From: a virus
DNA length: 43,004 bases
Strand: one strand, 5' to 3'
IMG/VR virus record: IMGVR_UViG_3300006919_000111
Span: 1-43,004 of that record
Part shown: in pieces, positions 1-43,004 of the stretch
How the letters are laid out: every line of letters begins with the position of its first letter
Position numbering within the stretch: the first letter of the stretch is position 1
Notes under the pieces: model-generated
What the model was told of the DNA's origin: nothing
The model's input: only the letters and a program-made list of their open reading frames with translations
Database searches by the model: none
Program-made: the position numbers and the translations under genes

Positions 1-2184
1 CCAATCAGTTCCAAACTTTGCTTCTCCCGTAACCGGGATTCGTATTTCGTAGTATTCACCTGCAAGTGTCATTGCAGAGACGACAGCATCTTCTGCAAAG
101 GTGAGGACTTCTTCATCATCCTCCGCAGAAACAAGTGCCTGAAGTTCATCATGTACATGAAGAACTTGTTTGATGTCATTCTCATACCCTGCATCGTACG
201 CCTTCTGCGTAAAGAGAACGGTTGCTCTCTTCATTACAAGTGCAGCAGCAGACTGAAGAACAACATTGAGTGCAGCATGGGGGGACCGAGGGTACAAAGG
301 TCTACCGTCAAGTCCGCGCAAGTATCCGACATCCTTTAAGGTCTTCTTACACTTATTGATCAGTTTCTTGAGAGCAGGAATAGCCTTGAAGAATCCATTA
401 AGTAGCTGCTTTCCAACTGCTACGGGCTGACCAACAATCCCTGCAATCCGATCAGGACCACCACCGTAAATGGTTGCGTAGATAAGAGTCTTGGCGATGT
501 CTCTTGAGTCGGGCTGCTCTAAGAGCCAAGGAACTACCTTACCTGCCTTGTCTCTGTTGTAGGTATGCACATCCCCTTCAAGGACAAGAGTGCGATACAC
601 CCCTCCGTCGTAAGGGAACAGGAAGTGAGCAAGCATCCTTAGTTCTATCTGAGCTAAGTCAGCACCCATCAAGAAGGTTCCCTCAGGAGCGAAGAAACAC
701 TCACGCATCTCTTTTCCAAAAGGCTTACGAGGGGAAGTGACTTGAGCTAGGTTCGGTTTGCTATGTGTACATCTACCTGAGACTGCTCCATTGTGATCAA
801 TCCTTGGAAACATCCTGCCAGTAACTTTGTCCACCATACCTAGCCAAGAGTTCTCTCCTAGAGAGAGCATCCCTTGACGCTTCTGAAGCATGGAGTATTC
901 CATGAACTTCTTGGCAATGGGGAACTCATGTTCGATGCTTTCCAGGATCTTTTCAGTGAGTTCTGGCTTACCAGATGGAGTGAACTTCTTTGGCTTCCAT
1001 CCTATTGACTTCAGATGTTCGGCCTGTTGATCAGAGGAACCAGGGTTGAACATGATTGTCTTAGTCTTCATCGGACCAGCCGACAGATACTTCCTAAACT
1101 TGTAAGGGCAGTCCTTCTTCCTTTCGTACTTGTGCTTTACCCCTGTGTTCCCTTCCACAAACCACCAGTATTCGGGAGCCTTCATCGTGACAATCTTAGG
1201 AGGAACCTCATCTCGTAGTTCCTTAGCTAACTTGTCCTGAGCTAGTCCAATCTTGGATGCAAGCTTGACTGCTTTCGATGTGTCAAACGGAACTCCATTC
1301 TTCATCTGAAGACGCAGAGCATCAGCAAATCGCTGTTCATCCACCAATGAATCAAAGTCAAACCCTACTCTCGTAGCTTCGATAATCAGAAAGCGGAACA
1401 GTTCCTGAAGGACCACGACATCCTGATAACAGTACATCACCATGTCAGTTGACAGGTGACTAAACTCGGGGGCATCTTTCTTATGTATACCTAATCGGTA
1501 TCCCCATGCCTTGAGCGAGTAAGAACCAACAAGCTCTCCAGGAATGCAGTCAGGAGATACCTTCCGCATCCTGGCATCTGACTCTTTAAGCTTCCATTCA
1601 GGGAATAGAATCTTAGAAAGAATCAGAGTGTCAATGATGTCTGGACGGTCTGGATCTACACAGTAAGGGAGACTACTTAACTGTCCTTTGCTGTGCTTCT
1701 GCAACACAGGGTAATCAAACCCAATGAAGTTATGCCCGACATAAATGGAAGGCTTCTTTCTTTTCAGATGAGGGGCATCATCAGCGAACTTAAAAGTCGG
1801 GACACTCTGATCAGTTCCTGTCGCATAAGCTACTTCAAAGTCTGTGGGGGCAAACAGCTTGGCAGCTTCTTTGTCCTTTAGTGCAAGAATGAACTTTGTG
1901 TTGTCATTCTTTTCCTGTTTGGTGTTGTCTGGACGGAAGATGTGAACCAGTGACCAGCTACCTGTTGCTTGTTTATGCGAAGCATCAAACCAATCAGTGT
2001 ATTCAGTCACTCCAGGTACGAACCCACCACGAAGGACTGAACAATGAAGTTCAGTCCCTTCTAGATCGGAAGTCTCCACATCCATGAAGACCATACGCTT
2101 ACTGTTGCCGTAGTAAAGCAGAGGCCAACCAACTTTGAAGTTGTCCTTATGGATCTCTTTGTGTTCAGTCAGATTGTGATTCAC
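1..2184 (-). CDS. T7-like family A DNA polymerase (3' end lies across the window junction)
   Basis: Replicative DNA polymerase with proofreading exonuclease, the counterpart of T7 gp5. An N-terminal exonuclease motif (MDVET, D35 and E37) is followed by the polymerase domain: motif A GADLAQIELR (D509), motif B with DIAKTLIYATIYGGG, and motif C HDEL (D679). I chose a GTG start at 2184 because AGGAGG lies six bases upstream and the frame is open from there; it overlaps the end of the 2165-2374 gene. The frame runs through position 1. If the ends are joined it continues GTT TAA into 43004-42999, giving 729 aa (T7 gp5 has 704). It lies between the small HTH/unknown genes and the exonuclease, as in T7. 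Function is certain from motifs; the start is well supported; circular continuation is inferred from the perfect frame match. Confidence 0.95.
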   Translation of the reverse strand, partial: MNHNLTEHKEIHKDNFKVGWPLLYYGNSKRMVFMDVETSDLEGTELHCSVLRGGFVPGVTEYTDWFDASHKQATGSWSLVHIFRPDNTKQEKNDNTKFILALKDKEAAKLFAPTDFEVAYATGTDQSVPTFKFADDAPHLKRKKPSIYVGHNFIGFDYPVLQKHSKGQLSSLPYCVDPDRPDIIDTLILSKILFPEWKLKESDARMRKVSPDCIPGELVGSYSLKAWGYRLGIHKKDAPEFSHLSTDMVMYCYQDVVVLQELFRFLIIEATRVGFDFDSLVDEQRFADALRLQMKNGVPFDTSKAVKLASKIGLAQDKLAKELRDEVPPKIVTMKAPEYWWFVEGNTGVKHKYERKKDCPYKFRKYLSAGPMKTKTIMFNPGSSDQQAEHLKSIGWKPKKFTPSGKPELTEKILESIEHEFPIAKKFMEYSMLQKRQGMLSLGENSWLGMVDKVTGRMFPRIDHNGAVSGRCTHSKPNLAQVTSPRKPFGKEMRECFFAPEGTFLMGADLAQIELRMLAHFLFPYDGGVYRTLVLEGDVHTYNRDKAGKVVPWLLEQPDSRDIAKTLIYATIYGGGPDRIAGIVGQPVAVGKQLLNGFFKAIPALKKLINKCKKTLKDVGYLRGLDGRPLYPRSPHAALNVVLQSAAALVMKRATVLFTQKAYDAGYENDIKQVLHVHDELQALVSAEDDEEVLTFAEDAVVSAMTLAGEYYEIRIPVTGEAKFGTDW

Positions 2185-2374
2185 TCTTTTCCTCCTGCCG
2201 AAGCATAGCTTGAGCCAGCTCCAGAGTGATGTCATGCAGCTCGTAAGGGGTAACATTATGGACTCTCGATGCAAGCAGCTTGAGTGCTGCAATGTCCTCA
2301 CCGTTAGTGAGTAAGTGGATTACCTCGTCTCTCCAGAACAAGGGATTGGTTTCTTCGGTTTCAGTTTGCGTCAT
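2165..2374 (-). CDS. small acidic protein of unknown function
   Basis: A 69-aa protein rich in Glu and Leu, mostly helical in appearance, with no motif I recognise. Its ATG overlaps the stop of the upstream HTH gene (ATGA), with GAGGAAG just upstream as ribosome binding site. Its 3' end overlaps the GTG start of the DNA polymerase by about 20 bases, so the three genes look translationally coupled. Position between primase-helicase and DNA polymerase is where T7 carries small accessory genes (4.3 to 4.7). Function unknown. Confidence 0.75.
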   Translation of the reverse strand: MTQTETEETNPLFWRDEVIHLLTNGEDIAALKLLASRVHNVTPYELHDITLELAQAMLRQEEKSESQSD

Positions 2375-2613
2375 TCGACTTCCTCTAACATGGTTTCAAG
2401 ATCAACTCCAAACTCCAGCATGAAGTCTAGAAGGTAGGTCAGGTTCAAGGCTCTCTCCCCTGACTCAATGGCACTGCACATGGCAGGTGGTTGTCCGAGT
2501 CTCCGAGAAACCTCAGCACAGCTAAGTCCTTCACTCTCTCGAATGAAGATCATCTGCCTGATGATCCTCAACTCATACATACGCTTTCTTTCAATGGGCT
2601 TTCCAGTTCGCAT
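2371..2613 (-). CDS. small XRE-type helix-turn-helix protein
   Basis: 80 aa. Residues about 15-75 fit an XRE/Cro-type helix-turn-helix: a pattern of R..EGLSCAEVSRRLGQPP, then SAIESGER, then LLDFMLEFGVDLE. This is the usual fold of DNA-binding repressors, but here it sits inside a replication operon rather than next to an integrase or divergent promoter. The start overlaps the stop of the primase-helicase (TAATG), with GAGGATGAC as ribosome binding site. It may regulate phage or host transcription, or act as a small accessory protein; the DNA target is unknown. Fold call is moderately sure, role unknown. Confidence 0.75.
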   Translation of the reverse strand: MRTGKPIERKRMYELRIIRQMIFIRESEGLSCAEVSRRLGQPPAMCSAIESGERALNLTYLLDFMLEFGVDLETMLEEVE

Positions 2614-4247
2614 TAGAAGTCATCCTCCTTAGATGATGTGGGTTGGAACTTGTGTTCCTTGTCAGGTGGTGGAGCAGCAGGGATGAAGCGCATCTTTTCC
2701 TTAACGAACTCAAGGTATGCCATGATCCCTGTCTCTCCGCTAAATCGGTTCTTGAGGCAGCGCACTGTCACAAGGTTCTTCTGAGTTGTACTTTGTTGGT
2801 CCCTCTCCAGTGCTATCACAATGTTAGACAGTGCAGCAATCTGAGTTGAACCACGGAGCAGTGACAGACTCAATCGACCTCCCTCTTCCAGTGATGTCTT
2901 GCCTCCTTCGGGCCGCCTAGCGTGACACACTGCAATCAGGGCGATGTTCAATCTACCGACAGCCTGTCGGAGCTTGGTCATCACTGCATCAATCCTTCGT
3001 CTCTCGTCTCCCTGGTCTGCCTTCTCTGAAAGCATGAGAGTGATGTGGTCCAGGAAGATGTACTTGTATCCAGCAGCAGCTAGGTAAGTGATCTTAGATA
3101 GCAGGTGTTCAGCATGGACAGAACCGAAGTGATCGTAGAACACCAGCCTCTCGTCCTCAAAGACCTCATCAAAGGCTGACTTAAAGTCTTTGTCACTGAG
3201 AGTGTTCTTCAAGTGCAGTGGTTTCATGGTGTGGATTCCCATGAATGCTAAAGCTGACTCTCGTAGAGATTCTTCCAAGGCAATGTAAGCAACCTTGTGT
3301 TGCCTACTCAAGTGGTAAGCAATCTCTCGCATCAGTGTGGACTTGCCAACACCAGTACCAGCAGTGAGCATGACCAGTTCACCTAGCCGGATGCCGTGAG
3401 TAACCTCATTGAATGCTTCCCAAGGGTATTCAACTGCATCTGCTGACGCTTCCTCAGCAGTGAGTGCATCCCAAATCAGATCAGTGCTTGCGATGTCATC
3501 AGGTCGGTGACTTCGTGCATTCCAGAATGCTGCCATGACTGCATCTGTCTTGCCCTCCATCAACATCTCATTGACATCAGCACCAGACAGGTCAGCAATG
3601 AATGCCTTGCCAGGAGTCAACAGGTCAGCACATTCCTTAGCTGCTTTGCGTCCAGGTTCGTCGTTGTCAAACATGAACACGACTTCCTCAAACGCTTCAA
3701 GGAACTCTAAGTTGTCCCTCACTGCTTTAGCAGCACCACTTGCTCCTGTTGGGATGCCGACAACAGGCCACTTGTTGTGCATGATCTGAGCCATGCTCAG
3801 TGTGTCGATCTCTCCCTCACATACCGTGACTCTCTTCCCTCCCTTGAATAGCTGCTGCCCATAGAGGCCGATGCCTTTCCATGTACCTCTGGTGGTGAAG
3901 TTCTTGTTGGCATCTCTGAGCTTCTGTCCAGCGATCTCACCACCCTTGAAGTAAGTAGCTACTTGTACCCCTTGGTACACACCGTACTTGTACCTCTTAC
4001 ATACTTCATCGTAGATGCCTCTAGCAGGGAGATCTACGACATCAATCTCATTGAGTGGGATCAGATTGCTGTTCTTGGGAACTTGAGTGTAGGCTTCGAC
4101 GGCTTGGCCGTTCGATGTCAATGCATTACATGAGAAGCAATAGGTATGGCCATCGGTGTAAAGACTGTTTGCATCAGAACTGCCGCAGGATTCACAAGGC
4201 AGATGCTTTACAAAGCTTGAGCCTTCGTGATCTTGATTATCGTGCAT
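2613..4247 (-). CDS. T7 gp4-like bifunctional primase-helicase
   Basis: Synthesises primers and unwinds DNA at the fork. From the N-terminus: a zinc-binding domain with C18, C21, C37 and C40; a TOPRIM primase core with the acidic motifs CEGEID and FDNDEPG; and a RecA-like hexameric helicase domain with Walker A GTGVGKST (K302) and Walker B IFLDHI. At 544 aa it is close to T7 gp4A (566). The ATG has GGAGGGACAACC before it and overlaps the end of the RusA-like gene by 40 bases. The zinc domain is present, so full-length primase activity is expected. Whether a shorter helicase-only form is made from an internal start, as in T7, cannot be told here. Confidence 0.96.
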   Translation of the reverse strand: MHDNQDHEGSSFVKHLPCESCGSSDANSLYTDGHTYCFSCNALTSNGQAVEAYTQVPKNSNLIPLNEIDVVDLPARGIYDEVCKRYKYGVYQGVQVATYFKGGEIAGQKLRDANKNFTTRGTWKGIGLYGQQLFKGGKRVTVCEGEIDTLSMAQIMHNKWPVVGIPTGASGAAKAVRDNLEFLEAFEEVVFMFDNDEPGRKAAKECADLLTPGKAFIADLSGADVNEMLMEGKTDAVMAAFWNARSHRPDDIASTDLIWDALTAEEASADAVEYPWEAFNEVTHGIRLGELVMLTAGTGVGKSTLMREIAYHLSRQHKVAYIALEESLRESALAFMGIHTMKPLHLKNTLSDKDFKSAFDEVFEDERLVFYDHFGSVHAEHLLSKITYLAAAGYKYIFLDHITLMLSEKADQGDERRRIDAVMTKLRQAVGRLNIALIAVCHARRPEGGKTSLEEGGRLSLSLLRGSTQIAALSNIVIALERDQQSTTQKNLVTVRCLKNRFSGETGIMAYLEFVKEKMRFIPAAPPPDKEHKFQPTSSKEDDF

Positions 4248-4612
4248 GGTTGTCCCTCCGTGTAGGACTTGGTTGCTGTCATCCGAATGAACTGTGCATC
4301 GTTCGTAAAGATGGGAGCATGATTCTCCAAGGCATCGAGGATGCTCTTGGTGTAGTTATCAATGTCTCCTCTTGGGTAAGGCTTGCTAGGTTTCTTCGGC
4401 TTCCTGCATAGGAAGTGAAGTTCAACAGCAAGTGGTCCCTCAAGAGGAAACTCAGCACAGTCAACACCTTGCATGGCATTGTCTATCAGTTCTCCTACGG
4501 TCTTACGGTAGTGGGTATAAGACTTGGAGTAGGAGATGCCCCCGAACCGTGAGATCCGAGGGCGACTAGCAGGTACAGGTTCTACCTCAACCCGTAGGTG
4601 GAGGGTTTCCAT
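4208..4612 (-). CDS. RusA-family Holliday junction resolvase
   Basis: 134 aa. The N-terminus has the RusA pattern (a beta strand then PASRPRIS and a K/Y-rich helix), and the catalytic acid residues are visible: D83 and D85 in GDIDNYTKSILDAL and D105 in FTNDAQF, matching the three essential Asp of E. coli RusA (D70, D72, D91). The enzyme would cut branched DNA made in replication and recombination before packaging. In T7 this slot, between SSB and primase, holds endonuclease I (gp3), a different fold, so this is a functional replacement. The ribosome binding site is weak (AAGAAGCAGGT). Confidence 0.88.
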   Translation of the reverse strand: METLHLRVEVEPVPASRPRISRFGGISYSKSYTHYRKTVGELIDNAMQGVDCAEFPLEGPLAVELHFLCRKPKKPSKPYPRGDIDNYTKSILDALENHAPIFTNDAQFIRMTATKSYTEGQPCTIIKITKAQAL

Positions 4613-4648
4613 ACCTGCTTCTTACTGCATCAGCAGTAGCTAGGTCAA

Positions 4649-5248
4649 CTAGAAGTCTGCGCCTTCTGGAATGCCTACACCTTCGACCTGTCCGAAGCCA
4701 AAGTCTTCGCCTTCCTTTTCCTCGGTCGGCTTGTACTCAACGAAGTGAGTTACTTGGACTGCTTCAATCGTCAGGGTTAGTCCAACTCCAAGGGATGGAA
4801 CATCCCAAGGCTTGAGACGAACAGCGACAATCATCCGACTGCCATTGCCAATCTTGCGCTCAGTGACCAGTGGCTGAGCCATGTTGTCGAAGAGAGGAAC
4901 CTTGGTGTCCCACTTCTTCTTGGTCTTTGGGTCGTAGCCTTTGGCCTTTGCTTTGCACTTGAACAAGACAAAACCTGTTGGACTTCCTTCTGCATCCACT
5001 TCGGTTTCAAAGGGAAGATCAGCTTTCTTCTTATCCTTACCAGCCTCATTCTCAGTGAACTGGTGGTACTCATCACGGAACTCTGTAATCAGAGTCTGCA
5101 TCTGTGCTGCCTCAGTCGATGGGACACGGACAGTCACTTGATACACTCCGTCTTCATCGAACTTGGTGTTCGGAATCTGCAAGTGAGGGAACAGAGCTTC
5201 GCCTTGCGGCAACTGCTCAACTGGTAAATCTTTCCAGCGGTAACTCAT
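4649..5248 (-). CDS. T7 gp2.5-like single-stranded DNA-binding protein
   Basis: 199 aa (T7 gp2.5 has 232). The body is beta-rich with an OB-fold look, and the C-terminal 30 residues are acidic (EEKEGEDFGF then a final GADF), ending in Phe as T7 gp2.5 does. That tail contacts polymerase and primase-helicase in T7. Position directly after RNA polymerase and before the resolvase and primase fits. There is no clear Shine-Dalgarno sequence before the ATG at 5248, only A-rich sequence. Sequence similarity alone is modest, so the call rests on tail, size and order. Confidence 0.8.
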   Translation of the reverse strand: MSYRWKDLPVEQLPQGEALFPHLQIPNTKFDEDGVYQVTVRVPSTEAAQMQTLITEFRDEYHQFTENEAGKDKKKADLPFETEVDAEGSPTGFVLFKCKAKAKGYDPKTKKKWDTKVPLFDNMAQPLVTERKIGNGSRMIVAVRLKPWDVPSLGVGLTLTIEAVQVTHFVEYKPTEEKEGEDFGFGQVEGVGIPEGADF

Positions 5249-5270
5249 GTGTTTCTATGTGTGTTTGTTT

Positions 5271-7634
5271 CTAGTGAAAGAAGTAACGGGCTTTCCGTAC
5301 TTCGTTCGGATCGAGTGATCCGAAAGGTGGAGGGTCAGGGATTGGTCCGAACTGTTCGTTCCATTCCGCAATGTTCCTTTCAAGCTGACTACTGCTAAAG
5401 ATGTCAGCAGCTTCGTTTCTAACTAGCTGCTGAATCTTTGGCAGGTCAGCAGCGTGTGTGCCGTAGCTGTCATGCACCATGCTGAAGTGTGTGATTCCCT
5501 CAGCAGATGCAGAGACAATGGTCCGATGCAACAGAGCAGCGTCAAGGCTATGTGTGTAGTTAGCTGTGACGGATCGCTGTTGCCTTGTCCAATCTACACG
5601 CTTTGTCTCCTCTCGGAAGGAGCAACTCAGCACCTTGCCATACACCCTGGTCTGCACCTGCTTGATGTTGTGGATGTTGTAGTGACAGGTACTAGATGCT
5701 GCGCTTGGCAGGGTCCAAGAAACACCAGATTTTTTCTTGGCTCCGCACTTAGCGACTGCCTTCAGCCACTGCACCCCTTGGTAGATGCGGGGCAGCGTCT
5801 CTTCTAAGGCACTTTCAATGGCCTGTGCCAGCGTCCTAGCTGCTGTCCAGTCTTCGTCCCAAGGGAGAGTGCCGCGTTCAACACGGGCCTCTACAAGCTT
5901 GCTGTAAAGGAGATGAGCTAGGCCATCACTGCTCATGCCGTAGAGCAGGGCCATGGCTGGCTCCTTCATCCATGTTCTGTCCAGCCCTAGCTTCCATCGG
6001 ATCATGGTCCCGTGGTATCCATCAGCCATCAGATACTTGTTAGTTGTTTCAACAAGTAATGAGTACAGGTCTGAGGGTTTGTCTGTATCCACACAGTTCA
6101 CTTTGAGTGCAGTCTCTTCATCCCTCAGTAAGAGGGACCACAGTTGAAACCCATGTGCAGAGCCATCGACAGCACAGGGAACAGACGACACTCCATGGTC
6201 AGTGTATTGAACGAAGTCAATACACCACGCTAGGAACTGCCAAGGAGAATCTGCTTCAGTCCACCACAGATTCTCAAGTGGTGCTTTACCTGTAAGGTAA
6301 ATGAGATCTTCATTTTCACTTGACCATTTGAATCTATCTTCATATGTTTCTTTATCCTTACCATATGTATTAGCACCATGTACTAAGTACATCTCATATG
6401 CTTTACGATCCTTAATAGGTTTAGAAATATCAAACTCTAAGAGAGCTTTACTTAAATCACTACCTTGATTGTTTATGTAGAAAGGTACTGAGTACATCCT
6501 TCCTCTAAAATCTAGTTTGCAAGGAAGGTAGATAGATGGATAAGACTTAAACTCTTCACTGAGTTTAAGAGTCATAGCTGTCTTCAATCTCTTTCTCTTA
6601 TTCTTGTAGTTCTCATTGATGACAACTCTTTTCTTATATGCATACCTTCTGATCTTCTCTTTGTCTTTCTTGTCTTCATCACTCAAGGTGGGAAGAGGCA
6701 AAGGATGGGCAGACTCAATCACTCCATGAGTATCTAGCCTTTTCCAAAGTTCTTGTGCTGTTGCCAGCACTGTCTGATTGATCTTCCATCCTGTCCTTTG
6801 AACAGCATTGATTGCATCGACGGCAAGCTGTGAAGCCTGGAATCGAGATTCTCCTGGTCCCTTAGTAGAAGTTTGAACGGGGAATAGTTCATACCCTCCA
6901 CTGCCTGACTCCAATGAATGAACAACAGGCTCATTCAAAGTTGGGAGATAGAAAGGACGACTGAGTTGGAGGTAGTCATCTGCTTTCTCAATGTACTGAA
7001 TCAAAGATTCGGAGGGTCTGACTAACCTTCGCTTCTTCCCTGATCCTAAGGGTTCGTCGTAGAGTTCAAAGAGTTCACCATCAGTGGCAACTTCAACGAG
7101 TTCAAACAACAACGAACCAAGTCTTGCCTTGTCTGCTTTGTCGATGGTTTGCTTGATAGCAACACCATCGAGGATCTTGTTGAACTGTGCATAGAGTGTG
7201 TTCAACTGCATCTCTCTTGATCTACTCTTGAACATCTTTCGTTCAAGTCTCTTGTAGATGTCAGAGTGATGCGTCTCAATATGTTGGAGCGTTAGCTCAT
7301 GTTCAATGGCTGATGCAATAGCATTGCAGAAACCACTGTAAGGAGTGTCGGATGACACTCTGTTGATTGTCTCCTTGAGAACCAAGGCTGTCACCACTTG
7401 AGATCCAAGTGGAGTTAAGAAGCGTAGACAATCCTTTGCCTTTCCTGGTTTACCTAGCTCTGCCTCTTTCATCCATGACTTGATGACAACATTGACTCTC
7501 TCAAACAGTTGAGCAAGGAGAGTCCTCCCGTATGGGGAATCACTCTCCTTGTTCGCACTGACCAGCTTGCTTTTCATTGACCTGTAACGGTCAACGCTTA
7601 GCTGTCTCATCTTCTCTTCAATGTCGTTAGGCAT
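5271..7634 (-). CDS. T7-like single-subunit RNA polymerase
   Basis: Transcribes the middle and late phage genes from phage promoters. The conserved parts are present: DFRGRMYSVPF before the palm, motif A AVDGS (D490), the fingers motif with R553, K557 and Y565 (KEPAMALLYG), and motif C HDSYGTH (D722), ending in FFH. At 787 aa it is shorter than T7 gp1 (883): the N-terminal part is about 47 residues shorter and the motif A to B stretch about 27 shorter. The ATG at 7634 has no Shine-Dalgarno sequence; an in-frame ATG at 7610 follows GAAGAGAAG and is a possible alternative. The segment 6301-6660 is strikingly AT-rich compared with the rest of the gene. Confidence 0.96.
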   Translation of the reverse strand: MPNDIEEKMRQLSVDRYRSMKSKLVSANKESDSPYGRTLLAQLFERVNVVIKSWMKEAELGKPGKAKDCLRFLTPLGSQVVTALVLKETINRVSSDTPYSGFCNAIASAIEHELTLQHIETHHSDIYKRLERKMFKSRSREMQLNTLYAQFNKILDGVAIKQTIDKADKARLGSLLFELVEVATDGELFELYDEPLGSGKKRRLVRPSESLIQYIEKADDYLQLSRPFYLPTLNEPVVHSLESGSGGYELFPVQTSTKGPGESRFQASQLAVDAINAVQRTGWKINQTVLATAQELWKRLDTHGVIESAHPLPLPTLSDEDKKDKEKIRRYAYKKRVVINENYKNKRKRLKTAMTLKLSEEFKSYPSIYLPCKLDFRGRMYSVPFYINNQGSDLSKALLEFDISKPIKDRKAYEMYLVHGANTYGKDKETYEDRFKWSSENEDLIYLTGKAPLENLWWTEADSPWQFLAWCIDFVQYTDHGVSSVPCAVDGSAHGFQLWSLLLRDEETALKVNCVDTDKPSDLYSLLVETTNKYLMADGYHGTMIRWKLGLDRTWMKEPAMALLYGMSSDGLAHLLYSKLVEARVERGTLPWDEDWTAARTLAQAIESALEETLPRIYQGVQWLKAVAKCGAKKKSGVSWTLPSAASSTCHYNIHNIKQVQTRVYGKVLSCSFREETKRVDWTRQQRSVTANYTHSLDAALLHRTIVSASAEGITHFSMVHDSYGTHAADLPKIQQLVRNEAADIFSSSQLERNIAEWNEQFGPIPDPPPFGSLDPNEVRKARYFFH

Positions 7635-7649
7635 TGTCGATAGCTGTGA

Positions 7650-7835
7650 TTATTTGCACCCGCCGCAGAGATCATCACAAGTGATGTCCTTCTCATCTTC
7701 CGCGCAATAGGGGCAGGGTGCAGACCACCGTTCACTACCATCCGTTACAACAATAGTACCCTCGTCGCCACAAGTCCCGCACGGCTCTGCGTGTTCTTGT
7801 TGTTGTTCTAGTGAGAGTTTGATTGCATCGACCAA
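7650..7835 (-). CDS. small cysteine-rich (zinc-ribbon-like) protein
   Basis: 61 aa from a TTG start. It has paired cysteines CGTCG (19, 22) and CPYC (41, 44), a typical spacing for a zinc ribbon, plus C53, C57 and C60 at the C-terminus. The rest is acidic. The frame is open back only to the stop of the preceding gene and contains no ATG, so the start must be TTG at 7835 or a nearby CTG. It lies immediately upstream of the RNA polymerase. It could be a small nucleic acid or protein-binding factor; no specific function is recognised. Confidence 0.55.
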   Translation of the reverse strand: MVDAIKLSLEQQQEHAEPCGTCGDEGTIVVTDGSERWSAPCPYCAEDEKDITCDDLCGGCK

Positions 7836-7868
7836 CCCAACTGAGTCGGTCAGACTGAGACGAACAGT

Positions 7869-8171
7869 TCAGTCATCCACTGGATAGACTTCCCAATAAG
7901 GACCACCAACTGGAGCGAGTCGGTCGTGAATGTCCAAGTACACGGACACCAACGCCTCTCCATTGATGACCTTGAACCGAGCCACTGCTCCTCCGAATGG
8001 AGGGAACGCAATGATCTCAGTTCCTTTAGGCCAGTCATTCATGGGGATGCCTGGAATGAGTTGGGACCATGGACCAGTCCACTGCTCATCTTCTTCCAGT
8101 CTGTGCCTCTCCATCATCCCCGTCTTGGGAGTAGACGGGGACAGAGAGATGTGGTTTGGGTTCTTCTTCAT
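7869..8171 (-). CDS. hypothetical protein, 100 aa
   Basis: A soluble protein with many Pro, Trp and Gly and a probable beta-rich C-terminal half (EIIAFPPFGGAVARFKVING, then VYLDIHDRLAP). I recognise no family. Its ATG overlaps the stop of the acidic 205-aa gene upstream (ATGA), so it belongs to the same translational unit as the ATPase module genes. It could be a further component of that module. Confidence 0.7.
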   Translation of the reverse strand: MKKNPNHISLSPSTPKTGMMERHRLEEDEQWTGPWSQLIPGIPMNDWPKGTEIIAFPPFGGAVARFKVINGEALVSVYLDIHDRLAPVGGPYWEVYPVDD

Positions 8172-8785
8172 GCGAGTTGAATCTTCCAGAGTTCAGCGGG
8201 TTGAGCAGGAGCAGCAGGTTCAACTGCTGCCTCTGCTTGTGGTTGGTTTGACTTCATCGGTGAGTCAAATGGGTTCTTTCCAGAAAGCTGTTCGTCTTTC
8301 ATCTTGTCCTTTGCTTCCAACCAGTGAAGGTAAGCATCGAAGGACAGGTTCACTTGGCACTTAGCTAAGAAGCTTTCATACTTCATGAACAGTCGCAAGA
8401 GTGATGGCGGATCAGGTTCGCTAGAACCGTCTCCCCCACTTGAATCACCACCAGAGTTCTCGGAGGAGTCATTGTCTCCTTGTTCCGAGGAAGCCTCTTC
8501 AGACTCTGCATCTCCAGAACCTTCTTCAGGTTCTTCCGGCGCACTCGTTGCATCTGTTGGGTTCGCGTCCTCTCCATCTGAAGAGTCTTCACCACCTGCT
8601 CCAGCAGTGCTAGTTGCCTCTGGCTGTTGGTCGGTTTCTCCTTGCGGGTCATCTCCTCCACCTTTGCCTTCGTCGAGCAGGAACTTGTTTTCTTCTGCCA
8701 TAGGCACAACTTTCTTGCCCATGCCAGCACCTTCGCCTTTACCTTGTTTTCCACTTTGTCCTCCAGGAATGAGTTGGATTTTCAT
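8168..8785 (-). CDS. very acidic, probably disordered protein beside the MoxR/VWA-like genes
   Basis: 205 aa. Residues about 30-125 are almost only Glu, Asp, Ser, Gly, Pro and Gln (for example SSENSGGDSSGGDGSSEP), which indicates an intrinsically disordered acidic linker. The C-terminal part has a short helical block (LLRLFMKYESFLAKC, AYLHWLEAKDKM) and a Pro/Ala tail. In cobalt and magnesium chelatase D/T subunits an acidic linker joins a head domain to a VWA domain; here the acidic piece is a separate gene next to an AAA+ ATPase and a VWA-like gene, which suggests but does not prove a similar role. The ATG overlaps the stop of the upstream gene. DNA mimicry is an alternative. Confidence 0.75.
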   Translation of the reverse strand: MKIQLIPGGQSGKQGKGEGAGMGKKVVPMAEENKFLLDEGKGGGDDPQGETDQQPEATSTAGAGGEDSSDGEDANPTDATSAPEEPEEGSGDAESEEASSEQGDNDSSENSGGDSSGGDGSSEPDPPSLLRLFMKYESFLAKCQVNLSFDAYLHWLEAKDKMKDEQLSGKNPFDSPMKSNQPQAEAAVEPAAPAQPAELWKIQLA

Positions 8786-9624
8786 TTTGCTTGTTGGGTT
8801 ACGAGATCGTAGTCAGTCTGCAACATCGCGCTCAATAATGCAGCTTGCATCATCAAGGGCTTCGGGTGCAGTGAACCACGACGCTCTAGGTCTTGAGAAG
8901 TGAGGGACAGTTCTGGTGTAATTGGATCCGAGTAAGGATCAAACTCTTCCATCATCTCTGCCATCTCTCCCATGCCATCCTGCATTATCTTGAGCATGGC
9001 ATCAGGTCCATCAATGTCGCTATCGACTCGGAGTCTGCGACAGATCAATCCTTCTTTCTTGCCGTCCACTTCCTTCACTCGGATGAACAGCGACTGAGCA
9101 ACTTCGACAAACCAAAGCAACACATGAAGACAGTGGTCTTCTTCCATTGCTTCACGAAGTTCAGTCTCAGTTTCAAAGGTGTGACCAGCCAGACTACTGA
9201 AGTAGAAAGCAGCTTGGTCGTGAAGGTAGAAGTCAAAGATCATCTCTGCTCTCTTCTCCTTCGTCATCTTCAATGGAGACATCCGTTTAGGAGTCACCAG
9301 TGACTCTCTGAGCAGCACCTTCTGCTCCTTGGACAGTTTGTCCAAGTCATCCTGACTGACTCCGACAGCCCGTAGGACATCATCATCGTCGTGCTTGCCT
9401 TGGTTCTTGCACTCCTCCATATGCAGAGCCAGCATCGTGTTGGCGATCTTCTCTGCATACTTGGACATGAATGGATCAATCATCTCTTCGTCCATCAGAG
9501 TGCGAACGAAGCTATGGTAGTGAGGGAAGGTGACTGGAAAAGTCACAGGAACGAGATCGTCATGCAACTCAAGTGGTTTGAGTTTCATCAGGTGATCTCG
9601 GATAGGTAGTTCAGGGTGGTTCAT
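8782..9624 (-). CDS. hypothetical protein of the ATPase module, 280 aa
   Basis: Mostly helical, acidic protein without a recognised domain. I chose the ATG at 9624 because AAGGAG lies four bases before it; a longer frame up to 9687 lacks a ribosome binding site and crosses a hairpin at 9655-9677. The C-terminal third has a Met- and acid-rich stretch (MLKIMQDGMGEMAEMMEEF) and a region that reads like a helical binding surface. It sits between the VWA-like gene and the acidic-protein gene and overlaps the latter by four bases, so it is likely a partner in the same complex. Confidence 0.75.
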   Translation of the reverse strand: MNHPELPIRDHLMKLKPLELHDDLVPVTFPVTFPHYHSFVRTLMDEEMIDPFMSKYAEKIANTMLALHMEECKNQGKHDDDDVLRAVGVSQDDLDKLSKEQKVLLRESLVTPKRMSPLKMTKEKRAEMIFDFYLHDQAAFYFSSLAGHTFETETELREAMEEDHCLHVLLWFVEVAQSLFIRVKEVDGKKEGLICRRLRVDSDIDGPDAMLKIMQDGMGEMAEMMEEFDPYSDPITPELSLTSQDLERRGSLHPKPLMMQAALLSAMLQTDYDLVTQQAK

Positions 9625-9654
9625 TCTACTCCTTGGTTGTTGCGGGTTGGTGTT

Positions 9655-9677
9655 GGCAGAGTACAAAGCCCTCTGCC
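9655..9677 (-). other. leader hairpin before the 280-aa gene
   Basis: Perfect 7-bp inverted repeat GGCAGAG/CTCTGCC with a 9-base loop, between the stop of the VWA-like gene (9700) and the start at 9624. No U-run follows, so it is more likely an RNA processing or stability element than a terminator. Confidence 0.6.
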
Positions 9678-9699
9678 ATGGCTTCATTCCTGGAGGGAA

Positions 9700-10830
9700 C
9701 TATGCGATGAACCCCTCGACCGACTTGGTTAAGAAGTTCAAAGCATTCTCTTCTGACTGGAAGTCAGGGACGAGGATTGCATTCTCACGATCCAATCCTA
9801 GCTGTTGCATTGTCGCTGCAATGTAGTCAGGTACAGCAGAGACACAGCGCATAGATCCGATGCTTGACTGCCTGTGTCTATTCTCCTGTTTGTGACCTGG
9901 ACCTTTGAGCCTGTCAGCCAACTCTGGTGGACACTCTTCAGGCAAGTGAACCGTACCGATAGCACGGTAGCCTTGTGAAGTGAATGTTTGGCCACTCGCC
10001 ATGACTGCTGCAATCAGGTCAGTGTTCAGGTCTTCGTTAGGCTCCTTCACTTTGCAGAAAGTGCCGTGGAAAGCATTGCGATTGTTCCGATTGGCGAAGC
10101 CTAGCTCTTTAGCTTGGAGTGCGCTCAACTCAGCAGCTTCCGTCACATAGACGGCATACTCACATGAGATGAGTTCAACTCGATAGCCAGCAGCTTCCAG
10201 CTTGTCCACAAGGACACATCCAACTGCACCAGACCAGAACCAGCCTTCTTCTGACCGTCCACCATTGCCACCGAAGTTGGCCACAACGGTCACAGTAGGA
10301 TCAAGCTTGCCGATCCGCCTCTTTCTGGCTTCCCATGCAGTATCACACTGTCCGCCATACAGACGGTCGTAACTCAGTTCGTCACCATCATCGAGCCACA
10401 TCCGATGTCGCTCAATGCCTGTCGGTTGCCAGTTCTCAGAGAGATCCATCAACCGTAGGTTGTACTCACGGATCTTGTCCCCAAGGATCGGGCTACCTTG
10501 CTTGAGTGCAAGTCGGCAGTCGTTCCACTGCCAATCGCTAGGGGCATCAGGCAGGACGAGAGACGGCTCTCCTCCGCCAACGATGCACCCATGCTCATAG
10601 GCTCTGGTGTTCCACTTTCCTCTCTGCTCAGCCAGCATCTTGCCAACTAGGTCGATGTCAGCGAGTGCGGCAGTGTTCATGTAGACGGCAGTAGACAGCC
10701 CGTGATTCTTCCTACGGGTTGCACCATTCCTTACATAGGAATCGCACCATATCGACCGCCATTCATACTCTCCTGTTGGATCAGCTAGTCGGCTGTCCCA
10801 TAACAGGTCAAGTTCAATCTCTTGCGTCAT
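9700..10830 (-). CDS. degenerate VWA-like protein, predicted partner of the AAA+ ATPase
   Basis: 376 aa. The middle (about residues 180-235) has a Rossmann-type pattern, VTVVANFGGNGGRS then a helix, then LEAAGYRVELI, which resembles the first strand, MIDAS loop, helix and second strand of a von Willebrand A domain. The canonical metal motif DxSxS is not present: the loop reads NFGGN instead. Phage and actinobacterial proteins of this kind commonly sit next to MoxR-type ATPases, which is also the case here. The N-terminal part is rich in Trp, Asp and Gly and not recognised. ATG at 10830 follows GGAGG with good spacing. VWA assignment is inference from pattern and context. Confidence 0.65.
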   Translation of the reverse strand: MTQEIELDLLWDSRLADPTGEYEWRSIWCDSYVRNGATRRKNHGLSTAVYMNTAALADIDLVGKMLAEQRGKWNTRAYEHGCIVGGGEPSLVLPDAPSDWQWNDCRLALKQGSPILGDKIREYNLRLMDLSENWQPTGIERHRMWLDDGDELSYDRLYGGQCDTAWEARKRRIGKLDPTVTVVANFGGNGGRSEEGWFWSGAVGCVLVDKLEAAGYRVELISCEYAVYVTEAAELSALQAKELGFANRNNRNAFHGTFCKVKEPNEDLNTDLIAAVMASGQTFTSQGYRAIGTVHLPEECPPELADRLKGPGHKQENRHRQSSIGSMRCVSAVPDYIAATMQQLGLDRENAILVPDFQSEENALNFLTKSVEGFIA

Positions 10831-10866
10831 CTTCGTTTCCTCCAGGTTACGAGTTTTGGGTTGTTA

Positions 10867-10908
10867 GCTCCCTTAGAGACTTCGCTAAAGCTATGTCTCT
10901 AAGGGAGC
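10867..10908 (-). other. 14-bp leader hairpin between ATPase and VWA-like genes
   Basis: Perfect 14-bp inverted repeat (10867-10880 with 10895-10908; arm GCTCCCTTAGAGAC) around a 14-base loop. It fills most of the gap between two genes. There is no U-run after the 3' arm in the direction of transcription, so an RNase III-type processing site or mRNA stabiliser is more likely than a terminator. Confidence 0.8.
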
Positions 10909-10919
10909 GTAGCCACTCT

Positions 10920-12467
10920 CTATGCGAGTGCGGCTGTCTTCTCTTCCCTTGGCCAGTCAATCATCAACTGCTCAACGCAGTCCTTGACCGTCCACTTCAG
11001 AGCGATTCGGAACTGGTAAGCATCTCGCAGGGACTGAGTGTCCACCACTTGACGAATGCCTTTCTCCTTCACATTTTTGCGGATGCGGATCCACTCACTT
11101 CGCAGTTCGCTATCAGGACACAATGCCTGTTCGACTGCTGGTGAGTAGTCCCATTCAATCAGGTTCATCTTGAACCGTCGAAGCGTAGCCTTGTCGAGTT
11201 GGTTTCGACCTACATACATCCGATCTCGCCCGTTGCCAGTGGTGTTTGCACCAGCGATCAGGACGAAGTTTGAGTGACGCTCAGCAAAGGGCTTTTCAAC
11301 CCTGTTCGGCACTGAGATTCGACCACCAGACACTGCGTCGTTAATCACGATCAACACATTCGGATCTGCTGCATCCATCTCATCCAACAGGAACACTCCA
11401 CCATTCTCGTAGAGACGGATGAAGTCAGACTGAGCGTATTCAAACTTGCCACCTTCTCCCGAAGGGATGAGACGGCCAAGCAACTGCCCCTCAGACATTC
11501 CCGCTGAGCATGAGATCGAAGCGTAGTCACGGTCAAGGGCTTTCGCTACTTGAGCAGCAGCATGAGTTTTACCTGAGCCTGATGGACCGACCAGGAATGC
11601 GTTTGGCATCACCTGGACTCGATTCAACAACTCAGTGAACTTCTCATGCACCAGCCCCACAGGAACTTCCGTTCCTTGGGGAGTCACGACAGTGATCTTC
11701 TTAGCTCCAGCTTCATCCAGAGCCTTTTCAACTTGCTCAGCAACAACAGCAGGCAACTTCGTTGCAACTGCCTCATCGACTGCTGAGCCTGACCACTTGT
11801 CCACCAGGATTTTGACTTGCGTCTCATCCACTCCATCCTTGGACCGATGCTTGCGGATTGCTTCGGCAACTTGCTTGCCAAACATTCCATGCTGCTGCTC
11901 AAGGATGTCCAGAGCCTGTGATGCGTCCTCATCAGCGTCCTGCTTGACAGTCGGCTTCTGAATCAGCGTCTTCAAGTCATCCATGATCGGTGCTTTGAAG
12001 TCTGCACCTTCTCCTTTGGAAATTGGCCAAGGCCAGTCACCGTAGTTGGTGATTCGACTCGCCCAAACATCTCCGCTGGAAAGACCTTGCTTGACTTCTT
12101 GGAAGTCGATGTTTCCAACATTGGTTTTCTTGACGAAGATCCCTTGATGGTTCAAGACCTTGCGAGCAAGGTACTTTTGAGTTCGGTTACTGCCAGCAAT
12201 GGCCACACGGCCACTGTCAGCATCTCCGTCCACATTGGAAACTCCAAAAGTTGGATGATTCCAAGGTGCTACTCGACTGCTGTGTTCGACGACAATCGTA
12301 GAACCGACAAAGGGCTTGCCGAAAACTGGATTGTCAGAGTGGACACTCTCAGCCATTGCAAAGTCTTGCGCTGACTTGAGATCCTTGAACTGTGCTTGCC
12401 GAGCAGGGATGAAGTACATCCTCTCGGGATTTTCATTGTCCTGCACATGGCGAAGGACTGCATACAT
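10920..12467 (-). CDS. MoxR/CobS-type AAA+ ATPase
   Basis: 515 aa. The C-terminal half is an AAA+ module: Walker A GPSGSGKTH (K300), a pore/substrate loop region SAGMSEGQLLGRLIPSGE typical of the MoxR/CobS/dynein-related clade, Walker B VFLLDEMD (D362, E363), a sensor 1 region ending in GANTTGNG, and Arg residues in the DKATLRRF segment that can serve as the arginine finger. The N-terminal 200 residues are of unknown type. MoxR ATPases work as chaperone-like remodellers with VWA proteins, and CobS inserts cobalt with the VWA protein CobT; a VWA-like gene follows directly. The ATG follows a Shine-Dalgarno sequence held in a hairpin loop. ATPase call sure, substrate unknown. Confidence 0.9.
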   Translation of the reverse strand: MYAVLRHVQDNENPERMYFIPARQAQFKDLKSAQDFAMAESVHSDNPVFGKPFVGSTIVVEHSSRVAPWNHPTFGVSNVDGDADSGRVAIAGSNRTQKYLARKVLNHQGIFVKKTNVGNIDFQEVKQGLSSGDVWASRITNYGDWPWPISKGEGADFKAPIMDDLKTLIQKPTVKQDADEDASQALDILEQQHGMFGKQVAEAIRKHRSKDGVDETQVKILVDKWSGSAVDEAVATKLPAVVAEQVEKALDEAGAKKITVVTPQGTEVPVGLVHEKFTELLNRVQVMPNAFLVGPSGSGKTHAAAQVAKALDRDYASISCSAGMSEGQLLGRLIPSGEGGKFEYAQSDFIRLYENGGVFLLDEMDAADPNVLIVINDAVSGGRISVPNRVEKPFAERHSNFVLIAGANTTGNGRDRMYVGRNQLDKATLRRFKMNLIEWDYSPAVEQALCPDSELRSEWIRIRKNVKEKGIRQVVDTQSLRDAYQFRIALKWTVKDCVEQLMIDWPREEKTAALA

Positions 12468-12469
12468 TG

Positions 12470-12486
12470 ATTCACCTCCAGTGAAT
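12470..12486 (-). promoter_or_regulatory. Shine-Dalgarno in hairpin loop (ATPase gene)
   Basis: ATTCAC-TGGAG-GTGAAT: a 6-bp stem whose five-base loop is the ribosome binding site, eight bases before the ATG at 12467. One of five leaders with the same design and different stem sequences. Confidence 0.7.
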
Positions 12487-12550
12487 GACGATTGTGGGTT
12501 TAGCCTTGAGATTCCACTGATCGGCCAACTTCAGTGGTTGATTTTGGGTT

Positions 12551-12619
12551 GTCCCTCTTAATCTATTGAAGTCGTAGACTCCTTCAATAGTTAAGAGGGA
12601 CTTACTAGCTTGGTGCTAG
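12551..12619 (-). other. tandem hairpins in the ATPase leader, one with a 20-bp stem
   Basis: The main hairpin is 12551-12601: arms begin GTCCCTCTTAA and pair over 20 bp with one bulged base, around a 10-base loop. A second small hairpin lies just upstream in the transcript at 12605-12619 (CTAGC/GCTAG, 5-base loop). No U-run follows. The long regular stem is what RNase III cuts in T7 early mRNA, so processing between genes is a reasonable inference. Confidence 0.8.
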
Positions 12620-12649
12620 CGAACTTTTCAACTCAGCGACAGACCAAGC

Positions 12650-12766
12650 TTACACTGCAATGCTCAGGATAATCAACCACCACAACAGGTAGAGACACCA
12701 CAGGTATGCGGGTTCTACATCTTGTGCCTGATCGTTTGCCCCATCATCTTCGCGGTCATTCTTCAT
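12650..12766 (-). CDS. 38-aa single-span membrane peptide
   Basis: Short gene that starts with ATG inside the last codons of the 111-aa gene upstream (overlap ATGAAGAATGA) in another frame and ends at TAA 12652-12650. The first 19 residues are hydrophilic and acidic (KNDREDDGANDQAQDVEP); residues 20-38 are one hydrophobic stretch, AYLWCLYLLWWLIILSIAV, ending at the stop. That is the look of a small tail-anchored inner-membrane protein, with N-terminus in the cytoplasm. There is no strong ribosome binding site, so translation would depend on coupling to the upstream gene. Small early membrane peptides of phages often block host functions or superinfection, but here the role is unknown. Confidence 0.6.
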   Translation of the reverse strand: MKNDREDDGANDQAQDVEPAYLWCLYLLWWLIILSIAV

Positions 12767-13091
12767 CGGAAGAATCCACATAGCACTTGGCCAACGCTCG
12801 TTGCATCTCGTCCAGTTCATGCTTGAGATGCAGACTGAACATGACCATATGCATTGCAGTCATCTTGAGTTTGTTAGGCAGAACATCAGTCTCCTGATCC
12901 GACAGGCTGTTGATGATCTCGATCAACTCCTTGAAGAGTTCAAGGCTCTTCATCATGGCTGGAATGCTGTTCAGCACCAGGACACTCACAGAGTCCGAAT
13001 CCATGTCAAGCACAAGCTTGCTGTCGGCGTGTTCCGGCGAGTGATCTCCCGCCATGTCTGGTGTGAGGATTAAGCGTAGAGTTTCGTTCAT
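12756..13091 (-). CDS. hypothetical acidic protein, 111 aa
   Basis: Helical acidic protein, unrecognised, with Leu and Met rich helices and a C-terminus DSSDEE. The ATG at 13091 follows GGAGG and is the evident start; the longer open frame to 13145 runs through the leader hairpins and has no ribosome binding site. Its 3' end overlaps the 38-aa membrane peptide gene. Confidence 0.75.
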   Translation of the reverse strand: MNETLRLILTPDMAGDHSPEHADSKLVLDMDSDSVSVLVLNSIPAMMKSLELFKELIEIINSLSDQETDVLPNKLKMTAMHMVMFSLHLKHELDEMQRALAKCYVDSSDEE

Positions 13092-13095
13092 TGTT

Positions 13096-13109
13096 GACCC
13101 TCCAGGGTC
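13096..13109 (-). promoter_or_regulatory. Shine-Dalgarno in hairpin loop (111-aa gene at 13091)
   Basis: GACC-CTGGAG-GGTC: 4-bp stem with the ribosome binding site in the loop, eight bases before the ATG at 13091. Confidence 0.6.
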
Positions 13110-13132
13110 GTGCAAGGTGTCTGCCTCATCAG

Positions 13133-13173
13133 TAGTCGGAGACAATCCCGACTAGACACTGCCGTAGCAGTGT
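13133..13173 (-). other. tandem leader hairpins with a UACG tetraloop (copy 1)
   Basis: In the transcript the first hairpin is ACACTGC-TACG-GCAGTGT (13156-13173), a 7-bp stem closed as C(UACG)G, one of the very stable UNCG tetraloops. It is followed by TAGTCGG/CCGACTA (13133-13154). The first hairpin recurs unchanged at 13583-13600. No U-run follows either. Confidence 0.75.
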
Positions 13174-13181
13174 TTCGGCTA

Positions 13182-13517
13182 TTAAGATCGGGCCACTTGA
13201 GTGAATCCGCCTTCCAGGGAGACAGAGAACCATCCCGAAGGGTCCAGTTCCTTGCCGTCCTTCGACTCAAACAGTGCAAAATCCTTTTGGAACAGTGCAA
13301 AGGGAAAGCCCAAGTGAGTCAACAGGCCATTGATTCTCTCTCGGGTAGTTGGAGTATTCCAACCAGCGCAAGAGATGAACAGTTCATTGTCTTTGCCCCA
13401 CTCGGCAATCAAGTTGCCGTGTAGCAGCATCATGCCGCCACATACTTGAGTGTTGGCCTTCTTGAACTTGCGTCCCAAGGTGAATGCTCGTGCAGCTTCT
13501 TTCGTGATCTTTCGCAT
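13182..13517 (-). CDS. phage hypothetical protein, 111 aa
   Basis: Small soluble protein. The arrangement of an N-terminal AARAFTLGRKFKKANTQV, then LLHGNLIAEWG, then AGWNTPTTRERINGLL matches a widespread family of phage hypothetical proteins of similar size, for which I know no function. The ATG at 13517 follows GGAGGAAAC; an upstream in-frame extension to 13586 overlaps leader hairpins and is rejected. Confidence 0.8.
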   Translation of the reverse strand: MRKITKEAARAFTLGRKFKKANTQVCGGMMLLHGNLIAEWGKDNELFISCAGWNTPTTRERINGLLTHLGFPFALFQKDFALFESKDGKELDPSGWFSVSLEGGFTQVARS

Positions 13518-13520
13518 CTT

Positions 13521-13537
13521 TGTTTCCTCCAGAAACA
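13521..13537 (-). promoter_or_regulatory. Shine-Dalgarno in hairpin loop (gene at 13517)
   Basis: TGTTTC-TGGAG-GAAACA: 6-bp stem, ribosome binding site in the loop, nine bases before the ATG. Near-identical to the leader at 14039-14055. Confidence 0.7.
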
Positions 13538-13560
13538 GGGTTTGAGCGAGTCTCTTCAGT

Positions 13561-13600
13561 GATGCCATGCTCAAGGCATCAGACACTGCCGTAGCAGTGT
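13561..13600 (-). other. tandem leader hairpins with a UACG tetraloop (copy 2)
   Basis: Hairpin ACACTGC-TACG-GCAGTGT at 13583-13600, identical to the copy at 13156-13173, followed in the transcript by GATGCC/GGCATC (13561-13580) with an 8-base loop. Same layout as copy 1: shared hairpin first, then a gene-specific hairpin, then the ribosome binding site hairpin. Confidence 0.75.
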
Positions 13601-13609
13601 TTCGACGGT

Positions 13610-13777
13610 TTAGAAGTTGCCACAGGCCACCATCTGCTCATAGGTCAGGATGATGTCGGCTCTGTTGAGCCAGCCTGTGTCACCTGTCGTCATGTCCACA
13701 ACATACAGGTATTCGTTCCCATCTCGGTAGACGGTCCAGGTTTCACTTCCGCCACAGGCAGGGATGTACCTATGCAT
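13610..13777 (-). CDS. hypothetical protein, 55 aa
   Basis: Small protein with a beta-rich look (ETWTVYRDGNEYLYVVDM) and two cysteines; resembles small phage proteins that carry a WxVYRDGxxYxVxDM strand pair, function unknown. I prefer the ATG at 13777 because GGAGGG lies five bases before it. It overlaps the stop of the upstream gene. A longer frame from 13801 has no ribosome binding site. Confidence 0.65.
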   Translation of the reverse strand: MHRYIPACGGSETWTVYRDGNEYLYVVDMTTGDTGWLNRADIILTYEQMVACGNF

Positions 13778-14036
13778 CGCATCCCTCCGGCACTTCGCCA
13801 TTGTGGACGAAGTTCAGACAGATACCGCAGATGTCCATCTCATCCATGACTCCATCCTTTTCGACACCTTCCTCATCATCCACTAGGTTCTCGACCGTGT
13901 AGACATCACAGGGAAGGGAATCGCATAGGTCACAGCCCATGTGAGAGAAGAAGGGATCAGTGTCGGGCATCCCAAAAGAGATAATCCTCCGACATTGAAT
14001 CTCAGTTTCAACTGTGATCAGGTTCCAATCAGACAT
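13770..14036 (-). CDS. first early gene: cysteine-rich hypothetical protein, 88 aa
   Basis: First gene after the early promoter, so it is probably among the first phage proteins made. Cysteines are grouped as CDLCDSLPC and CGICLNF, which could bind a metal, separated by an acidic stretch (DDEEGVEKDG). Not recognised. The ATG at 14036 follows GGAGGAAAC. In T7 the first early genes (0.3, 0.4 and others) disarm host defence or host functions; position alone suggests a similar role here. Confidence 0.75.
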   Translation of the reverse strand: MSDWNLITVETEIQCRRIISFGMPDTDPFFSHMGCDLCDSLPCDVYTVENLVDDEEGVEKDGVMDEMDICGICLNFVHNGEVPEGCDA

Positions 14037-14038
14037 TT

Positions 14039-14055
14039 TGTTTCCTCCAGAAACA
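14039..14055 (-). promoter_or_regulatory. Shine-Dalgarno in hairpin loop (first early gene)
   Basis: TGTTTC-TGGAG-GAAACA, with the ribosome binding site in the loop, eight bases before the ATG at 14036. A further hairpin ATCTGGC/GCCAGAT lies upstream in the transcript at 14077-14101. Confidence 0.7.
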
Positions 14056-14520
14056 GGGTTTTGGCGAGATCTTCAGATCTGGCATAGCCAAGTAGCCAGA
14101 TGAGATCCGAGGGAGCCTTGAACAGACTCGCTCGGACCTTTCACAATGATCGTATGCTTCTGATCTTTTCCCAAGTTGCCTCTTCCAGGGATTGACCTGG
14201 ACAATGAGCCGTCAACTTGAGTTTGAACCGTTCTCAGCTTGCGCTGATCTTCCGTGGAAGTCCCCTCAGGGCGGTTGAGTGTGTCGTGTTGTCAATAAGC
14301 TGATGAGCGAGTCATCCAACAGGTTCGGATCAGGAACCAGGGACAGCCAGTTTCGTCGGGATCAGCGACTCAGCAAGGCCGTCACTATCTCGCGCGTCGC
14401 GAGGCAAAACGGCACTTACGACGGCTCAGCCAAAACTACCTACGGTAAGTTCTTCCACATTTTCCTAAGCAAATCGCTATCTCGGTGCTTCCCAACTTCC
14501 TAGTTGCCGTCTTCGACGGA

Positions 14521-14745
14521 GCGAGCGCACTCTCACACGACGCTCAGGAAGCTTCGCTACGAGCGCACTGCACTCAGGCACTCGCCACACGGCTAGGCAC
14601 TTGAGCGAGCAGGAGCAGGCACTAGCGCAAGCCTGAGCGAACAGGAGCCTGAGCAGGCCCAAGAGCGAGTGCAGACAGGCTCAGGCAAAGGCACGATGGT
14701 GGATGGATGCGTGCAATCTGTGCGGATTCGTGGGCCTCAGGCACT
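14521..14745. repeat. patch of short imperfect direct repeats in the early leader
   Basis: The octamer (C/T)AGGCACT occurs at 14575, 14594, 14616 and 14738, and GAGCGAG/GAGCGAA/GAGCGCA units recur at about 14523, 14561, 14603, 14635 and 14663, mixed with GCCTGAGC. The first three octamers are spaced 19 and 22 bases. T7 carries arrays of short repeats next to its terminal repeats; this patch has a similar position. Confidence 0.6.
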
Positions 14746-14840
14746 CACTTGGACTTGCCTGTATCACTCACGGGCATGATGTGTGCGGTGATTCACGCGC
14801 ATGATGCGGGCGTACGGGGGCGTAGGTGAGTATCACTGTC

Positions 14841-14869
14841 GATATATAGGTACTTACTAACCTGGTCAA
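14841..14869 (-). promoter_or_regulatory. sigma70-type early promoter
   Basis: On the minus strand TTGACC (14864-14869), a 17-base spacer, then TATATC (14841-14846), pointing at the early genes. It starts about 80 bases after a terminator that would stop transcription coming from terminase, so this is where host RNA polymerase would begin on the incoming genome. Confidence 0.75.
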
Positions 14870-14946
14870 AAATCGGTTTTGCATATACCAGTCATCTTTC
14901 AGGTAGTCCTTCTAGGGACTGTTCTAGAAAGGTTCGGGGAGACATG

Positions 14947-14981
14947 AAAAAACAGCTACCCCTATTTCTAGGAGTAGCTGT
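14947..14981 (-). terminator. Rho-independent terminator before the early promoter
   Basis: A 13-bp stem (ACAGCTACTCCTA with its complement, one G-U pair), a GAAA tetraloop and a following run of T on the minus strand. It would isolate late transcription from the early promoter. Confidence 0.88.
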
Positions 14982-15232
14982 CTATGCATCGTTTCTGGAG
15001 GTAGAACCTGACTCTCTGAGAGAGGAGCAACTCTTAAACCCACTTATGAGTCACTCTTGGCCTGCTGCTTCCATTATTAGACAGCAGACGAATAGTTCTA
15101 GTATTTACATACTAAATATTTACTAAGAAGTATTGATAACCAATGTCTTAGCTAAAAGTCTTTTTAACAATCTCTTCTCTAATGGATCATCAAAGAATCT
15201 TCTAAAACCCTGTTAGATAGATACTAAGTAAA

Positions 15233-15265
15233 GATTGAGATATGTGTCAAGCACATATCTCAATC
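15233..15265 (-). terminator. terminator after the large terminase gene
   Basis: Perfect 14-bp stem GATTGAGATATGTG with its complement, five-base loop, then TTTACTT on the minus strand, 18 bases after the terminase stop. The U-run is short, so part of its role may be 3'-end protection. Confidence 0.75.
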
Positions 15266-15282
15266 AAACACTAGAACCACAC

Positions 15283-17001
15283 TTAGAACCATGATGGACC
15301 ATTGTTCTTTCCCAATGAGATGCGTGATTTCCGTGGGGAGGCATCCATCTCGTCATAGAAGACATCTAGCTCTTTGTTCAGAGCTTCCTGGTGTCTCTCC
15401 TCCATGACCTGCTTGGCATCAATGACCATGGTGGTCCCCCAATACTCAGCAGCCATGGCCACAGCATCCAATCGGTCATCATGTTTGACTGCACCTTTGA
15501 GACGCTGCATCCGAGTGGCCTGCCAAGTGAATCGGTAGCTCCCTTTGTTCAAGTGGTATTCGGGAGACTCGACACTCTGATGGTCATCCAAGATTGCCTG
15601 CTTAGAGACGATCAATCTGTGGTTGGTCCACACTGGTTCCAGTGCATCCAGGATCCTTCCCTCCTTGGCTTTGGTGTGTCTCACATCAGTCACAGTGACT
15701 GGATACCCATTGTCCACCAATGCCTTCTTGAGAAGCGAGCTAAAGGCTCCTCCTCCGTAGTTCTCCTCACAGATGATCTCTCGGACACCAAACTTCTTAG
15801 CAGCCTGAGCGAGCTTCCCAAGGGTGTCTGAGCTATACCCATCCATGGACCCACCCACATCAAGCAAATATAGGAATCCGCTCTTGTGTCCCATGACACA
15901 CCAGCTAGTCTCATCCTTACCCTTGCCTGAAGGGTCCACAGCCATCACTATTCCATCGTATGGGGCGTACTCCCCCAGGACTTCCATGGGTGCAAAGAAC
16001 CTGTCTCCAGGTAAACCTACCACAGGTAGATCTTTGATCTCCTGACCAGGACCAGAAGCCCAGATCACTCGACCTGGAGCTAACTCAGGGTCCAAGTCCA
16101 TGACAACCAGATCCCTGAGTTTGAGGGGATACCGATCAGCATCACTGAGGCTGGTGTCTAGTTGGAACTGAAGTGCAAACCCGGTAGGTCCATAGCTCAG
16201 TTCACGCTCCAGGAGGTCTTCTTCAGAGAAGCGTTTAGGGTCTGTCCCCATCCAGATCCTAGAGGGGTCTTCTATCTGTGCTTCAATCGAGGGAGCAAGG
16301 TTGGAGCCATACTTGACTTCCACAGTCCCTGGTCTTGGAACTCGTGCTGGCCACACTTTGAGATCCCAGCCCCTAGCTGGAAGCTTGTTGTACAGACTGG
16401 CCTCAATCTGAGGAGTCCCCAGGTAGATGATGTGGCCCCCTGGTTTGATCACCGAGTCAAACTCCTTCACCAACTCAGCAATCTTGTCTTGCTTGTGTTG
16501 AGTCTCTGAGTTCTCTGGTGTCTCAATGTCGTCAGCCACGATGATGTCAGCACGACTGCCAGTCAACTGACCAGTGATTCCCACTGACTTGACTGATGGT
16601 GAGTGGTCTGGTCCACAGAGGCTCACATCGAACGCCACATTGCTGAAGCGTTTGTCGTCCCCTGGTTCAGGGACAAGGTGTTGGAGCATGGGCCACTCCA
16701 TCATCACTCTCTTACAGAAGGTTGAGAAGGCTTGTGCGCGTTCCTTAGACGCAGACACCACCATGATCTTGAGATCAGGGTTCAGTAGGAGACACCAAAG
16801 AACATAGGCAGAAGTCTCATAGGACTTACCTGCTCCACGGAAGGCTTCAATGACTCGTCGTCTAGGACCGTGTTGCAGATACTCAGCAATCTCGTACTGA
16901 ACAGGTGTTGGCTCGGGTAGACCGAGGAACGACCACATCAGAAACAAGAAGTTGCGAAAGTCTCTAAGCTCTTCAGGAACCTCTGCGTCAGCGTGCTTCA
17001 T
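15283..17001 (-). CDS. large terminase subunit (T7 gp19-like)
   Basis: Packaging motor with ATPase and nuclease. ATPase: Walker A AFRGAGKSYET (K59) and Walker B DIIVADDIE. Nuclease: AVDPSGKG (D356), IICEENYGGG and KHDDRLDAVAMA supply the acidic metal ligands of the RNase H-like fold. 572 aa (T7 gp19 has 586). The start ATG shares its first base with the stop of the small subunit gene. It is the last gene of the late operon and is followed by a terminator. Confidence 0.96.
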   Translation of the reverse strand: MKHADAEVPEELRDFRNFLFLMWSFLGLPEPTPVQYEIAEYLQHGPRRRVIEAFRGAGKSYETSAYVLWCLLLNPDLKIMVVSASKERAQAFSTFCKRVMMEWPMLQHLVPEPGDDKRFSNVAFDVSLCGPDHSPSVKSVGITGQLTGSRADIIVADDIETPENSETQHKQDKIAELVKEFDSVIKPGGHIIYLGTPQIEASLYNKLPARGWDLKVWPARVPRPGTVEVKYGSNLAPSIEAQIEDPSRIWMGTDPKRFSEEDLLERELSYGPTGFALQFQLDTSLSDADRYPLKLRDLVVMDLDPELAPGRVIWASGPGQEIKDLPVVGLPGDRFFAPMEVLGEYAPYDGIVMAVDPSGKGKDETSWCVMGHKSGFLYLLDVGGSMDGYSSDTLGKLAQAAKKFGVREIICEENYGGGAFSSLLKKALVDNGYPVTVTDVRHTKAKEGRILDALEPVWTNHRLIVSKQAILDDHQSVESPEYHLNKGSYRFTWQATRMQRLKGAVKHDDRLDAVAMAAEYWGTTMVIDAKQVMEERHQEALNKELDVFYDEMDASPRKSRISLGKNNGPSWF

Positions 17002-17216
17002 TAGCCAAGGGCTTCCGACTGCTCAATGTTGAATGGCAGGACTTTGCCTTCGACTTTCTTCTTCAACTTCTCTAGCTGAGACTCATCTTTGATGGCCACA
17101 GTGATTCCGTTGTCTTTCAAGAACTTGATGGAGGCTAGTAGATCTCCAGTCGAACATTCGTCATCAGCCACCCTGTTGATCAGGGTCTTCGTGACTAGCT
17201 CGTGGAGGTCGTCCAT
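17001..17216 (-). CDS. small terminase subunit (T7 gp18-like)
   Basis: 71 aa, charged and helical, with LLASIKFLKDNGI and a Lys-rich C-terminal half; directly before the large subunit, where T7 has gp18 (89 aa). It would recognise phage DNA for packaging. I chose ATG 17216 (MDDLHELV) with the weak site AAGAAAAG. A longer frame up to 17330 is only the shadow of the overlapping lipoprotein gene and lacks a start signal. Call rests mainly on position, size and helical content. Confidence 0.7.
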   Translation of the reverse strand: MDDLHELVTKTLINRVADDECSTGDLLASIKFLKDNGITVAIKDESQLEKLKKKVEGKVLPFNIEQSEALG

Positions 17217-17652
17217 CTGACTTTTCTTCGTTGTCAATGGTCTGTACCTTTGATTTGAGTTTGAGGATCCACCCGAAGAACCTTCTTGGGTGGGTGATGA
17301 TGTAGATGAAGACCAACAGGCCCATCCCACCGAGAACCCAAGGCTTCGCTACTGCTTTCGCATTGTCGTTGATGAACTTCTGTACATCTGGATCCTCTGT
17401 CAACAGCGCGTAGGTCAGGGAGTCTGTGCGTTTCTCTTGGTGCTTGATCTCAAGGTTGGAGTCTGTTGCCTCCATCCAGAGCGCACCAAGCATCCCACCT
17501 ACAAGAGTCCCTACGGGACCAAGCGTAGATCCAGCCACAGCCCACATAGCAATGAAGCCTGCTTCCAGACCTTCTTCTGCAAGTTGTCGAGGCTGACCTG
17601 CTTGACACCCTCCAAGAGAGAGTGCCATGCACAGCAGGATTACACGAACCAC
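17164..17652 (-). CDS. predicted lipoprotein with C-terminal membrane span, possible spanin
   Basis: 162 aa from a GTG start. The N-terminus is a lipoprotein signal: VRVILLCMALS, then lipobox LGGC with C16 as the lipidated residue. A Gly-rich hydrophobic segment lies at 31-60 (VAGSTLGPVGTLVGGMLGALW) and a clear membrane span at 104-120, followed by a basic, then hydrophilic tail. A lipobox plus a C-terminal span is the layout of unimolecular spanins (for example T1 gp11), which fuse outer and inner membrane in the last step of lysis. The extra Gly-rich segment is unusual. It lies between other membrane proteins and the terminases, as lysis genes do in T7-like phages. Confidence 0.65.
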   Translation of the reverse strand: MVRVILLCMALSLGGCQAGQPRQLAEEGLEAGFIAMWAVAGSTLGPVGTLVGGMLGALWMEATDSNLEIKHQEKRTDSLTYALLTEDPDVQKFINDNAKAVAKPWVLGGMGLLVFIYIITHPRRFFGWILKLKSKVQTIDNEEKSDGRPPRASHEDPDQQGG

Positions 17653-17759
17653 GAGATCACGACACTCAGCAACATTCCCATGAGAACCATGAAGACATCG
17701 CGTGAGAACCTGTGCTGAGGATCAGCTAGGTGGAGTTTGAGTTTGGTGAGTGTGTTCAT
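17640..17759 (-). CDS. 39-aa single-span membrane peptide, holin-like candidate
   Basis: A short gene in another frame, starting ATG 17759 inside the end of the 101-aa gene and ending TAA 17642-17640 inside the start of the lipoprotein gene. The N-terminal half is hydrophilic and basic (NTLTKLKLHLADPQHRFSRD); residues 22-39 form one membrane span, VFMVLMGMLLSVVISWFV, ending at the stop. Overlap on both sides suggests coupled translation. Small one-span proteins in lysis cassettes are often holins or antiholins. Ribosome binding site is weak. Not proven to be expressed. Confidence 0.5.
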   Translation of the reverse strand: MNTLTKLKLHLADPQHRFSRDVFMVLMGMLLSVVISWFV

Positions 17760-18027
17760 TCAATCGAGTTTCAAGTATTTTGAGTTGGTGAGAGAGTTTC
17801 AGGACTTCGACTGTAAGGTTACCGTCTTGAGTCAGAGCGATCGTCTCCAGTTTTTCAATCCTGCCAGTAAGCCTGTTGACATCGGAGATCAATCTCTTGA
17901 TCACCCAACAACAGACAAGGATTAAGCAAGCAGTAAGACTAGAAGACACAGTAAGCCAAAAGGCTGCATCTGTATTCCCTGGTGTTTGTGCGTCAAGAAC
18001 GGACAGGAAAATGAACACCGTTACCAA
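17722..18027 (-). CDS. membrane protein with coiled coil, lysis candidate
   Basis: 101 aa. A short hydrophobic N-terminus (VTVFIFLSVLDA) is followed by a strong membrane span at 22-43 and then a long heptad-like coiled coil (about 45-93). The frame opens at a TTG that overlaps the stop of the GH10-like gene (TTGGTAA); a GTG three codons on is an alternative. No clear ribosome binding site. A span followed by a coiled coil is typical of i-spanins, and T7 has its holin at this place, so either role is possible. Confidence 0.6.
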   Translation of the reverse strand: MVTVFIFLSVLDAQTPGNTDAAFWLTVSSSLTACLILVCCWVIKRLISDVNRLTGRIEKLETIALTQDGNLTVEVLKLSHQLKILETRLNEHTHQTQTPPS

Positions 18028-19082
18028 GAGGAGTATTGAGGACCAAGAACAGAGATGTTCCCGGTAATCAACTTTCGTTGATTGTTGTCATCGAACAGTA
18101 AAGGCTGTTCAGTTGGATAGGTACTTCCGTTCTTTTCGTAGAGCCAAGAGTATTTGTCTGAGAGTCCCCAGAACCAGATGCCTTTGACACCTGCATTCTT
18201 AGCTGCACGGAAGAGACGAGAGGCTACTAAGGCAGCAGCCTTCTGTCGTTGAATGTCGGTAGTACCGTTAGGCAGAGTAGATGTCGTGAAGTCGCATTCA
18301 GTAATCAGCACTTGACCAAATACTTCATTCAATCGCTCAAACCCTTGTTGCATCCCAGCTTCAGAGTAGTTGATCAGACAGTCCATGTGACTCTGCGAGC
18401 CAATGAAGAGTCGTTCTCGTTCAATGTAGCCGTTGTTGACCAAGTAGTTAGCTAGGTCCACATATGCATCAATCTTGTCAGAGTACAACGAGTAGTCATC
18501 AATCTTGTAATCGTTCAAGCCGATCATAGCTTTCGTGTCTACGAGGGCTGCACGCTGAACATTCTGACCAATCTCTGCAAAGGTCAGGTCATCCACATCT
18601 TCAAAGGTCTTGATTGCTCCTGTACTGTTCAGGAGTTCGTTCCAGACCTGGATGTAGTCGAACCGACCACGGAAGTAGCCAACCACAGTGTCGATGTGAA
18701 CATGGTTAGCTACGATTCGTTCCCCCTGATCAACGATTGGATAGCCCTTGTTGACCGGGAAGAAGGTCGGTTTAGCCCACAGCAGTGTATGGAGCATCGT
18801 GACTGCTCTGTGCTGCTCCGCATAGGCCAGCATCGCCTCAGCAGTAGTCCAATCGTAAGTGGAGTAGTTGGGCGCACCATCAGCAAGTAGCTGATTCCAC
18901 TTCATAGCGTTGCCATCCAGGTATCCCTGGAACTTACTGAACAGTAGGTTCCTGGATTCTGAGTCTAGATCGGCATCATCTACATGGAGCATGGCTCCAA
19001 TGAACGGATCTTTGAGGGATTTAGTCCGATTCCGGCGAGTGTCTCGGAACCGGGAGAAGAGTTTACGAGCAGTCATGCACAT
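18021..19082 (-). CDS. GH10 (xylanase-type) glycoside hydrolase, probable virion depolymerase
   Basis: 353 aa. From about residue 30 the sequence follows the GH10 endo-xylanase fold: NAMKWNQLL near the start of the barrel, HTLLWAKPTFF, IDTVVGYFRGRFDYIQVWNELL with the acid/base Glu (E149), LNDYK, FIGSQSH, ITECDFTTS with the nucleophile Glu (E262), then GIWFWGLSDKYSW. The two Glu are 113 residues apart, close to the 100-110 usual in GH10. There is no signal peptide, so it is not exported by the host; its place among fibre genes suggests a tail-associated enzyme that cuts a surface polysaccharide. Substrate need not be xylan. Confidence 0.82.
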   Translation of the reverse strand: MCMTARKLFSRFRDTRRNRTKSLKDPFIGAMLHVDDADLDSESRNLLFSKFQGYLDGNAMKWNQLLADGAPNYSTYDWTTAEAMLAYAEQHRAVTMLHTLLWAKPTFFPVNKGYPIVDQGERIVANHVHIDTVVGYFRGRFDYIQVWNELLNSTGAIKTFEDVDDLTFAEIGQNVQRAALVDTKAMIGLNDYKIDDYSLYSDKIDAYVDLANYLVNNGYIERERLFIGSQSHMDCLINYSEAGMQQGFERLNEVFGQVLITECDFTTSTLPNGTTDIQRQKAAALVASRLFRAAKNAGVKGIWFWGLSDKYSWLYEKNGSTYPTEQPLLFDDNNQRKLITGNISVLGPQYSSW

Positions 19083-19083
19083 T

Positions 19084-19467
19084 CTAGGCCGATGGGACCG
19101 GGTAGCTGATGTAGATCACAACAGAGCGTGCTGAAGCATTGCCGTTGTAGAACTGCATCCGTGGAGGCATGACATTGCCTGGAACATATCCAGCGTAAGT
19201 CGTGCCGTCAGCCATCTTCAGTTGACCAGCAGTATTAGTAGCAATGAGATTCTCAAGGTCACGGGCGTTAGTGCCGTCCGTTTCCCATTGATCAGTGCCA
19301 GTGTTCCAGCTAGGCAGGAACATATCGACATCAGCACCTGAGACAGTGATGAAGACAGAGACTGCTCCGTGAGTGTTGATGATGTCTGACCATTCAGCGT
19401 TAGCAAGGTTTGAGATCGTCACTACATGAAGGTAGCGGTTGACCTCATCAATGATTTTAGTAGCCAT
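19084..19467 (-). CDS. hypothetical tail-module protein, 127 aa
   Basis: Beta-rich protein of about 127 aa: strands such as YLHVVTISNL, AVSVFITVSGADVDMFLPSW and a C-terminal SARSVVIYISYPVPS. It looks like a small structural or carbohydrate-binding beta sandwich. It lies between the two glycoside-hydrolase genes, one base or so from the next start, so it may link or support one of them on the virion. No family recognised. Confidence 0.7.
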   Translation of the reverse strand: MATKIIDEVNRYLHVVTISNLANAEWSDIINTHGAVSVFITVSGADVDMFLPSWNTGTDQWETDGTNARDLENLIATNTAGQLKMADGTTYAGYVPGNVMPPRMQFYNGNASARSVVIYISYPVPSA

Positions 19468-19474
19468 TGTTTAG

Positions 19475-21265
19475 TTAGAGTTGGAAGGAGGAGTGTTGAC
19501 CAGACACCAGCCGTGCTGCGTCTAGTAGTTTGAAGGAGCCATCGGAGTCAGCAGCAGCATCTTCAAGAGTGGTGCAAAGCGACCAGTACCCGTCAGGGTT
19601 AGAAGGCCCGGTCAAAGTAAACCACGACCATCCAGGGACTTTGCCTCCGGCTGTCGTGAAGATGCCGCACCAAGTCTCATGCGCCAATCGTAGAAGCTCT
19701 GCGAACCTGTCCGATTGGTACTGGTTGACGAACTCAAGAAGCTCTGGCGTTCCGCTGTTCCCCCCGTAACCGGCGCAGTGGTGGTTAGCCTCGTATGCAA
19801 CGATGCTTTTGTCAGGCCAGTGGACAAAGACCTGATCGGCGTTCTTTTGCCAAGTGTCTCCGATTGCGCCGTTTGTGTGGAACTGCGTAATCTCATACTC
19901 AATGGAGTCGTAGCCTTCTGTGAAGTCGGGTGACTGATCCTCTCCGTTGGTGACATTTCCTGGTCCGCCTTTGGTAGTGTTCAATGCGCCGCCAGAGATC
20001 CAGTTCACACTGCCAGTGAACCAAGAACCAAAGTAACCCGAGAACCCGAAGGTCGGGAAGAAGTCACCAGTCATGTCCGTCGAGCCAGAGTCAAACGGCT
20101 CCGACGAGTTGCACTCGTAGGTGTTTTTGTTGCGACCCGTGTAGCCAGTCTGCATACACAGGACTGGACAGAAATCCTTGCCTGCTGCATCGAAGACAGT
20201 TTCGATGATGTCCATGACTTGCTTGGCTCGGAAGCCACTCTGCCTCCACGCCGGGTAAGAGTCTCCACCGTGACGGCCATCGCCTGCCCCTGGGCTACTC
20301 TCCGTGGCTACCTCTTCGGCAAGGCCAGTCTGGTGCATGATGGCGTTGATGGCGAACCCGAAGTTCCACATCTCATTCGATAGCTCGATGATTGGTGGCC
20401 CTGTATCGAAGTTGTGGAAGGTAACGAGATCGGTTGCCCAATCCGTCACGGCAGCATCGGTGAACTCGCCGGGGACGCAGTACCAGCCCTGCACTCCACA
20501 CGCACTGACCAGTTCGCACAGCGCACGAAGAGGCATTCCACCTGTGCGGAACTCGCCTGCGCCACCGTTGTAGGGGCCGTGCGAGAATGTCGCAAAGGTG
20601 TAGGGCTTCGTCTTCCCTGCTGCGTTGTAAGTGGTATTACCAGACTTTTGGTTCGTTGCAGCCTCGTTCATGACGCGGATGTGACCCCAAGGGGCCACTG
20701 CATCAATGCGTGACTGTCGAATGAAGTTCGCTCCACCTACGCGAGTAGTTCCTGCAAGACTGGTTTCACAGATCTCAACATCACGGATCGGGTCGAGAGC
20801 ATACGCCGCTGCCCCTCCTGGACTCGCATCAATGTCCGCCTTTGAAATCTTGAAGGTGATGGTCCCCGCCATTGCGGTAATGTTGTAGTCCGTGTGCTGC
20901 GGGTTTGTGGCATCGGTTACCGTCCCCGCCGAGCCACCGTTAAAGATGATGGACGGCTTGACCCCATTACCGCCAACCCAGGAGCAGCGATAGTCCGTGT
21001 ATGGGAAGTCCCCGTCCGCTGGGCTTGTGTGGAGGACGGTCTGGATGTGGCTCGACGCTGAACCCACACCTTCAGGCCAGCCATCGTCACTGTAAGTTCC
21101 ATCGAATTTCGCCCATGTGTTGTCCACCCACCCGGGACGCGCCTTGTAGTAGATATTGTTGAATGGGCAGCCGCCCTCATAGTCCGAGACAGGCTCAAAC
21201 TGAACGCCCTCAATGGCGCAGTTTGACTTACGCGGATTCGTAACTAGGAACTCAAGGCGAGCCAT
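19475..21265 (-). CDS. second glycoside-hydrolase-like protein (TIM-barrel type, SNEMWN)
   Basis: 596 aa. About residues 180-560 read as a TIM-barrel hydrolase: IIELSNEMWNFG with a probable acid/base Glu (E298), and SIVAYEANHH with a probable nucleophile Glu (E492) at the end of a strand, as in clan GH-A enzymes and in a group of secreted proteins with the SNExWN and VAYExxxH pair. The first 170 residues are beta-rich and probably an attachment or binding domain. No signal peptide. It overlaps nothing but is packed between fibre-module genes. GC content is higher than in the structural genes to the right. Substrate unknown. Confidence 0.65.
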   Translation of the reverse strand: MARLEFLVTNPRKSNCAIEGVQFEPVSDYEGGCPFNNIYYKARPGWVDNTWAKFDGTYSDDGWPEGVGSASSHIQTVLHTSPADGDFPYTDYRCSWVGGNGVKPSIIFNGGSAGTVTDATNPQHTDYNITAMAGTITFKISKADIDASPGGAAAYALDPIRDVEICETSLAGTTRVGGANFIRQSRIDAVAPWGHIRVMNEAATNQKSGNTTYNAAGKTKPYTFATFSHGPYNGGAGEFRTGGMPLRALCELVSACGVQGWYCVPGEFTDAAVTDWATDLVTFHNFDTGPPIIELSNEMWNFGFAINAIMHQTGLAEEVATESSPGAGDGRHGGDSYPAWRQSGFRAKQVMDIIETVFDAAGKDFCPVLCMQTGYTGRNKNTYECNSSEPFDSGSTDMTGDFFPTFGFSGYFGSWFTGSVNWISGGALNTTKGGPGNVTNGEDQSPDFTEGYDSIEYEITQFHTNGAIGDTWQKNADQVFVHWPDKSIVAYEANHHCAGYGGNSGTPELLEFVNQYQSDRFAELLRLAHETWCGIFTTAGGKVPGWSWFTLTGPSNPDGYWSLCTTLEDAAADSDGSFKLLDAARLVSGQHSSFQL

Positions 21266-21268
21266 CTT

Positions 21269-21514
21269 TTACCCTCCAAGGACACTGCGTGCGTTGTACT
21301 GGTCTTCTCCGTCTTCGCTTAACAGCTTAAACTGAGTAGTGATTCCGTGAGCTTTTGGAGTGCGCCAGATGCCCGGTTCTTTGGCAACGAGTAGACCACC
21401 AAGAGCAAGCTCTTTGATTCCCTTGAGGTCTTGAACAGTCACTTCAGATTCTGCGAGCAGAGTCCCGGTAGCTGTGTCAAAGACTGTGCGTTTGAAGGTG
21501 AGGGGGAACGCCAT
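21269..21514 (-). CDS. small fibre-module protein A, 81 aa
   Basis: Starts at ATG 21514 overlapping the stop of the next gene upstream (TAATG). Pattern: N-terminal PLTFKRTVFDTATG, a helical middle, then EPGIWRTPKAHG. It shares this pattern with its neighbour 21514-21750 (PIQLKKTVLEEGG ... SPGVWRGHRPNG), so the two look like paralogues. They could be small fibre-associated proteins, fibre chaperones or linkers. A longer start at 21529 is possible but has no advantage. Confidence 0.65.
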   Translation of the reverse strand: MAFPLTFKRTVFDTATGTLLAESEVTVQDLKGIKELALGGLLVAKEPGIWRTPKAHGITTQFKLLSEDGEDQYNARSVLGG

Positions 21515-21750
21515 TACGGAGTCCCCCACAGGCTGTTCAGTTCTTCTAGCTGTGCCTCGTTTGGCGTTGCAAGTTCGATTGCAACGGGCTTACCGTTTGG
21601 GCGATGGCCCCGCCAGACTCCCGGCGAAGAGGGTGTTAGTTTGCAAAAGTCCTTGTACCGCGCAGCCCCTCTTGGGCTTTCGACAAGGGCTTCCGTAACG
21701 ACTGCGCCGCCTTCTTCCAGGACGGTCTTCTTTAGTTGGATTGGGTACAT
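21514..21750 (-). CDS. small fibre-module protein B, 78 aa
   Basis: Follows the tail fibre gene after two bases. Similar in order of motifs to the 81-aa gene next to it: PIQLKKTVLEEGG, then SPGVWRGHRPNGKPVAIEL and an acidic C-terminal helix. Function unknown; the position directly after the fibre suggests an assembly factor or a fibre-tip component. Confidence 0.65.
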   Translation of the reverse strand: MYPIQLKKTVLEEGGAVVTEALVESPRGAARYKDFCKLTPSSPGVWRGHRPNGKPVAIELATPNEAQLEELNSLWGTP

Positions 21751-21752
21751 GA

Positions 21753-24700
21753 TTAGACGATTGCGGTATCAACATACATGATGCAACTGATGGCGACATT
21801 GCCATGTGAAACGGGTGTGCCTGCGCCGTGAATGAAGTGCCACTCAACTATATCTCCGACCGCAACTGTCTTGTCTGCGAGAGTTGAAGTCATAGCACCC
21901 GCATCGTAGCTTTGATATTGCAAATGCTGTGTCGCGTTGTTCACATCTACGGGAGTTGCTAGGATTGTTCCGACATTGTTGTTGAGGTTCCAGTCATACT
22001 GCCAGTAGTTCGATGCGTCGGGGGCCATGTATACACCCGCGTGGTAACGGATCTCGGTAATCACACCGGGGACCGTAAACATACCCGTACAGGGCCGACC
22101 TAAGAGTTCGCCGGTGTAGGGCGTGATGCAAGTGAACAGGTGAGGAACGCGGCGAGTCTTCGCATACCAAACCGCAGCGGTAGCAGTTGCGTCTTCGCAG
22201 GTGTAGACAAGCTGGGTCGCGGTGTCGTAGTGCGTGTCGCCGACAGCGTGAGCAACAAAGTCACCCGTTGCGTTATCGCTGTCCCAAGTAGCGAGGGGAG
22301 GCCCAGCCGACTCGGTGTGACTGCCGCCACCACTAGCTCCGTGCTGGTCGATGTATGACTTAATGTCAGCTGGCGAGTGCGACCTCTCCGCGGTCTCCGT
22401 CGCTGCCGTAATCTCGCCTGCACTAGCCTGTACTGCGTTGACTTCAGCACCTGTGGCGATTCCGTCCAGCTTCGTGCCATCAGCAGCAACATCTCGACCG
22501 TCAACCGTTCCGCCAACGACGATGTTGGTAGTTACATCGAGGTCATCAACATAAGCCGTAGCGAACCGAGTGCCAGTCAGTCCGAGGTCGCGGGTTCCGT
22601 CAGCGTCCGGCGTGATGACCGCATCGACCACATCGCTCCACAAATCGCCAGCACCGCCAGCATTCACCTGATCCCAGACTGCTGCACCAACACCGACCGA
22701 CCTAGCCCACCAAAGCGTTTGCAGAGTCGTGTTCCACCACCAGCTACCCGCTGCGAAGCCAAGTGAGCTATCGTCAGAGGCAGTTGGGTCAATCGTGGTG
22801 ACCGTGGTTTTGCGTGGGACAATCCCCATCGCCGTGTGCGCGGTCTCGACGAGCTGCTGGGGAGTCGAACGGATGAGTGCATCCGTGCCGCTGACATCTC
22901 TTAAGAGAACTTCGTCGAGAGCCGCCGGACCTGTTGCAGCCGCCAAGCCTTCGATGACATCTTCAATCGACTTCTCCGTTGTGCTGCCACCACCACCGCC
23001 ACCGCCATCAATCTGCGCCCAGACTGCTGCCGTCGCCGTGATGTCCTGACAGATCCAGGACTTGTCAGTGGTCGTGTTGGTCCAGAGGTCGTTGACGATG
23101 TGGACCGTGCCGTTGGTTCCCGCGCCATCGTCGTTGACTCCTGGATCGGTGGTTGTCGTGATTCGGTTCTGGGGGACAATCCCTAACGCCGTGTGTGCAG
23201 TTTCAACGATCTGTTGAGCAGATGCCTTCCGCATCGTGCCGTCATCGTCGTAGTATTCAAACAGGTCAGCCGCTGCTGGCGCAGCTTGAGTTAGCGTACC
23301 GATGACGATCCTCAGGTTGGCAACCGTCAGAGGAACAAGGCTTGCCACAGCAACACCATCAACAGTACCAACATTGGTGATGTTGAACCCACCACCGTCT
23401 AGGTCTGCCCCCAACTCTGGGGAAAGGTCTTCAACAATGTTGTTTAGGGATCCTCCGCCACCTCCACCTGAGCCAAGCACAGTGTCCGTGCCAGCAGGGT
23501 TGGTGAAGACCAGAGTGCCATCATCCTTGTGCCAGATGATTCCGATTCCTGCGGCAGGAGTCGTAGCATGGTCAGCCCGCTCAGTCAGAACGATCTCTTC
23601 ACCCACCTGAGCTTTGTCCATGTGGACATCGCCAGTCATTGGCATCAGGACAGTGTTCGTTCCTGCGTTGTCGATGGTTGCATTCGCTGCACCGAGCAAG
23701 AAGACACGATCCTGAGTGTTCAGATCAATCGTGTATCCAGTGCTGGTCAGGTGTGAACCACAGTTGATGAGTACCGTGTCTGTGGCAGCATCCAAGTTGA
23801 TGTCAACCACAGCATCCAACTCACCATCCTTGCGACAGACATTGGTGAGAGTGGTTCCAATACACCCGAACGAAGACACTCCGTCATACCCGACAAAGAT
23901 GCCGTCTGCTCCCAAGGGAGAACCGCCTGCAACAGTAGTCAATCCTACCAGAGTCAGTGAGTTCAAGTCAGTGTATGCACACCCAACCAGCTTCACTGCA
24001 CCACCCACAGGAGTGATGAAGGTCAGGTTCTTCAGACGGTTGGAAATGCAGTAAGAAGATCCACTGGTGTCTTCGATGGTGACGGGGTAGACCCCACTTC
24101 CAAGGAAGGCAATGTCACTGACGATGTTGGAATCAATCCCGATTGCACTACCAGTCAGGTCAATAGCAGAAACAGTAGACGATGCGCTGATAGTCCAAGC
24201 GTTGCCTCCAATGAAGTTGAAGGAGAACAGTGCTGAACCATTACCACGAGTGTTAATGATCGCAGCATCAGTCTTGTCCTGTTGGGCTTCTTGGAAGAAC
24301 AGGTAGGTGTACTTACAGGAGCCAAGGATGTCGATGACATGACCACCTGCTGACTGTCCCCAGATCTCATTGACACTCATCTTGAGGTAGTTCACTGCGC
24401 TGTTACCAGCAACTTTGAACATAGCCTCTGAGTTGTTGTTGATCAGCCGAGCATCCTCTGCGTTAATGCTGATGTTGTCTCCATCAATCTCAATCCCGTG
24501 AACGATGTAGTCGCCTTCAGGGAAGTAGATGGAGTCGTACTCAGCTAGAGCAGCCTGGACAGCAGCCGAAGAGTCAGCGACACCAGTAGGGTCAGCACCG
24601 AACTCAGTCACAGAGACTGATGGAGCATCGAAGGTGTCAAAGCTCTCTTGCGAGATGTAGAGATTCTGAAGCTGAGCAGTGTTCAGATCAGCAGCCCGTA

Positions 24701-24998
24701 GCATAGAAGCATCAGCAAAGTTGATGATCTGGCTAGCTGTATCCTTCGGAGTCACTCGACGGATGCTGATTGCTGCCCCGCTTGCGGGAATCGCAGCAGG
24801 CTCAAAGACCACCTTTGGTGTAGTAGTCTCATCAATGGTGTAGTCAGTGCTAATGACTTGAGCTATCCCATCAACAGTCACTTGGATGTGAGTCTGCTTG
24901 AGGTACGGCTTAGAGTTGACACCGGGTTCGTCCGCAAAGACGATGTTGTAATCGGTGGTTACTCCGTCGCCTTCGTAGCTAACTGAGGAATATGCCAT
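21753..24998 (-). CDS. tail fibre / tailspike with T7 gp17-type N-terminus
   Basis: 1081 aa. Residues 1 to about 125 match the T7 gp17 N-terminal particle-binding domain (SVSYEGDGVTTDYNIVFAD, IRRVTPKDTASQIINFADAS, DLNTAQLQNLYISQE). From about 130 comes a pectate-lyase-type beta helix (VTEFGADPTGVADSSAAVQAAL, IYFPEGDY). After a poly-Gly linker the C-terminal half has fibre repeats (NIVEDLSPELGADLDGGG; VETAHTALGIVP and VETAHTAMGIVP) and three copies of a Trp-rich module ending in AAVW, with a second poly-Gly linker. Base composition rises clearly in the C-terminal half. It would bind, and may cut, the host receptor. Its start shares bases with the stop of the internal protein gene. Confidence 0.9.
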   Translation of the reverse strand: MAYSSVSYEGDGVTTDYNIVFADEPGVNSKPYLKQTHIQVTVDGIAQVISTDYTIDETTTPKVVFEPAAIPASGAAISIRRVTPKDTASQIINFADASMLRAADLNTAQLQNLYISQESFDTFDAPSVSVTEFGADPTGVADSSAAVQAALAEYDSIYFPEGDYIVHGIEIDGDNISINAEDARLINNNSEAMFKVAGNSAVNYLKMSVNEIWGQSAGGHVIDILGSCKYTYLFFQEAQQDKTDAAIINTRGNGSALFSFNFIGGNAWTISASSTVSAIDLTGSAIGIDSNIVSDIAFLGSGVYPVTIEDTSGSSYCISNRLKNLTFITPVGGAVKLVGCAYTDLNSLTLVGLTTVAGGSPLGADGIFVGYDGVSSFGCIGTTLTNVCRKDGELDAVVDINLDAATDTVLINCGSHLTSTGYTIDLNTQDRVFLLGAANATIDNAGTNTVLMPMTGDVHMDKAQVGEEIVLTERADHATTPAAGIGIIWHKDDGTLVFTNPAGTDTVLGSGGGGGGSLNNIVEDLSPELGADLDGGGFNITNVGTVDGVAVASLVPLTVANLRIVIGTLTQAAPAAADLFEYYDDDGTMRKASAQQIVETAHTALGIVPQNRITTTTDPGVNDDGAGTNGTVHIVNDLWTNTTTDKSWICQDITATAAVWAQIDGGGGGGGSTTEKSIEDVIEGLAAATGPAALDEVLLRDVSGTDALIRSTPQQLVETAHTAMGIVPRKTTVTTIDPTASDDSSLGFAAGSWWWNTTLQTLWWARSVGVGAAVWDQVNAGGAGDLWSDVVDAVITPDADGTRDLGLTGTRFATAYVDDLDVTTNIVVGGTVDGRDVAADGTKLDGIATGAEVNAVQASAGEITAATETAERSHSPADIKSYIDQHGASGGGSHTESAGPPLATWDSDNATGDFVAHAVGDTHYDTATQLVYTCEDATATAAVWYAKTRRVPHLFTCITPYTGELLGRPCTGMFTVPGVITEIRYHAGVYMAPDASNYWQYDWNLNNNVGTILATPVDVNNATQHLQYQSYDAGAMTSTLADKTVAVGDIVEWHFIHGAGTPVSHGNVAISCIMYVDTAIV

Positions 24999-27900
24999 TA
25001 GAAGTTCAGGATGTTGTTGACGACTTGTGATTCTCGTCCAACTCGACGAGCTACTTTGTTAATGCGTAGTTGCTTCTCAGCCTTGGCCACCTGATCAAAC
25101 TCGGTCAGCATCTGTGTGTATGCCTTGTCCCGGTACTTTCTGATGACTACTTTGAGGGCTTGCACCTTTGGACTTTGCTCTTCTCCGACCGCATCAATCA
25201 TGCGCTCATAAGCAGGAGACTCGATGGTTTTACCCAAAGCATCTCGTAGTGTGCGTCCGCCAATCTTGATCTCGGAAGTGATCTCTTGCCAACGGTCGTA
25301 AGCTGTTTGGCCCCGATTGTTCTCGAATCGTTGGAGATCCAATACCCCATGCTTGATTGCTTGAGGTGGAGAGAACCCGTGACCCAGCCGTGCAATCTCT
25401 CGTGCAACTGGATCTCTCGTTAGTTCAGACTTTTGGAAAGGACTCAGCGGTTCCAGAAGAGGAGTCGGAGAGGCATAGCCTGACCGCTTCATTGGCTCAC
25501 CCAAGACATTGCGTCGAGGGGCAAGCGTCTCAGAGTACCCAGGAATCCGAGACTTCCACTGGTCTGTCAATGAACGGATCTCACGGAAGTAGGGATCTTG
25601 GTTCAACTGAGCAGCCATCGTTGGAATGGCAGCACCGAGTAGACCTCGGATGTAGCTGTCTCCGTAGGTGTCAGGATCGTCAATGACCTTGGCCAAACGA
25701 GTGAAACCTTGGAGGTAGGTCTTCTGACCGATGTTCCGCATGAAGGCTCCGAGCGTTGCCACCATGATGTCTTCTGCCATGCTGGTGTCATCAGTAGCAG
25801 ACGCAGAACCAAGCCCTTCAGACAGGTCAGCAATCACACCGAAGAACGATGCGTAAGGGTCGAGACGAGCGTATGAGTAGAACTTGTCTCCGACTCGGAT
25901 GGAGTAGGGCTGGTGTCCAGCGTTGATCCATGCCTGTCGTTGAGCAGGGTCTTTAGGACCACCACCAGTGATCTTGCCGTTCATCACCCAACTCACTGTC
26001 ATGGCTCCCATCGCAGTACCTGTGGCAATGCGACCCAACGCACCTGCACGAGCCTTGGGAGATCCGTAGATCTCTTTACCCATAGCCGCTCGCAGAGGGT
26101 TGTAGATGCCTTCGACAATCGGAGCCAACTGACGGTCCAAGTAGAACGACACCAAGTTGGTAGGAGTGTTGATGAAGGGAGTGACGATACGGAAGATCGG
26201 TGCTTTGTTCACCACCTTCTGCATCTCAGCACCCATCCACTGAACGCCTTTACTGACCGGGTTGTGTCCTAGTTGAGGACGGTTGGCTTGAGTGAAAGTG
26301 ACTTCACGAGCGTTCTCTAGGGACTCCTTCGCCAACTCACCCATGTCATCATCCCAGTTACGGTTGACATACTGTTGAGTCAAGTTGCGAACACGATCCT
26401 TCGTTGGCTCAAGTCCGCCCTTCTTGAGTTTCTCCTTGGCCCAAGCGTCTCCTCTGCGCCAGACTTCTGCTTTGGAGTAGAGTTGGCCTTGACCCAGCAT
26501 CATCTCAAACTTTGAGTCAATCCACTTAGCAGCTTGAGAACCATTCAATCCCATGCTTGCTGCCTTGGATGCTAGCCCCTGCTTCACATGGGCGCGGTAG
26601 TTGACCTGCTTCATAAACTCATCGACCGCACCTAGCATTCTGGTAGGCATGGTGGTTCGATGGTAGATCCAGTTAGCGACCATGTTGGCAGCAGGATCTT
26701 TGAGGTTCAGGTCAAGCTTGCCCTTGTTCATGCCTTGAGCATCGACCAAGGTACGAGCAGACGGGTCAAGCTGACTTGCTCCCTTTCGGTAGGAGATACC
26801 AGCGACACGCAACGCATCACCAGCAGCACTGATGAGATGAGTGAAGTGTCCGATCTCATCAGCAATCTTCGCACCAGGAGTGAACGCTGCACCGAAGGCT
26901 CGTTCAAGTGGAGTGAAGAACATATTGAGAGCGTTCGACAGTGCGTTGACTGACTGAGTACGAGGACCAGACAGCAGAGAGTTGTAGTACAGCTCACTGA
27001 TGATCCGACCAAACCGACTCTTGCCTCCCTCGTGAGTGACACGAGCTAGTGCAAAGTCACCAGCTTCAAACGCACTGATCCGTTGGTCCAGCCACTTTTC
27101 AATGTCTGCTCCTTCCTCTTTTGCGTTCTTCAGGAACTTGGCTGAAGCCTCTGGATCCTTCGGATTGAAAGACAGTTCATGCTTCGGGATGTTCCGTAGG
27201 TCAGCTAGGCTTGAACCAATGCGTCCGTTATTGCTTTGTACGAAACGAGTTAGGGTCGATGCCTGTCCTTCCAACCACATCGCCTTAGCGATCATGCTGT
27301 CTGGAACTTGCTTACCTGCCTCTCTCATGTCTCGAATGGCAGTCAGCACTTCACCCATGTCACTCATGTAGTCAGCATGAACTTGGCGAATCGCCATCAT
27401 CTGAGACATGATTGCGTCGTACTGATCTCCAACTCCTTCAAGCATCATGGATGCTTCTTCCACATCCATCGTTGGAAGGATCTCACGGAGGTATTGGATT
27501 GCTTCAGCAGCTTGAGCATCACGCTCAACTTTCGTTGAAGGTGCTGCATCAATGTCTTGTTGCATCTGATCAACAAGGTCACGAGAGCTTTCGTTCTCGA
27601 CAGACTTGCCGACATTCAACTTGCCTGGACGCTTCCTGTTCTTGTCTCCCTTCAGAGGTGAAGGCTTAGGACGAGTGTCGTGTCCCAAGAACTCTTCAGC
27701 TTCCTTGGAGTCAAACGGAACGAAGTCAGGATCGTTTCTGACAATCCGTTTCAGTTCATCTAGCTCTGCCTTTGGTGCATTCTCAAGTGAGCCGTACTTG
27801 TCTCGTAAAGCTTTCTCTGCTGCTGCACCCTGGCCACGAGCCTTGTCAGTCTTAGCGTTGGGGTTCTCCCCTTCTTGGAAGAGAGTCTTTACCTTGCCTC

Positions 27901-30900
27901 CTCGTTCTTGACGAGCGAGCTTGCGTTGCTGGTAGAGAACTTCATCGAGGTCACGGGTAGTGACGATGGCATCGAAGACCTCTCGGACTTCTTTACTCAT
28001 CTTAATGTCGATGGAAGAGCCAGTGATCTTTTGGTAGATCTTCGCCATCGCAGCAGACAGGACATCAAAGACCTGCCGAAGGATTGGTGAAGCTCCTTCA
28101 GGAAGCTTGCCCTCACGCACATAAAGTTCAAACCCTCGTGCAAACTTCTCTTCAGCATTGGTGTCCCAGACACCTTTCTTTGCTCCAGCCCATTCATCAA
28201 GGACACCCTTCTGTTCCTTGGTGAGTGCGTCTCCCATGTACATATGGTGACGCACGACATGGCCAATCTCATGCACAGCAGTGGAGACATCAGGGTTCTT
28301 CAGTCCACGGACGATGGCCTTACCGTCTTGGAAGATCTGAGCCATACCCTTAGCTGTTCCAGGCGTACCTTGGAGCATGGGCTGAGGGTTACTAAGAACC
28401 TTCTCTGACTCACTGGTGAACAAGAATACAGGGTTCATCTCCCCTTCAGCCGTTTGGCTGAGTCTTGCTTGAGTGCTGAACAGTCCGAGACGCTTGGCCT
28501 CTTTCTTGTTCATGCCACCCACAGTCTTGTCGTACAGGTTTCTAGACCACTCTCCTCCAAAGTCAGACGCAGTGTCTAGAGTGATTCTCCGCAGCTCTTC
28601 AGGAATGCTTTTTGAGATAAGTTCTTGGACTTCCTCAAGGTCAATGCCAAGTACCTCATCAAGTGCCGATTCAAGTTGCCATTCCGCCTCTGCTCCATAC
28701 ATTCGGTATGCTTCAATCGCATCGAAAAGGCTTTCAGCATCTTTTGCAGACACTTCAACCTCTATGCCATGGAACTCAAGAGTGACCCAATCTACTCCCT
28801 TAAAGTCGTAGCTACCGAGCGTTTCTCGAATGTCAGGGTCAGCAGTCTCCCAAACATCAATGTCTTCTAGAAGAACCTTAGCCCGACTGTCGGAACCTGC
28901 TCCAACTGTCTCACGAAGCTTGCCAATCTTGTAGGCAAGGCTGCTTCCGAGTAGTTCTTCTACATCCTCAGGGTTAGCGTCAGCGACATTGAATCGGCCT
29001 ACAACTTCTCCAGACTCGTTTCGCATGAAGATGTCCTCACCTTCTGCTTCAATGGTCTTAACCTTTTTGTAGACACCTGTGTTTGGATCATCTTGCCAAC
29101 GCCGTGCGTTCTGATCTCCAGTGATGAAGGACACACCATCGTATTCATTGTCGGCAGCCCACTTCAGGATCTTGCGAATGCCTAGACGGATCCAATCTTT
29201 TGAAGCTACGCCTTTATGGTCAGCAACGAACGGAGCAGCTTCAGGTAGAGCGTGTTCACCTGTGACCTCCATGGAACGACTAGATGGATCCCATCGTTCT
29301 AATCGAATGTGGTTTTCCTTGGAAGCTCCAGGAAGCTCTCTCCCATCTGAAGGCTGCGTAAATCCGCTGGCGGCTGCAATCTCAGCATCTTGACGACGAG
29401 CTTGGTTAGCAGCGATCTGCCAATCAGACTGCATCTCTTCGACATGAACGACCTTCTTCTGAACACCGTTTGCATCAATGAAGGTGCGAGTGTTCGTTCG
29501 GATATGGAAGAGAGGAATCTTTCCGTTATGCGTGAAGTGAGGTTCCTGTACATCAGGATACCTGCTATGTGGACTCATCTGAGTCTGGTCCGCAGAACCA
29601 ATCAAGAACAGACGACCTTGAAGCTGGTCTGATTCAGCAGTGACGAACATTCCATCCTTGTCTCGCACTGTCCGAGATGCACCTATCTCAGACAGTTGGA
29701 AGCTGTCCTCAAACTTAGGCCCAGGCTTGTCCACTACCCATAGCTTGATTCGTTCCGCACTTCTCAGTGCTTCACCAATAGACATCTCAGGATTTGATTC
29801 AATCAAAGTGGAGATGCCAGAGTATTCCCATTCAAGAGCATTGATCTTCAAGGGAGTACCATCTGGACCCTTCATCTTTCCGACTACTTTCCGTAGTTGG
29901 TTAGAGGGTGCGCCATCTTGACCGAGTAACTCCTTTGCAGGCTTCCGAAGAAAACCTTTCCCTAGATTGAATGTGTTTTCTCTGTCGTAGAGGATGTTTT
30001 CAAAGGCTTCAAACATGGGGGAGTAGAAGTCTCCTGCATCAGTTCCTTCTACTTCTCGTCCGTCCATCAACTGGAAGAGCTGTTTCCGAGGAGGAAGCTT
30101 AGGACCAATGAAGTCCTGATCTCCCCAAGAGATAGCTCCCAACTCCACACCAGAACTTTGATGTAACAGACTGGCTGCAAGAGCTACCTCAGGATCATCC
30201 GTCCCTAACTCTGCGCCAAGCATCTGTGCGTCTGCTACGGTCATCTCATCGACCTGAGCAGCTAGTGCTTTCTGTGGATCTCCAGTCTCACGGAGAACAG
30301 CCTCTCCTGCTCTCTTTCCTCGGAGAGCAACAATCAATGAGTCGAATGCCATACCAAGACCGAAGCCTTCAATGGCGTTCTTGAAGCGAGCCATGGCCTC
30401 TGAGTCGTTTGGATCAGAAGCAAGGAACTCAGTGATCGGGTTAGCCAGACCTGGATGAGATTCGATCAAATCGGACAGACGACCTCCCTGACCTTCAAAG
30501 AAGCCAAAGTCAACTGCAACACCTTGGACACCTGCTCCAAGGATCTCTGCTCTCTTGGGACCACCCGCTAGGAGTCGTCCAATCTTTCCTCCTTTGCCGA
30601 TCCCCGCACCAATAGCACGAGCAGTAGCCATACCACCAGTCCCGGCAAAGCCAACGGCAAACTGAGAAATGCCTTCAACCAGTCCACCAGCGAATGTTTC
30701 AGATGACCCAAGCCCAAGGTTGTCAGGAATGTCGTAGTCCAATCCGAAGATTGTGGGGAGTTCAAGGATGCCCTCAGCAGCACCAGCGATGCCACGGAAT
30801 GGTGCAGCAGCAATGTCGCCAATGGTTCCAAGAAGACCTAGCTCCTCCTGGTTCTGGCTTTCCTGAGGGTTGTTCTGTTCCAGCATATACCGCTGGTCAG

Positions 30901-30931
30901 CCTCAGCCATCCACTTAGGAGTCTCACTCAT
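24998..30931 (-). CDS. giant internal virion/ejection protein (T7 gp16 position), polyvalent type
   Basis: 1977 aa, against 1318 for T7 gp16. The N-terminus has Gly- and Ala-rich hydrophobic stretches (about 35-130) and no lytic transglycosylase motif I can see. Around residues 490-620 is a domain seen in large polyvalent phage proteins: VHVEEMQSDWQ (M500) and a later WIRLGIRKILKWAADNEYDGVSF. At 887-891 is HEIGH in VSTAVHEIGHVVRHH, a zincin metallopeptidase motif. The C-terminal 700 residues, with FINTPTNLVSFYLDR, resemble the conserved end domain of such proteins. It is probably ejected into the host with the DNA, delivering a protease-like activity. Gene order supports the gp16 role. Confidence 0.82.
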   Translation of the reverse strand: MSETPKWMAEADQRYMLEQNNPQESQNQEELGLLGTIGDIAAAPFRGIAGAAEGILELPTIFGLDYDIPDNLGLGSSETFAGGLVEGISQFAVGFAGTGGMATARAIGAGIGKGGKIGRLLAGGPKRAEILGAGVQGVAVDFGFFEGQGGRLSDLIESHPGLANPITEFLASDPNDSEAMARFKNAIEGFGLGMAFDSLIVALRGKRAGEAVLRETGDPQKALAAQVDEMTVADAQMLGAELGTDDPEVALAASLLHQSSGVELGAISWGDQDFIGPKLPPRKQLFQLMDGREVEGTDAGDFYSPMFEAFENILYDRENTFNLGKGFLRKPAKELLGQDGAPSNQLRKVVGKMKGPDGTPLKINALEWEYSGISTLIESNPEMSIGEALRSAERIKLWVVDKPGPKFEDSFQLSEIGASRTVRDKDGMFVTAESDQLQGRLFLIGSADQTQMSPHSRYPDVQEPHFTHNGKIPLFHIRTNTRTFIDANGVQKKVVHVEEMQSDWQIAANQARRQDAEIAAASGFTQPSDGRELPGASKENHIRLERWDPSSRSMEVTGEHALPEAAPFVADHKGVASKDWIRLGIRKILKWAADNEYDGVSFITGDQNARRWQDDPNTGVYKKVKTIEAEGEDIFMRNESGEVVGRFNVADANPEDVEELLGSSLAYKIGKLRETVGAGSDSRAKVLLEDIDVWETADPDIRETLGSYDFKGVDWVTLEFHGIEVEVSAKDAESLFDAIEAYRMYGAEAEWQLESALDEVLGIDLEEVQELISKSIPEELRRITLDTASDFGGEWSRNLYDKTVGGMNKKEAKRLGLFSTQARLSQTAEGEMNPVFLFTSESEKVLSNPQPMLQGTPGTAKGMAQIFQDGKAIVRGLKNPDVSTAVHEIGHVVRHHMYMGDALTKEQKGVLDEWAGAKKGVWDTNAEEKFARGFELYVREGKLPEGASPILRQVFDVLSAAMAKIYQKITGSSIDIKMSKEVREVFDAIVTTRDLDEVLYQQRKLARQERGGKVKTLFQEGENPNAKTDKARGQGAAAEKALRDKYGSLENAPKAELDELKRIVRNDPDFVPFDSKEAEEFLGHDTRPKPSPLKGDKNRKRPGKLNVGKSVENESSRDLVDQMQQDIDAAPSTKVERDAQAAEAIQYLREILPTMDVEEASMMLEGVGDQYDAIMSQMMAIRQVHADYMSDMGEVLTAIRDMREAGKQVPDSMIAKAMWLEGQASTLTRFVQSNNGRIGSSLADLRNIPKHELSFNPKDPEASAKFLKNAKEEGADIEKWLDQRISAFEAGDFALARVTHEGGKSRFGRIISELYYNSLLSGPRTQSVNALSNALNMFFTPLERAFGAAFTPGAKIADEIGHFTHLISAAGDALRVAGISYRKGASQLDPSARTLVDAQGMNKGKLDLNLKDPAANMVANWIYHRTTMPTRMLGAVDEFMKQVNYRAHVKQGLASKAASMGLNGSQAAKWIDSKFEMMLGQGQLYSKAEVWRRGDAWAKEKLKKGGLEPTKDRVRNLTQQYVNRNWDDDMGELAKESLENAREVTFTQANRPQLGHNPVSKGVQWMGAEMQKVVNKAPIFRIVTPFINTPTNLVSFYLDRQLAPIVEGIYNPLRAAMGKEIYGSPKARAGALGRIATGTAMGAMTVSWVMNGKITGGGPKDPAQRQAWINAGHQPYSIRVGDKFYSYARLDPYASFFGVIADLSEGLGSASATDDTSMAEDIMVATLGAFMRNIGQKTYLQGFTRLAKVIDDPDTYGDSYIRGLLGAAIPTMAAQLNQDPYFREIRSLTDQWKSRIPGYSETLAPRRNVLGEPMKRSGYASPTPLLEPLSPFQKSELTRDPVAREIARLGHGFSPPQAIKHGVLDLQRFENNRGQTAYDRWQEITSEIKIGGRTLRDALGKTIESPAYERMIDAVGEEQSPKVQALKVVIRKYRDKAYTQMLTEFDQVAKAEKQLRINKVARRVGRESQVVNNILNF

Positions 30932-33326
30932 TTTCTTGCTTGGTTGGTTCGATGATGCCTCGCTTGAGCATCAGGATCCGCTGTTGAGTGCGGAAGGTAT
31001 CTAGGTCTGGTACGCCCTCTTCACGGAAGACAGCGTTCACGGCTGCTAAAGCTTGAGATGCCTTAGCGTCATCGAGGAGTTCCTCGGGAGTAAGCAGGAC
31101 GGATGAGTGAGGGTTGAACCATTGCTTCAACTCAGCATCTGTCATGTTGATGTCCTGACCTACGGCAGTGATCTTCCTATCAAGGAGGTTGTCCAATGTG
31201 AATCCGTAGAAGGCTTTGGATGCAAAGGCAGACTCACGAGCAACCCTTGCTACTTCAGGTTGAGGAGTACCAAGGATGGGGACTCCCTCTCGGAAGCCAA
31301 TAATCGAGTGAGCCACAAAGCCTCCCTCTTCCACCTTGAGGATCACCTGACCCACAGTGGTTGCATGAGCCTTGAAGATGATCTCTGAAGAGTCACCGTC
31401 AAGGAACTTGTTAATAGCCGTACCTTTCTGAGCAAGGTACTTCAGATCCTCTTTAGTAGGACCACCAGCTTTCTTACTGACCTCAGCCAGCTTCTTGTTC
31501 ATCTCACCGATAGGAGCCAACTCTGCGGCTCTCGGTAGATCTGCATCTTCAAAGTCAGACGGAAGACGCAAGTGAGGAGTAGGAGGCTCGTAGATTCCTG
31601 AACGGTTCGTCACACGAGCGTTGGACTCTGCCAAGATCTTCACTGACTCTGGTCGCATCTCGTCCTTGTATTCCTGCTTTAGCTCCTTAGAGCGTGTAGC
31701 AATGAACTCATTGATCTTGCCAGTGACGGCCATCGGATCTGCCCCTTCTGTCTCAATGAGGGACCGAGAGAACTCGTAAGTCTCTTGACGGAGTTGACCG
31801 ACAAACTTGTTCCGCTTCTCGATTAGCTCGCCAACACCTTCATCATCTGCCATCTCTGTGAGACTACGAAGGTCGGCAGCAAACAGGGAAGTGAGGCTAG
31901 CTTCAGAACCAAGAAGGTTCGACTGGTTAGACGAACTCTTGATCTGTTGCTCAGTTAGGGTGTATGCGTTGTAGTTGCGAGTGACCTCAGCTTTGAGTCG
32001 CATCTTCTCAGAGTTAGAGAGGTCCGCAGCATCAATGACTCCCATCCAGTAGTCATAGGTACGACCTGAGGTCTGAGGAGGTTGACTGACTTGGGACACC
32101 ATCTCTCCGTAGAGAACAGGATTGGTGTCAGCGTTGGCTTCAGCAGTGCGGAAGTCTGCAATGCGCTTCTTAATGTCCTGCCATGCAGCACCGACAGTAC
32201 CTGCAATCAGGTCTTCATTCGTGATACCTGCTTCTTCTAGTCGCTCACGGATTGCTCCGTTCACAACTTCAAACTCAACACCTGACCTGTTCTCAGCCCA
32301 TCCAGGAATCTCAGCATTGACATACCAGTTAGCTACTTGACGAGCTTTGGCCTCATCCTTGTTTGCCTGTACATCAGTCTGGTTGTCCTCTAGCTCAGTG
32401 ATCTCATTGTGGATTGCTTCGACAATGACTTGCCGACGCTCACGAGTGAGTCCACGAACTTCACGATCAGCCAAGACATCAGCGATCCGTTGAAGACCAG
32501 CTTCATCTTTCTCAGCCACAGCTTGTTGAATGACGACTTGCATCACAGTGGTGATGCTGTCAGTCATCTGTCCCTTCTGAAGGTGTCCCTTGTTGTTGGA
32601 CACATACTCCTCTCCCACAGCTTCTACCAAGTCGATAAACTCCTGAGGGGAGTAGTCACCGTCTCTGAACTGCTCAGTCAGAGCGCGTACTTCATCTTGG
32701 TAGTTGGCCTGGTTCTGCTCAACACGGTTGGATCCTTTCTGTTGGATCAGTCGGCTAAGAGAAGCCTGTCGTTTCTCTTCAACTAACTGGTTCCACAACG
32801 CTCGTGAATGAGAGCTAGAGGAGACAGTTGAAGGTAGGCTATCAAAGGCATCCTTGAACTCTTGGTCCAAAGCAGCTTCAACATCTTCCAGCTTGAGGAG
32901 AGGATCAGACAACTCATTCGCTCGCTCAATGATTTGAGACTGAGCTTTGTTAGCTGCTTGACGGACATACCCTTCTTCAAAGTACCGAATGGTACGAGGG
33001 TTCCATCCTTCAGGGACTTGACCTGAAGCCTCCAACTTGGCCAAGTCTTCTTCGGCCAAGTTCCGACGACGCTCTAGCTCTGCTAGGGCAGTGTCACGAT
33101 CTTGCTCTTCCCACTTGGGTTCAAGAGCAGAATAGACACGAGCCAAGGTAGGGCTGAGACGCTGCATCTCTGACCCTGCTTTGATCCACGGATTGAGGGG
33201 GACTTGAGAAGATCCACCAGACAGTTGAAATGCTCTCCCTCCAATGACAGCAGCACCGTTTGAGGTGACTCTACGAGTTACCCCTAGCCCCGTAGAGCTT
33301 TTGGAATCGGGAGTAAGTCTGGTCAC
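30924..33326 (-). CDS. internal virion protein C (T7 gp15-like)
   Basis: 800 aa (T7 gp15 has 747). Long helical, charged protein with many Glu/Lys/Arg-rich segments and no hydrophobic spans, fitting a core protein that forms part of the ejected DNA channel. Start is GTG at 33326, since the first ATG lies about 50 codons inside; it follows the stop of the gp14-like gene closely. It overlaps the start of the giant internal protein gene by eight bases. The call rests on order, length and composition more than on motifs. Confidence 0.8.
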   Translation of the reverse strand: MTRLTPDSKSSTGLGVTRRVTSNGAAVIGGRAFQLSGGSSQVPLNPWIKAGSEMQRLSPTLARVYSALEPKWEEQDRDTALAELERRRNLAEEDLAKLEASGQVPEGWNPRTIRYFEEGYVRQAANKAQSQIIERANELSDPLLKLEDVEAALDQEFKDAFDSLPSTVSSSSHSRALWNQLVEEKRQASLSRLIQQKGSNRVEQNQANYQDEVRALTEQFRDGDYSPQEFIDLVEAVGEEYVSNNKGHLQKGQMTDSITTVMQVVIQQAVAEKDEAGLQRIADVLADREVRGLTRERRQVIVEAIHNEITELEDNQTDVQANKDEAKARQVANWYVNAEIPGWAENRSGVEFEVVNGAIRERLEEAGITNEDLIAGTVGAAWQDIKKRIADFRTAEANADTNPVLYGEMVSQVSQPPQTSGRTYDYWMGVIDAADLSNSEKMRLKAEVTRNYNAYTLTEQQIKSSSNQSNLLGSEASLTSLFAADLRSLTEMADDEGVGELIEKRNKFVGQLRQETYEFSRSLIETEGADPMAVTGKINEFIATRSKELKQEYKDEMRPESVKILAESNARVTNRSGIYEPPTPHLRLPSDFEDADLPRAAELAPIGEMNKKLAEVSKKAGGPTKEDLKYLAQKGTAINKFLDGDSSEIIFKAHATTVGQVILKVEEGGFVAHSIIGFREGVPILGTPQPEVARVARESAFASKAFYGFTLDNLLDRKITAVGQDINMTDAELKQWFNPHSSVLLTPEELLDDAKASQALAAVNAVFREEGVPDLDTFRTQQRILMLKRGIIEPTKQENE

Positions 33327-33328
33327 TG

Positions 33329-33928
33329 TTAGTTGCCTAATGCTTTGTTGATCTGTGCGCCGCTCAATGCGCCACTTAACCCTGAGTTAGCCAGACCCAA
33401 GAAGTCGCCAAGACCCCATGAAGTATCCGGCTTGAGAGGATCCTGAATAGGACGAGGCAGGAACTGGAAGATCTGAGCTTCAGCTTGGAGACGCTTCTCT
33501 TCGGCCACTGCCGCAGCATTGAAGCGAATCTGCTTCATGTCTTCTTGAGCCAGCATCTCAGCTAATGCTGAGTCTCGGATGTACTGATCGTAAAGCGAAG
33601 TAGCGACAGCTACTCCTGACTCTCCGGCACTGGTGGTCGTGATTGCGGCAGCTTTTTGGTACTCATGCTGCTGCACTTGCAGGTTACGGGCAATCAGCCC
33701 TTGTTCCTGAAGAGCCTGAATCTCAATCTGAGAAAGAGTGCGAACCAGATTCTCAGAAATGATGTCCTTATTAGCACTGAACAGAGCTTTGTCGTAGTCG
33801 CGTTGAGTCTTCGCTTGTTGAAGCTGGTAACGATACTGAGCATCTGCTTGAGCTTTCTCTCCTTGAGATTGCATATAGCTACCACCGACCGACAAGGCCG
33901 TAGTAGCTGCCATCATCGGATTACACAT
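33329..33928 (-). CDS. internal virion protein B (T7 gp14-like)
   Basis: 199 aa (T7 gp14 has 196). An N-terminal small-residue stretch (MMAATTALSVGGSYMQ) is followed by long Gln/Ala-rich helices, and the C-terminus is Gly/Leu-rich (GLGDFLGLANSGLSGALSG). That matches the T7 gp14 layout, a protein ejected to the host outer membrane to start the channel. It starts with MCNP and overlaps the gp13-like gene by eight bases. Confidence 0.82.
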   Translation of the reverse strand: MCNPMMAATTALSVGGSYMQSQGEKAQADAQYRYQLQQAKTQRDYDKALFSANKDIISENLVRTLSQIEIQALQEQGLIARNLQVQQHEYQKAAAITTTSAGESGVAVATSLYDQYIRDSALAEMLAQEDMKQIRFNAAAVAEEKRLQAEAQIFQFLPRPIQDPLKPDTSWGLGDFLGLANSGLSGALSGAQINKALGN

Positions 33929-34406
33929 CTGTGCGTTTGGTTGCTAAGAGGAATGGATGCAAGACTTCACCAAAGATGTTTTGGTTAATCCCAAAGTCAA
34001 ACCCTAGCCAGTCAAGCCAGCGAAGGTGAAGAGTGTTCTCTGAATGGACAGCGTTGCCAACGATGTCGTATGTCTTGGTCAATCTCGACAACCAGTCTTT
34101 GCTGTGTCGGATGAAGTAAGGAACACACTTGTCCAACTCAGTTGTCCCGAGTAACCAAATGGAGCCAGCATTCTTGTACTTATGCTCAAGAGGAACGACA
34201 CCAAACATAGCCGCAGCACGACCATCAACAACGCCGCTCCAACAAAGATCGCTGTACTTAAAACCATCTTGAAGTACCTCACTAGGTTTACGATCATCAC
34301 CGAATGCAGTCTTGACCTCTAAGAGATCTGCTGGACGCATATTGGCTTCGATGTCGTAGATGTCGTACAGCCGTGAAGGACGAACATGAACATGAGCTTG
34401 CTTCAT
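33921..34406 (-). CDS. internal virion protein A (T7 gp13-like), GNAT-like fold
   Basis: 161 aa (T7 gp13 has 138). The pattern of an N-terminal strand, SGVVDGRAAAMFGVVPLE, AGSIWLLGT and a C-terminal NTLHLRWLDWLGFDFG recalls acetyltransferase-like folds, which phage gp13-type proteins often show. Acetyltransferase activity is not implied. Ribosome binding site GAGGACGAAGAG; it overlaps the end of the tail tube B gene. Confidence 0.8.
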   Translation of the reverse strand: MKQAHVHVRPSRLYDIYDIEANMRPADLLEVKTAFGDDRKPSEVLQDGFKYSDLCWSGVVDGRAAAMFGVVPLEHKYKNAGSIWLLGTTELDKCVPYFIRHSKDWLSRLTKTYDIVGNAVHSENTLHLRWLDWLGFDFGINQNIFGEVLHPFLLATKRTDV

Positions 34407-36844
34407 ACTCTTCGTCCTCGCTCGTTGTACTCAAGTTCAAACTCCATGCTATGGATCTTTGATGGCATTGCGGAATCGTTAGTGATGCTGATGAGTGTGT
34501 CACCAGATCGTGATCGAATCGGGAAACGGAACTGTCCGTCTTCCAGACTCACTTCACTGAGGATTGTCTCATTAGTACCGAGTGGTTGTCCCGTGTACAC
34601 ATAGTCGTATGTGTCACTTGCCACAGGAGAGACACTCACTTTGAAGTAGCCAGTGTCTTCAAAGTCAATGACACCAGTGCGGTACTGGTATCGACCACTC
34701 AGGTATGGACCCCGTTCCCCTAGCAGAGGACGAGTCTTGAAGTCGTAACGCATGGTGTATGACTCACCGATGAATACCTCAGTGGCACTGTAATCACCCG
34801 AAACCACTAAGCTCGTACCCCCAGCCACAGCCGAGATCACAGTAGCAGCTAGTCCACCCCCACTCCCACGAGTGAAGACCATCATCTCCACACCCGAAGT
34901 AATGTCGTAGGGCATCGTGAACTCGGTCGTATCCGCTACGGGATCGTAGACAACAGCAGAGCATTCTGTTTCGGTAATCCGTCGATCAAGGTGAGTGAGG
35001 TAGTCTTGGTCAGTGTCCCTTGCATCTGAACGGAAGTCCATCTTCTCAAGAAACCAACCCTCAGTTCGCTTGTTGATGATGTGGAGTTCATCTCCAAGGA
35101 ATCCGATGCCTTCAATCTGAGAGTCAGCAAAGGTCATTTTCGACCAAGCAGACTGAAGCGTTCGGTTCTGGTCTACGAAGTAGTTGTAGACATAGAGACT
35201 GCTCTTCTCTCCCGTACACAGAACAACAGCTAGGTTCTCTCTTGGTAGAACAGCGATCTGTTTGACCTTACCTTTAAGGTAAGCAGGGACATGAGCAGTG
35301 ATGTTCTCAGCACGGAAACGATCTTCAGTCTCCTGAGAAGGCTCCAGTCTGTACATCCCTGCGTAGTCCCCATTGTCGTAGGGCATCAGTACATCGAGTT
35401 CAGTTTGAACAGGATGCCCCAGAATGCTACTAGGGAAAGAAGAGACAAGATCTCCCTCGATTGTCGAGTTCGCAAGGATCGTTTCACTTGTGATTCTGAA
35501 CTGATTGATCTGATTGAACACCAACAAGTCCTGACCAAAGTTCAGCAGATGCTTCAGGTTGGTAGCACTAGAGTAGTTCAACTCAAGGGGGATTGGATCA
35601 GACTCAAACACATTCTGAGTGGTCAGCCTGAAGAAGTTGAAGAACTCGCCTGACTCACTGAAGTCAATGGAGTCCTCCGACAGGAACACAAGACGGTTTC
35701 TGTAAAGAGCAACATCTTTGATTGGCTTCCCAATGAACTTGGGGAATGGATTACTTTCGTCGTTACCGACTGTTCTCAAGCTAAAGTTGAACGAGTCAAC
35801 TCCAGAGGCTACATCCTGCCACTGCCAAGCTCCCCCATCGTTGACTAGGAAGTGAGGCATATATTGAATGCCGAAGTCAACTGTGGTCACTGGAGCTACA
35901 TACTCTTCCCAATACCCTTCACCGTAGTAGGGAGAAATGAACTCACCGAGAGGGACAAACCTAACCCAATAGTCGTCGAGTCCAGTGGCTGGATTGCCAT
36001 CGACCTTGATTAGCTCATACGACTTACCATAAGCAGGCAGTTCTTCAGGAGACTTGACTCCTTCTGACGCAATGATTCTTGAGATGGAGTCAGGATTCTT
36101 GTGTTTGACTTCAACAGTCTTCAGGGTTCCTGAGTAGTCAACCCAGACAACAGGACCAACAGCCGTTGCTATGTAAGGATTCGTTCCTCCCATTGCATTG
36201 ATGTTCGTTGCAATGTCACTGGCATCAGTGTTCACATTGCCAGAGGACGGAACATTAGCCGGGGATGTCGTTCCGTACACATCATGGTCAAGTGAGATGT
36301 TCCATTCACCACTCGTCTCATTCACTTTCAAGAAGATGAGGAAGTGGTCCATAGCCAGACCGTTTACTACGGATCCTTTGGCTGGAGTCATGGTCGGGTT
36401 GACTACGATTGTGCCATCACCAACCGTCAGGAATCGAATGGGATCTGTATCCGCTTCAGCTACTGTCAGGTCTAGGTAGTCATAGACATAGAAGGCAGGG
36501 TTGATATCGACATCAACAGCTACGCCCTCATCCGTCCAGATCTTGAGTACAGGATCTGATCCGTCCTGGAAAGCTCCAACCACCCAGCGTTCATTTTCAC
36601 CTTGGTCAATGTAGTGAATGTTCGCTCCATCGTAGTCTGCAAGCGTGACATCCTTGGCTGTTCCAGTCTCCCCGTCACCAGGAAGAAACGCAATGTGCTG
36701 GAGGGGAGGACGCTTGATCAGACCATCAGACAAGGTGGCCAGTGCGTTCTCTTGACGGACAGCCTGACCTGGAGCCTGCTTATTCAGAGCCTCCTGAGAG
36801 ACTCCGAGGTTCACATTCGGGACAGATACCTTGACCAGTGACAT
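34403..36844 (-). CDS. tail tube protein B / nozzle (T7 gp12-like)
   Basis: 813 aa (T7 gp12 has 794). Starts SLVKVSVPNVNLGVSQEALNK, typical of gp12-type proteins, followed by long beta-rich sequence with YNYFVDQNRTLQSAWSKM and FVLLGTN-like turns of the nozzle propeller. It forms the lower tail cone where fibres attach and DNA exits. The start overlaps the stop of the tail tube A gene by one base. Confidence 0.93.
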   Translation of the reverse strand: MSLVKVSVPNVNLGVSQEALNKQAPGQAVRQENALATLSDGLIKRPPLQHIAFLPGDGETGTAKDVTLADYDGANIHYIDQGENERWVVGAFQDGSDPVLKIWTDEGVAVDVDINPAFYVYDYLDLTVAEADTDPIRFLTVGDGTIVVNPTMTPAKGSVVNGLAMDHFLIFLKVNETSGEWNISLDHDVYGTTSPANVPSSGNVNTDASDIATNINAMGGTNPYIATAVGPVVWVDYSGTLKTVEVKHKNPDSISRIIASEGVKSPEELPAYGKSYELIKVDGNPATGLDDYWVRFVPLGEFISPYYGEGYWEEYVAPVTTVDFGIQYMPHFLVNDGGAWQWQDVASGVDSFNFSLRTVGNDESNPFPKFIGKPIKDVALYRNRLVFLSEDSIDFSESGEFFNFFRLTTQNVFESDPIPLELNYSSATNLKHLLNFGQDLLVFNQINQFRITSETILANSTIEGDLVSSFPSSILGHPVQTELDVLMPYDNGDYAGMYRLEPSQETEDRFRAENITAHVPAYLKGKVKQIAVLPRENLAVVLCTGEKSSLYVYNYFVDQNRTLQSAWSKMTFADSQIEGIGFLGDELHIINKRTEGWFLEKMDFRSDARDTDQDYLTHLDRRITETECSAVVYDPVADTTEFTMPYDITSGVEMMVFTRGSGGGLAATVISAVAGGTSLVVSGDYSATEVFIGESYTMRYDFKTRPLLGERGPYLSGRYQYRTGVIDFEDTGYFKVSVSPVASDTYDYVYTGQPLGTNETILSEVSLEDGQFRFPIRSRSGDTLISITNDSAMPSKIHSMEFELEYNERGRRV

Positions 36845-37455
36845 TAGCCTAGACGGTTGAGACGGTCCAGTGCGGACTGACGGCCAACGATTCGGTATTC
36901 CTCGTAGTGGTTGAAGATCGAATGATCTGCTTGATCCCCATCGGAATGAAGGAAGGAAGTTTTAGCTTCAATCTCATCCCGTAGGTTGTACCGATGATGA
37001 CGGTCAGAACCAACTACTCGGTCCTGCATCTTCCTTGCCGCTCGGACCATGATGAAGTCTCTTGCCGTTGGAGGCAGGTCTTCAAAGTCTAGGCCGTAGA
37101 CGACAGTAGCCTTCACTGCATCGGTGAAGGTGTAGGTGTGTTCAATCTTGTCGTAGAGCCTGTTGTTTCGGATCACGATGTCTCGGCCTTTCAAGTAGGC
37201 CAGTTCAAGGTCTACCTGAAATGCGTTAGTAGGAACGACAATCTCATCGTCTTCATTCGGGGATAGATCAACTTCAAACTCAGTGTTGAAGTGCCACCCA
37301 ATCCCTTGTACCTCTCGACTCACCTCCTTGAGGGTTGACCGTGCAATGACCACATCCACTGAGAGAGTTCCAGTCAATGAACTCACGGGAGCCTCACCAA
37401 TCACGGCAAGGAGAGTGTTGATCGCTTCTAGCTCGGTTGTTGCTGCGAGTACCAT
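36844..37455 (-). CDS. tail tube protein A / adaptor (T7 gp11-like)
   Basis: 203 aa (T7 gp11 has 196). Begins with the helix ELEAINTLLAVIGEAPVSSL, characteristic of gp11-type adaptor proteins, then QGIGWHFNTEFEVDLSPNEDDEIVVP and YDKIEHTYTF. It forms the ring between portal and nozzle. It lies just after the terminator that follows the capsid gene, with AGGATC before its ATG, so it needs read-through or a promoter in the short gap. Confidence 0.93.
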   Translation of the reverse strand: MVLAATTELEAINTLLAVIGEAPVSSLTGTLSVDVVIARSTLKEVSREVQGIGWHFNTEFEVDLSPNEDDEIVVPTNAFQVDLELAYLKGRDIVIRNNRLYDKIEHTYTFTDAVKATVVYGLDFEDLPPTARDFIMVRAARKMQDRVVGSDRHHRYNLRDEIEAKTSFLHSDGDQADHSIFNHYEEYRIVGRQSALDRLNRLG

Positions 37456-37475
37456 GTCTTGATCCTAAAGAAATA

Positions 37476-37497
37476 GGGGAGATCCGAAGACCTCCCC
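37476..37497 (-). terminator. UUCG-loop terminator after the capsid gene (T-phi-like)
   Basis: GGGGAGGTC-TTCG-GATCTCCCC, a 9-bp stem with one G-U pair closed by the very stable C(UUCG)G tetraloop, followed by TATTTCTTT on the minus strand. It lies between the capsid and tail tube A genes, exactly where T7 has T-phi, and would set a high capsid to tail ratio. Confidence 0.9.
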
Positions 37498-37562
37498 CAT
37501 CCCCTGTAATCTGCGGTGTTATCCGCTCTCTATCCCTTAGCCCCAAGGGGCAAGAAACAGGG

Positions 37563-38606
37563 TTACGGGGTTACGGCAAGGTCGAAGTAGCCAGCAGCAT
37601 CAGCACGGAGTACACCGTGACCGAGGCCCATCTTGGCAACGAACAGGTGGCCCTGTCGTTCGATCTTGTACTCAGACTCAAGAGCAATGTCCTTGAGCTT
37701 GACCGTACCAACGGCTTCTTGATGACCGAACACTCCACCGAAGGTGGAGTAGTCATCAACATAGTCGTTGTTCTCACCGATGTTGATCGTGGTTGCGCCT
37801 TCGGCACGCACATCAGCGATGTGGTTGGCCTTGTAGATGGCGATGTCGGCAACACGCATGATCTTGCCGGATGCCACCGAACCTTCACCACCGTAGTCAA
37901 TGTTGATCGCATTGCCCAATGCACCAGCCGATTGAATCAGCTTGTTGTACACGGCAGGCTCAACGACAGCAAAGCGTCCTTCCGTTGGAAGGTCGTTTTG
38001 ATCCATCAACTCCGAGGCTTCGTAGAACGCCTTGATCATGTTGGCGGTAGTCAGTGCAGCAACCGTGGTCGATTCCAGGTTGACAGCCCCCATACCGTTG
38101 TTCATGGGCGCACCAGAACCAGTAGTGGCTCCGGCAATGTACATCGTCTTGATGAGGTTCTTGTCAACTCGGTAGGCCAGAGCCAAACCAAGCTGTCGAG
38201 CGAAGGGGCCACGGTAATCGAAGTGGCTCTTCATCTCATCGTAGTTGTCGATGAAGCACGAGCTAATCAACAGGTCGTCAATGTTGATCGTGCGTTCGTT
38301 GACCTGCATGATCGAGAGGTACTTATTACCGTCTGGATCATCGTCAACAAGGATATCCGCTCCCGGTGCGTGGTAGTTCGCAGAAGCTTTGCCAGTGAAG
38401 GGGAACTGAGCAGACTTGCCAGACGAGATTGAACGGACACGGGTCAAGCCCATCATCATGTTCTTCTCATCGAAAGCCTCCAGCACTTCACCTGCAAAGA
38501 CCTTCAGGAACATCGCGTTGTCAGTAGTGAAGGTTTCGGTGTGAACACCGCTACCTGCTTTCTGACCACCGAGAGAGATACGAGAAATGGCGTGGACATC
38601 TGCCAT
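37563..38606 (-). CDS. major capsid protein (T7 gp10-like)
   Basis: 347 aa (T7 gp10A has 345). HK97-fold capsid protein of the T7 group: KVFAGEVLEAFDEKNMMMGLTRVRSISSGKSAQFPFTGKA near the start is in this family's style, then ILVDDDPDGNKYLSIMQVNERTINIDDLLISSC and LGLALAYRVDKNLIKTMY. It has its own 155-base leader with a ribosome binding site in a hairpin loop, and a strong terminator after it, so it is set up for high output. I see no slippery site or extension frame that would give a T7 10B-like minor form. Confidence 0.96.
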   Translation of the reverse strand: MADVHAISRISLGGQKAGSGVHTETFTTDNAMFLKVFAGEVLEAFDEKNMMMGLTRVRSISSGKSAQFPFTGKASANYHAPGADILVDDDPDGNKYLSIMQVNERTINIDDLLISSCFIDNYDEMKSHFDYRGPFARQLGLALAYRVDKNLIKTMYIAGATTGSGAPMNNGMGAVNLESTTVAALTTANMIKAFYEASELMDQNDLPTEGRFAVVEPAVYNKLIQSAGALGNAINIDYGGEGSVASGKIMRVADIAIYKANHIADVRAEGATTINIGENNDYVDDYSTFGGVFGHQEAVGTVKLKDIALESEYKIERQGHLFVAKMGLGHGVLRADAAGYFDLAVTP

Positions 38607-38761
38607 GTTTCTAGAACTCTCCTAGTTCAAAGGTTAATGAGGTTGGTTTTGGACCGCTCTCCTTTCGCTGTCGCGTCTAGTTGTCCCTCGTAAGGGGCCA
38701 CACCTACTGGCATGGAGTGCTGAGTGAGAAGCTAAGCTTCTTCAGTGCAAGGCTGCAAGCC
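38607..38761 (-). promoter_or_regulatory. capsid gene leader with Shine-Dalgarno in a hairpin loop
   Basis: At 38614-38628 GAACT-AGGAG-AGTTC places the ribosome binding site in a five-base loop, 12 bases before the ATG. Farther upstream in the transcript are CCCT-TACG-AGGG (38685-38696), and inverted repeats AAGGCT/AGCCTT and GAAGCT/AGCTTC just after the scaffold stop. This is one of the few gaps over 100 bases in the late region, so a phage promoter is likely here, but I cannot define its consensus. Confidence 0.6.
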
Positions 38762-39538
38762 TTACAGATTAGATCTAGCGATCTTCTGCTGAACCTTTGA
38801 ACGGTACGAGGGATCAGTCTTGTATTTGACTTTCCCCTGACTGTCCTTCAGGCGCATTGCCTCCAACATCTCAGCCGTAGACTCAAAGACATCTCCCTTT
38901 GAAGGAGCAGATGGCTTCCCTTTGAGCAGCTTTCCGCCGCCTTGACCAGTAGCCAGTTGCCACTTCTCACTGAGATCCTGCACTGCGAGACGCACGACAT
39001 CCTGATCGTCTGAACTGATCATCTTGTCAAACGCAGCTTGCTCCGTCTCATCGAGTTGGTCATTGGCCCACTCTTGCATGGCTCGGTAGTTCTCTTCACC
39101 ACCGACAATCGAGAATACTTCTTGGACTTGGCGTTCCATGATCGCCAGTTGTCCCTGAGCGTAAGCATCCACATACGCTTTGTTGAGGCCCATCTTGGCC
39201 AACTCTGCGTATTGCTCTTCGGTGAACTCACCGCCTTGGTCGGCCCATGCTTGACCGAACTCAGCTAGCTTCTCTTCAGAGATCCCTGGAGGAGCCTCAG
39301 TCTGCTTGCTTTCCTCAGTCTCTCCTTCTTCACCTTCGCCTTCTTCCTCTTCTTCAGAGGGACTGCCTTGGCCAAGCTTCTTTTCAAGTTCGCTGTACGA
39401 CTTGGCCATGTCTTCAGGAGACTTGAACTTCTTAGGTAGCCAATCAGGACGAGATTCGTCCGTGTTAGGTTCGCCTTCGTTCGTTGGGGGAATCTCAGCA
39501 CCTTCATTGATACTGGTATCTAGTTCAACTCGTTCCAT
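38762..39538 (-). CDS. capsid scaffold protein (T7 gp9-like)
   Basis: 258 aa, strongly acidic and helical (SPSEEEEEGEGEEGETEESKQ in the first third), with WLPKKFKSPEDMAKSYSELEKKLG, which is typical of podovirus scaffolds, and a basic C-terminal end (YRSKVQQKIARSNL) that would bind capsid subunits. Lies between portal and capsid as in T7 (gp9, 307 aa). Start ATG at 39538 lies two bases from the portal stop. Confidence 0.93.
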   Translation of the reverse strand: MERVELDTSINEGAEIPPTNEGEPNTDESRPDWLPKKFKSPEDMAKSYSELEKKLGQGSPSEEEEEGEGEEGETEESKQTEAPPGISEEKLAEFGQAWADQGGEFTEEQYAELAKMGLNKAYVDAYAQGQLAIMERQVQEVFSIVGGEENYRAMQEWANDQLDETEQAAFDKMISSDDQDVVRLAVQDLSEKWQLATGQGGGKLLKGKPSAPSKGDVFESTAEMLEAMRLKDSQGKVKYKTDPSYRSKVQQKIARSNL

Positions 39539-39540
39539 GT

Positions 39541-41100
39541 TTAAGCAGATTCAGGAGGGGGTTGGAATGCAGCATTAGCTGCTTCCTTGGCAACAGGTCC
39601 AGCAGCAGTGTTCGCCATGGCTGCTTGTTGTTGCTCAGCTTGACGCTGTTGTAGCTCTTCGTCGGTGACGACAAGGTTCTTGTGGTCGATGCCTAGAGCA
39701 GCAGCACGACGCTTCATGTACTCACCGATGTTGATGCGTTGGTTAGCTACTTCAGGAGTCAAAACCTGATGCAGTCCACCAACGAAAGCATCCAGCTTGT
39801 TGAGGTCGTTGCCTCGTCCCATGGCATCCACACCAGTGACGATCATTGGTTCAACGATCTTGTCTGGCAGTGCAGGTAGCTCCTGGTCAGCAGTCATACG
39901 ACGGAGCAGCATCCTGACCAGAGGTAGCTGGAAGGTGACAGCAAGCATGGCATATGCTGCACCATGCTGCTTCTCAATCTGCTGCTGAGTGAGTCTCACT
40001 TCTTCAGCAGTGACTCGTTCTGCGTTACGGATCATGTCCGTAGTCAGCAGGAACACATGATTCATCCGTTGCTGGATGGAATCAACTGTCTCCTTCGTGA
40101 TGCGGAAGTCAGCAAACTTCTCCATCTGCAAGACAGTGACATCAGCAGCATTACCTGTGACGATGGATCCTGATGGCTTGTTCGCTAGGTCTGTCTTCCG
40201 AGTCGTGCCGTTGGCAGACACCATGAACAGGATCTTTGAAGCAGCAGCAGAGAACTCAACCAGTGATTGAGACAGAGCCTCTAGGCTGTGGAGATCTCCG
40301 AAATACTCCTCAACGAGACTACGACCATAGCTCTCACCCATGATGAGGTAGAGGCTGATGGGAAGAAAGGGGAGGTCTTGAGGTTTGTAGAGAGAGTCCG
40401 TTCCTGGAATCTCTTTACCGAACGCTGATTGAACGACACGAAACTTCCCTTCTGCATTGAGCTTGGCTTCCGTGTAGAGATCAACTTCCGCATCTGCTTT
40501 CTTCTTCTCCAGTTCAACAGGGTCAATCGCAGCAACGAGATCTTCCGGCAATGCGTCAAGAGCGATTGTCTCTTTGACAATCAGGTGAAGAAGGTTTCCA
40601 GAAGGATCTCGTTTGAGTGCGTAATGCTCAAGATGAATGTGCCTGAGAGTTCCTTCATTCTCTAGGTGGAACAGAGCATTGCCTCCAATCAGGAGTTGCT
40701 TCAGTCCTTCAAACACTTGAGGTCGGAAGTTTGAGACTTCAATCTTCCGCATGACCTTTCGTTCAAGGTCAGAGTAGACGACATCTAGCTCATCCTCAAC
40801 AGTCTGTCGATCCTCGGGAGGAAGAGACTGGAGGTACGACTCATCAGTGACGAGACGGAAGAACGGGCTGGACTGTGGAGGCAGCAGACTGAGCAACATG
40901 GACGAAGCCAAGTTGTTGATGCCCCGAGAACCAACTGAGTTGTACGGAGTGATGATCTCAGTGTCTTGGTTGTGTCCTTCCTTCGGAAAGATCCGAGGGA
41001 TGGTCAGCAGCGCACAGTCACGCGCACGATCAAGATAGGTCTGCCTGTCCTTAGTTAGGGACTCGTAGTCAGAAGCAGCATTTGAATGTGAAAAGTCCAT
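39541..41100 (-). CDS. portal protein (T7 gp8-like head-tail connector)
   Basis: 519 aa (T7 gp8 has 536). Matches the T7 portal: YLDRARDCALLTIPRIFP near the start, NLASSMLLSLLPPQSSPFFRL, YGRSLVEEYFGDLHSLEALSQS, and an Ala/Gln-rich C-terminus. It forms the 12-mer at the capsid vertex and packaging channel. Start ATG at 41100 shares its first base with the stop of the upstream small gene. Confidence 0.96.
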   Translation of the reverse strand: MDFSHSNAASDYESLTKDRQTYLDRARDCALLTIPRIFPKEGHNQDTEIITPYNSVGSRGINNLASSMLLSLLPPQSSPFFRLVTDESYLQSLPPEDRQTVEDELDVVYSDLERKVMRKIEVSNFRPQVFEGLKQLLIGGNALFHLENEGTLRHIHLEHYALKRDPSGNLLHLIVKETIALDALPEDLVAAIDPVELEKKKADAEVDLYTEAKLNAEGKFRVVQSAFGKEIPGTDSLYKPQDLPFLPISLYLIMGESYGRSLVEEYFGDLHSLEALSQSLVEFSAAASKILFMVSANGTTRKTDLANKPSGSIVTGNAADVTVLQMEKFADFRITKETVDSIQQRMNHVFLLTTDMIRNAERVTAEEVRLTQQQIEKQHGAAYAMLAVTFQLPLVRMLLRRMTADQELPALPDKIVEPMIVTGVDAMGRGNDLNKLDAFVGGLHQVLTPEVANQRINIGEYMKRRAAALGIDHKNLVVTDEELQQRQAEQQQAAMANTAAGPVAKEAANAAFQPPPESA

Positions 41101-41294
41101 TACCGTCGTAGCTTACTGATGCCTAAGCCTCTGCGTTTCATCAGGTTCCTGTTCTGAACGACAGGAGCAGTCTTTGACTTGCGGAGTTGAGCAGCATCCA
41201 CATCAGGTAGGTCTGCTCTCAACTCAGCCTTCAAAGCCTCAACATCCACTGGAGGTGGAGGAGGTGGGATATTGATCTTTGGAGGTTTGCACAT
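41100..41294 (-). CDS. small Pro-rich virion protein (T7 gp7.3-like candidate)
   Basis: 64 aa. Begins MCKPPKINIPPPPPP and ends with a basic RRGLGISKLRR. T7-like phages have a small protein at this place (6.7/7.3), virion-associated and needed for tail assembly or infectivity, that often combines a Pro-rich start with a basic Gly/Leu/Ile end. Assignment rests on position and composition. Confidence 0.6.
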   Translation of the reverse strand: MCKPPKINIPPPPPPVDVEALKAELRADLPDVDAAQLRKSKTAPVVQNRNLMKRRGLGISKLRR

Positions 41295-41295
41295 C

Positions 41296-41694
41296 TTAGA
41301 TCGGGCCTGTGGATAGTCGCATTCCTGTGGACATCCGTAGTCGGAGCATCATCTGCTGTTTCCTTAGCCATTTTGTGTACTCAGGATTGATGGTCCTGGT
41401 ACTCACCTGAGTGAATGAGCCATGCCTACGGCTAATAGTCTTGTTCGGACCTACGATGTACTTCCTGGGCGCACTGGCCATGAACTCTTCATGTGTCAGA
41501 CCTGACATCCTAGCAAGCATATCGGACATCGGCAGGTCGTTGTGAGTCTGCTCCATCTTGTCAGGACTCACCTTCATGTCGTTGTCCCATGGGTTCTTCT
41601 TGTACTCTGCGCGTACACCATCAAACCGCGCTTTGTGCATGGCTCGTTGTTTCTCGCTTGGTTGATGGGCTTTGCCTGTCGGAGCGTTACACAT
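41296..41694 (-). CDS. hypothetical protein before portal, 132 aa
   Basis: Basic, Met- and Arg-rich protein. Starts MCNAPTGKAHQPSEKQRAMH, has PWDNDMKVSPDKMEQTHNDL, then a C-terminal basic part WLRKQQMMLRLRMSTGMRL. The ATG overlaps the stop of the previous gene (TAATG). Shares the MC start with two virion proteins here, so a virion or head-assembly role is possible. Confidence 0.7.
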   Translation of the reverse strand: MCNAPTGKAHQPSEKQRAMHKARFDGVRAEYKKNPWDNDMKVSPDKMEQTHNDLPMSDMLARMSGLTHEEFMASAPRKYIVGPNKTISRRHGSFTQVSTRTINPEYTKWLRKQQMMLRLRMSTGMRLSTGPI

Positions 41695-41894
41695 TAAATG
41701 ATGTCCTTATCTTGTTGAGCTTTGAACTCACTGATGATCTTCTGGACCACCTGCCGCTGCCCTAACTTGAACCACACTTTCCTATCAGAATCGCTCTCTG
41801 GATTACACACCACTTCAGGGTAGATGTCTTCCAACCATTCGATAAGAGCAAAAGACAAGTCAGGGACTTTGTGTTCTTTATCAGTTTCAGTCAT
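41694..41894 (-). CDS. hypothetical protein after exonuclease, 66 aa
   Basis: Small acidic helical protein (SFALIEWLEDIYPEVV, then QVVQKIISEFKAQQDKD). I use the ATG at 41894; the frame is open to a TTG at 41912 that overlaps the exonuclease stop. Function unknown; such a small gene between exonuclease and portal is common in this phage group. Confidence 0.6.
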   Translation of the reverse strand: MTETDKEHKVPDLSFALIEWLEDIYPEVVCNPESDSDRKVWFKLGQRQVVQKIISEFKAQQDKDII

Positions 41895-41908
41895 TGTGAG
41901 AGGTCCGA

Positions 41909-42991
41909 TCAATCCTTAAGCAGAGTATTCGCTTCGACAAAGCGATAGATATCCATCTCTAGCCCTCCCGCACACTCAATGGCTGTGGCTGCATTCTCAA
42001 CTGTCCACTGGTCAGGCTGAATCCCATGTTGAGTGATCCAAGCTAACCGAGCTTGGAGTGTAATCTCCTCCTCAGTCATTCCAATGTCAGCACCTAACAA
42101 GTAGATCTTGTTCCACATGAACTCGTACCAATCCTTCCATGCGTTGTTCTTTGTGAAGTCAAAGGCATTTCCAGCGTACTCAGCGTAAGCGTTGGACAAG
42201 AACTTGAGAGTCTTCACTTCTCCGTACCCACGGAAACCAGCGTAGCCGTCTGTCCTGTCTCCCATGACTGTTTGAATCATATGGAAGAGCATGGGAGAGA
42301 ACGGCAAAGGAAGATTGTGCTTACCAGCCAACTCCTTCAAGGCTGAGCTTCTTGGTCTTCCTCTCATGTCCATCTGTTCGACGGGTAAAGCAAGAGTAAG
42401 CAAGTCTTTGTCCTCAGTGGCGACGAATACTGAAGTGTTCTTCAGTTGACTGTTTATCATGGAAGTGGCAAGGATGCCAAGTACATCGTCTCCTTCCATC
42501 TTCGCTAAGGTTCCATGGAATGTATCGTACAGCCTGGGGTTGAAGACTGGTCCCGTCCCTGTTAGGTGGTCCAACACATGGAAGTAGCCGAGTGGTTTCT
42601 TCCTTACTGACTGTCTCGTTCCTTTGTAGGTAGGACATAGCTCCTTCCTAATGCTTGTCTGCTTGTTGTCACTGAAGCAGAACACAAGATGAACTCGTGT
42701 GCCAGCAGGTATGACATGACTGAAGTGAACAGTCATGTTGTCCACCATGTCTTGCAGCATATCATCTATGCACACCAAGATAGAATGGAAGTCACTCACA
42801 TAGGTGAGACTGTTCCCTAAGAGGACTTCAATCTCCAGACCAGAACAAGCTTGGTACACCAGAATGTCCGCATCAATCAGGACAACTGCATGATGTCCTG
42901 TACCTACCTTTTCAAGTGGCTTGATGTACTGGAGAAAAGGGGGATGCACTCCTTGCTGTGGAGGGCAGATGTCTTTGTGAGGGCTAGACAT
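41909..42991 (-). CDS. 5'-3' exonuclease (T7 gp6-like, PIN/FEN fold)
   Basis: 360 aa. FEN/PIN-type nuclease motifs: VLIDADILVYQAC, CFSDN..TSIRKELCPTYKGTR, MEGDDVLGILA, VFVATEDKDLLTL and MGDRTDGYAGFRGYGEVKTLKFL supply the metal-binding Asp residues and the helix-hairpin-helix-like part. It removes RNA primers and degrades host DNA with the phage's other nucleases. Starts ATG at 42991, seven bases after the DNA polymerase stop when the window is closed into a circle, the same pair order as T7 genes 5 and 6. Confidence 0.93.
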   Translation of the reverse strand: MSSPHKDICPPQQGVHPPFLQYIKPLEKVGTGHHAVVLIDADILVYQACSGLEIEVLLGNSLTYVSDFHSILVCIDDMLQDMVDNMTVHFSHVIPAGTRVHLVFCFSDNKQTSIRKELCPTYKGTRQSVRKKPLGYFHVLDHLTGTGPVFNPRLYDTFHGTLAKMEGDDVLGILATSMINSQLKNTSVFVATEDKDLLTLALPVEQMDMRGRPRSSALKELAGKHNLPLPFSPMLFHMIQTVMGDRTDGYAGFRGYGEVKTLKFLSNAYAEYAGNAFDFTKNNAWKDWYEFMWNKIYLLGADIGMTEEEITLQARLAWITQHGIQPDQWTVENAATAIECAGGLEMDIYRFVEANTLLKD

Positions 42992-43004
42992 TAGTGGGTT
43001 AAAC
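42992..43004 (-). other. end of the DNA polymerase gene across the window junction
   Basis: On the minus strand the last 13 bases read GTTTAACCCACTA. They add one codon (GTT, Val) and the stop TAA to the polymerase frame leaving position 1 and form the gap before the exonuclease ATG. This shows the window edges are one continuous sequence. Confidence 0.85.

Follow-up and report, generated by a model that had tools for sequence, protein, structure and literature searches.

NorQ and NorD, a MoxR AAA+ ATPase and its VWA partner, insert FeB into nitric oxide reductase (PMC13036017, PMC9976466), and a finger formed by NorD residues 403-448 lies ahead of the NorD MIDAS strand (PMC13036017). MoxR-VWA pairs are already known in viruses as well: an assembly role has been proposed for the p618/p892 proteins of ATV (PMC4124505) and likewise for a MoxR-vWA pair encoded by group 2.2 jumbo phages (PMC7824862), and true cobST pairs, proposed to use the host CobN, are common in tailed viruses (PMC8651126). 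In bacteria, MoxR-vWA modules also occur in conflict systems (PMC7159879).

The window analyzed here, the whole stretch of 43,004 nucleotides of a viral record (IMGVR_UViG_3300006919_000111), encodes a pair of this type. An earlier note on this DNA had proposed that a T7-like phage encodes, in its early region, a MoxR-type ATPase together with a degenerate VWA partner. This main point is upheld by our analysis.

A conserved two-gene module within a larger gene array

ORF analysis of the window recovered all four genes that had been placed ahead of the RNA polymerase; they lie on the minus strand in the order ATPase, P2, P3, P4, with gaps of 89, 12 and -4 nt, and a T7-type RNA polymerase (RNA_pol, 8.4e-63; phrog_414, 6e-167 in profile searches) comes next (Table 1). 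A fifth small ORF, P5, overlaps the stop of P4 by 4 nt, and the coding status of P2 to P5 is backed by codon bias. The position of the RNA polymerase would put the cassette in the early region, as judged from gene order only. A near-DNA search of the region against known phages gave no match, no close relatives of the RNA polymerase were detected in viral contigs, and the only close P2 relative there was found on one near-copy contig, which ends inside P2.

Table 1. Features of the ATPase cassette and its surroundings in the window
Feature	Position	Strand	Remarks
ATPase	10920..12467	minus	515 aa; MoxR/CobS-clade AAA+ ATPase; core module gene 1
P2	9700..10830	minus	376 aa; DUF7192 protein, predicted degenerate VWA-like fold; core module gene 2
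Candidate pore-inserting finger of P2	10312..10416	minus	residues 139-173; predicted strand-helix-strand just before beta1
P3	8782..9624	minus	280 aa from likely start M22; orphan; ORF and codon bias
P4	8168..8785	minus	205 aa; orphan; 4 nt overlap with P3 stop
P5	7869..8171	minus	100 aa; orphan; ORF and codon bias
T7-type RNA polymerase	5271..7634	minus	downstream of the cassette

By its sequence, the ATPase is an intact MoxR-type (clade 7) AAA+ protein in which Walker A (residues 294-301, with K300), Walker B (D362/E363), sensor 1 (N408) and an arginine finger are present. The assignment to the MoxR/CobS clade, previously based on K300 and D362/E363, is confirmed by matches to AAA_5 (2e-18; 67 bits, cut-off 22) and phrog_249 (1.6e-51) and by an alignment of 17 ATPase sequences, among which G294, K300, D362, E363, N408, R421 and R431 are invariant. 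The nearest solved relatives by sequence in the PDB include midasin, CbbQ, CobS and NorQ. At the place expected for the helix-2 insert hairpin, GRLIPSGEGGKFEY resembles the NorQ motif GRxL(L/I)xxxxT (PMC13036017), a likeness seen at the sequence level only.

The ATPase and the DUF7192 protein form a conserved two-gene module, and their pairing is obligate. Of the 56 clade members in our tree, 55 encode a DUF7192 partner no more than two genes away from the ATPase, the exception being a cut contig, and the DUF7192-paired ATPases are separate from the CobT-partnered CobS ATPases of phages with a support of 100/99. Pfam DUF7192 was present in all 32 clade genomes searched, in none of 13 CobS-type phages and in none of 14 cellular controls; in addition, four bacterial MAG contigs carry it next to the ATPase. 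Phages with the pair include those of Staphylococcus, Listeria, Mycobacterium, Acinetobacter and Enterococcus as well as crAss-like phages, and the ATPase was found in 236 Staphylococcus records of the phage-K group. Across these many unrelated bacterial viruses the two genes are usually annotated as 'porphyrin biosynthesis' or 'hypothetical', and the neighbours annotated for them in reference phages belong to DNA or nucleotide functions or are unknown, with no head or tail genes among them. No third gene beside the pair was common to more than four of 45 loci. An ATPase lacking all of its neighbours was not encountered, the second gene always accompanying it. The idea of a four-gene set is supported only for the ATPase and P2, which travel together; P3 and P4 are without relatives in related loci.

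The first ATG of P3 (at 9687) would yield 301 aa, and M22 (about 9624) lies behind CAAGGAGTAGA-ATG and gives 280 aa, which fits the size stated in the earlier note. No P3 relatives were detected in phages, viral contigs or 45 genomes, apart from a weak profile match to phrog_20981 (0.004), and none of P4 and P5 were found in loci related to the pair. Residues 28-127 of P4 contain 31 D/E, 17 G and 15 S versus 2 K/R, a composition that confirms the acidic, Ser/Gly-rich run of about 100 residues noticed before; this segment is probably disordered. Readings of P3 as the N-terminal half of a split CobT (hhalign probability 0.1%) and of P4 as the corresponding acidic linker (a compositional match only) were rejected, and P3 to P5 matched no third-component family of the VMAP or FtsH type in profile searches. 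P3 and P4 are local additions in the ATPase operon and might conceivably serve as target adaptors.

A predicted VWA-like fold and loss of the MIDAS in DUF7192

P2 on its own scores below the cut-off of the Pfam family DUF7192 (PF23822; 4.7e-5; 23.3 bits, cut-off 27), phmmer searches with P2 alone find relatives at 3e-14 to 4e-4, and all 16 aligned members of the P2 family match DUF7192. K262 of P2 is conserved in the family, and column 284, which is Arg in 56 of 57 DUF7192 members, is T in P2 of the window. P2 thus appears from its sequence to be a divergent DUF7192 member. Pfam gives no function for this family, and our literature search found no paper naming it; its VWA-like fold and its pairing with the ATPase were worked out in the present analysis.

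Fold searches were performed because the DUF7192 sequence profile gave no VWA match in the PDB. In the AlphaFold model, the core of P2 consists of beta1 (179-185), alpha1 (194-213), beta2 (217-229), beta3 (252-262) and beta4 (351-354). With this model, Foldseek retrieved the NorD VWA chains of NorQ-NorD complexes as top matches in the PDB (E 3.4e-4 to 3.8e-3), as it did with the AlphaFold model of a P2 relative that was predicted better than P2 itself, at a pLDDT of 89 (E 2.4e-4 to 2.4e-3), and a search in BFVD listed DUF7192 proteins first and phage CobT VWA proteins next. TM-scores were low (0.19-0.32) and E-values modest, which makes the match to VWA a remote one, and the profile-profile comparison of DUF7192 with CobT was likewise weak (E 0.0027, probability 11%). 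P2 is therefore predicted to possess a VWA-type beta-alpha-beta core, albeit one only remotely similar to known VWA domains. The VWA-like core claimed in the earlier note is accordingly borne out by the AlphaFold models, Foldseek and the family alignment, and the predicted structure does contain such a fold; of the profile check suggested there, fold searches reached the NorD VWA domain and the sequence profile against the PDB did not.

The position of the DxSxS motif reads N185-F-G-G-N in P2, and D.[ST].S is found in 5 of 59 DUF7192 relatives versus 31 of 31 phage CobT-like proteins. Judged from these sequences, the MIDAS metal site was lost in DUF7192 proteins as a family; for P2, the lack of the metal motif was already noted earlier and is corroborated by the model, the fold search and the family alignment. 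The strand-helix-strand element preceding beta1, with conserved G149 and G160 (column counts), is present in the models of both P2 and its relative, and is a candidate pore finger that we liken to the NorD finger by position and secondary structure. A fingertip motif D..[RK] shared between DUF7192 and CobT was too infrequent (20 of 59 and 17 of 31 sequences, respectively) to be taken as evidence.

A possible function of the pair and its alternatives

With a probability of roughly two thirds, the ATPase and the DUF7192 protein constitute an ATP-driven remodeller similar to NorQD and RavA-ViaA, in which a MIDAS-less VWA-like protein serves as plug and grip and which probably acts early. Six ATPase subunits would assemble into a ring carrying one DUF7192 protein, whose finger would be inserted into the pore like that of NorD on NorQ. 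Driven by ATP hydrolysis, the DUF7192 protein would be twisted against a bound target. As DUF7192 has lost the MIDAS that NorD is thought to use, the target must be gripped by a different part of the protein, perhaps the surface surrounding the near-invariant Lys and Arg. Because its genes in this phage immediately precede that of the RNA polymerase, the machine most likely works early and has its target in the host or in replication, not in the virion; the main text of the Kayvirus transcriptome papers contains no per-gene timing statement on the pair. A bolder version, which we regard as doubtful, is a virus-specific class of remodellers in which the Lys/Arg grip replaces the MIDAS, a host complex is dismantled early, and P3 and P4 are separate target-binding parts. 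If this was true, P3 and P4 of this phage would stand in for the helical domain and the acidic linker of a NorD/CobT-like partner that is split over several polypeptides.

One special form of the remodeller, conceivable but on balance improbable, would serve counter-defence or host takeover by taking apart a specific host defence complex, such as a bacterial MoxR-vWA ternary system or another ring complex. The position ahead of the RNA polymerase, the orphan neighbours, the sporadic spread across unrelated phages and the presence of MoxR-vWA modules in bacterial conflict systems are consistent with this, but PADLOC gave no strong match for any of the proteins, the best one (1.6e-4) being located in the generic AAA region. 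A role as a chaperone in the folding, assembly or maturation of head or tail components, for which ATV and the jumbo phages offer precedents, is unlikely. It is favoured by the virion proteome of phage fRuSau02, where RS_048 (372 aa), by size and gene order probably the Kayvirus ATPase (CDS of 1119 bp), was identified in purified particles by LC-MS/MS (PMC5618024). However, the same list includes clear non-virion enzymes (lysin, ribonucleotide reductase, sigma factor) and lacks the partner RS_047 (PMC5618024), and both the window and the annotated reference phages have the pair at a distance from head and tail genes, surrounded by early genes, replication genes or genes of unknown function.

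Cobalt chelation by the pair is disfavoured. Auxiliary CobS/CobT-like genes that raise host cobalamin would agree with the 'porphyrin biosynthesis' label of phrog_249 and with the frequency of cobST pairs in tailed viruses, but this reading is highly improbable given the separate ATPase clade, a score of 21.2 bits against the CobS equivalog profile (cut-off 558.55), a partner with neither MIDAS nor acidic linker, and the absence of CobN from the window and from 13 phages. Moreover, the pair is present in S. aureus phages, and to our knowledge S. aureus does not make cobalamin de novo. The likeness to chelatase subunits joining an acidic linker with VWA, drawn in the earlier note, could thus not be maintained, as the CobS score is low, P2 is without MIDAS and the acidic stretch resides in a separate orphan protein.

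Recognition of a MIDAS-less MoxR-VWA pair corrects the misleading 'porphyrin biosynthesis' annotation in widely used phages of the phage-K group and in mycobacteriophages, Listeria phages and crAss-like phages, and provides a defined two-protein system for asking what VWA partners do without a metal site.

Comparison with described MoxR-VWA systems

The phage cobST pairs, which many tailed viruses carry, resemble the DUF7192 pair in having a related ATPase beside a VWA-fold partner, but phage CobT-like proteins are mostly 590-760 aa long, retain DxSxS (31/31) and often have an acidic linker, whereas P2 is a 376 aa protein without MIDAS. ATV p618/p892 and the jumbo phage pair also combine a viral MoxR ATPase with a VWA cochaperone (PMC4124505, PMC7824862); they are tied to tail or virion assembly, in contrast to the early or replicative context of the DUF7192 pair, and their VWA protein is either large or part of a fusion with a peptidase, unlike the DUF7192 protein. 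The VMAP and FtsH vWA-MoxR ternary systems also show a partnership of MoxR and vWA, there in a conflict setting (PMC7159879), but nothing at the phage loci matches their third component, as there is no recurrent third gene beside the pair. NorQ-NorD likewise consists of a clade-7-type AAA+ ATPase with a VWA-fold partner, whose finger precedes the first VWA strand. NorD, however, needs its MIDAS for target maturation, and a long linker and a separate domain at the N-terminus are further parts of it (PMC9976466, PMC13036017), whereas the DUF7192 protein is short, has lost the MIDAS and is without a known metal target. The DUF7192 pair is thus a MIDAS-less variant of the MoxR-VWA pairs already known in viruses.

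Gene context and the ATPase

On the minus strand of the 43 kb virus record lie replication and virion genes of T7 type, together with a cassette that starts with a MoxR/CobS-clade ATPase gene, ends with P5 and is flanked by the terminase end and the RNA polymerase gene. Codon bias favours P2 to P5 being genes, with 4-nt overlaps at P3/P4 and P4/P5. In T7, the region ahead of the RNA polymerase gene is the early region, and by this position the cassette would also be early. The hairpins and promoter between terminase and the early genes probably mark a genome end or an early promoter region.

Features of the window
Feature	Position	Strand
T7-type RNA polymerase, SSB, RusA, primase-helicase, terminase	window	-
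Two long terminator-like hairpins and sigma-70-like promoter (10/12 match)	14950-15265	-
MoxR/CobS-clade ATPase gene	12467-10920	-
P2 gene (DUF7192)	10830-9700	-
P3 gene	about 9624 to 8782 (280 aa); from 9687 (301 aa)	-
P4 gene (acidic)	8785-8168	-
P5 gene	8171-7869	-
T7-type RNA polymerase gene	start 7634, after cassette	-
DNA polymerase gene, open at left contig end where the record is cut	1-2301 (767 aa)	

The ATPase matches AAA_5 (2e-18) and phrog_249 (1.6e-51), its solved relatives by profile are midasin, CbbQ, CobS and NorQ, and the catalytic residues are unchanged across 17 distant members. Its identity as CobS was ruled out (21 bits versus a curated cut-off of 559). The 'porphyrin biosynthesis' label (phrog_249) in phage records lumps true, CobT-partnered CobS with DUF7192-partnered ATPases.

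A conserved pair among local genes

A DUF7192 gene lies at most two genes from the ATPase gene for 55 of 56 clade ATPases, the exception being a contig (L029) that starts inside the ATPase gene. Pfam DUF7192 is present in all 32 clade genomes and absent from 13 CobS-type phages and 14 cellular control genomes. The pair occurs in reference phages of Staphylococcus, Listeria, Mycobacterium, Acinetobacter, Enterococcus and Tunturiibacter as well as in crAss-like ones, and a scan of 84,980 species genomes returned four loci, every one a MAG contig with the pair. One split of the ATPase tree (support 100/99) separates 56 DUF7192-partnered from 48 CobT-partnered sequences, 'CobT' denoting loci without DUF7192, with CobT-like proteins confirmed in 31 cases. 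Mycobacterium phage Fezzik has two DUF7192 genes (65856-66674 and 69526-70368), just one adjoining the ATPase gene; on a bacterial MAG contig (L115:861-3413) an 851-aa frame comprises the ATPase domain and additional sequence, with a weak DUF7192 match behind it.

The earlier note had proposed the ATPase, the VWA-like protein, the 280-aa protein and the acidic protein as one set. P3 has no relatives in known phages, viral contigs or 45 phage genomes, P3, P4 and P5 have none in related loci, and any third gene next to the pair is shared by at most four of 45 loci; the proposal thus reduces to a conserved pair plus local genes. Two genes upstream of DUF7192, three loci share a related ORF (L032:4006-4662, L047:2540-3163, L050:1-570); the L032 copy contains HELLHAVDDCRDGH, which looks like a SprT-type metallopeptidase motif, and the L047 copy has no Pfam match. 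Downstream of the pair, one sub-lineage shares a 253-263 aa protein (L007:8841-9626, L008:8850-9629, L009:9032-9793, L013:9062-9853).

A VWA-like partner lacking the MIDAS

Searching with P2 alone (3e-14 to 4e-4) retrieved the neighbours that lie downstream of the ATPase gene in other phages, and every aligned family member matches Pfam DUF7192. The AlphaFold model of P2 has a confident core, and in the PDB its top hits are all chain G of a NorQ-NorD complex (9qhd, 9qh6, 9qh8 and 9qhe), a chain that we take as the NorD VWA domain because NorQ occupies six chains in each entry and the complex is 6:1 (PMC9976466, PMC13036017). A better model, of the relative L012 (pLDDT 89, pTM 0.83), lists the same four chains at the top, then mostly other VWA domains; among viral structures, P2 matches DUF7192 proteins first and phage CobT VWA proteins next. 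TM-scores are low and the match is therefore remote, but obtained twice it points to a VWA-like fold.

Where the first core strand ends, VWA proteins carry DxSxS and P2 has N-F-G-G-N. D.[ST].S is kept in only 5 of 59 family members versus 31 of 31 phage CobT-like proteins, so that, judged by alignment, the MIDAS is lost; the family instead conserves Gly residues, a Lys (56/58) and an Arg (56/57), for which the window protein has T. Profiles, models and family alignment thus bear out the observation of an ATPase beside a VWA-like core without DxSxS, while the earlier note's interpretation receives partial support. Directly ahead of the first core strand, the models show a strand-helix-strand with conserved Gly residues, in the position of the NorD pore finger (residues 403-448; PMC13036017).

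Possible roles of the pair

Three readings remain, namely early remodelling, counter-defence and virion assembly. Early in infection the pair would remodel a host or replication complex, a reading consistent with its gene neighbourhood both in the window and in annotated phages; counter-defence would be a special case of that reading. A role in virion assembly has precedents (PMC4124505, PMC7824862) and one indirect datum: particles of fRuSau02 contained RS_048, a 372-aa protein whose length and gene order match those of the Kayvirus ATPase, along with several clear non-virion enzymes (PMC5618024). The likeness to chelatases drawn earlier is not supported, and cobalt chelation is disfavoured because the ATPases form a separate clade, the MIDAS is missing and no CobN was found in the window or in 13 phages.

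No function for a pair of MoxR ATPase and DUF7192 protein is described in the literature searched. The DUF7192-type pair is a virus-enriched, MIDAS-less variant of the MoxR-VWA kind, which occurs in many well-known phages. Since NorD MIDAS mutants still bind NorQ while target maturation is abolished (PMC9976466), a DUF7192 partner could, by analogy, still drive the ring and hold its target in another way.

Follow-up and report, generated by a model that had tools for sequence, protein, structure and literature searches.

Early genes and Shine-Dalgarno hairpins of a T7-like phage

The window, a virus record analysed over its whole length of 43,004 bases, carries the T7-like gene set of a podovirus, with nearly all genes on the minus strand. 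Matches in PHROGs identified the RNA polymerase (RNAP), primase-helicase, terminase and capsid, and Pfam added a T7-type SSB domain and a RusA domain; gene 2371-2613 encodes an HTH protein. The phage is distant from those already annotated: megablast of positions 12000-20000 against annotated phages gave no match, and identity to the annotated phages listed reaches at best about 43% for the capsid and about 30% for the RNAP. Five early genes are considered here:

Gene A, 13770-14036, minus strand: open reading frame of 88 aa, no Pfam or PHROGs match
Gene B, 13182-13517, minus strand: 111 aa, Pfam Kyano_Gp96 family
Gene C, 12756-13091, minus strand: 111 aa, not similar to B
Gene D, 10920-12467, minus strand: 515 aa, CobS/MoxR-like AAA ATPase
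Gene E, 9700-10830: fifth early gene with a hairpin leader

In the leaders of these genes, and before two further genes, the Shine-Dalgarno (SD) sequence lies in the loop of a short hairpin (ranges are predicted probabilities):

Hairpin A, 14039-14055, minus strand: TGTTTC-TGGAG-GAAACA, 2 nt before the ATG; 0.90-0.93
Hairpin B, 13521-13537, minus strand: identical to A, 3 nt before the ATG; 0.93-0.96
Hairpin C, 13096-13109, minus strand: GACC-CTGGAG-GGTC, equally GACCC-TGGA-GGGTC; 0.91-0.93
Hairpin D, 12470-12486, minus strand: ATTCAC-TGGAG-GTGAAT; 0.66-0.90
Hairpin E, 10834-10851, minus strand: interrupted, CGT-aa-CC-tgga-GG-aa-ACG, from the fold; 0.40-0.69
Capsid gene hairpin, 38614-38628, minus strand: weak, GAACT-AGGAG-AGTTC
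Hairpin before gene 2371-2613, 2620-2636, minus strand: TCATC-TAAGGAG-GATGA, 5 bp; 0.79-0.84

The heptamer CTGGAGG is constant across all five early leaders while the arms differ. Its CT is dispensable for SD pairing, and the C closes the stem; this constancy fits a hairpin and would also fit a loop-reading protein. The distance from hairpin to start codon is nearly fixed. The predicted hairpins are weak, between -2.4 and -6.6 kcal/mol in the fold, and the fold fills the gaps of the early region with further hairpins. Promoter and terminator scans of the early region returned nothing bearing on the SD hairpins.

Hairpins A to D and the capsid hairpin lie exactly where the original prediction had placed them, all on the minus strand. 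Its statement that the capsid leader follows the same design is borne out by an inverted repeat at that site but not by its predicted stability, the pairing probability being 0.43 with 90 nt of context and 0.00 with 170 nt. The proposal that genes starting inside overlaps lack the hairpin did not hold, as gene 2371-2613 (5 bp) and the primase-helicase gene 2613-4247 (predicted 0.86) both have their SD in a loop; the hairpin at 2620-2636 may be a chance occurrence.

SD hairpins occur more often than expected by chance

An SD hairpin was defined as a GGA in a loop of 4-8 nt closed by at least five perfect pairs. Such hairpins are present at 6 of the 20 gene starts in the window that have GGAG or AGGA at SD distance, compared with 12 of 476 GGAG/AGGA inside the window's own genes and 43 of 1480 starts at other phage loci (Fisher p = 2.4e-5, or 2.3e-4 with the A/B copies counted once; these p-values and those below are descriptive, since the pattern was picked after being seen). 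The 1480 starts combine 24 hairpins at 837 starts from other loci up to L125, less six copies of the window's own sequence, with 19 at 643 starts from L126-L208 without L129. Sampling of predicted structures gave a similar picture (7 of 20 against 69 of 1545, p = 2.3e-5). Without the start at 29026, which is spurious and internal to a long gene, the ensemble count became 6 of 19 (p = 1.6e-4), and with A and B additionally counted once 5 of 18 (p = 1.1e-3). Among all 1598 GGA in the window, 46 lie in a 4-8 nt loop with at least five perfect pairs and 154 have at least four, so a 4-bp stem is not rare.

The hairpins had been described as having covarying stems. Their occurrence beyond chance supports the hairpins themselves; A and B are identical, and since the leaders belong to different genes, covariation within the window is not a phylogenetic statement. 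We regard the SD hairpins as real RNA elements that are specific to a clade.

Type II hammerhead motifs precede hairpins A to C

The sole Rfam match in the window is a type II hammerhead ribozyme directly before hairpin C. A core-and-stem descriptor found a second motif before B and, in relaxed form, a third before A, and long predicted hairpins occupy the gaps before D and E:

13115-13180, minus strand: type II hammerhead ribozyme before gene C (Rfam RF02276, 56.3 bits, E 4.2e-9)
13550-13606, minus strand: type II hammerhead before gene B (descriptor; complete core, CUGAAGA)
14069-14143, minus strand: degenerate type II hammerhead before gene A (relaxed descriptor; no stem II)
12551-12601, minus strand: long hairpin ahead of gene D, candidate site of processing (self-inverse match and fold; no Rfam match)
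10867-10908, minus strand: long hairpin ahead of gene E, candidate site of processing (fold; coordinates counted from the fold output)

On 2.28 Mb of loci the descriptor returned seven elements, two of them lying before B and C of the window and another before gene 1778 of L129, the closest relative found; mononucleotide shuffling left none. Dropping the stem II requirement added exactly one element on the minus strand of the window, the one before A. The motifs before A, B and C and that of L129 all possess CUGANGA, GAAA, an NUH cleavage triplet and closed stems I and III. Next to the core, an open stem II has 3 bp in B and C, 5 bp in L129 and none in A, where the recognizable parts are GAAA, an 8-bp stem III, the triplet CUC, a 7-bp stem I, CUGAAGA and a 5-bp pseudoknot. 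Against the curated RF02276 cut-off of 37 bits, B scores 25.5 bits and L129, with a complete core, 26.0 bits; A has no Rfam match. Cleavage is predicted between 13155 and 13154 for C and between 13582 and 13581 for B.

A pseudoknot between loop I and the tail after stem II can be drawn with 5 bp in A, 6 bp in B and 5 bp in C but only 3 bp in L129; of random loop/tail pairs, about 6% reach 5 bp. B and C share an identical stem III; their stems I and pseudoknots differ yet pair, although these pairs were picked for pairing. Stem II was not predicted in the ensemble, and pseudoknots cannot be represented by the method. The ribozyme stems predicted for B, C and L129 hardly respond to the SD hairpin; in A it lowers stem I.

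The SD hairpin follows the end of the descriptor match after about 12-13 nt in A, B and C and after about 26 nt in L129, where the order is the same as in the window: hammerhead, SD hairpin, gene 1778. No hammerhead motif was detected before D and E. Neither the fifth early leader, that of gene E, nor the hammerhead motifs 12-13 nt upstream of hairpins A to C had been noticed in the original prediction, and with the motifs in place the leader has to be read differently.

Calculated accessibility of the SD sequence

The cost of opening the SD was calculated for the native RNA and for a version in which formation of the local hairpin was prohibited. With the hairpin, opening GGAG cost 1.09 instead of 2.88 kcal/mol in A, 1.05 instead of 1.83 in B, 3.14 instead of 5.20 in C and 1.08 instead of 3.92 in D. 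For the five-base GGAGG, the hairpins of A-D brought no gain and a penalty of up to 2 kcal/mol. The calculation thus favours display of the four-base core, and only in A-D. In L129 the hairpins of gene 1778 and of the D orthologue gave no or barely any help, and that of the D orthologue made GGAG harder to open (4.12 against 2.68 kcal/mol).

The leader design in related phages

L129 is a 17.4-kb contig whose RNAP is 42% identical to that of the window, with a CobS-like protein 70% identical over 290 aa and a primase-helicase 65% identical over 353 aa. Its gene 1778, located before the CobS gene, is preceded by ATTTTCC-TGGA-GGAAAAT (7 bp, predicted 0.86-0.92). The CobS gene itself, the orthologue of D, has GACC-TGGA-GGTC with only 4 bp (predicted 0.06-0.17), and before the homologue of E a weaker site, AAAGG, lies in TAACC-AAA-GGTTA. 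Two more matches of 5-6 bp from the hairpin scan, the first on the minus strand and the second by a terminator-like stretch, were not counted as leaders. The suggested selection on paired structure is supported by the enrichment and by L129, which has a strong version at gene 1778 and a weak one at the D orthologue, both with stems of other sequence. The outcome named as contradicting it, TGGAG kept with the pairing lost, was not seen in L129, which is one contig offering a single strong case. As roles the original prediction had named, side by side, a boost to initiation, mRNA protection and a regulator's binding site.

More distant T7-like phages have no excess of SD hairpins, both sets of starts counted above (24/837 and 19/643) being near background, and four other T7-like genomes have no start with at least five pairs. 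On these counts the design is seen in a small clade and is not a general trait of T7-like phages. Homologues of gene B in Vibrio phages VEN and phiVP140 and Roseobacter phage CRP-810 lack an SD hairpin before the gene; VEN gp02 has a 4-bp version. No SD hairpin was evident by eye in the folds at the script-chosen starts of 14 of 14 CobS-family relatives (L004-L017). Contigs 99.6-99.9% identical to the window show no differences in any leaders they cover and are for that reason uninformative on pairing. Single-protein scans with terminase and RNAP yielded the near-identical strain only, or nothing, and an RNAP-pair scan of bacterial genome contigs gave two distant matches only. The exact 17-mer of hairpins A and B was found in 19 stretches of viral contigs, at a start codon in two unrelated ones (L030 and L035) besides the phage's own strain; these matches were set aside as support, since some chance 17-base matches are expected in so large a collection.

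Hammerheads above the Rfam cut-off are also present in L104, L121 (two), L007 and Pseudomonas phage GP100. Those of L104 and L007 and the second of L121 lie shortly before an SD and ATG, with no SD hairpin. A hammerhead is found in two of the 25 terminase loci with at least 4 kb downstream (39 of 80 loci entered), and in one of the 21 RNAP loci with at least 4 kb upstream (21 of 80 entered), namely L129. The genomes L022-L025 have none.

Comparison with known elements

Type II hammerheads flanking single phage or prophage genes, in clusters, were reported by Perreault et al. 2011, together with the proposal that they cut long phage transcripts into gene-length mRNAs and with a loop I-tail pseudoknot that is common, not universal, being present in most type II hammerheads (PMC3088659). 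The motifs described here resemble them in type, in their possible pseudoknots and in lying between phage genes. An SD hairpin behind the ribozyme does not figure in the part of that paper covered here, and its text contains neither 'Shine-Dalgarno' nor 'ribosome binding'.

In RiboJ, a synthetic insulator made for bacteria, the hairpin that follows the hammerhead has been suggested to help expose the ribosome-binding site (PMC6206723, PMC8794103, PMC7536230). The phage leaders of B, C and the degenerate A, not those of D and E, share the order of a hammerhead motif followed by a short hairpin with the ribosome-binding site. They differ from RiboJ in being natural and lying between genes of a phage message, in having a type II instead of the sTRSV hammerhead, and in carrying the SD inside the hairpin loop and not behind the hairpin. 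With the SD in the loop, the phage module may work like RiboJ but is no RiboJ-type insulator. Structure in the initiation region can help translation, as outlined for T4 genes 25 and 38 (PMC3014915), where a structure between SD and AUG shortens the spacing. A spacer structure of this type was rejected for the phage hairpin, which contains the SD and leaves an SD-AUG spacing that is already normal. Among the open-licence titles and abstracts searched, which cannot prove absence, none described a natural hammerhead followed by an SD hairpin.

Strong hairpins cut by RNase III separate the early messages of T7 from one another between the early genes. By contrast, the element before B and C is the motif of a self-cleaving ribozyme, and only the long hairpins before D and E look like possible RNase III substrates.

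A proposed modular early leader and its alternatives

The explanation that we tentatively favour is that the early leader is self-processed, with the SD hairpin as its final element keeping the SD off neighbouring structure. In the leaders of A-C the module would consist of a type II hammerhead (degenerate in A), a tail of about 12-13 nt that may pair back into ribozyme loop I, the SD hairpin and the start codon; in D and E a long hairpin would take the position of the ribozyme. The long early transcript would undergo self-cleavage upstream of B and C; mRNAs on the upstream side would then end in the stem III hairpin, and those on the downstream side would begin with a 5'-OH and the hairpin of stem I. 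The SD hairpin, weak at about -4 to -7 kcal/mol, would hold GGAG in a loop beside the start codon and so prevent its pairing with the structured leader. The hairpins, their excess, the ribozyme motifs, the order of the module and its recurrence in L129 can be read from the sequences themselves; for folding and cleavage of the leaders we rely on prediction, and we infer that translation would be insulated from upstream sequence.

The modular leader is supported by the enrichment, the constant CTGGAGG with differing arms, the hammerhead motifs and their possible pseudoknots, the order in L129, the easier calculated opening of GGAG in A-D and the role suggested for the RiboJ hairpin. It is weakened by the scores of B and L129 below the Rfam cut-off and the missing stem II of A, by the lack of a predicted stem II in the ensemble, by the absence of a ribozyme from D and E and of an SD hairpin from the hammerhead leaders of L104, L121 and L007, by the low predicted probability of the D orthologue's hairpin, and by the calculations, which give no gain for GGAGG and little or no help in the L129 hairpins. 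A bolder version, and a rather unlikely one, is that the module is a natural counterpart of RiboJ, duplicated so that early genes become context-independent messages and replacing host RNase III processing.

A conserved loop on a changing stem is also the usual look of a hairpin read by a protein, and the hairpins might instead be binding or cutting sites for a factor that recognizes GGA or GGAG in a loop, such as host CsrA/RsmA or a RegB-like endoribonuclease, serving early-gene shut-off. CsrA sites, as summarized in PMC7652899, place GGA in the loop of a hairpin of a few base pairs, often at the SD, as here; the phage loop is UGGAG or UGGA and not ANGGAN, A-E have C at the second position before GGA, and the ACA feature is absent. 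T4 RegB cuts GGAG, a motif of early phage leaders (PMC3014915), and in A, B and D the predicted fold shows the RegB-site feature of an unpaired GGA with a constrained fourth G. Neither CsrA nor RegB was found among the 20 window proteins scanned with Pfam, and we consider such a factor unlikely. Slightly less probable still is that the hairpins mainly protect the mRNA or are a neutral by-product of tandem hairpin leaders, with no part in initiation for the pairing around the SD. The many other hairpins in the gaps, stems weak enough for a ribosome to melt and the neutral or unfavourable computed effect on the full GGAGG are all compatible with this, but it leaves aside that the hairpins are centred on the SD itself and do so above chance.

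Coincidence, in the form of a few chance inverted repeats plus one duplicated leader, appears improbable. Only about five cases are independent, A and B being copies, the most cautious p is 1.1e-3 for a pattern picked after it was seen, and L129 offers only one strong case; set against this are the agreement of two tests, perfect stems of 6 and 7 bp, and the L129 hairpin in the same place behind a hammerhead. The presence of short inverted repeats by gene starts, in a phage that encodes an HTH protein (2371-2613), also brings to mind operators bound as DNA by a repressor. In operators it is the arm sequence that is kept; in these leaders the arms vary around a constant spacer, the SD, at a nearly fixed distance from the start codon, making this reading very hard to sustain.

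If the modular leader works as proposed, evolution would have reached the layout that synthetic biologists devised for gene-expression insulators, and the phage would supply natural parts to test. A T7-like phage would then divide its early message independently of host RNase III, and its leaders would make it possible to test a Shine-Dalgarno hairpin that may help, not hinder, initiation.

Hammerhead motifs in the early leaders

On the minus strand of the window, type II hammerhead ribozyme motifs occur three in tandem order, preceding early genes C, B and A:

13115-13180, minus strand, motif before gene C
13550-13606, minus strand, motif before gene B
14069-14143, minus strand, motif before gene A, without stem II

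These three motifs are one component of the proposed explanation for the early leaders, in which a hammerhead and a Shine-Dalgarno hairpin make up a modular unit. Type II hammerheads scoring above the Rfam cut-off were also detected in other phage loci:

L104, 14534-14600
L121, 14524-14591, first of two
L121, 15127-15202, second of two
L007, 4890-4953
L218, 573-644

The phages concerned include Pseudomonas phage GP100, and in two T7-like contigs among them the hammerhead lies downstream of the terminase gene.

Genomic surroundings

Between the terminase and the early genes of the window, about 1.1 kb (14144-15282) is devoid of an evident gene and contains:

14983-14950, terminator-like hairpin
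15265-15233, terminator-like hairpin
15250-15221, the one sigma-70-like site

A glycosyl hydrolase family 10 gene (18021-19082, minus strand; Pfam PF00331, E 3.4e-33), probably unusual for a T7-like phage, possibly encodes a depolymerase. The Kyano_Gp96-family gene (13182-13517, minus strand) is located two genes before the CobS-like ATPase gene (10920-12467, minus strand), and these families also adjoin in Roseobacter phage CRP-810.

Long hairpins before genes D and E

Long hairpins precede the CobS-like gene (D) and gene E alike in the window phage and in L129, its closest relative found:

window 12551-12601, minus strand, before gene D
window 10867-10908, minus strand, before gene E
L129 2195-2467, gap before the CobS-like gene
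L129 3773-3866, gap before the gene E homologue

Both phages carry UCUACGA at the loop of the hairpin preceding the CobS-like gene. The L129 gap before this gene harbors two copies of CCAGTCTTAGGACTGG (2195-2420) and, further along, a half copy. The long hairpins before D and E in both phages are possible RNase III sites.

Follow-up and report, generated by a model that had tools for sequence, protein, structure and literature searches.

A predicted GH10 beta-glycanase in the tail module of a T7-like phage, probably directed at a polysaccharide of the host

Introduction

Here, we describe a protein of glycoside hydrolase family GH10 that is encoded by a T7-like phage. It is probably a catalytically competent, retaining beta-glycanase that the phage would use against a polysaccharide of its own host, such as exopolysaccharide (EPS), capsule or matrix, as judged from conserved residues, predicted fold and gene neighbourhood. 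The DNA analysed, called the window below, comprises the 43,004 nucleotides of the IMG/VR virus record IMGVR_UViG_3300006919_000111. Characterised phage depolymerases are overwhelmingly beta-helix proteins. This also holds for the Klebsiella depolymerases characterised so far, which centre on the beta-helix (PMC13385381). One paper names xylanases, but only as one class of depolymerases of the hydrolase type (PMC6872550), and a literature search that had most subscription journals outside its reach returned no description of a phage GH10 depolymerase.

Results

A preliminary description of this DNA had placed a GH10 xylanase-type gene at positions 18021-19082. These coordinates are exact and the gene lies on the minus strand, where they delimit an open reading frame of 353 amino acids; the plus-strand frame is broken by stops. 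Residues 28-338 match the Pfam family PF00331 (Glyco_hydro_10) with E=3.4e-33 and 115.6 bits, the curated Pfam cut-off being 22.1 bits, and the matches that phmmer finds among PDB sequences are GH10 xylanases, from E=1.8e-17. The barrel that had been proposed is also found in the predicted structure. An AlphaFold2 model from three-sequence input is of moderate confidence (pLDDT 67.7, pTM 0.72, last 50 residues weak) and predicts a (beta/alpha)8 barrel of GH10 type. The top matches of this model are GH10 enzymes both in Foldseek, where the best PDB hits are GH10 xylanases (top E=4.9e-14), and in VIA-align against GH10 structures (Z 24.4, rmsd 3.1 over 289 residues). None of the matches listed for the same model from a viral fold library was named GH10, the named phage matches being mostly GH5-type barrels, and a PHROGs search with the protein gave no match. 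The gene is intact. The same phage is represented by a further contig (L002, metagenome 3300006802), 99.6% identical to the window over 10.4 kb, in which the gene shows 0 nucleotide differences. The 353-residue protein is an apparently intact member of the GH10 family. We also considered whether base composition speaks for recent transfer and dropped this reading, as the GC contrast (0.485 for the gene, 0.506 for the window) is not telling.

GH10 had been thought unusual in phages, and the searches agree with this. Three GH10 queries against INPHARED (50,697 records) matched only unannotated faecal "Bacteriophage sp." contigs. Two of the GH10 contigs were inspected, the remaining MT83xxxx matches being unannotated; H1 and H2 were rejected as phage GH10s, since their contigs have genes that read as bacterial housekeeping genes (tryptophanyl-tRNA synthetase, flagellin, phosphoglucomutase). 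The INPHARED "Bacteriophage sp." records MT837910.1 (L009) and MT835713.1 (L010) read as bacterial chromosome fragments. Among the 2.9 million contigs of IMG/VR at least 13 carry GH10 (L002, L003, L004, L016 and nine more), a lower bound from four scans limited by peptide patterns that includes some near-duplicates and perhaps some bacterial contigs. The single match on a cellular-genome contig (L008) was discarded as a GH10, because that genome has no PF00331 match.

The closest relative of the window protein is 47% identical and is encoded by an unrelated phage (L003), which has a T4-type terminase and portal and comes from metagenome 3300006802, the same as L002. Among nine window proteins compared, GH10 alone is common to both phages. 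In a tree of 33 GH10s the two share a clade (100/100) whose branch measures 2.76 changes per column, and cellular GH10s sampled from 398 Pseudomonadota genomes reach no more than about 27-28% identity to the window protein. Beside its terminase L003 encodes a 1002-residue protein (L003:3705-6713) that reads as a T4-type neck protein with a polysaccharide-lyase-like part and has no Pfam or PHROGs match. More distant are the GH10s of two phages from 3300048849 in IMG/VR (L168 and L170), in which the domain (residues 705-1032 and 889-1216) forms a fusion with a Prophage_tail protein (genes at L168:706-5942 and L170:2844-7562). In both, a second, free GH10 comes after the fusion gene, and an endolysin gene lies a few genes further on. 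The free GH10s have a short N-terminal helix and a proline-rich linker; that of L168 has no PHROGs match.

The two glutamates that had been proposed as catalytic stand 113 residues apart, and in all sequences compared they align with the GH10 acid/base (E149 in VWNE, codon 18636-18638, minus strand) and nucleophile (E262 in ITEC, codon 18297-18299, minus strand). In the alignment, the full catalytic and -1 subsite set is kept (N58, K61, H98, W102, N148, E149, Q230, H232, E262, W305 and W313). The conserved pair implies that the enzyme would work by retaining double displacement, the mechanism established for the family. The glycone site is different. Most classical GH10s have Glu just before the Asn of the N-x-x-K motif, but here the residue is Gly57. 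The segment behind HTLLW is also shortened, classical GH10s having two more residues after HTLLWA; in Cex it is this segment that contains Gln87. We take the xylanase-type -2 subsite, with residue roles from Cex, to consist of the Glu before Asn and of His/Tyr and Gln after LVW. By alignment, the window protein is without these features at two glycone-site positions. Because Gly57 replaces Glu and the post-HTLLW segment is shortened, its -2 subsite should differ from that of xylanases. With two xylanase glycone-site features missing, a xylan-like target, as offered in the preliminary description beside other beta-linked surface polymers of the host, is not supported by the sequence.

The changed -2 subsite and the divergent, long-branched clade might also be expected of a barrel that serves mainly to recognise glycans and hydrolyses them little or not at all. 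We regard this as improbable, since pure binders usually lose the catalytic and -1 subsite residues, whereas both phage proteins (window and L003) keep them all. A catalytically competent enzyme is the reading that we follow.

As had been noted before, the protein is without a signal peptide. Hydropathy reveals no hydrophobic N-terminal segment that could serve as signal or anchor; the best 15-residue Kyte-Doolittle mean is 0.41, compared to 1.83 and 3.29 in two signal- or anchor-bearing GH10s. About 25 residues precede the barrel and form a short, basic N-terminal extension, which might hold a docking peptide. Neither Pfam nor PHROGs recognises a virion anchor domain.

The window covers nearly all of the genome of a T7-like phage (Autographivirus group). 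It encodes a single-subunit RNA polymerase, a connector, tubular proteins, a tail fibre and a T7-type terminase (small and large) in T7 order, along with SSB, primase-helicase, exonuclease, capsid and internal virion proteins; the DNA polymerase gene is open at the contig end. The nearest terminases, about 51% identical, belong to phages of Rhizobium, Mesorhizobium, Roseobacter and others. A MoxR-like AAA ATPase (10920-12467, minus strand; phrog "porphyrin biosynthesis") is also present in this autographivirus and adjoins a gene for a 376-residue protein with a weak DUF7192 match.

The position in a T7-like tail module that had been described is correct; the GH10 gene comes after that of the T7-type tail fibre and before those of the terminase. 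All genes of this stretch are on the minus strand, and those from the two small paralogues described below to GH10 are closely packed, with gaps of 1-7 bases or overlaps. The tail fibre (21753-24998) joins a T7 anchor domain (PF03906, E=4.9e-26) to the start of a pectate-lyase-like beta-helix (PF12708, E=1.7e-8). It is followed by two adjacent genes (21269-21750) for paralogous proteins of 78 (21514-21750) and 81 amino acids (21269-21514), which match each other in BLASTP with E=5e-6 and are without known relatives. Next come a 596-residue protein (19475-21265) and, 1 base upstream of the GH10 gene, a 127-residue protein (19084-19467) with no family or phage match and no homology found to the 150-residue protein beside the GH10 of L003. 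Downstream of GH10 are two possible lysis genes, one for a 101-residue protein with a transmembrane segment (17722-18027) and one for 162 residues with a lipoprotein-like start and a hydrophobic segment (17164-17652). The small terminase (17001-17330; DNA_Packaging_2, PF11123, E=4.2e-15), whose true start is probably internal, and the large terminase (15283-17001; phrog_38, E=1.5e-118) complete the stretch. In four annotated relatives (RHEph21, TRX32-1, Lo5R7ANS and CRP-227) only short genes lie between tail fibre and terminase.

This setting bears on a metabolic role. GH10 is a xylanase family, a study of mangrove soil viromes counts viral GH10 among the auxiliary CAZymes (PMC6460857), and the fold matches of the window protein include the intracellular xylanase IXT6. 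As an auxiliary metabolic gene it could thus provide the infected host with carbon from plant or algal xylan or, like IXT6, from imported xylo-oligosaccharides. However, we consider this unlikely. The protein lacks a signal peptide, and its gene sits in a structural and lysis operon away from metabolic genes. The changed -2 subsite also speaks against such a role, as does the occurrence of the sister GH10 of L003 in a phage that, by our reading of its genes, has lysozyme-like and lyase-like genes of its own.

The same operon invites the idea that GH10 or the 596-residue protein helps to break the host envelope in place of an endolysin. No endolysin was recognised in the window, the GH10 gene directly precedes the genes for the transmembrane and lipoprotein-like proteins, and the free GH10s of L168 and L170 lie close to endolysin genes. 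Still, this seems even less likely than a metabolic role. GH10 enzymes are not known to cut peptidoglycan. The separate endolysins of L168 and L170 mean that GH10 is no replacement there, and several window ORFs to which no function is assigned are candidates for an endolysin. We retain a glycanase acting on host polysaccharide as the preferred role.

The 596-residue neighbour belongs to a family for which Pfam, PHROGs and NCBIfam offer no model. Its motif reads E[YL]SNExWNxxF ... YExxxH; N297-E298 (SNEMW in the window protein) is present in 46/46 aligned family sequences and E492 (AYEANHH) in 96% of the 46. This matches the pattern of clan GH-A, an Asn-Glu acid/base and a second catalytic Glu, from which we infer the likely role of each glutamate. 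A single-sequence AlphaFold2 model of the protein alone (pLDDT 32.8) is too poor to judge a barrel. Relatives occur in 12 of the 398 Pseudomonadota genomes and the family was found at 41 IMG/VR loci. EPS marker genes are present in 8/10 newly fetched regions around family members (p=8e-8, with related genomes uncorrected for), a count that leaves out the two regions from which the marker genes were taken. In one viral contig the 596-family domain occurs within a 2225-residue tail-fibre protein (L147:4693-11367), together with collagen repeats and a GDSL-lipase-like domain. At L130:1-3465 a Sulfatase domain is fused to a 596-family domain. Common as it is in viral contigs and EPS loci, this GH-A-like family is perhaps of wider interest than the GH10 protein.

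Cellular GH10 genes, too, are found near EPS genes. WecG-, WcaJ-, Wzx- or Wzy-like genes are present in 10/40 cellular GH10 loci and in 0/40 control regions from the same genomes (Fisher p=5e-4, relatedness uncorrected; 30/40 loci are without a marker). The loci compared were mostly 20 kb and their GH10s are distant relatives of the window protein. In one of them (L059), GH10 lies amid flippase-, polymerase-, sulfotransferase-, glycosyltransferase- and WcaJ-like genes, these assignments being made partly by reading. Taken together, the EPS loci of cellular GH10s, those of the 596-residue family and the GH10-tail fusions of two phages point to EPS or capsule of the host as the likeliest target of the window enzyme. 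In this indirect way, the part of the preliminary description that named a host surface polymer gains support.

Discussion

We infer activity, substrate and timing of the enzyme as follows. The gene would be expressed late, a timing suggested by its position, in a carbohydrate cassette of beta-helix tail fibre, 596-residue GH-A-like protein, 127-residue protein and GH10 that starts at the tail fibre and leads up to the lysis and packaging genes. The host polymer would be bound in the cleft of the barrel, E262 would attack the anomeric carbon, and E149 would protonate the leaving group and then activate water. In this way slime might be opened for adsorbing virions, or progeny might be freed from it. 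We give about equal odds to a protein carried on the virion, docked via its short N-terminal extension, and to one released by lysis. A more specific proposal is that phages have a GH10 subfamily of their own, with an altered glycone site, cleaving a bacterial EPS that would be new as a GH10 substrate, jointly with the 596-residue protein, which would represent a new glycoside hydrolase family common to phages and bacterial EPS loci. We put this forward tentatively, as less likely than not.

The window protein shares fold, catalytic Glu pair and -1 subsite residues with GH10 xylanases such as Thermotoga Xyn10B (1vbr/3niy) and Cellulomonas Cex (2exo). However, it is only about 25% identical to them or less, is without a signal peptide, has Gly57 and a shortened post-HTLLW segment, and falls in a phage-specific clade. 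With the podovirus tailspike depolymerases (Erwinia phage L1, phiEa1H, Klebsiella phage enzymes) it has in common the position in the tail module and the presumed purpose. Yet the characterised tailspike depolymerases are trimeric beta-helices with anchor domains (PMC13385381), whereas the window protein is predicted to be a single TIM barrel and has no recognised anchor. The L168 and L170 fusions also place GH10 in a tail module and have the same catalytic pair, but they are about 20% identical to the window GH10 and joined to a tail protein, while the latter stands alone. Free enzymes against a host exopolymer are likewise encoded by Bacillus phage phiNIT1. These soluble capsule-degrading enzymes (cited in PMC6966330) are a poly-gamma-glutamate hydrolase and a levanase, of other types and for another host. 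Free depolymerases may help progeny to spread in biofilm (PMC6966330), and WceF is a precedent for a bacterial EPS-locus hydrolase akin to phage tailspikes (PMC7949094). The task of a depolymerase is known; the GH10 fold and this subfamily are presumably new for it.

If the proposed role is true, a GH10 enzyme acting against bacterial slime would widen the range of depolymerase folds to look for, and a family of enzymes classically known from plant xylan would be linked to bacterial EPS. One type of GH10 in two unrelated phages, with L003 sharing its metagenome with L002, would point to a common and identifiable host polymer. The 596-residue family, as yet unmodelled, occurs in viral contigs as well as in EPS loci and is a candidate new family of glycosidases that lends itself to testing.
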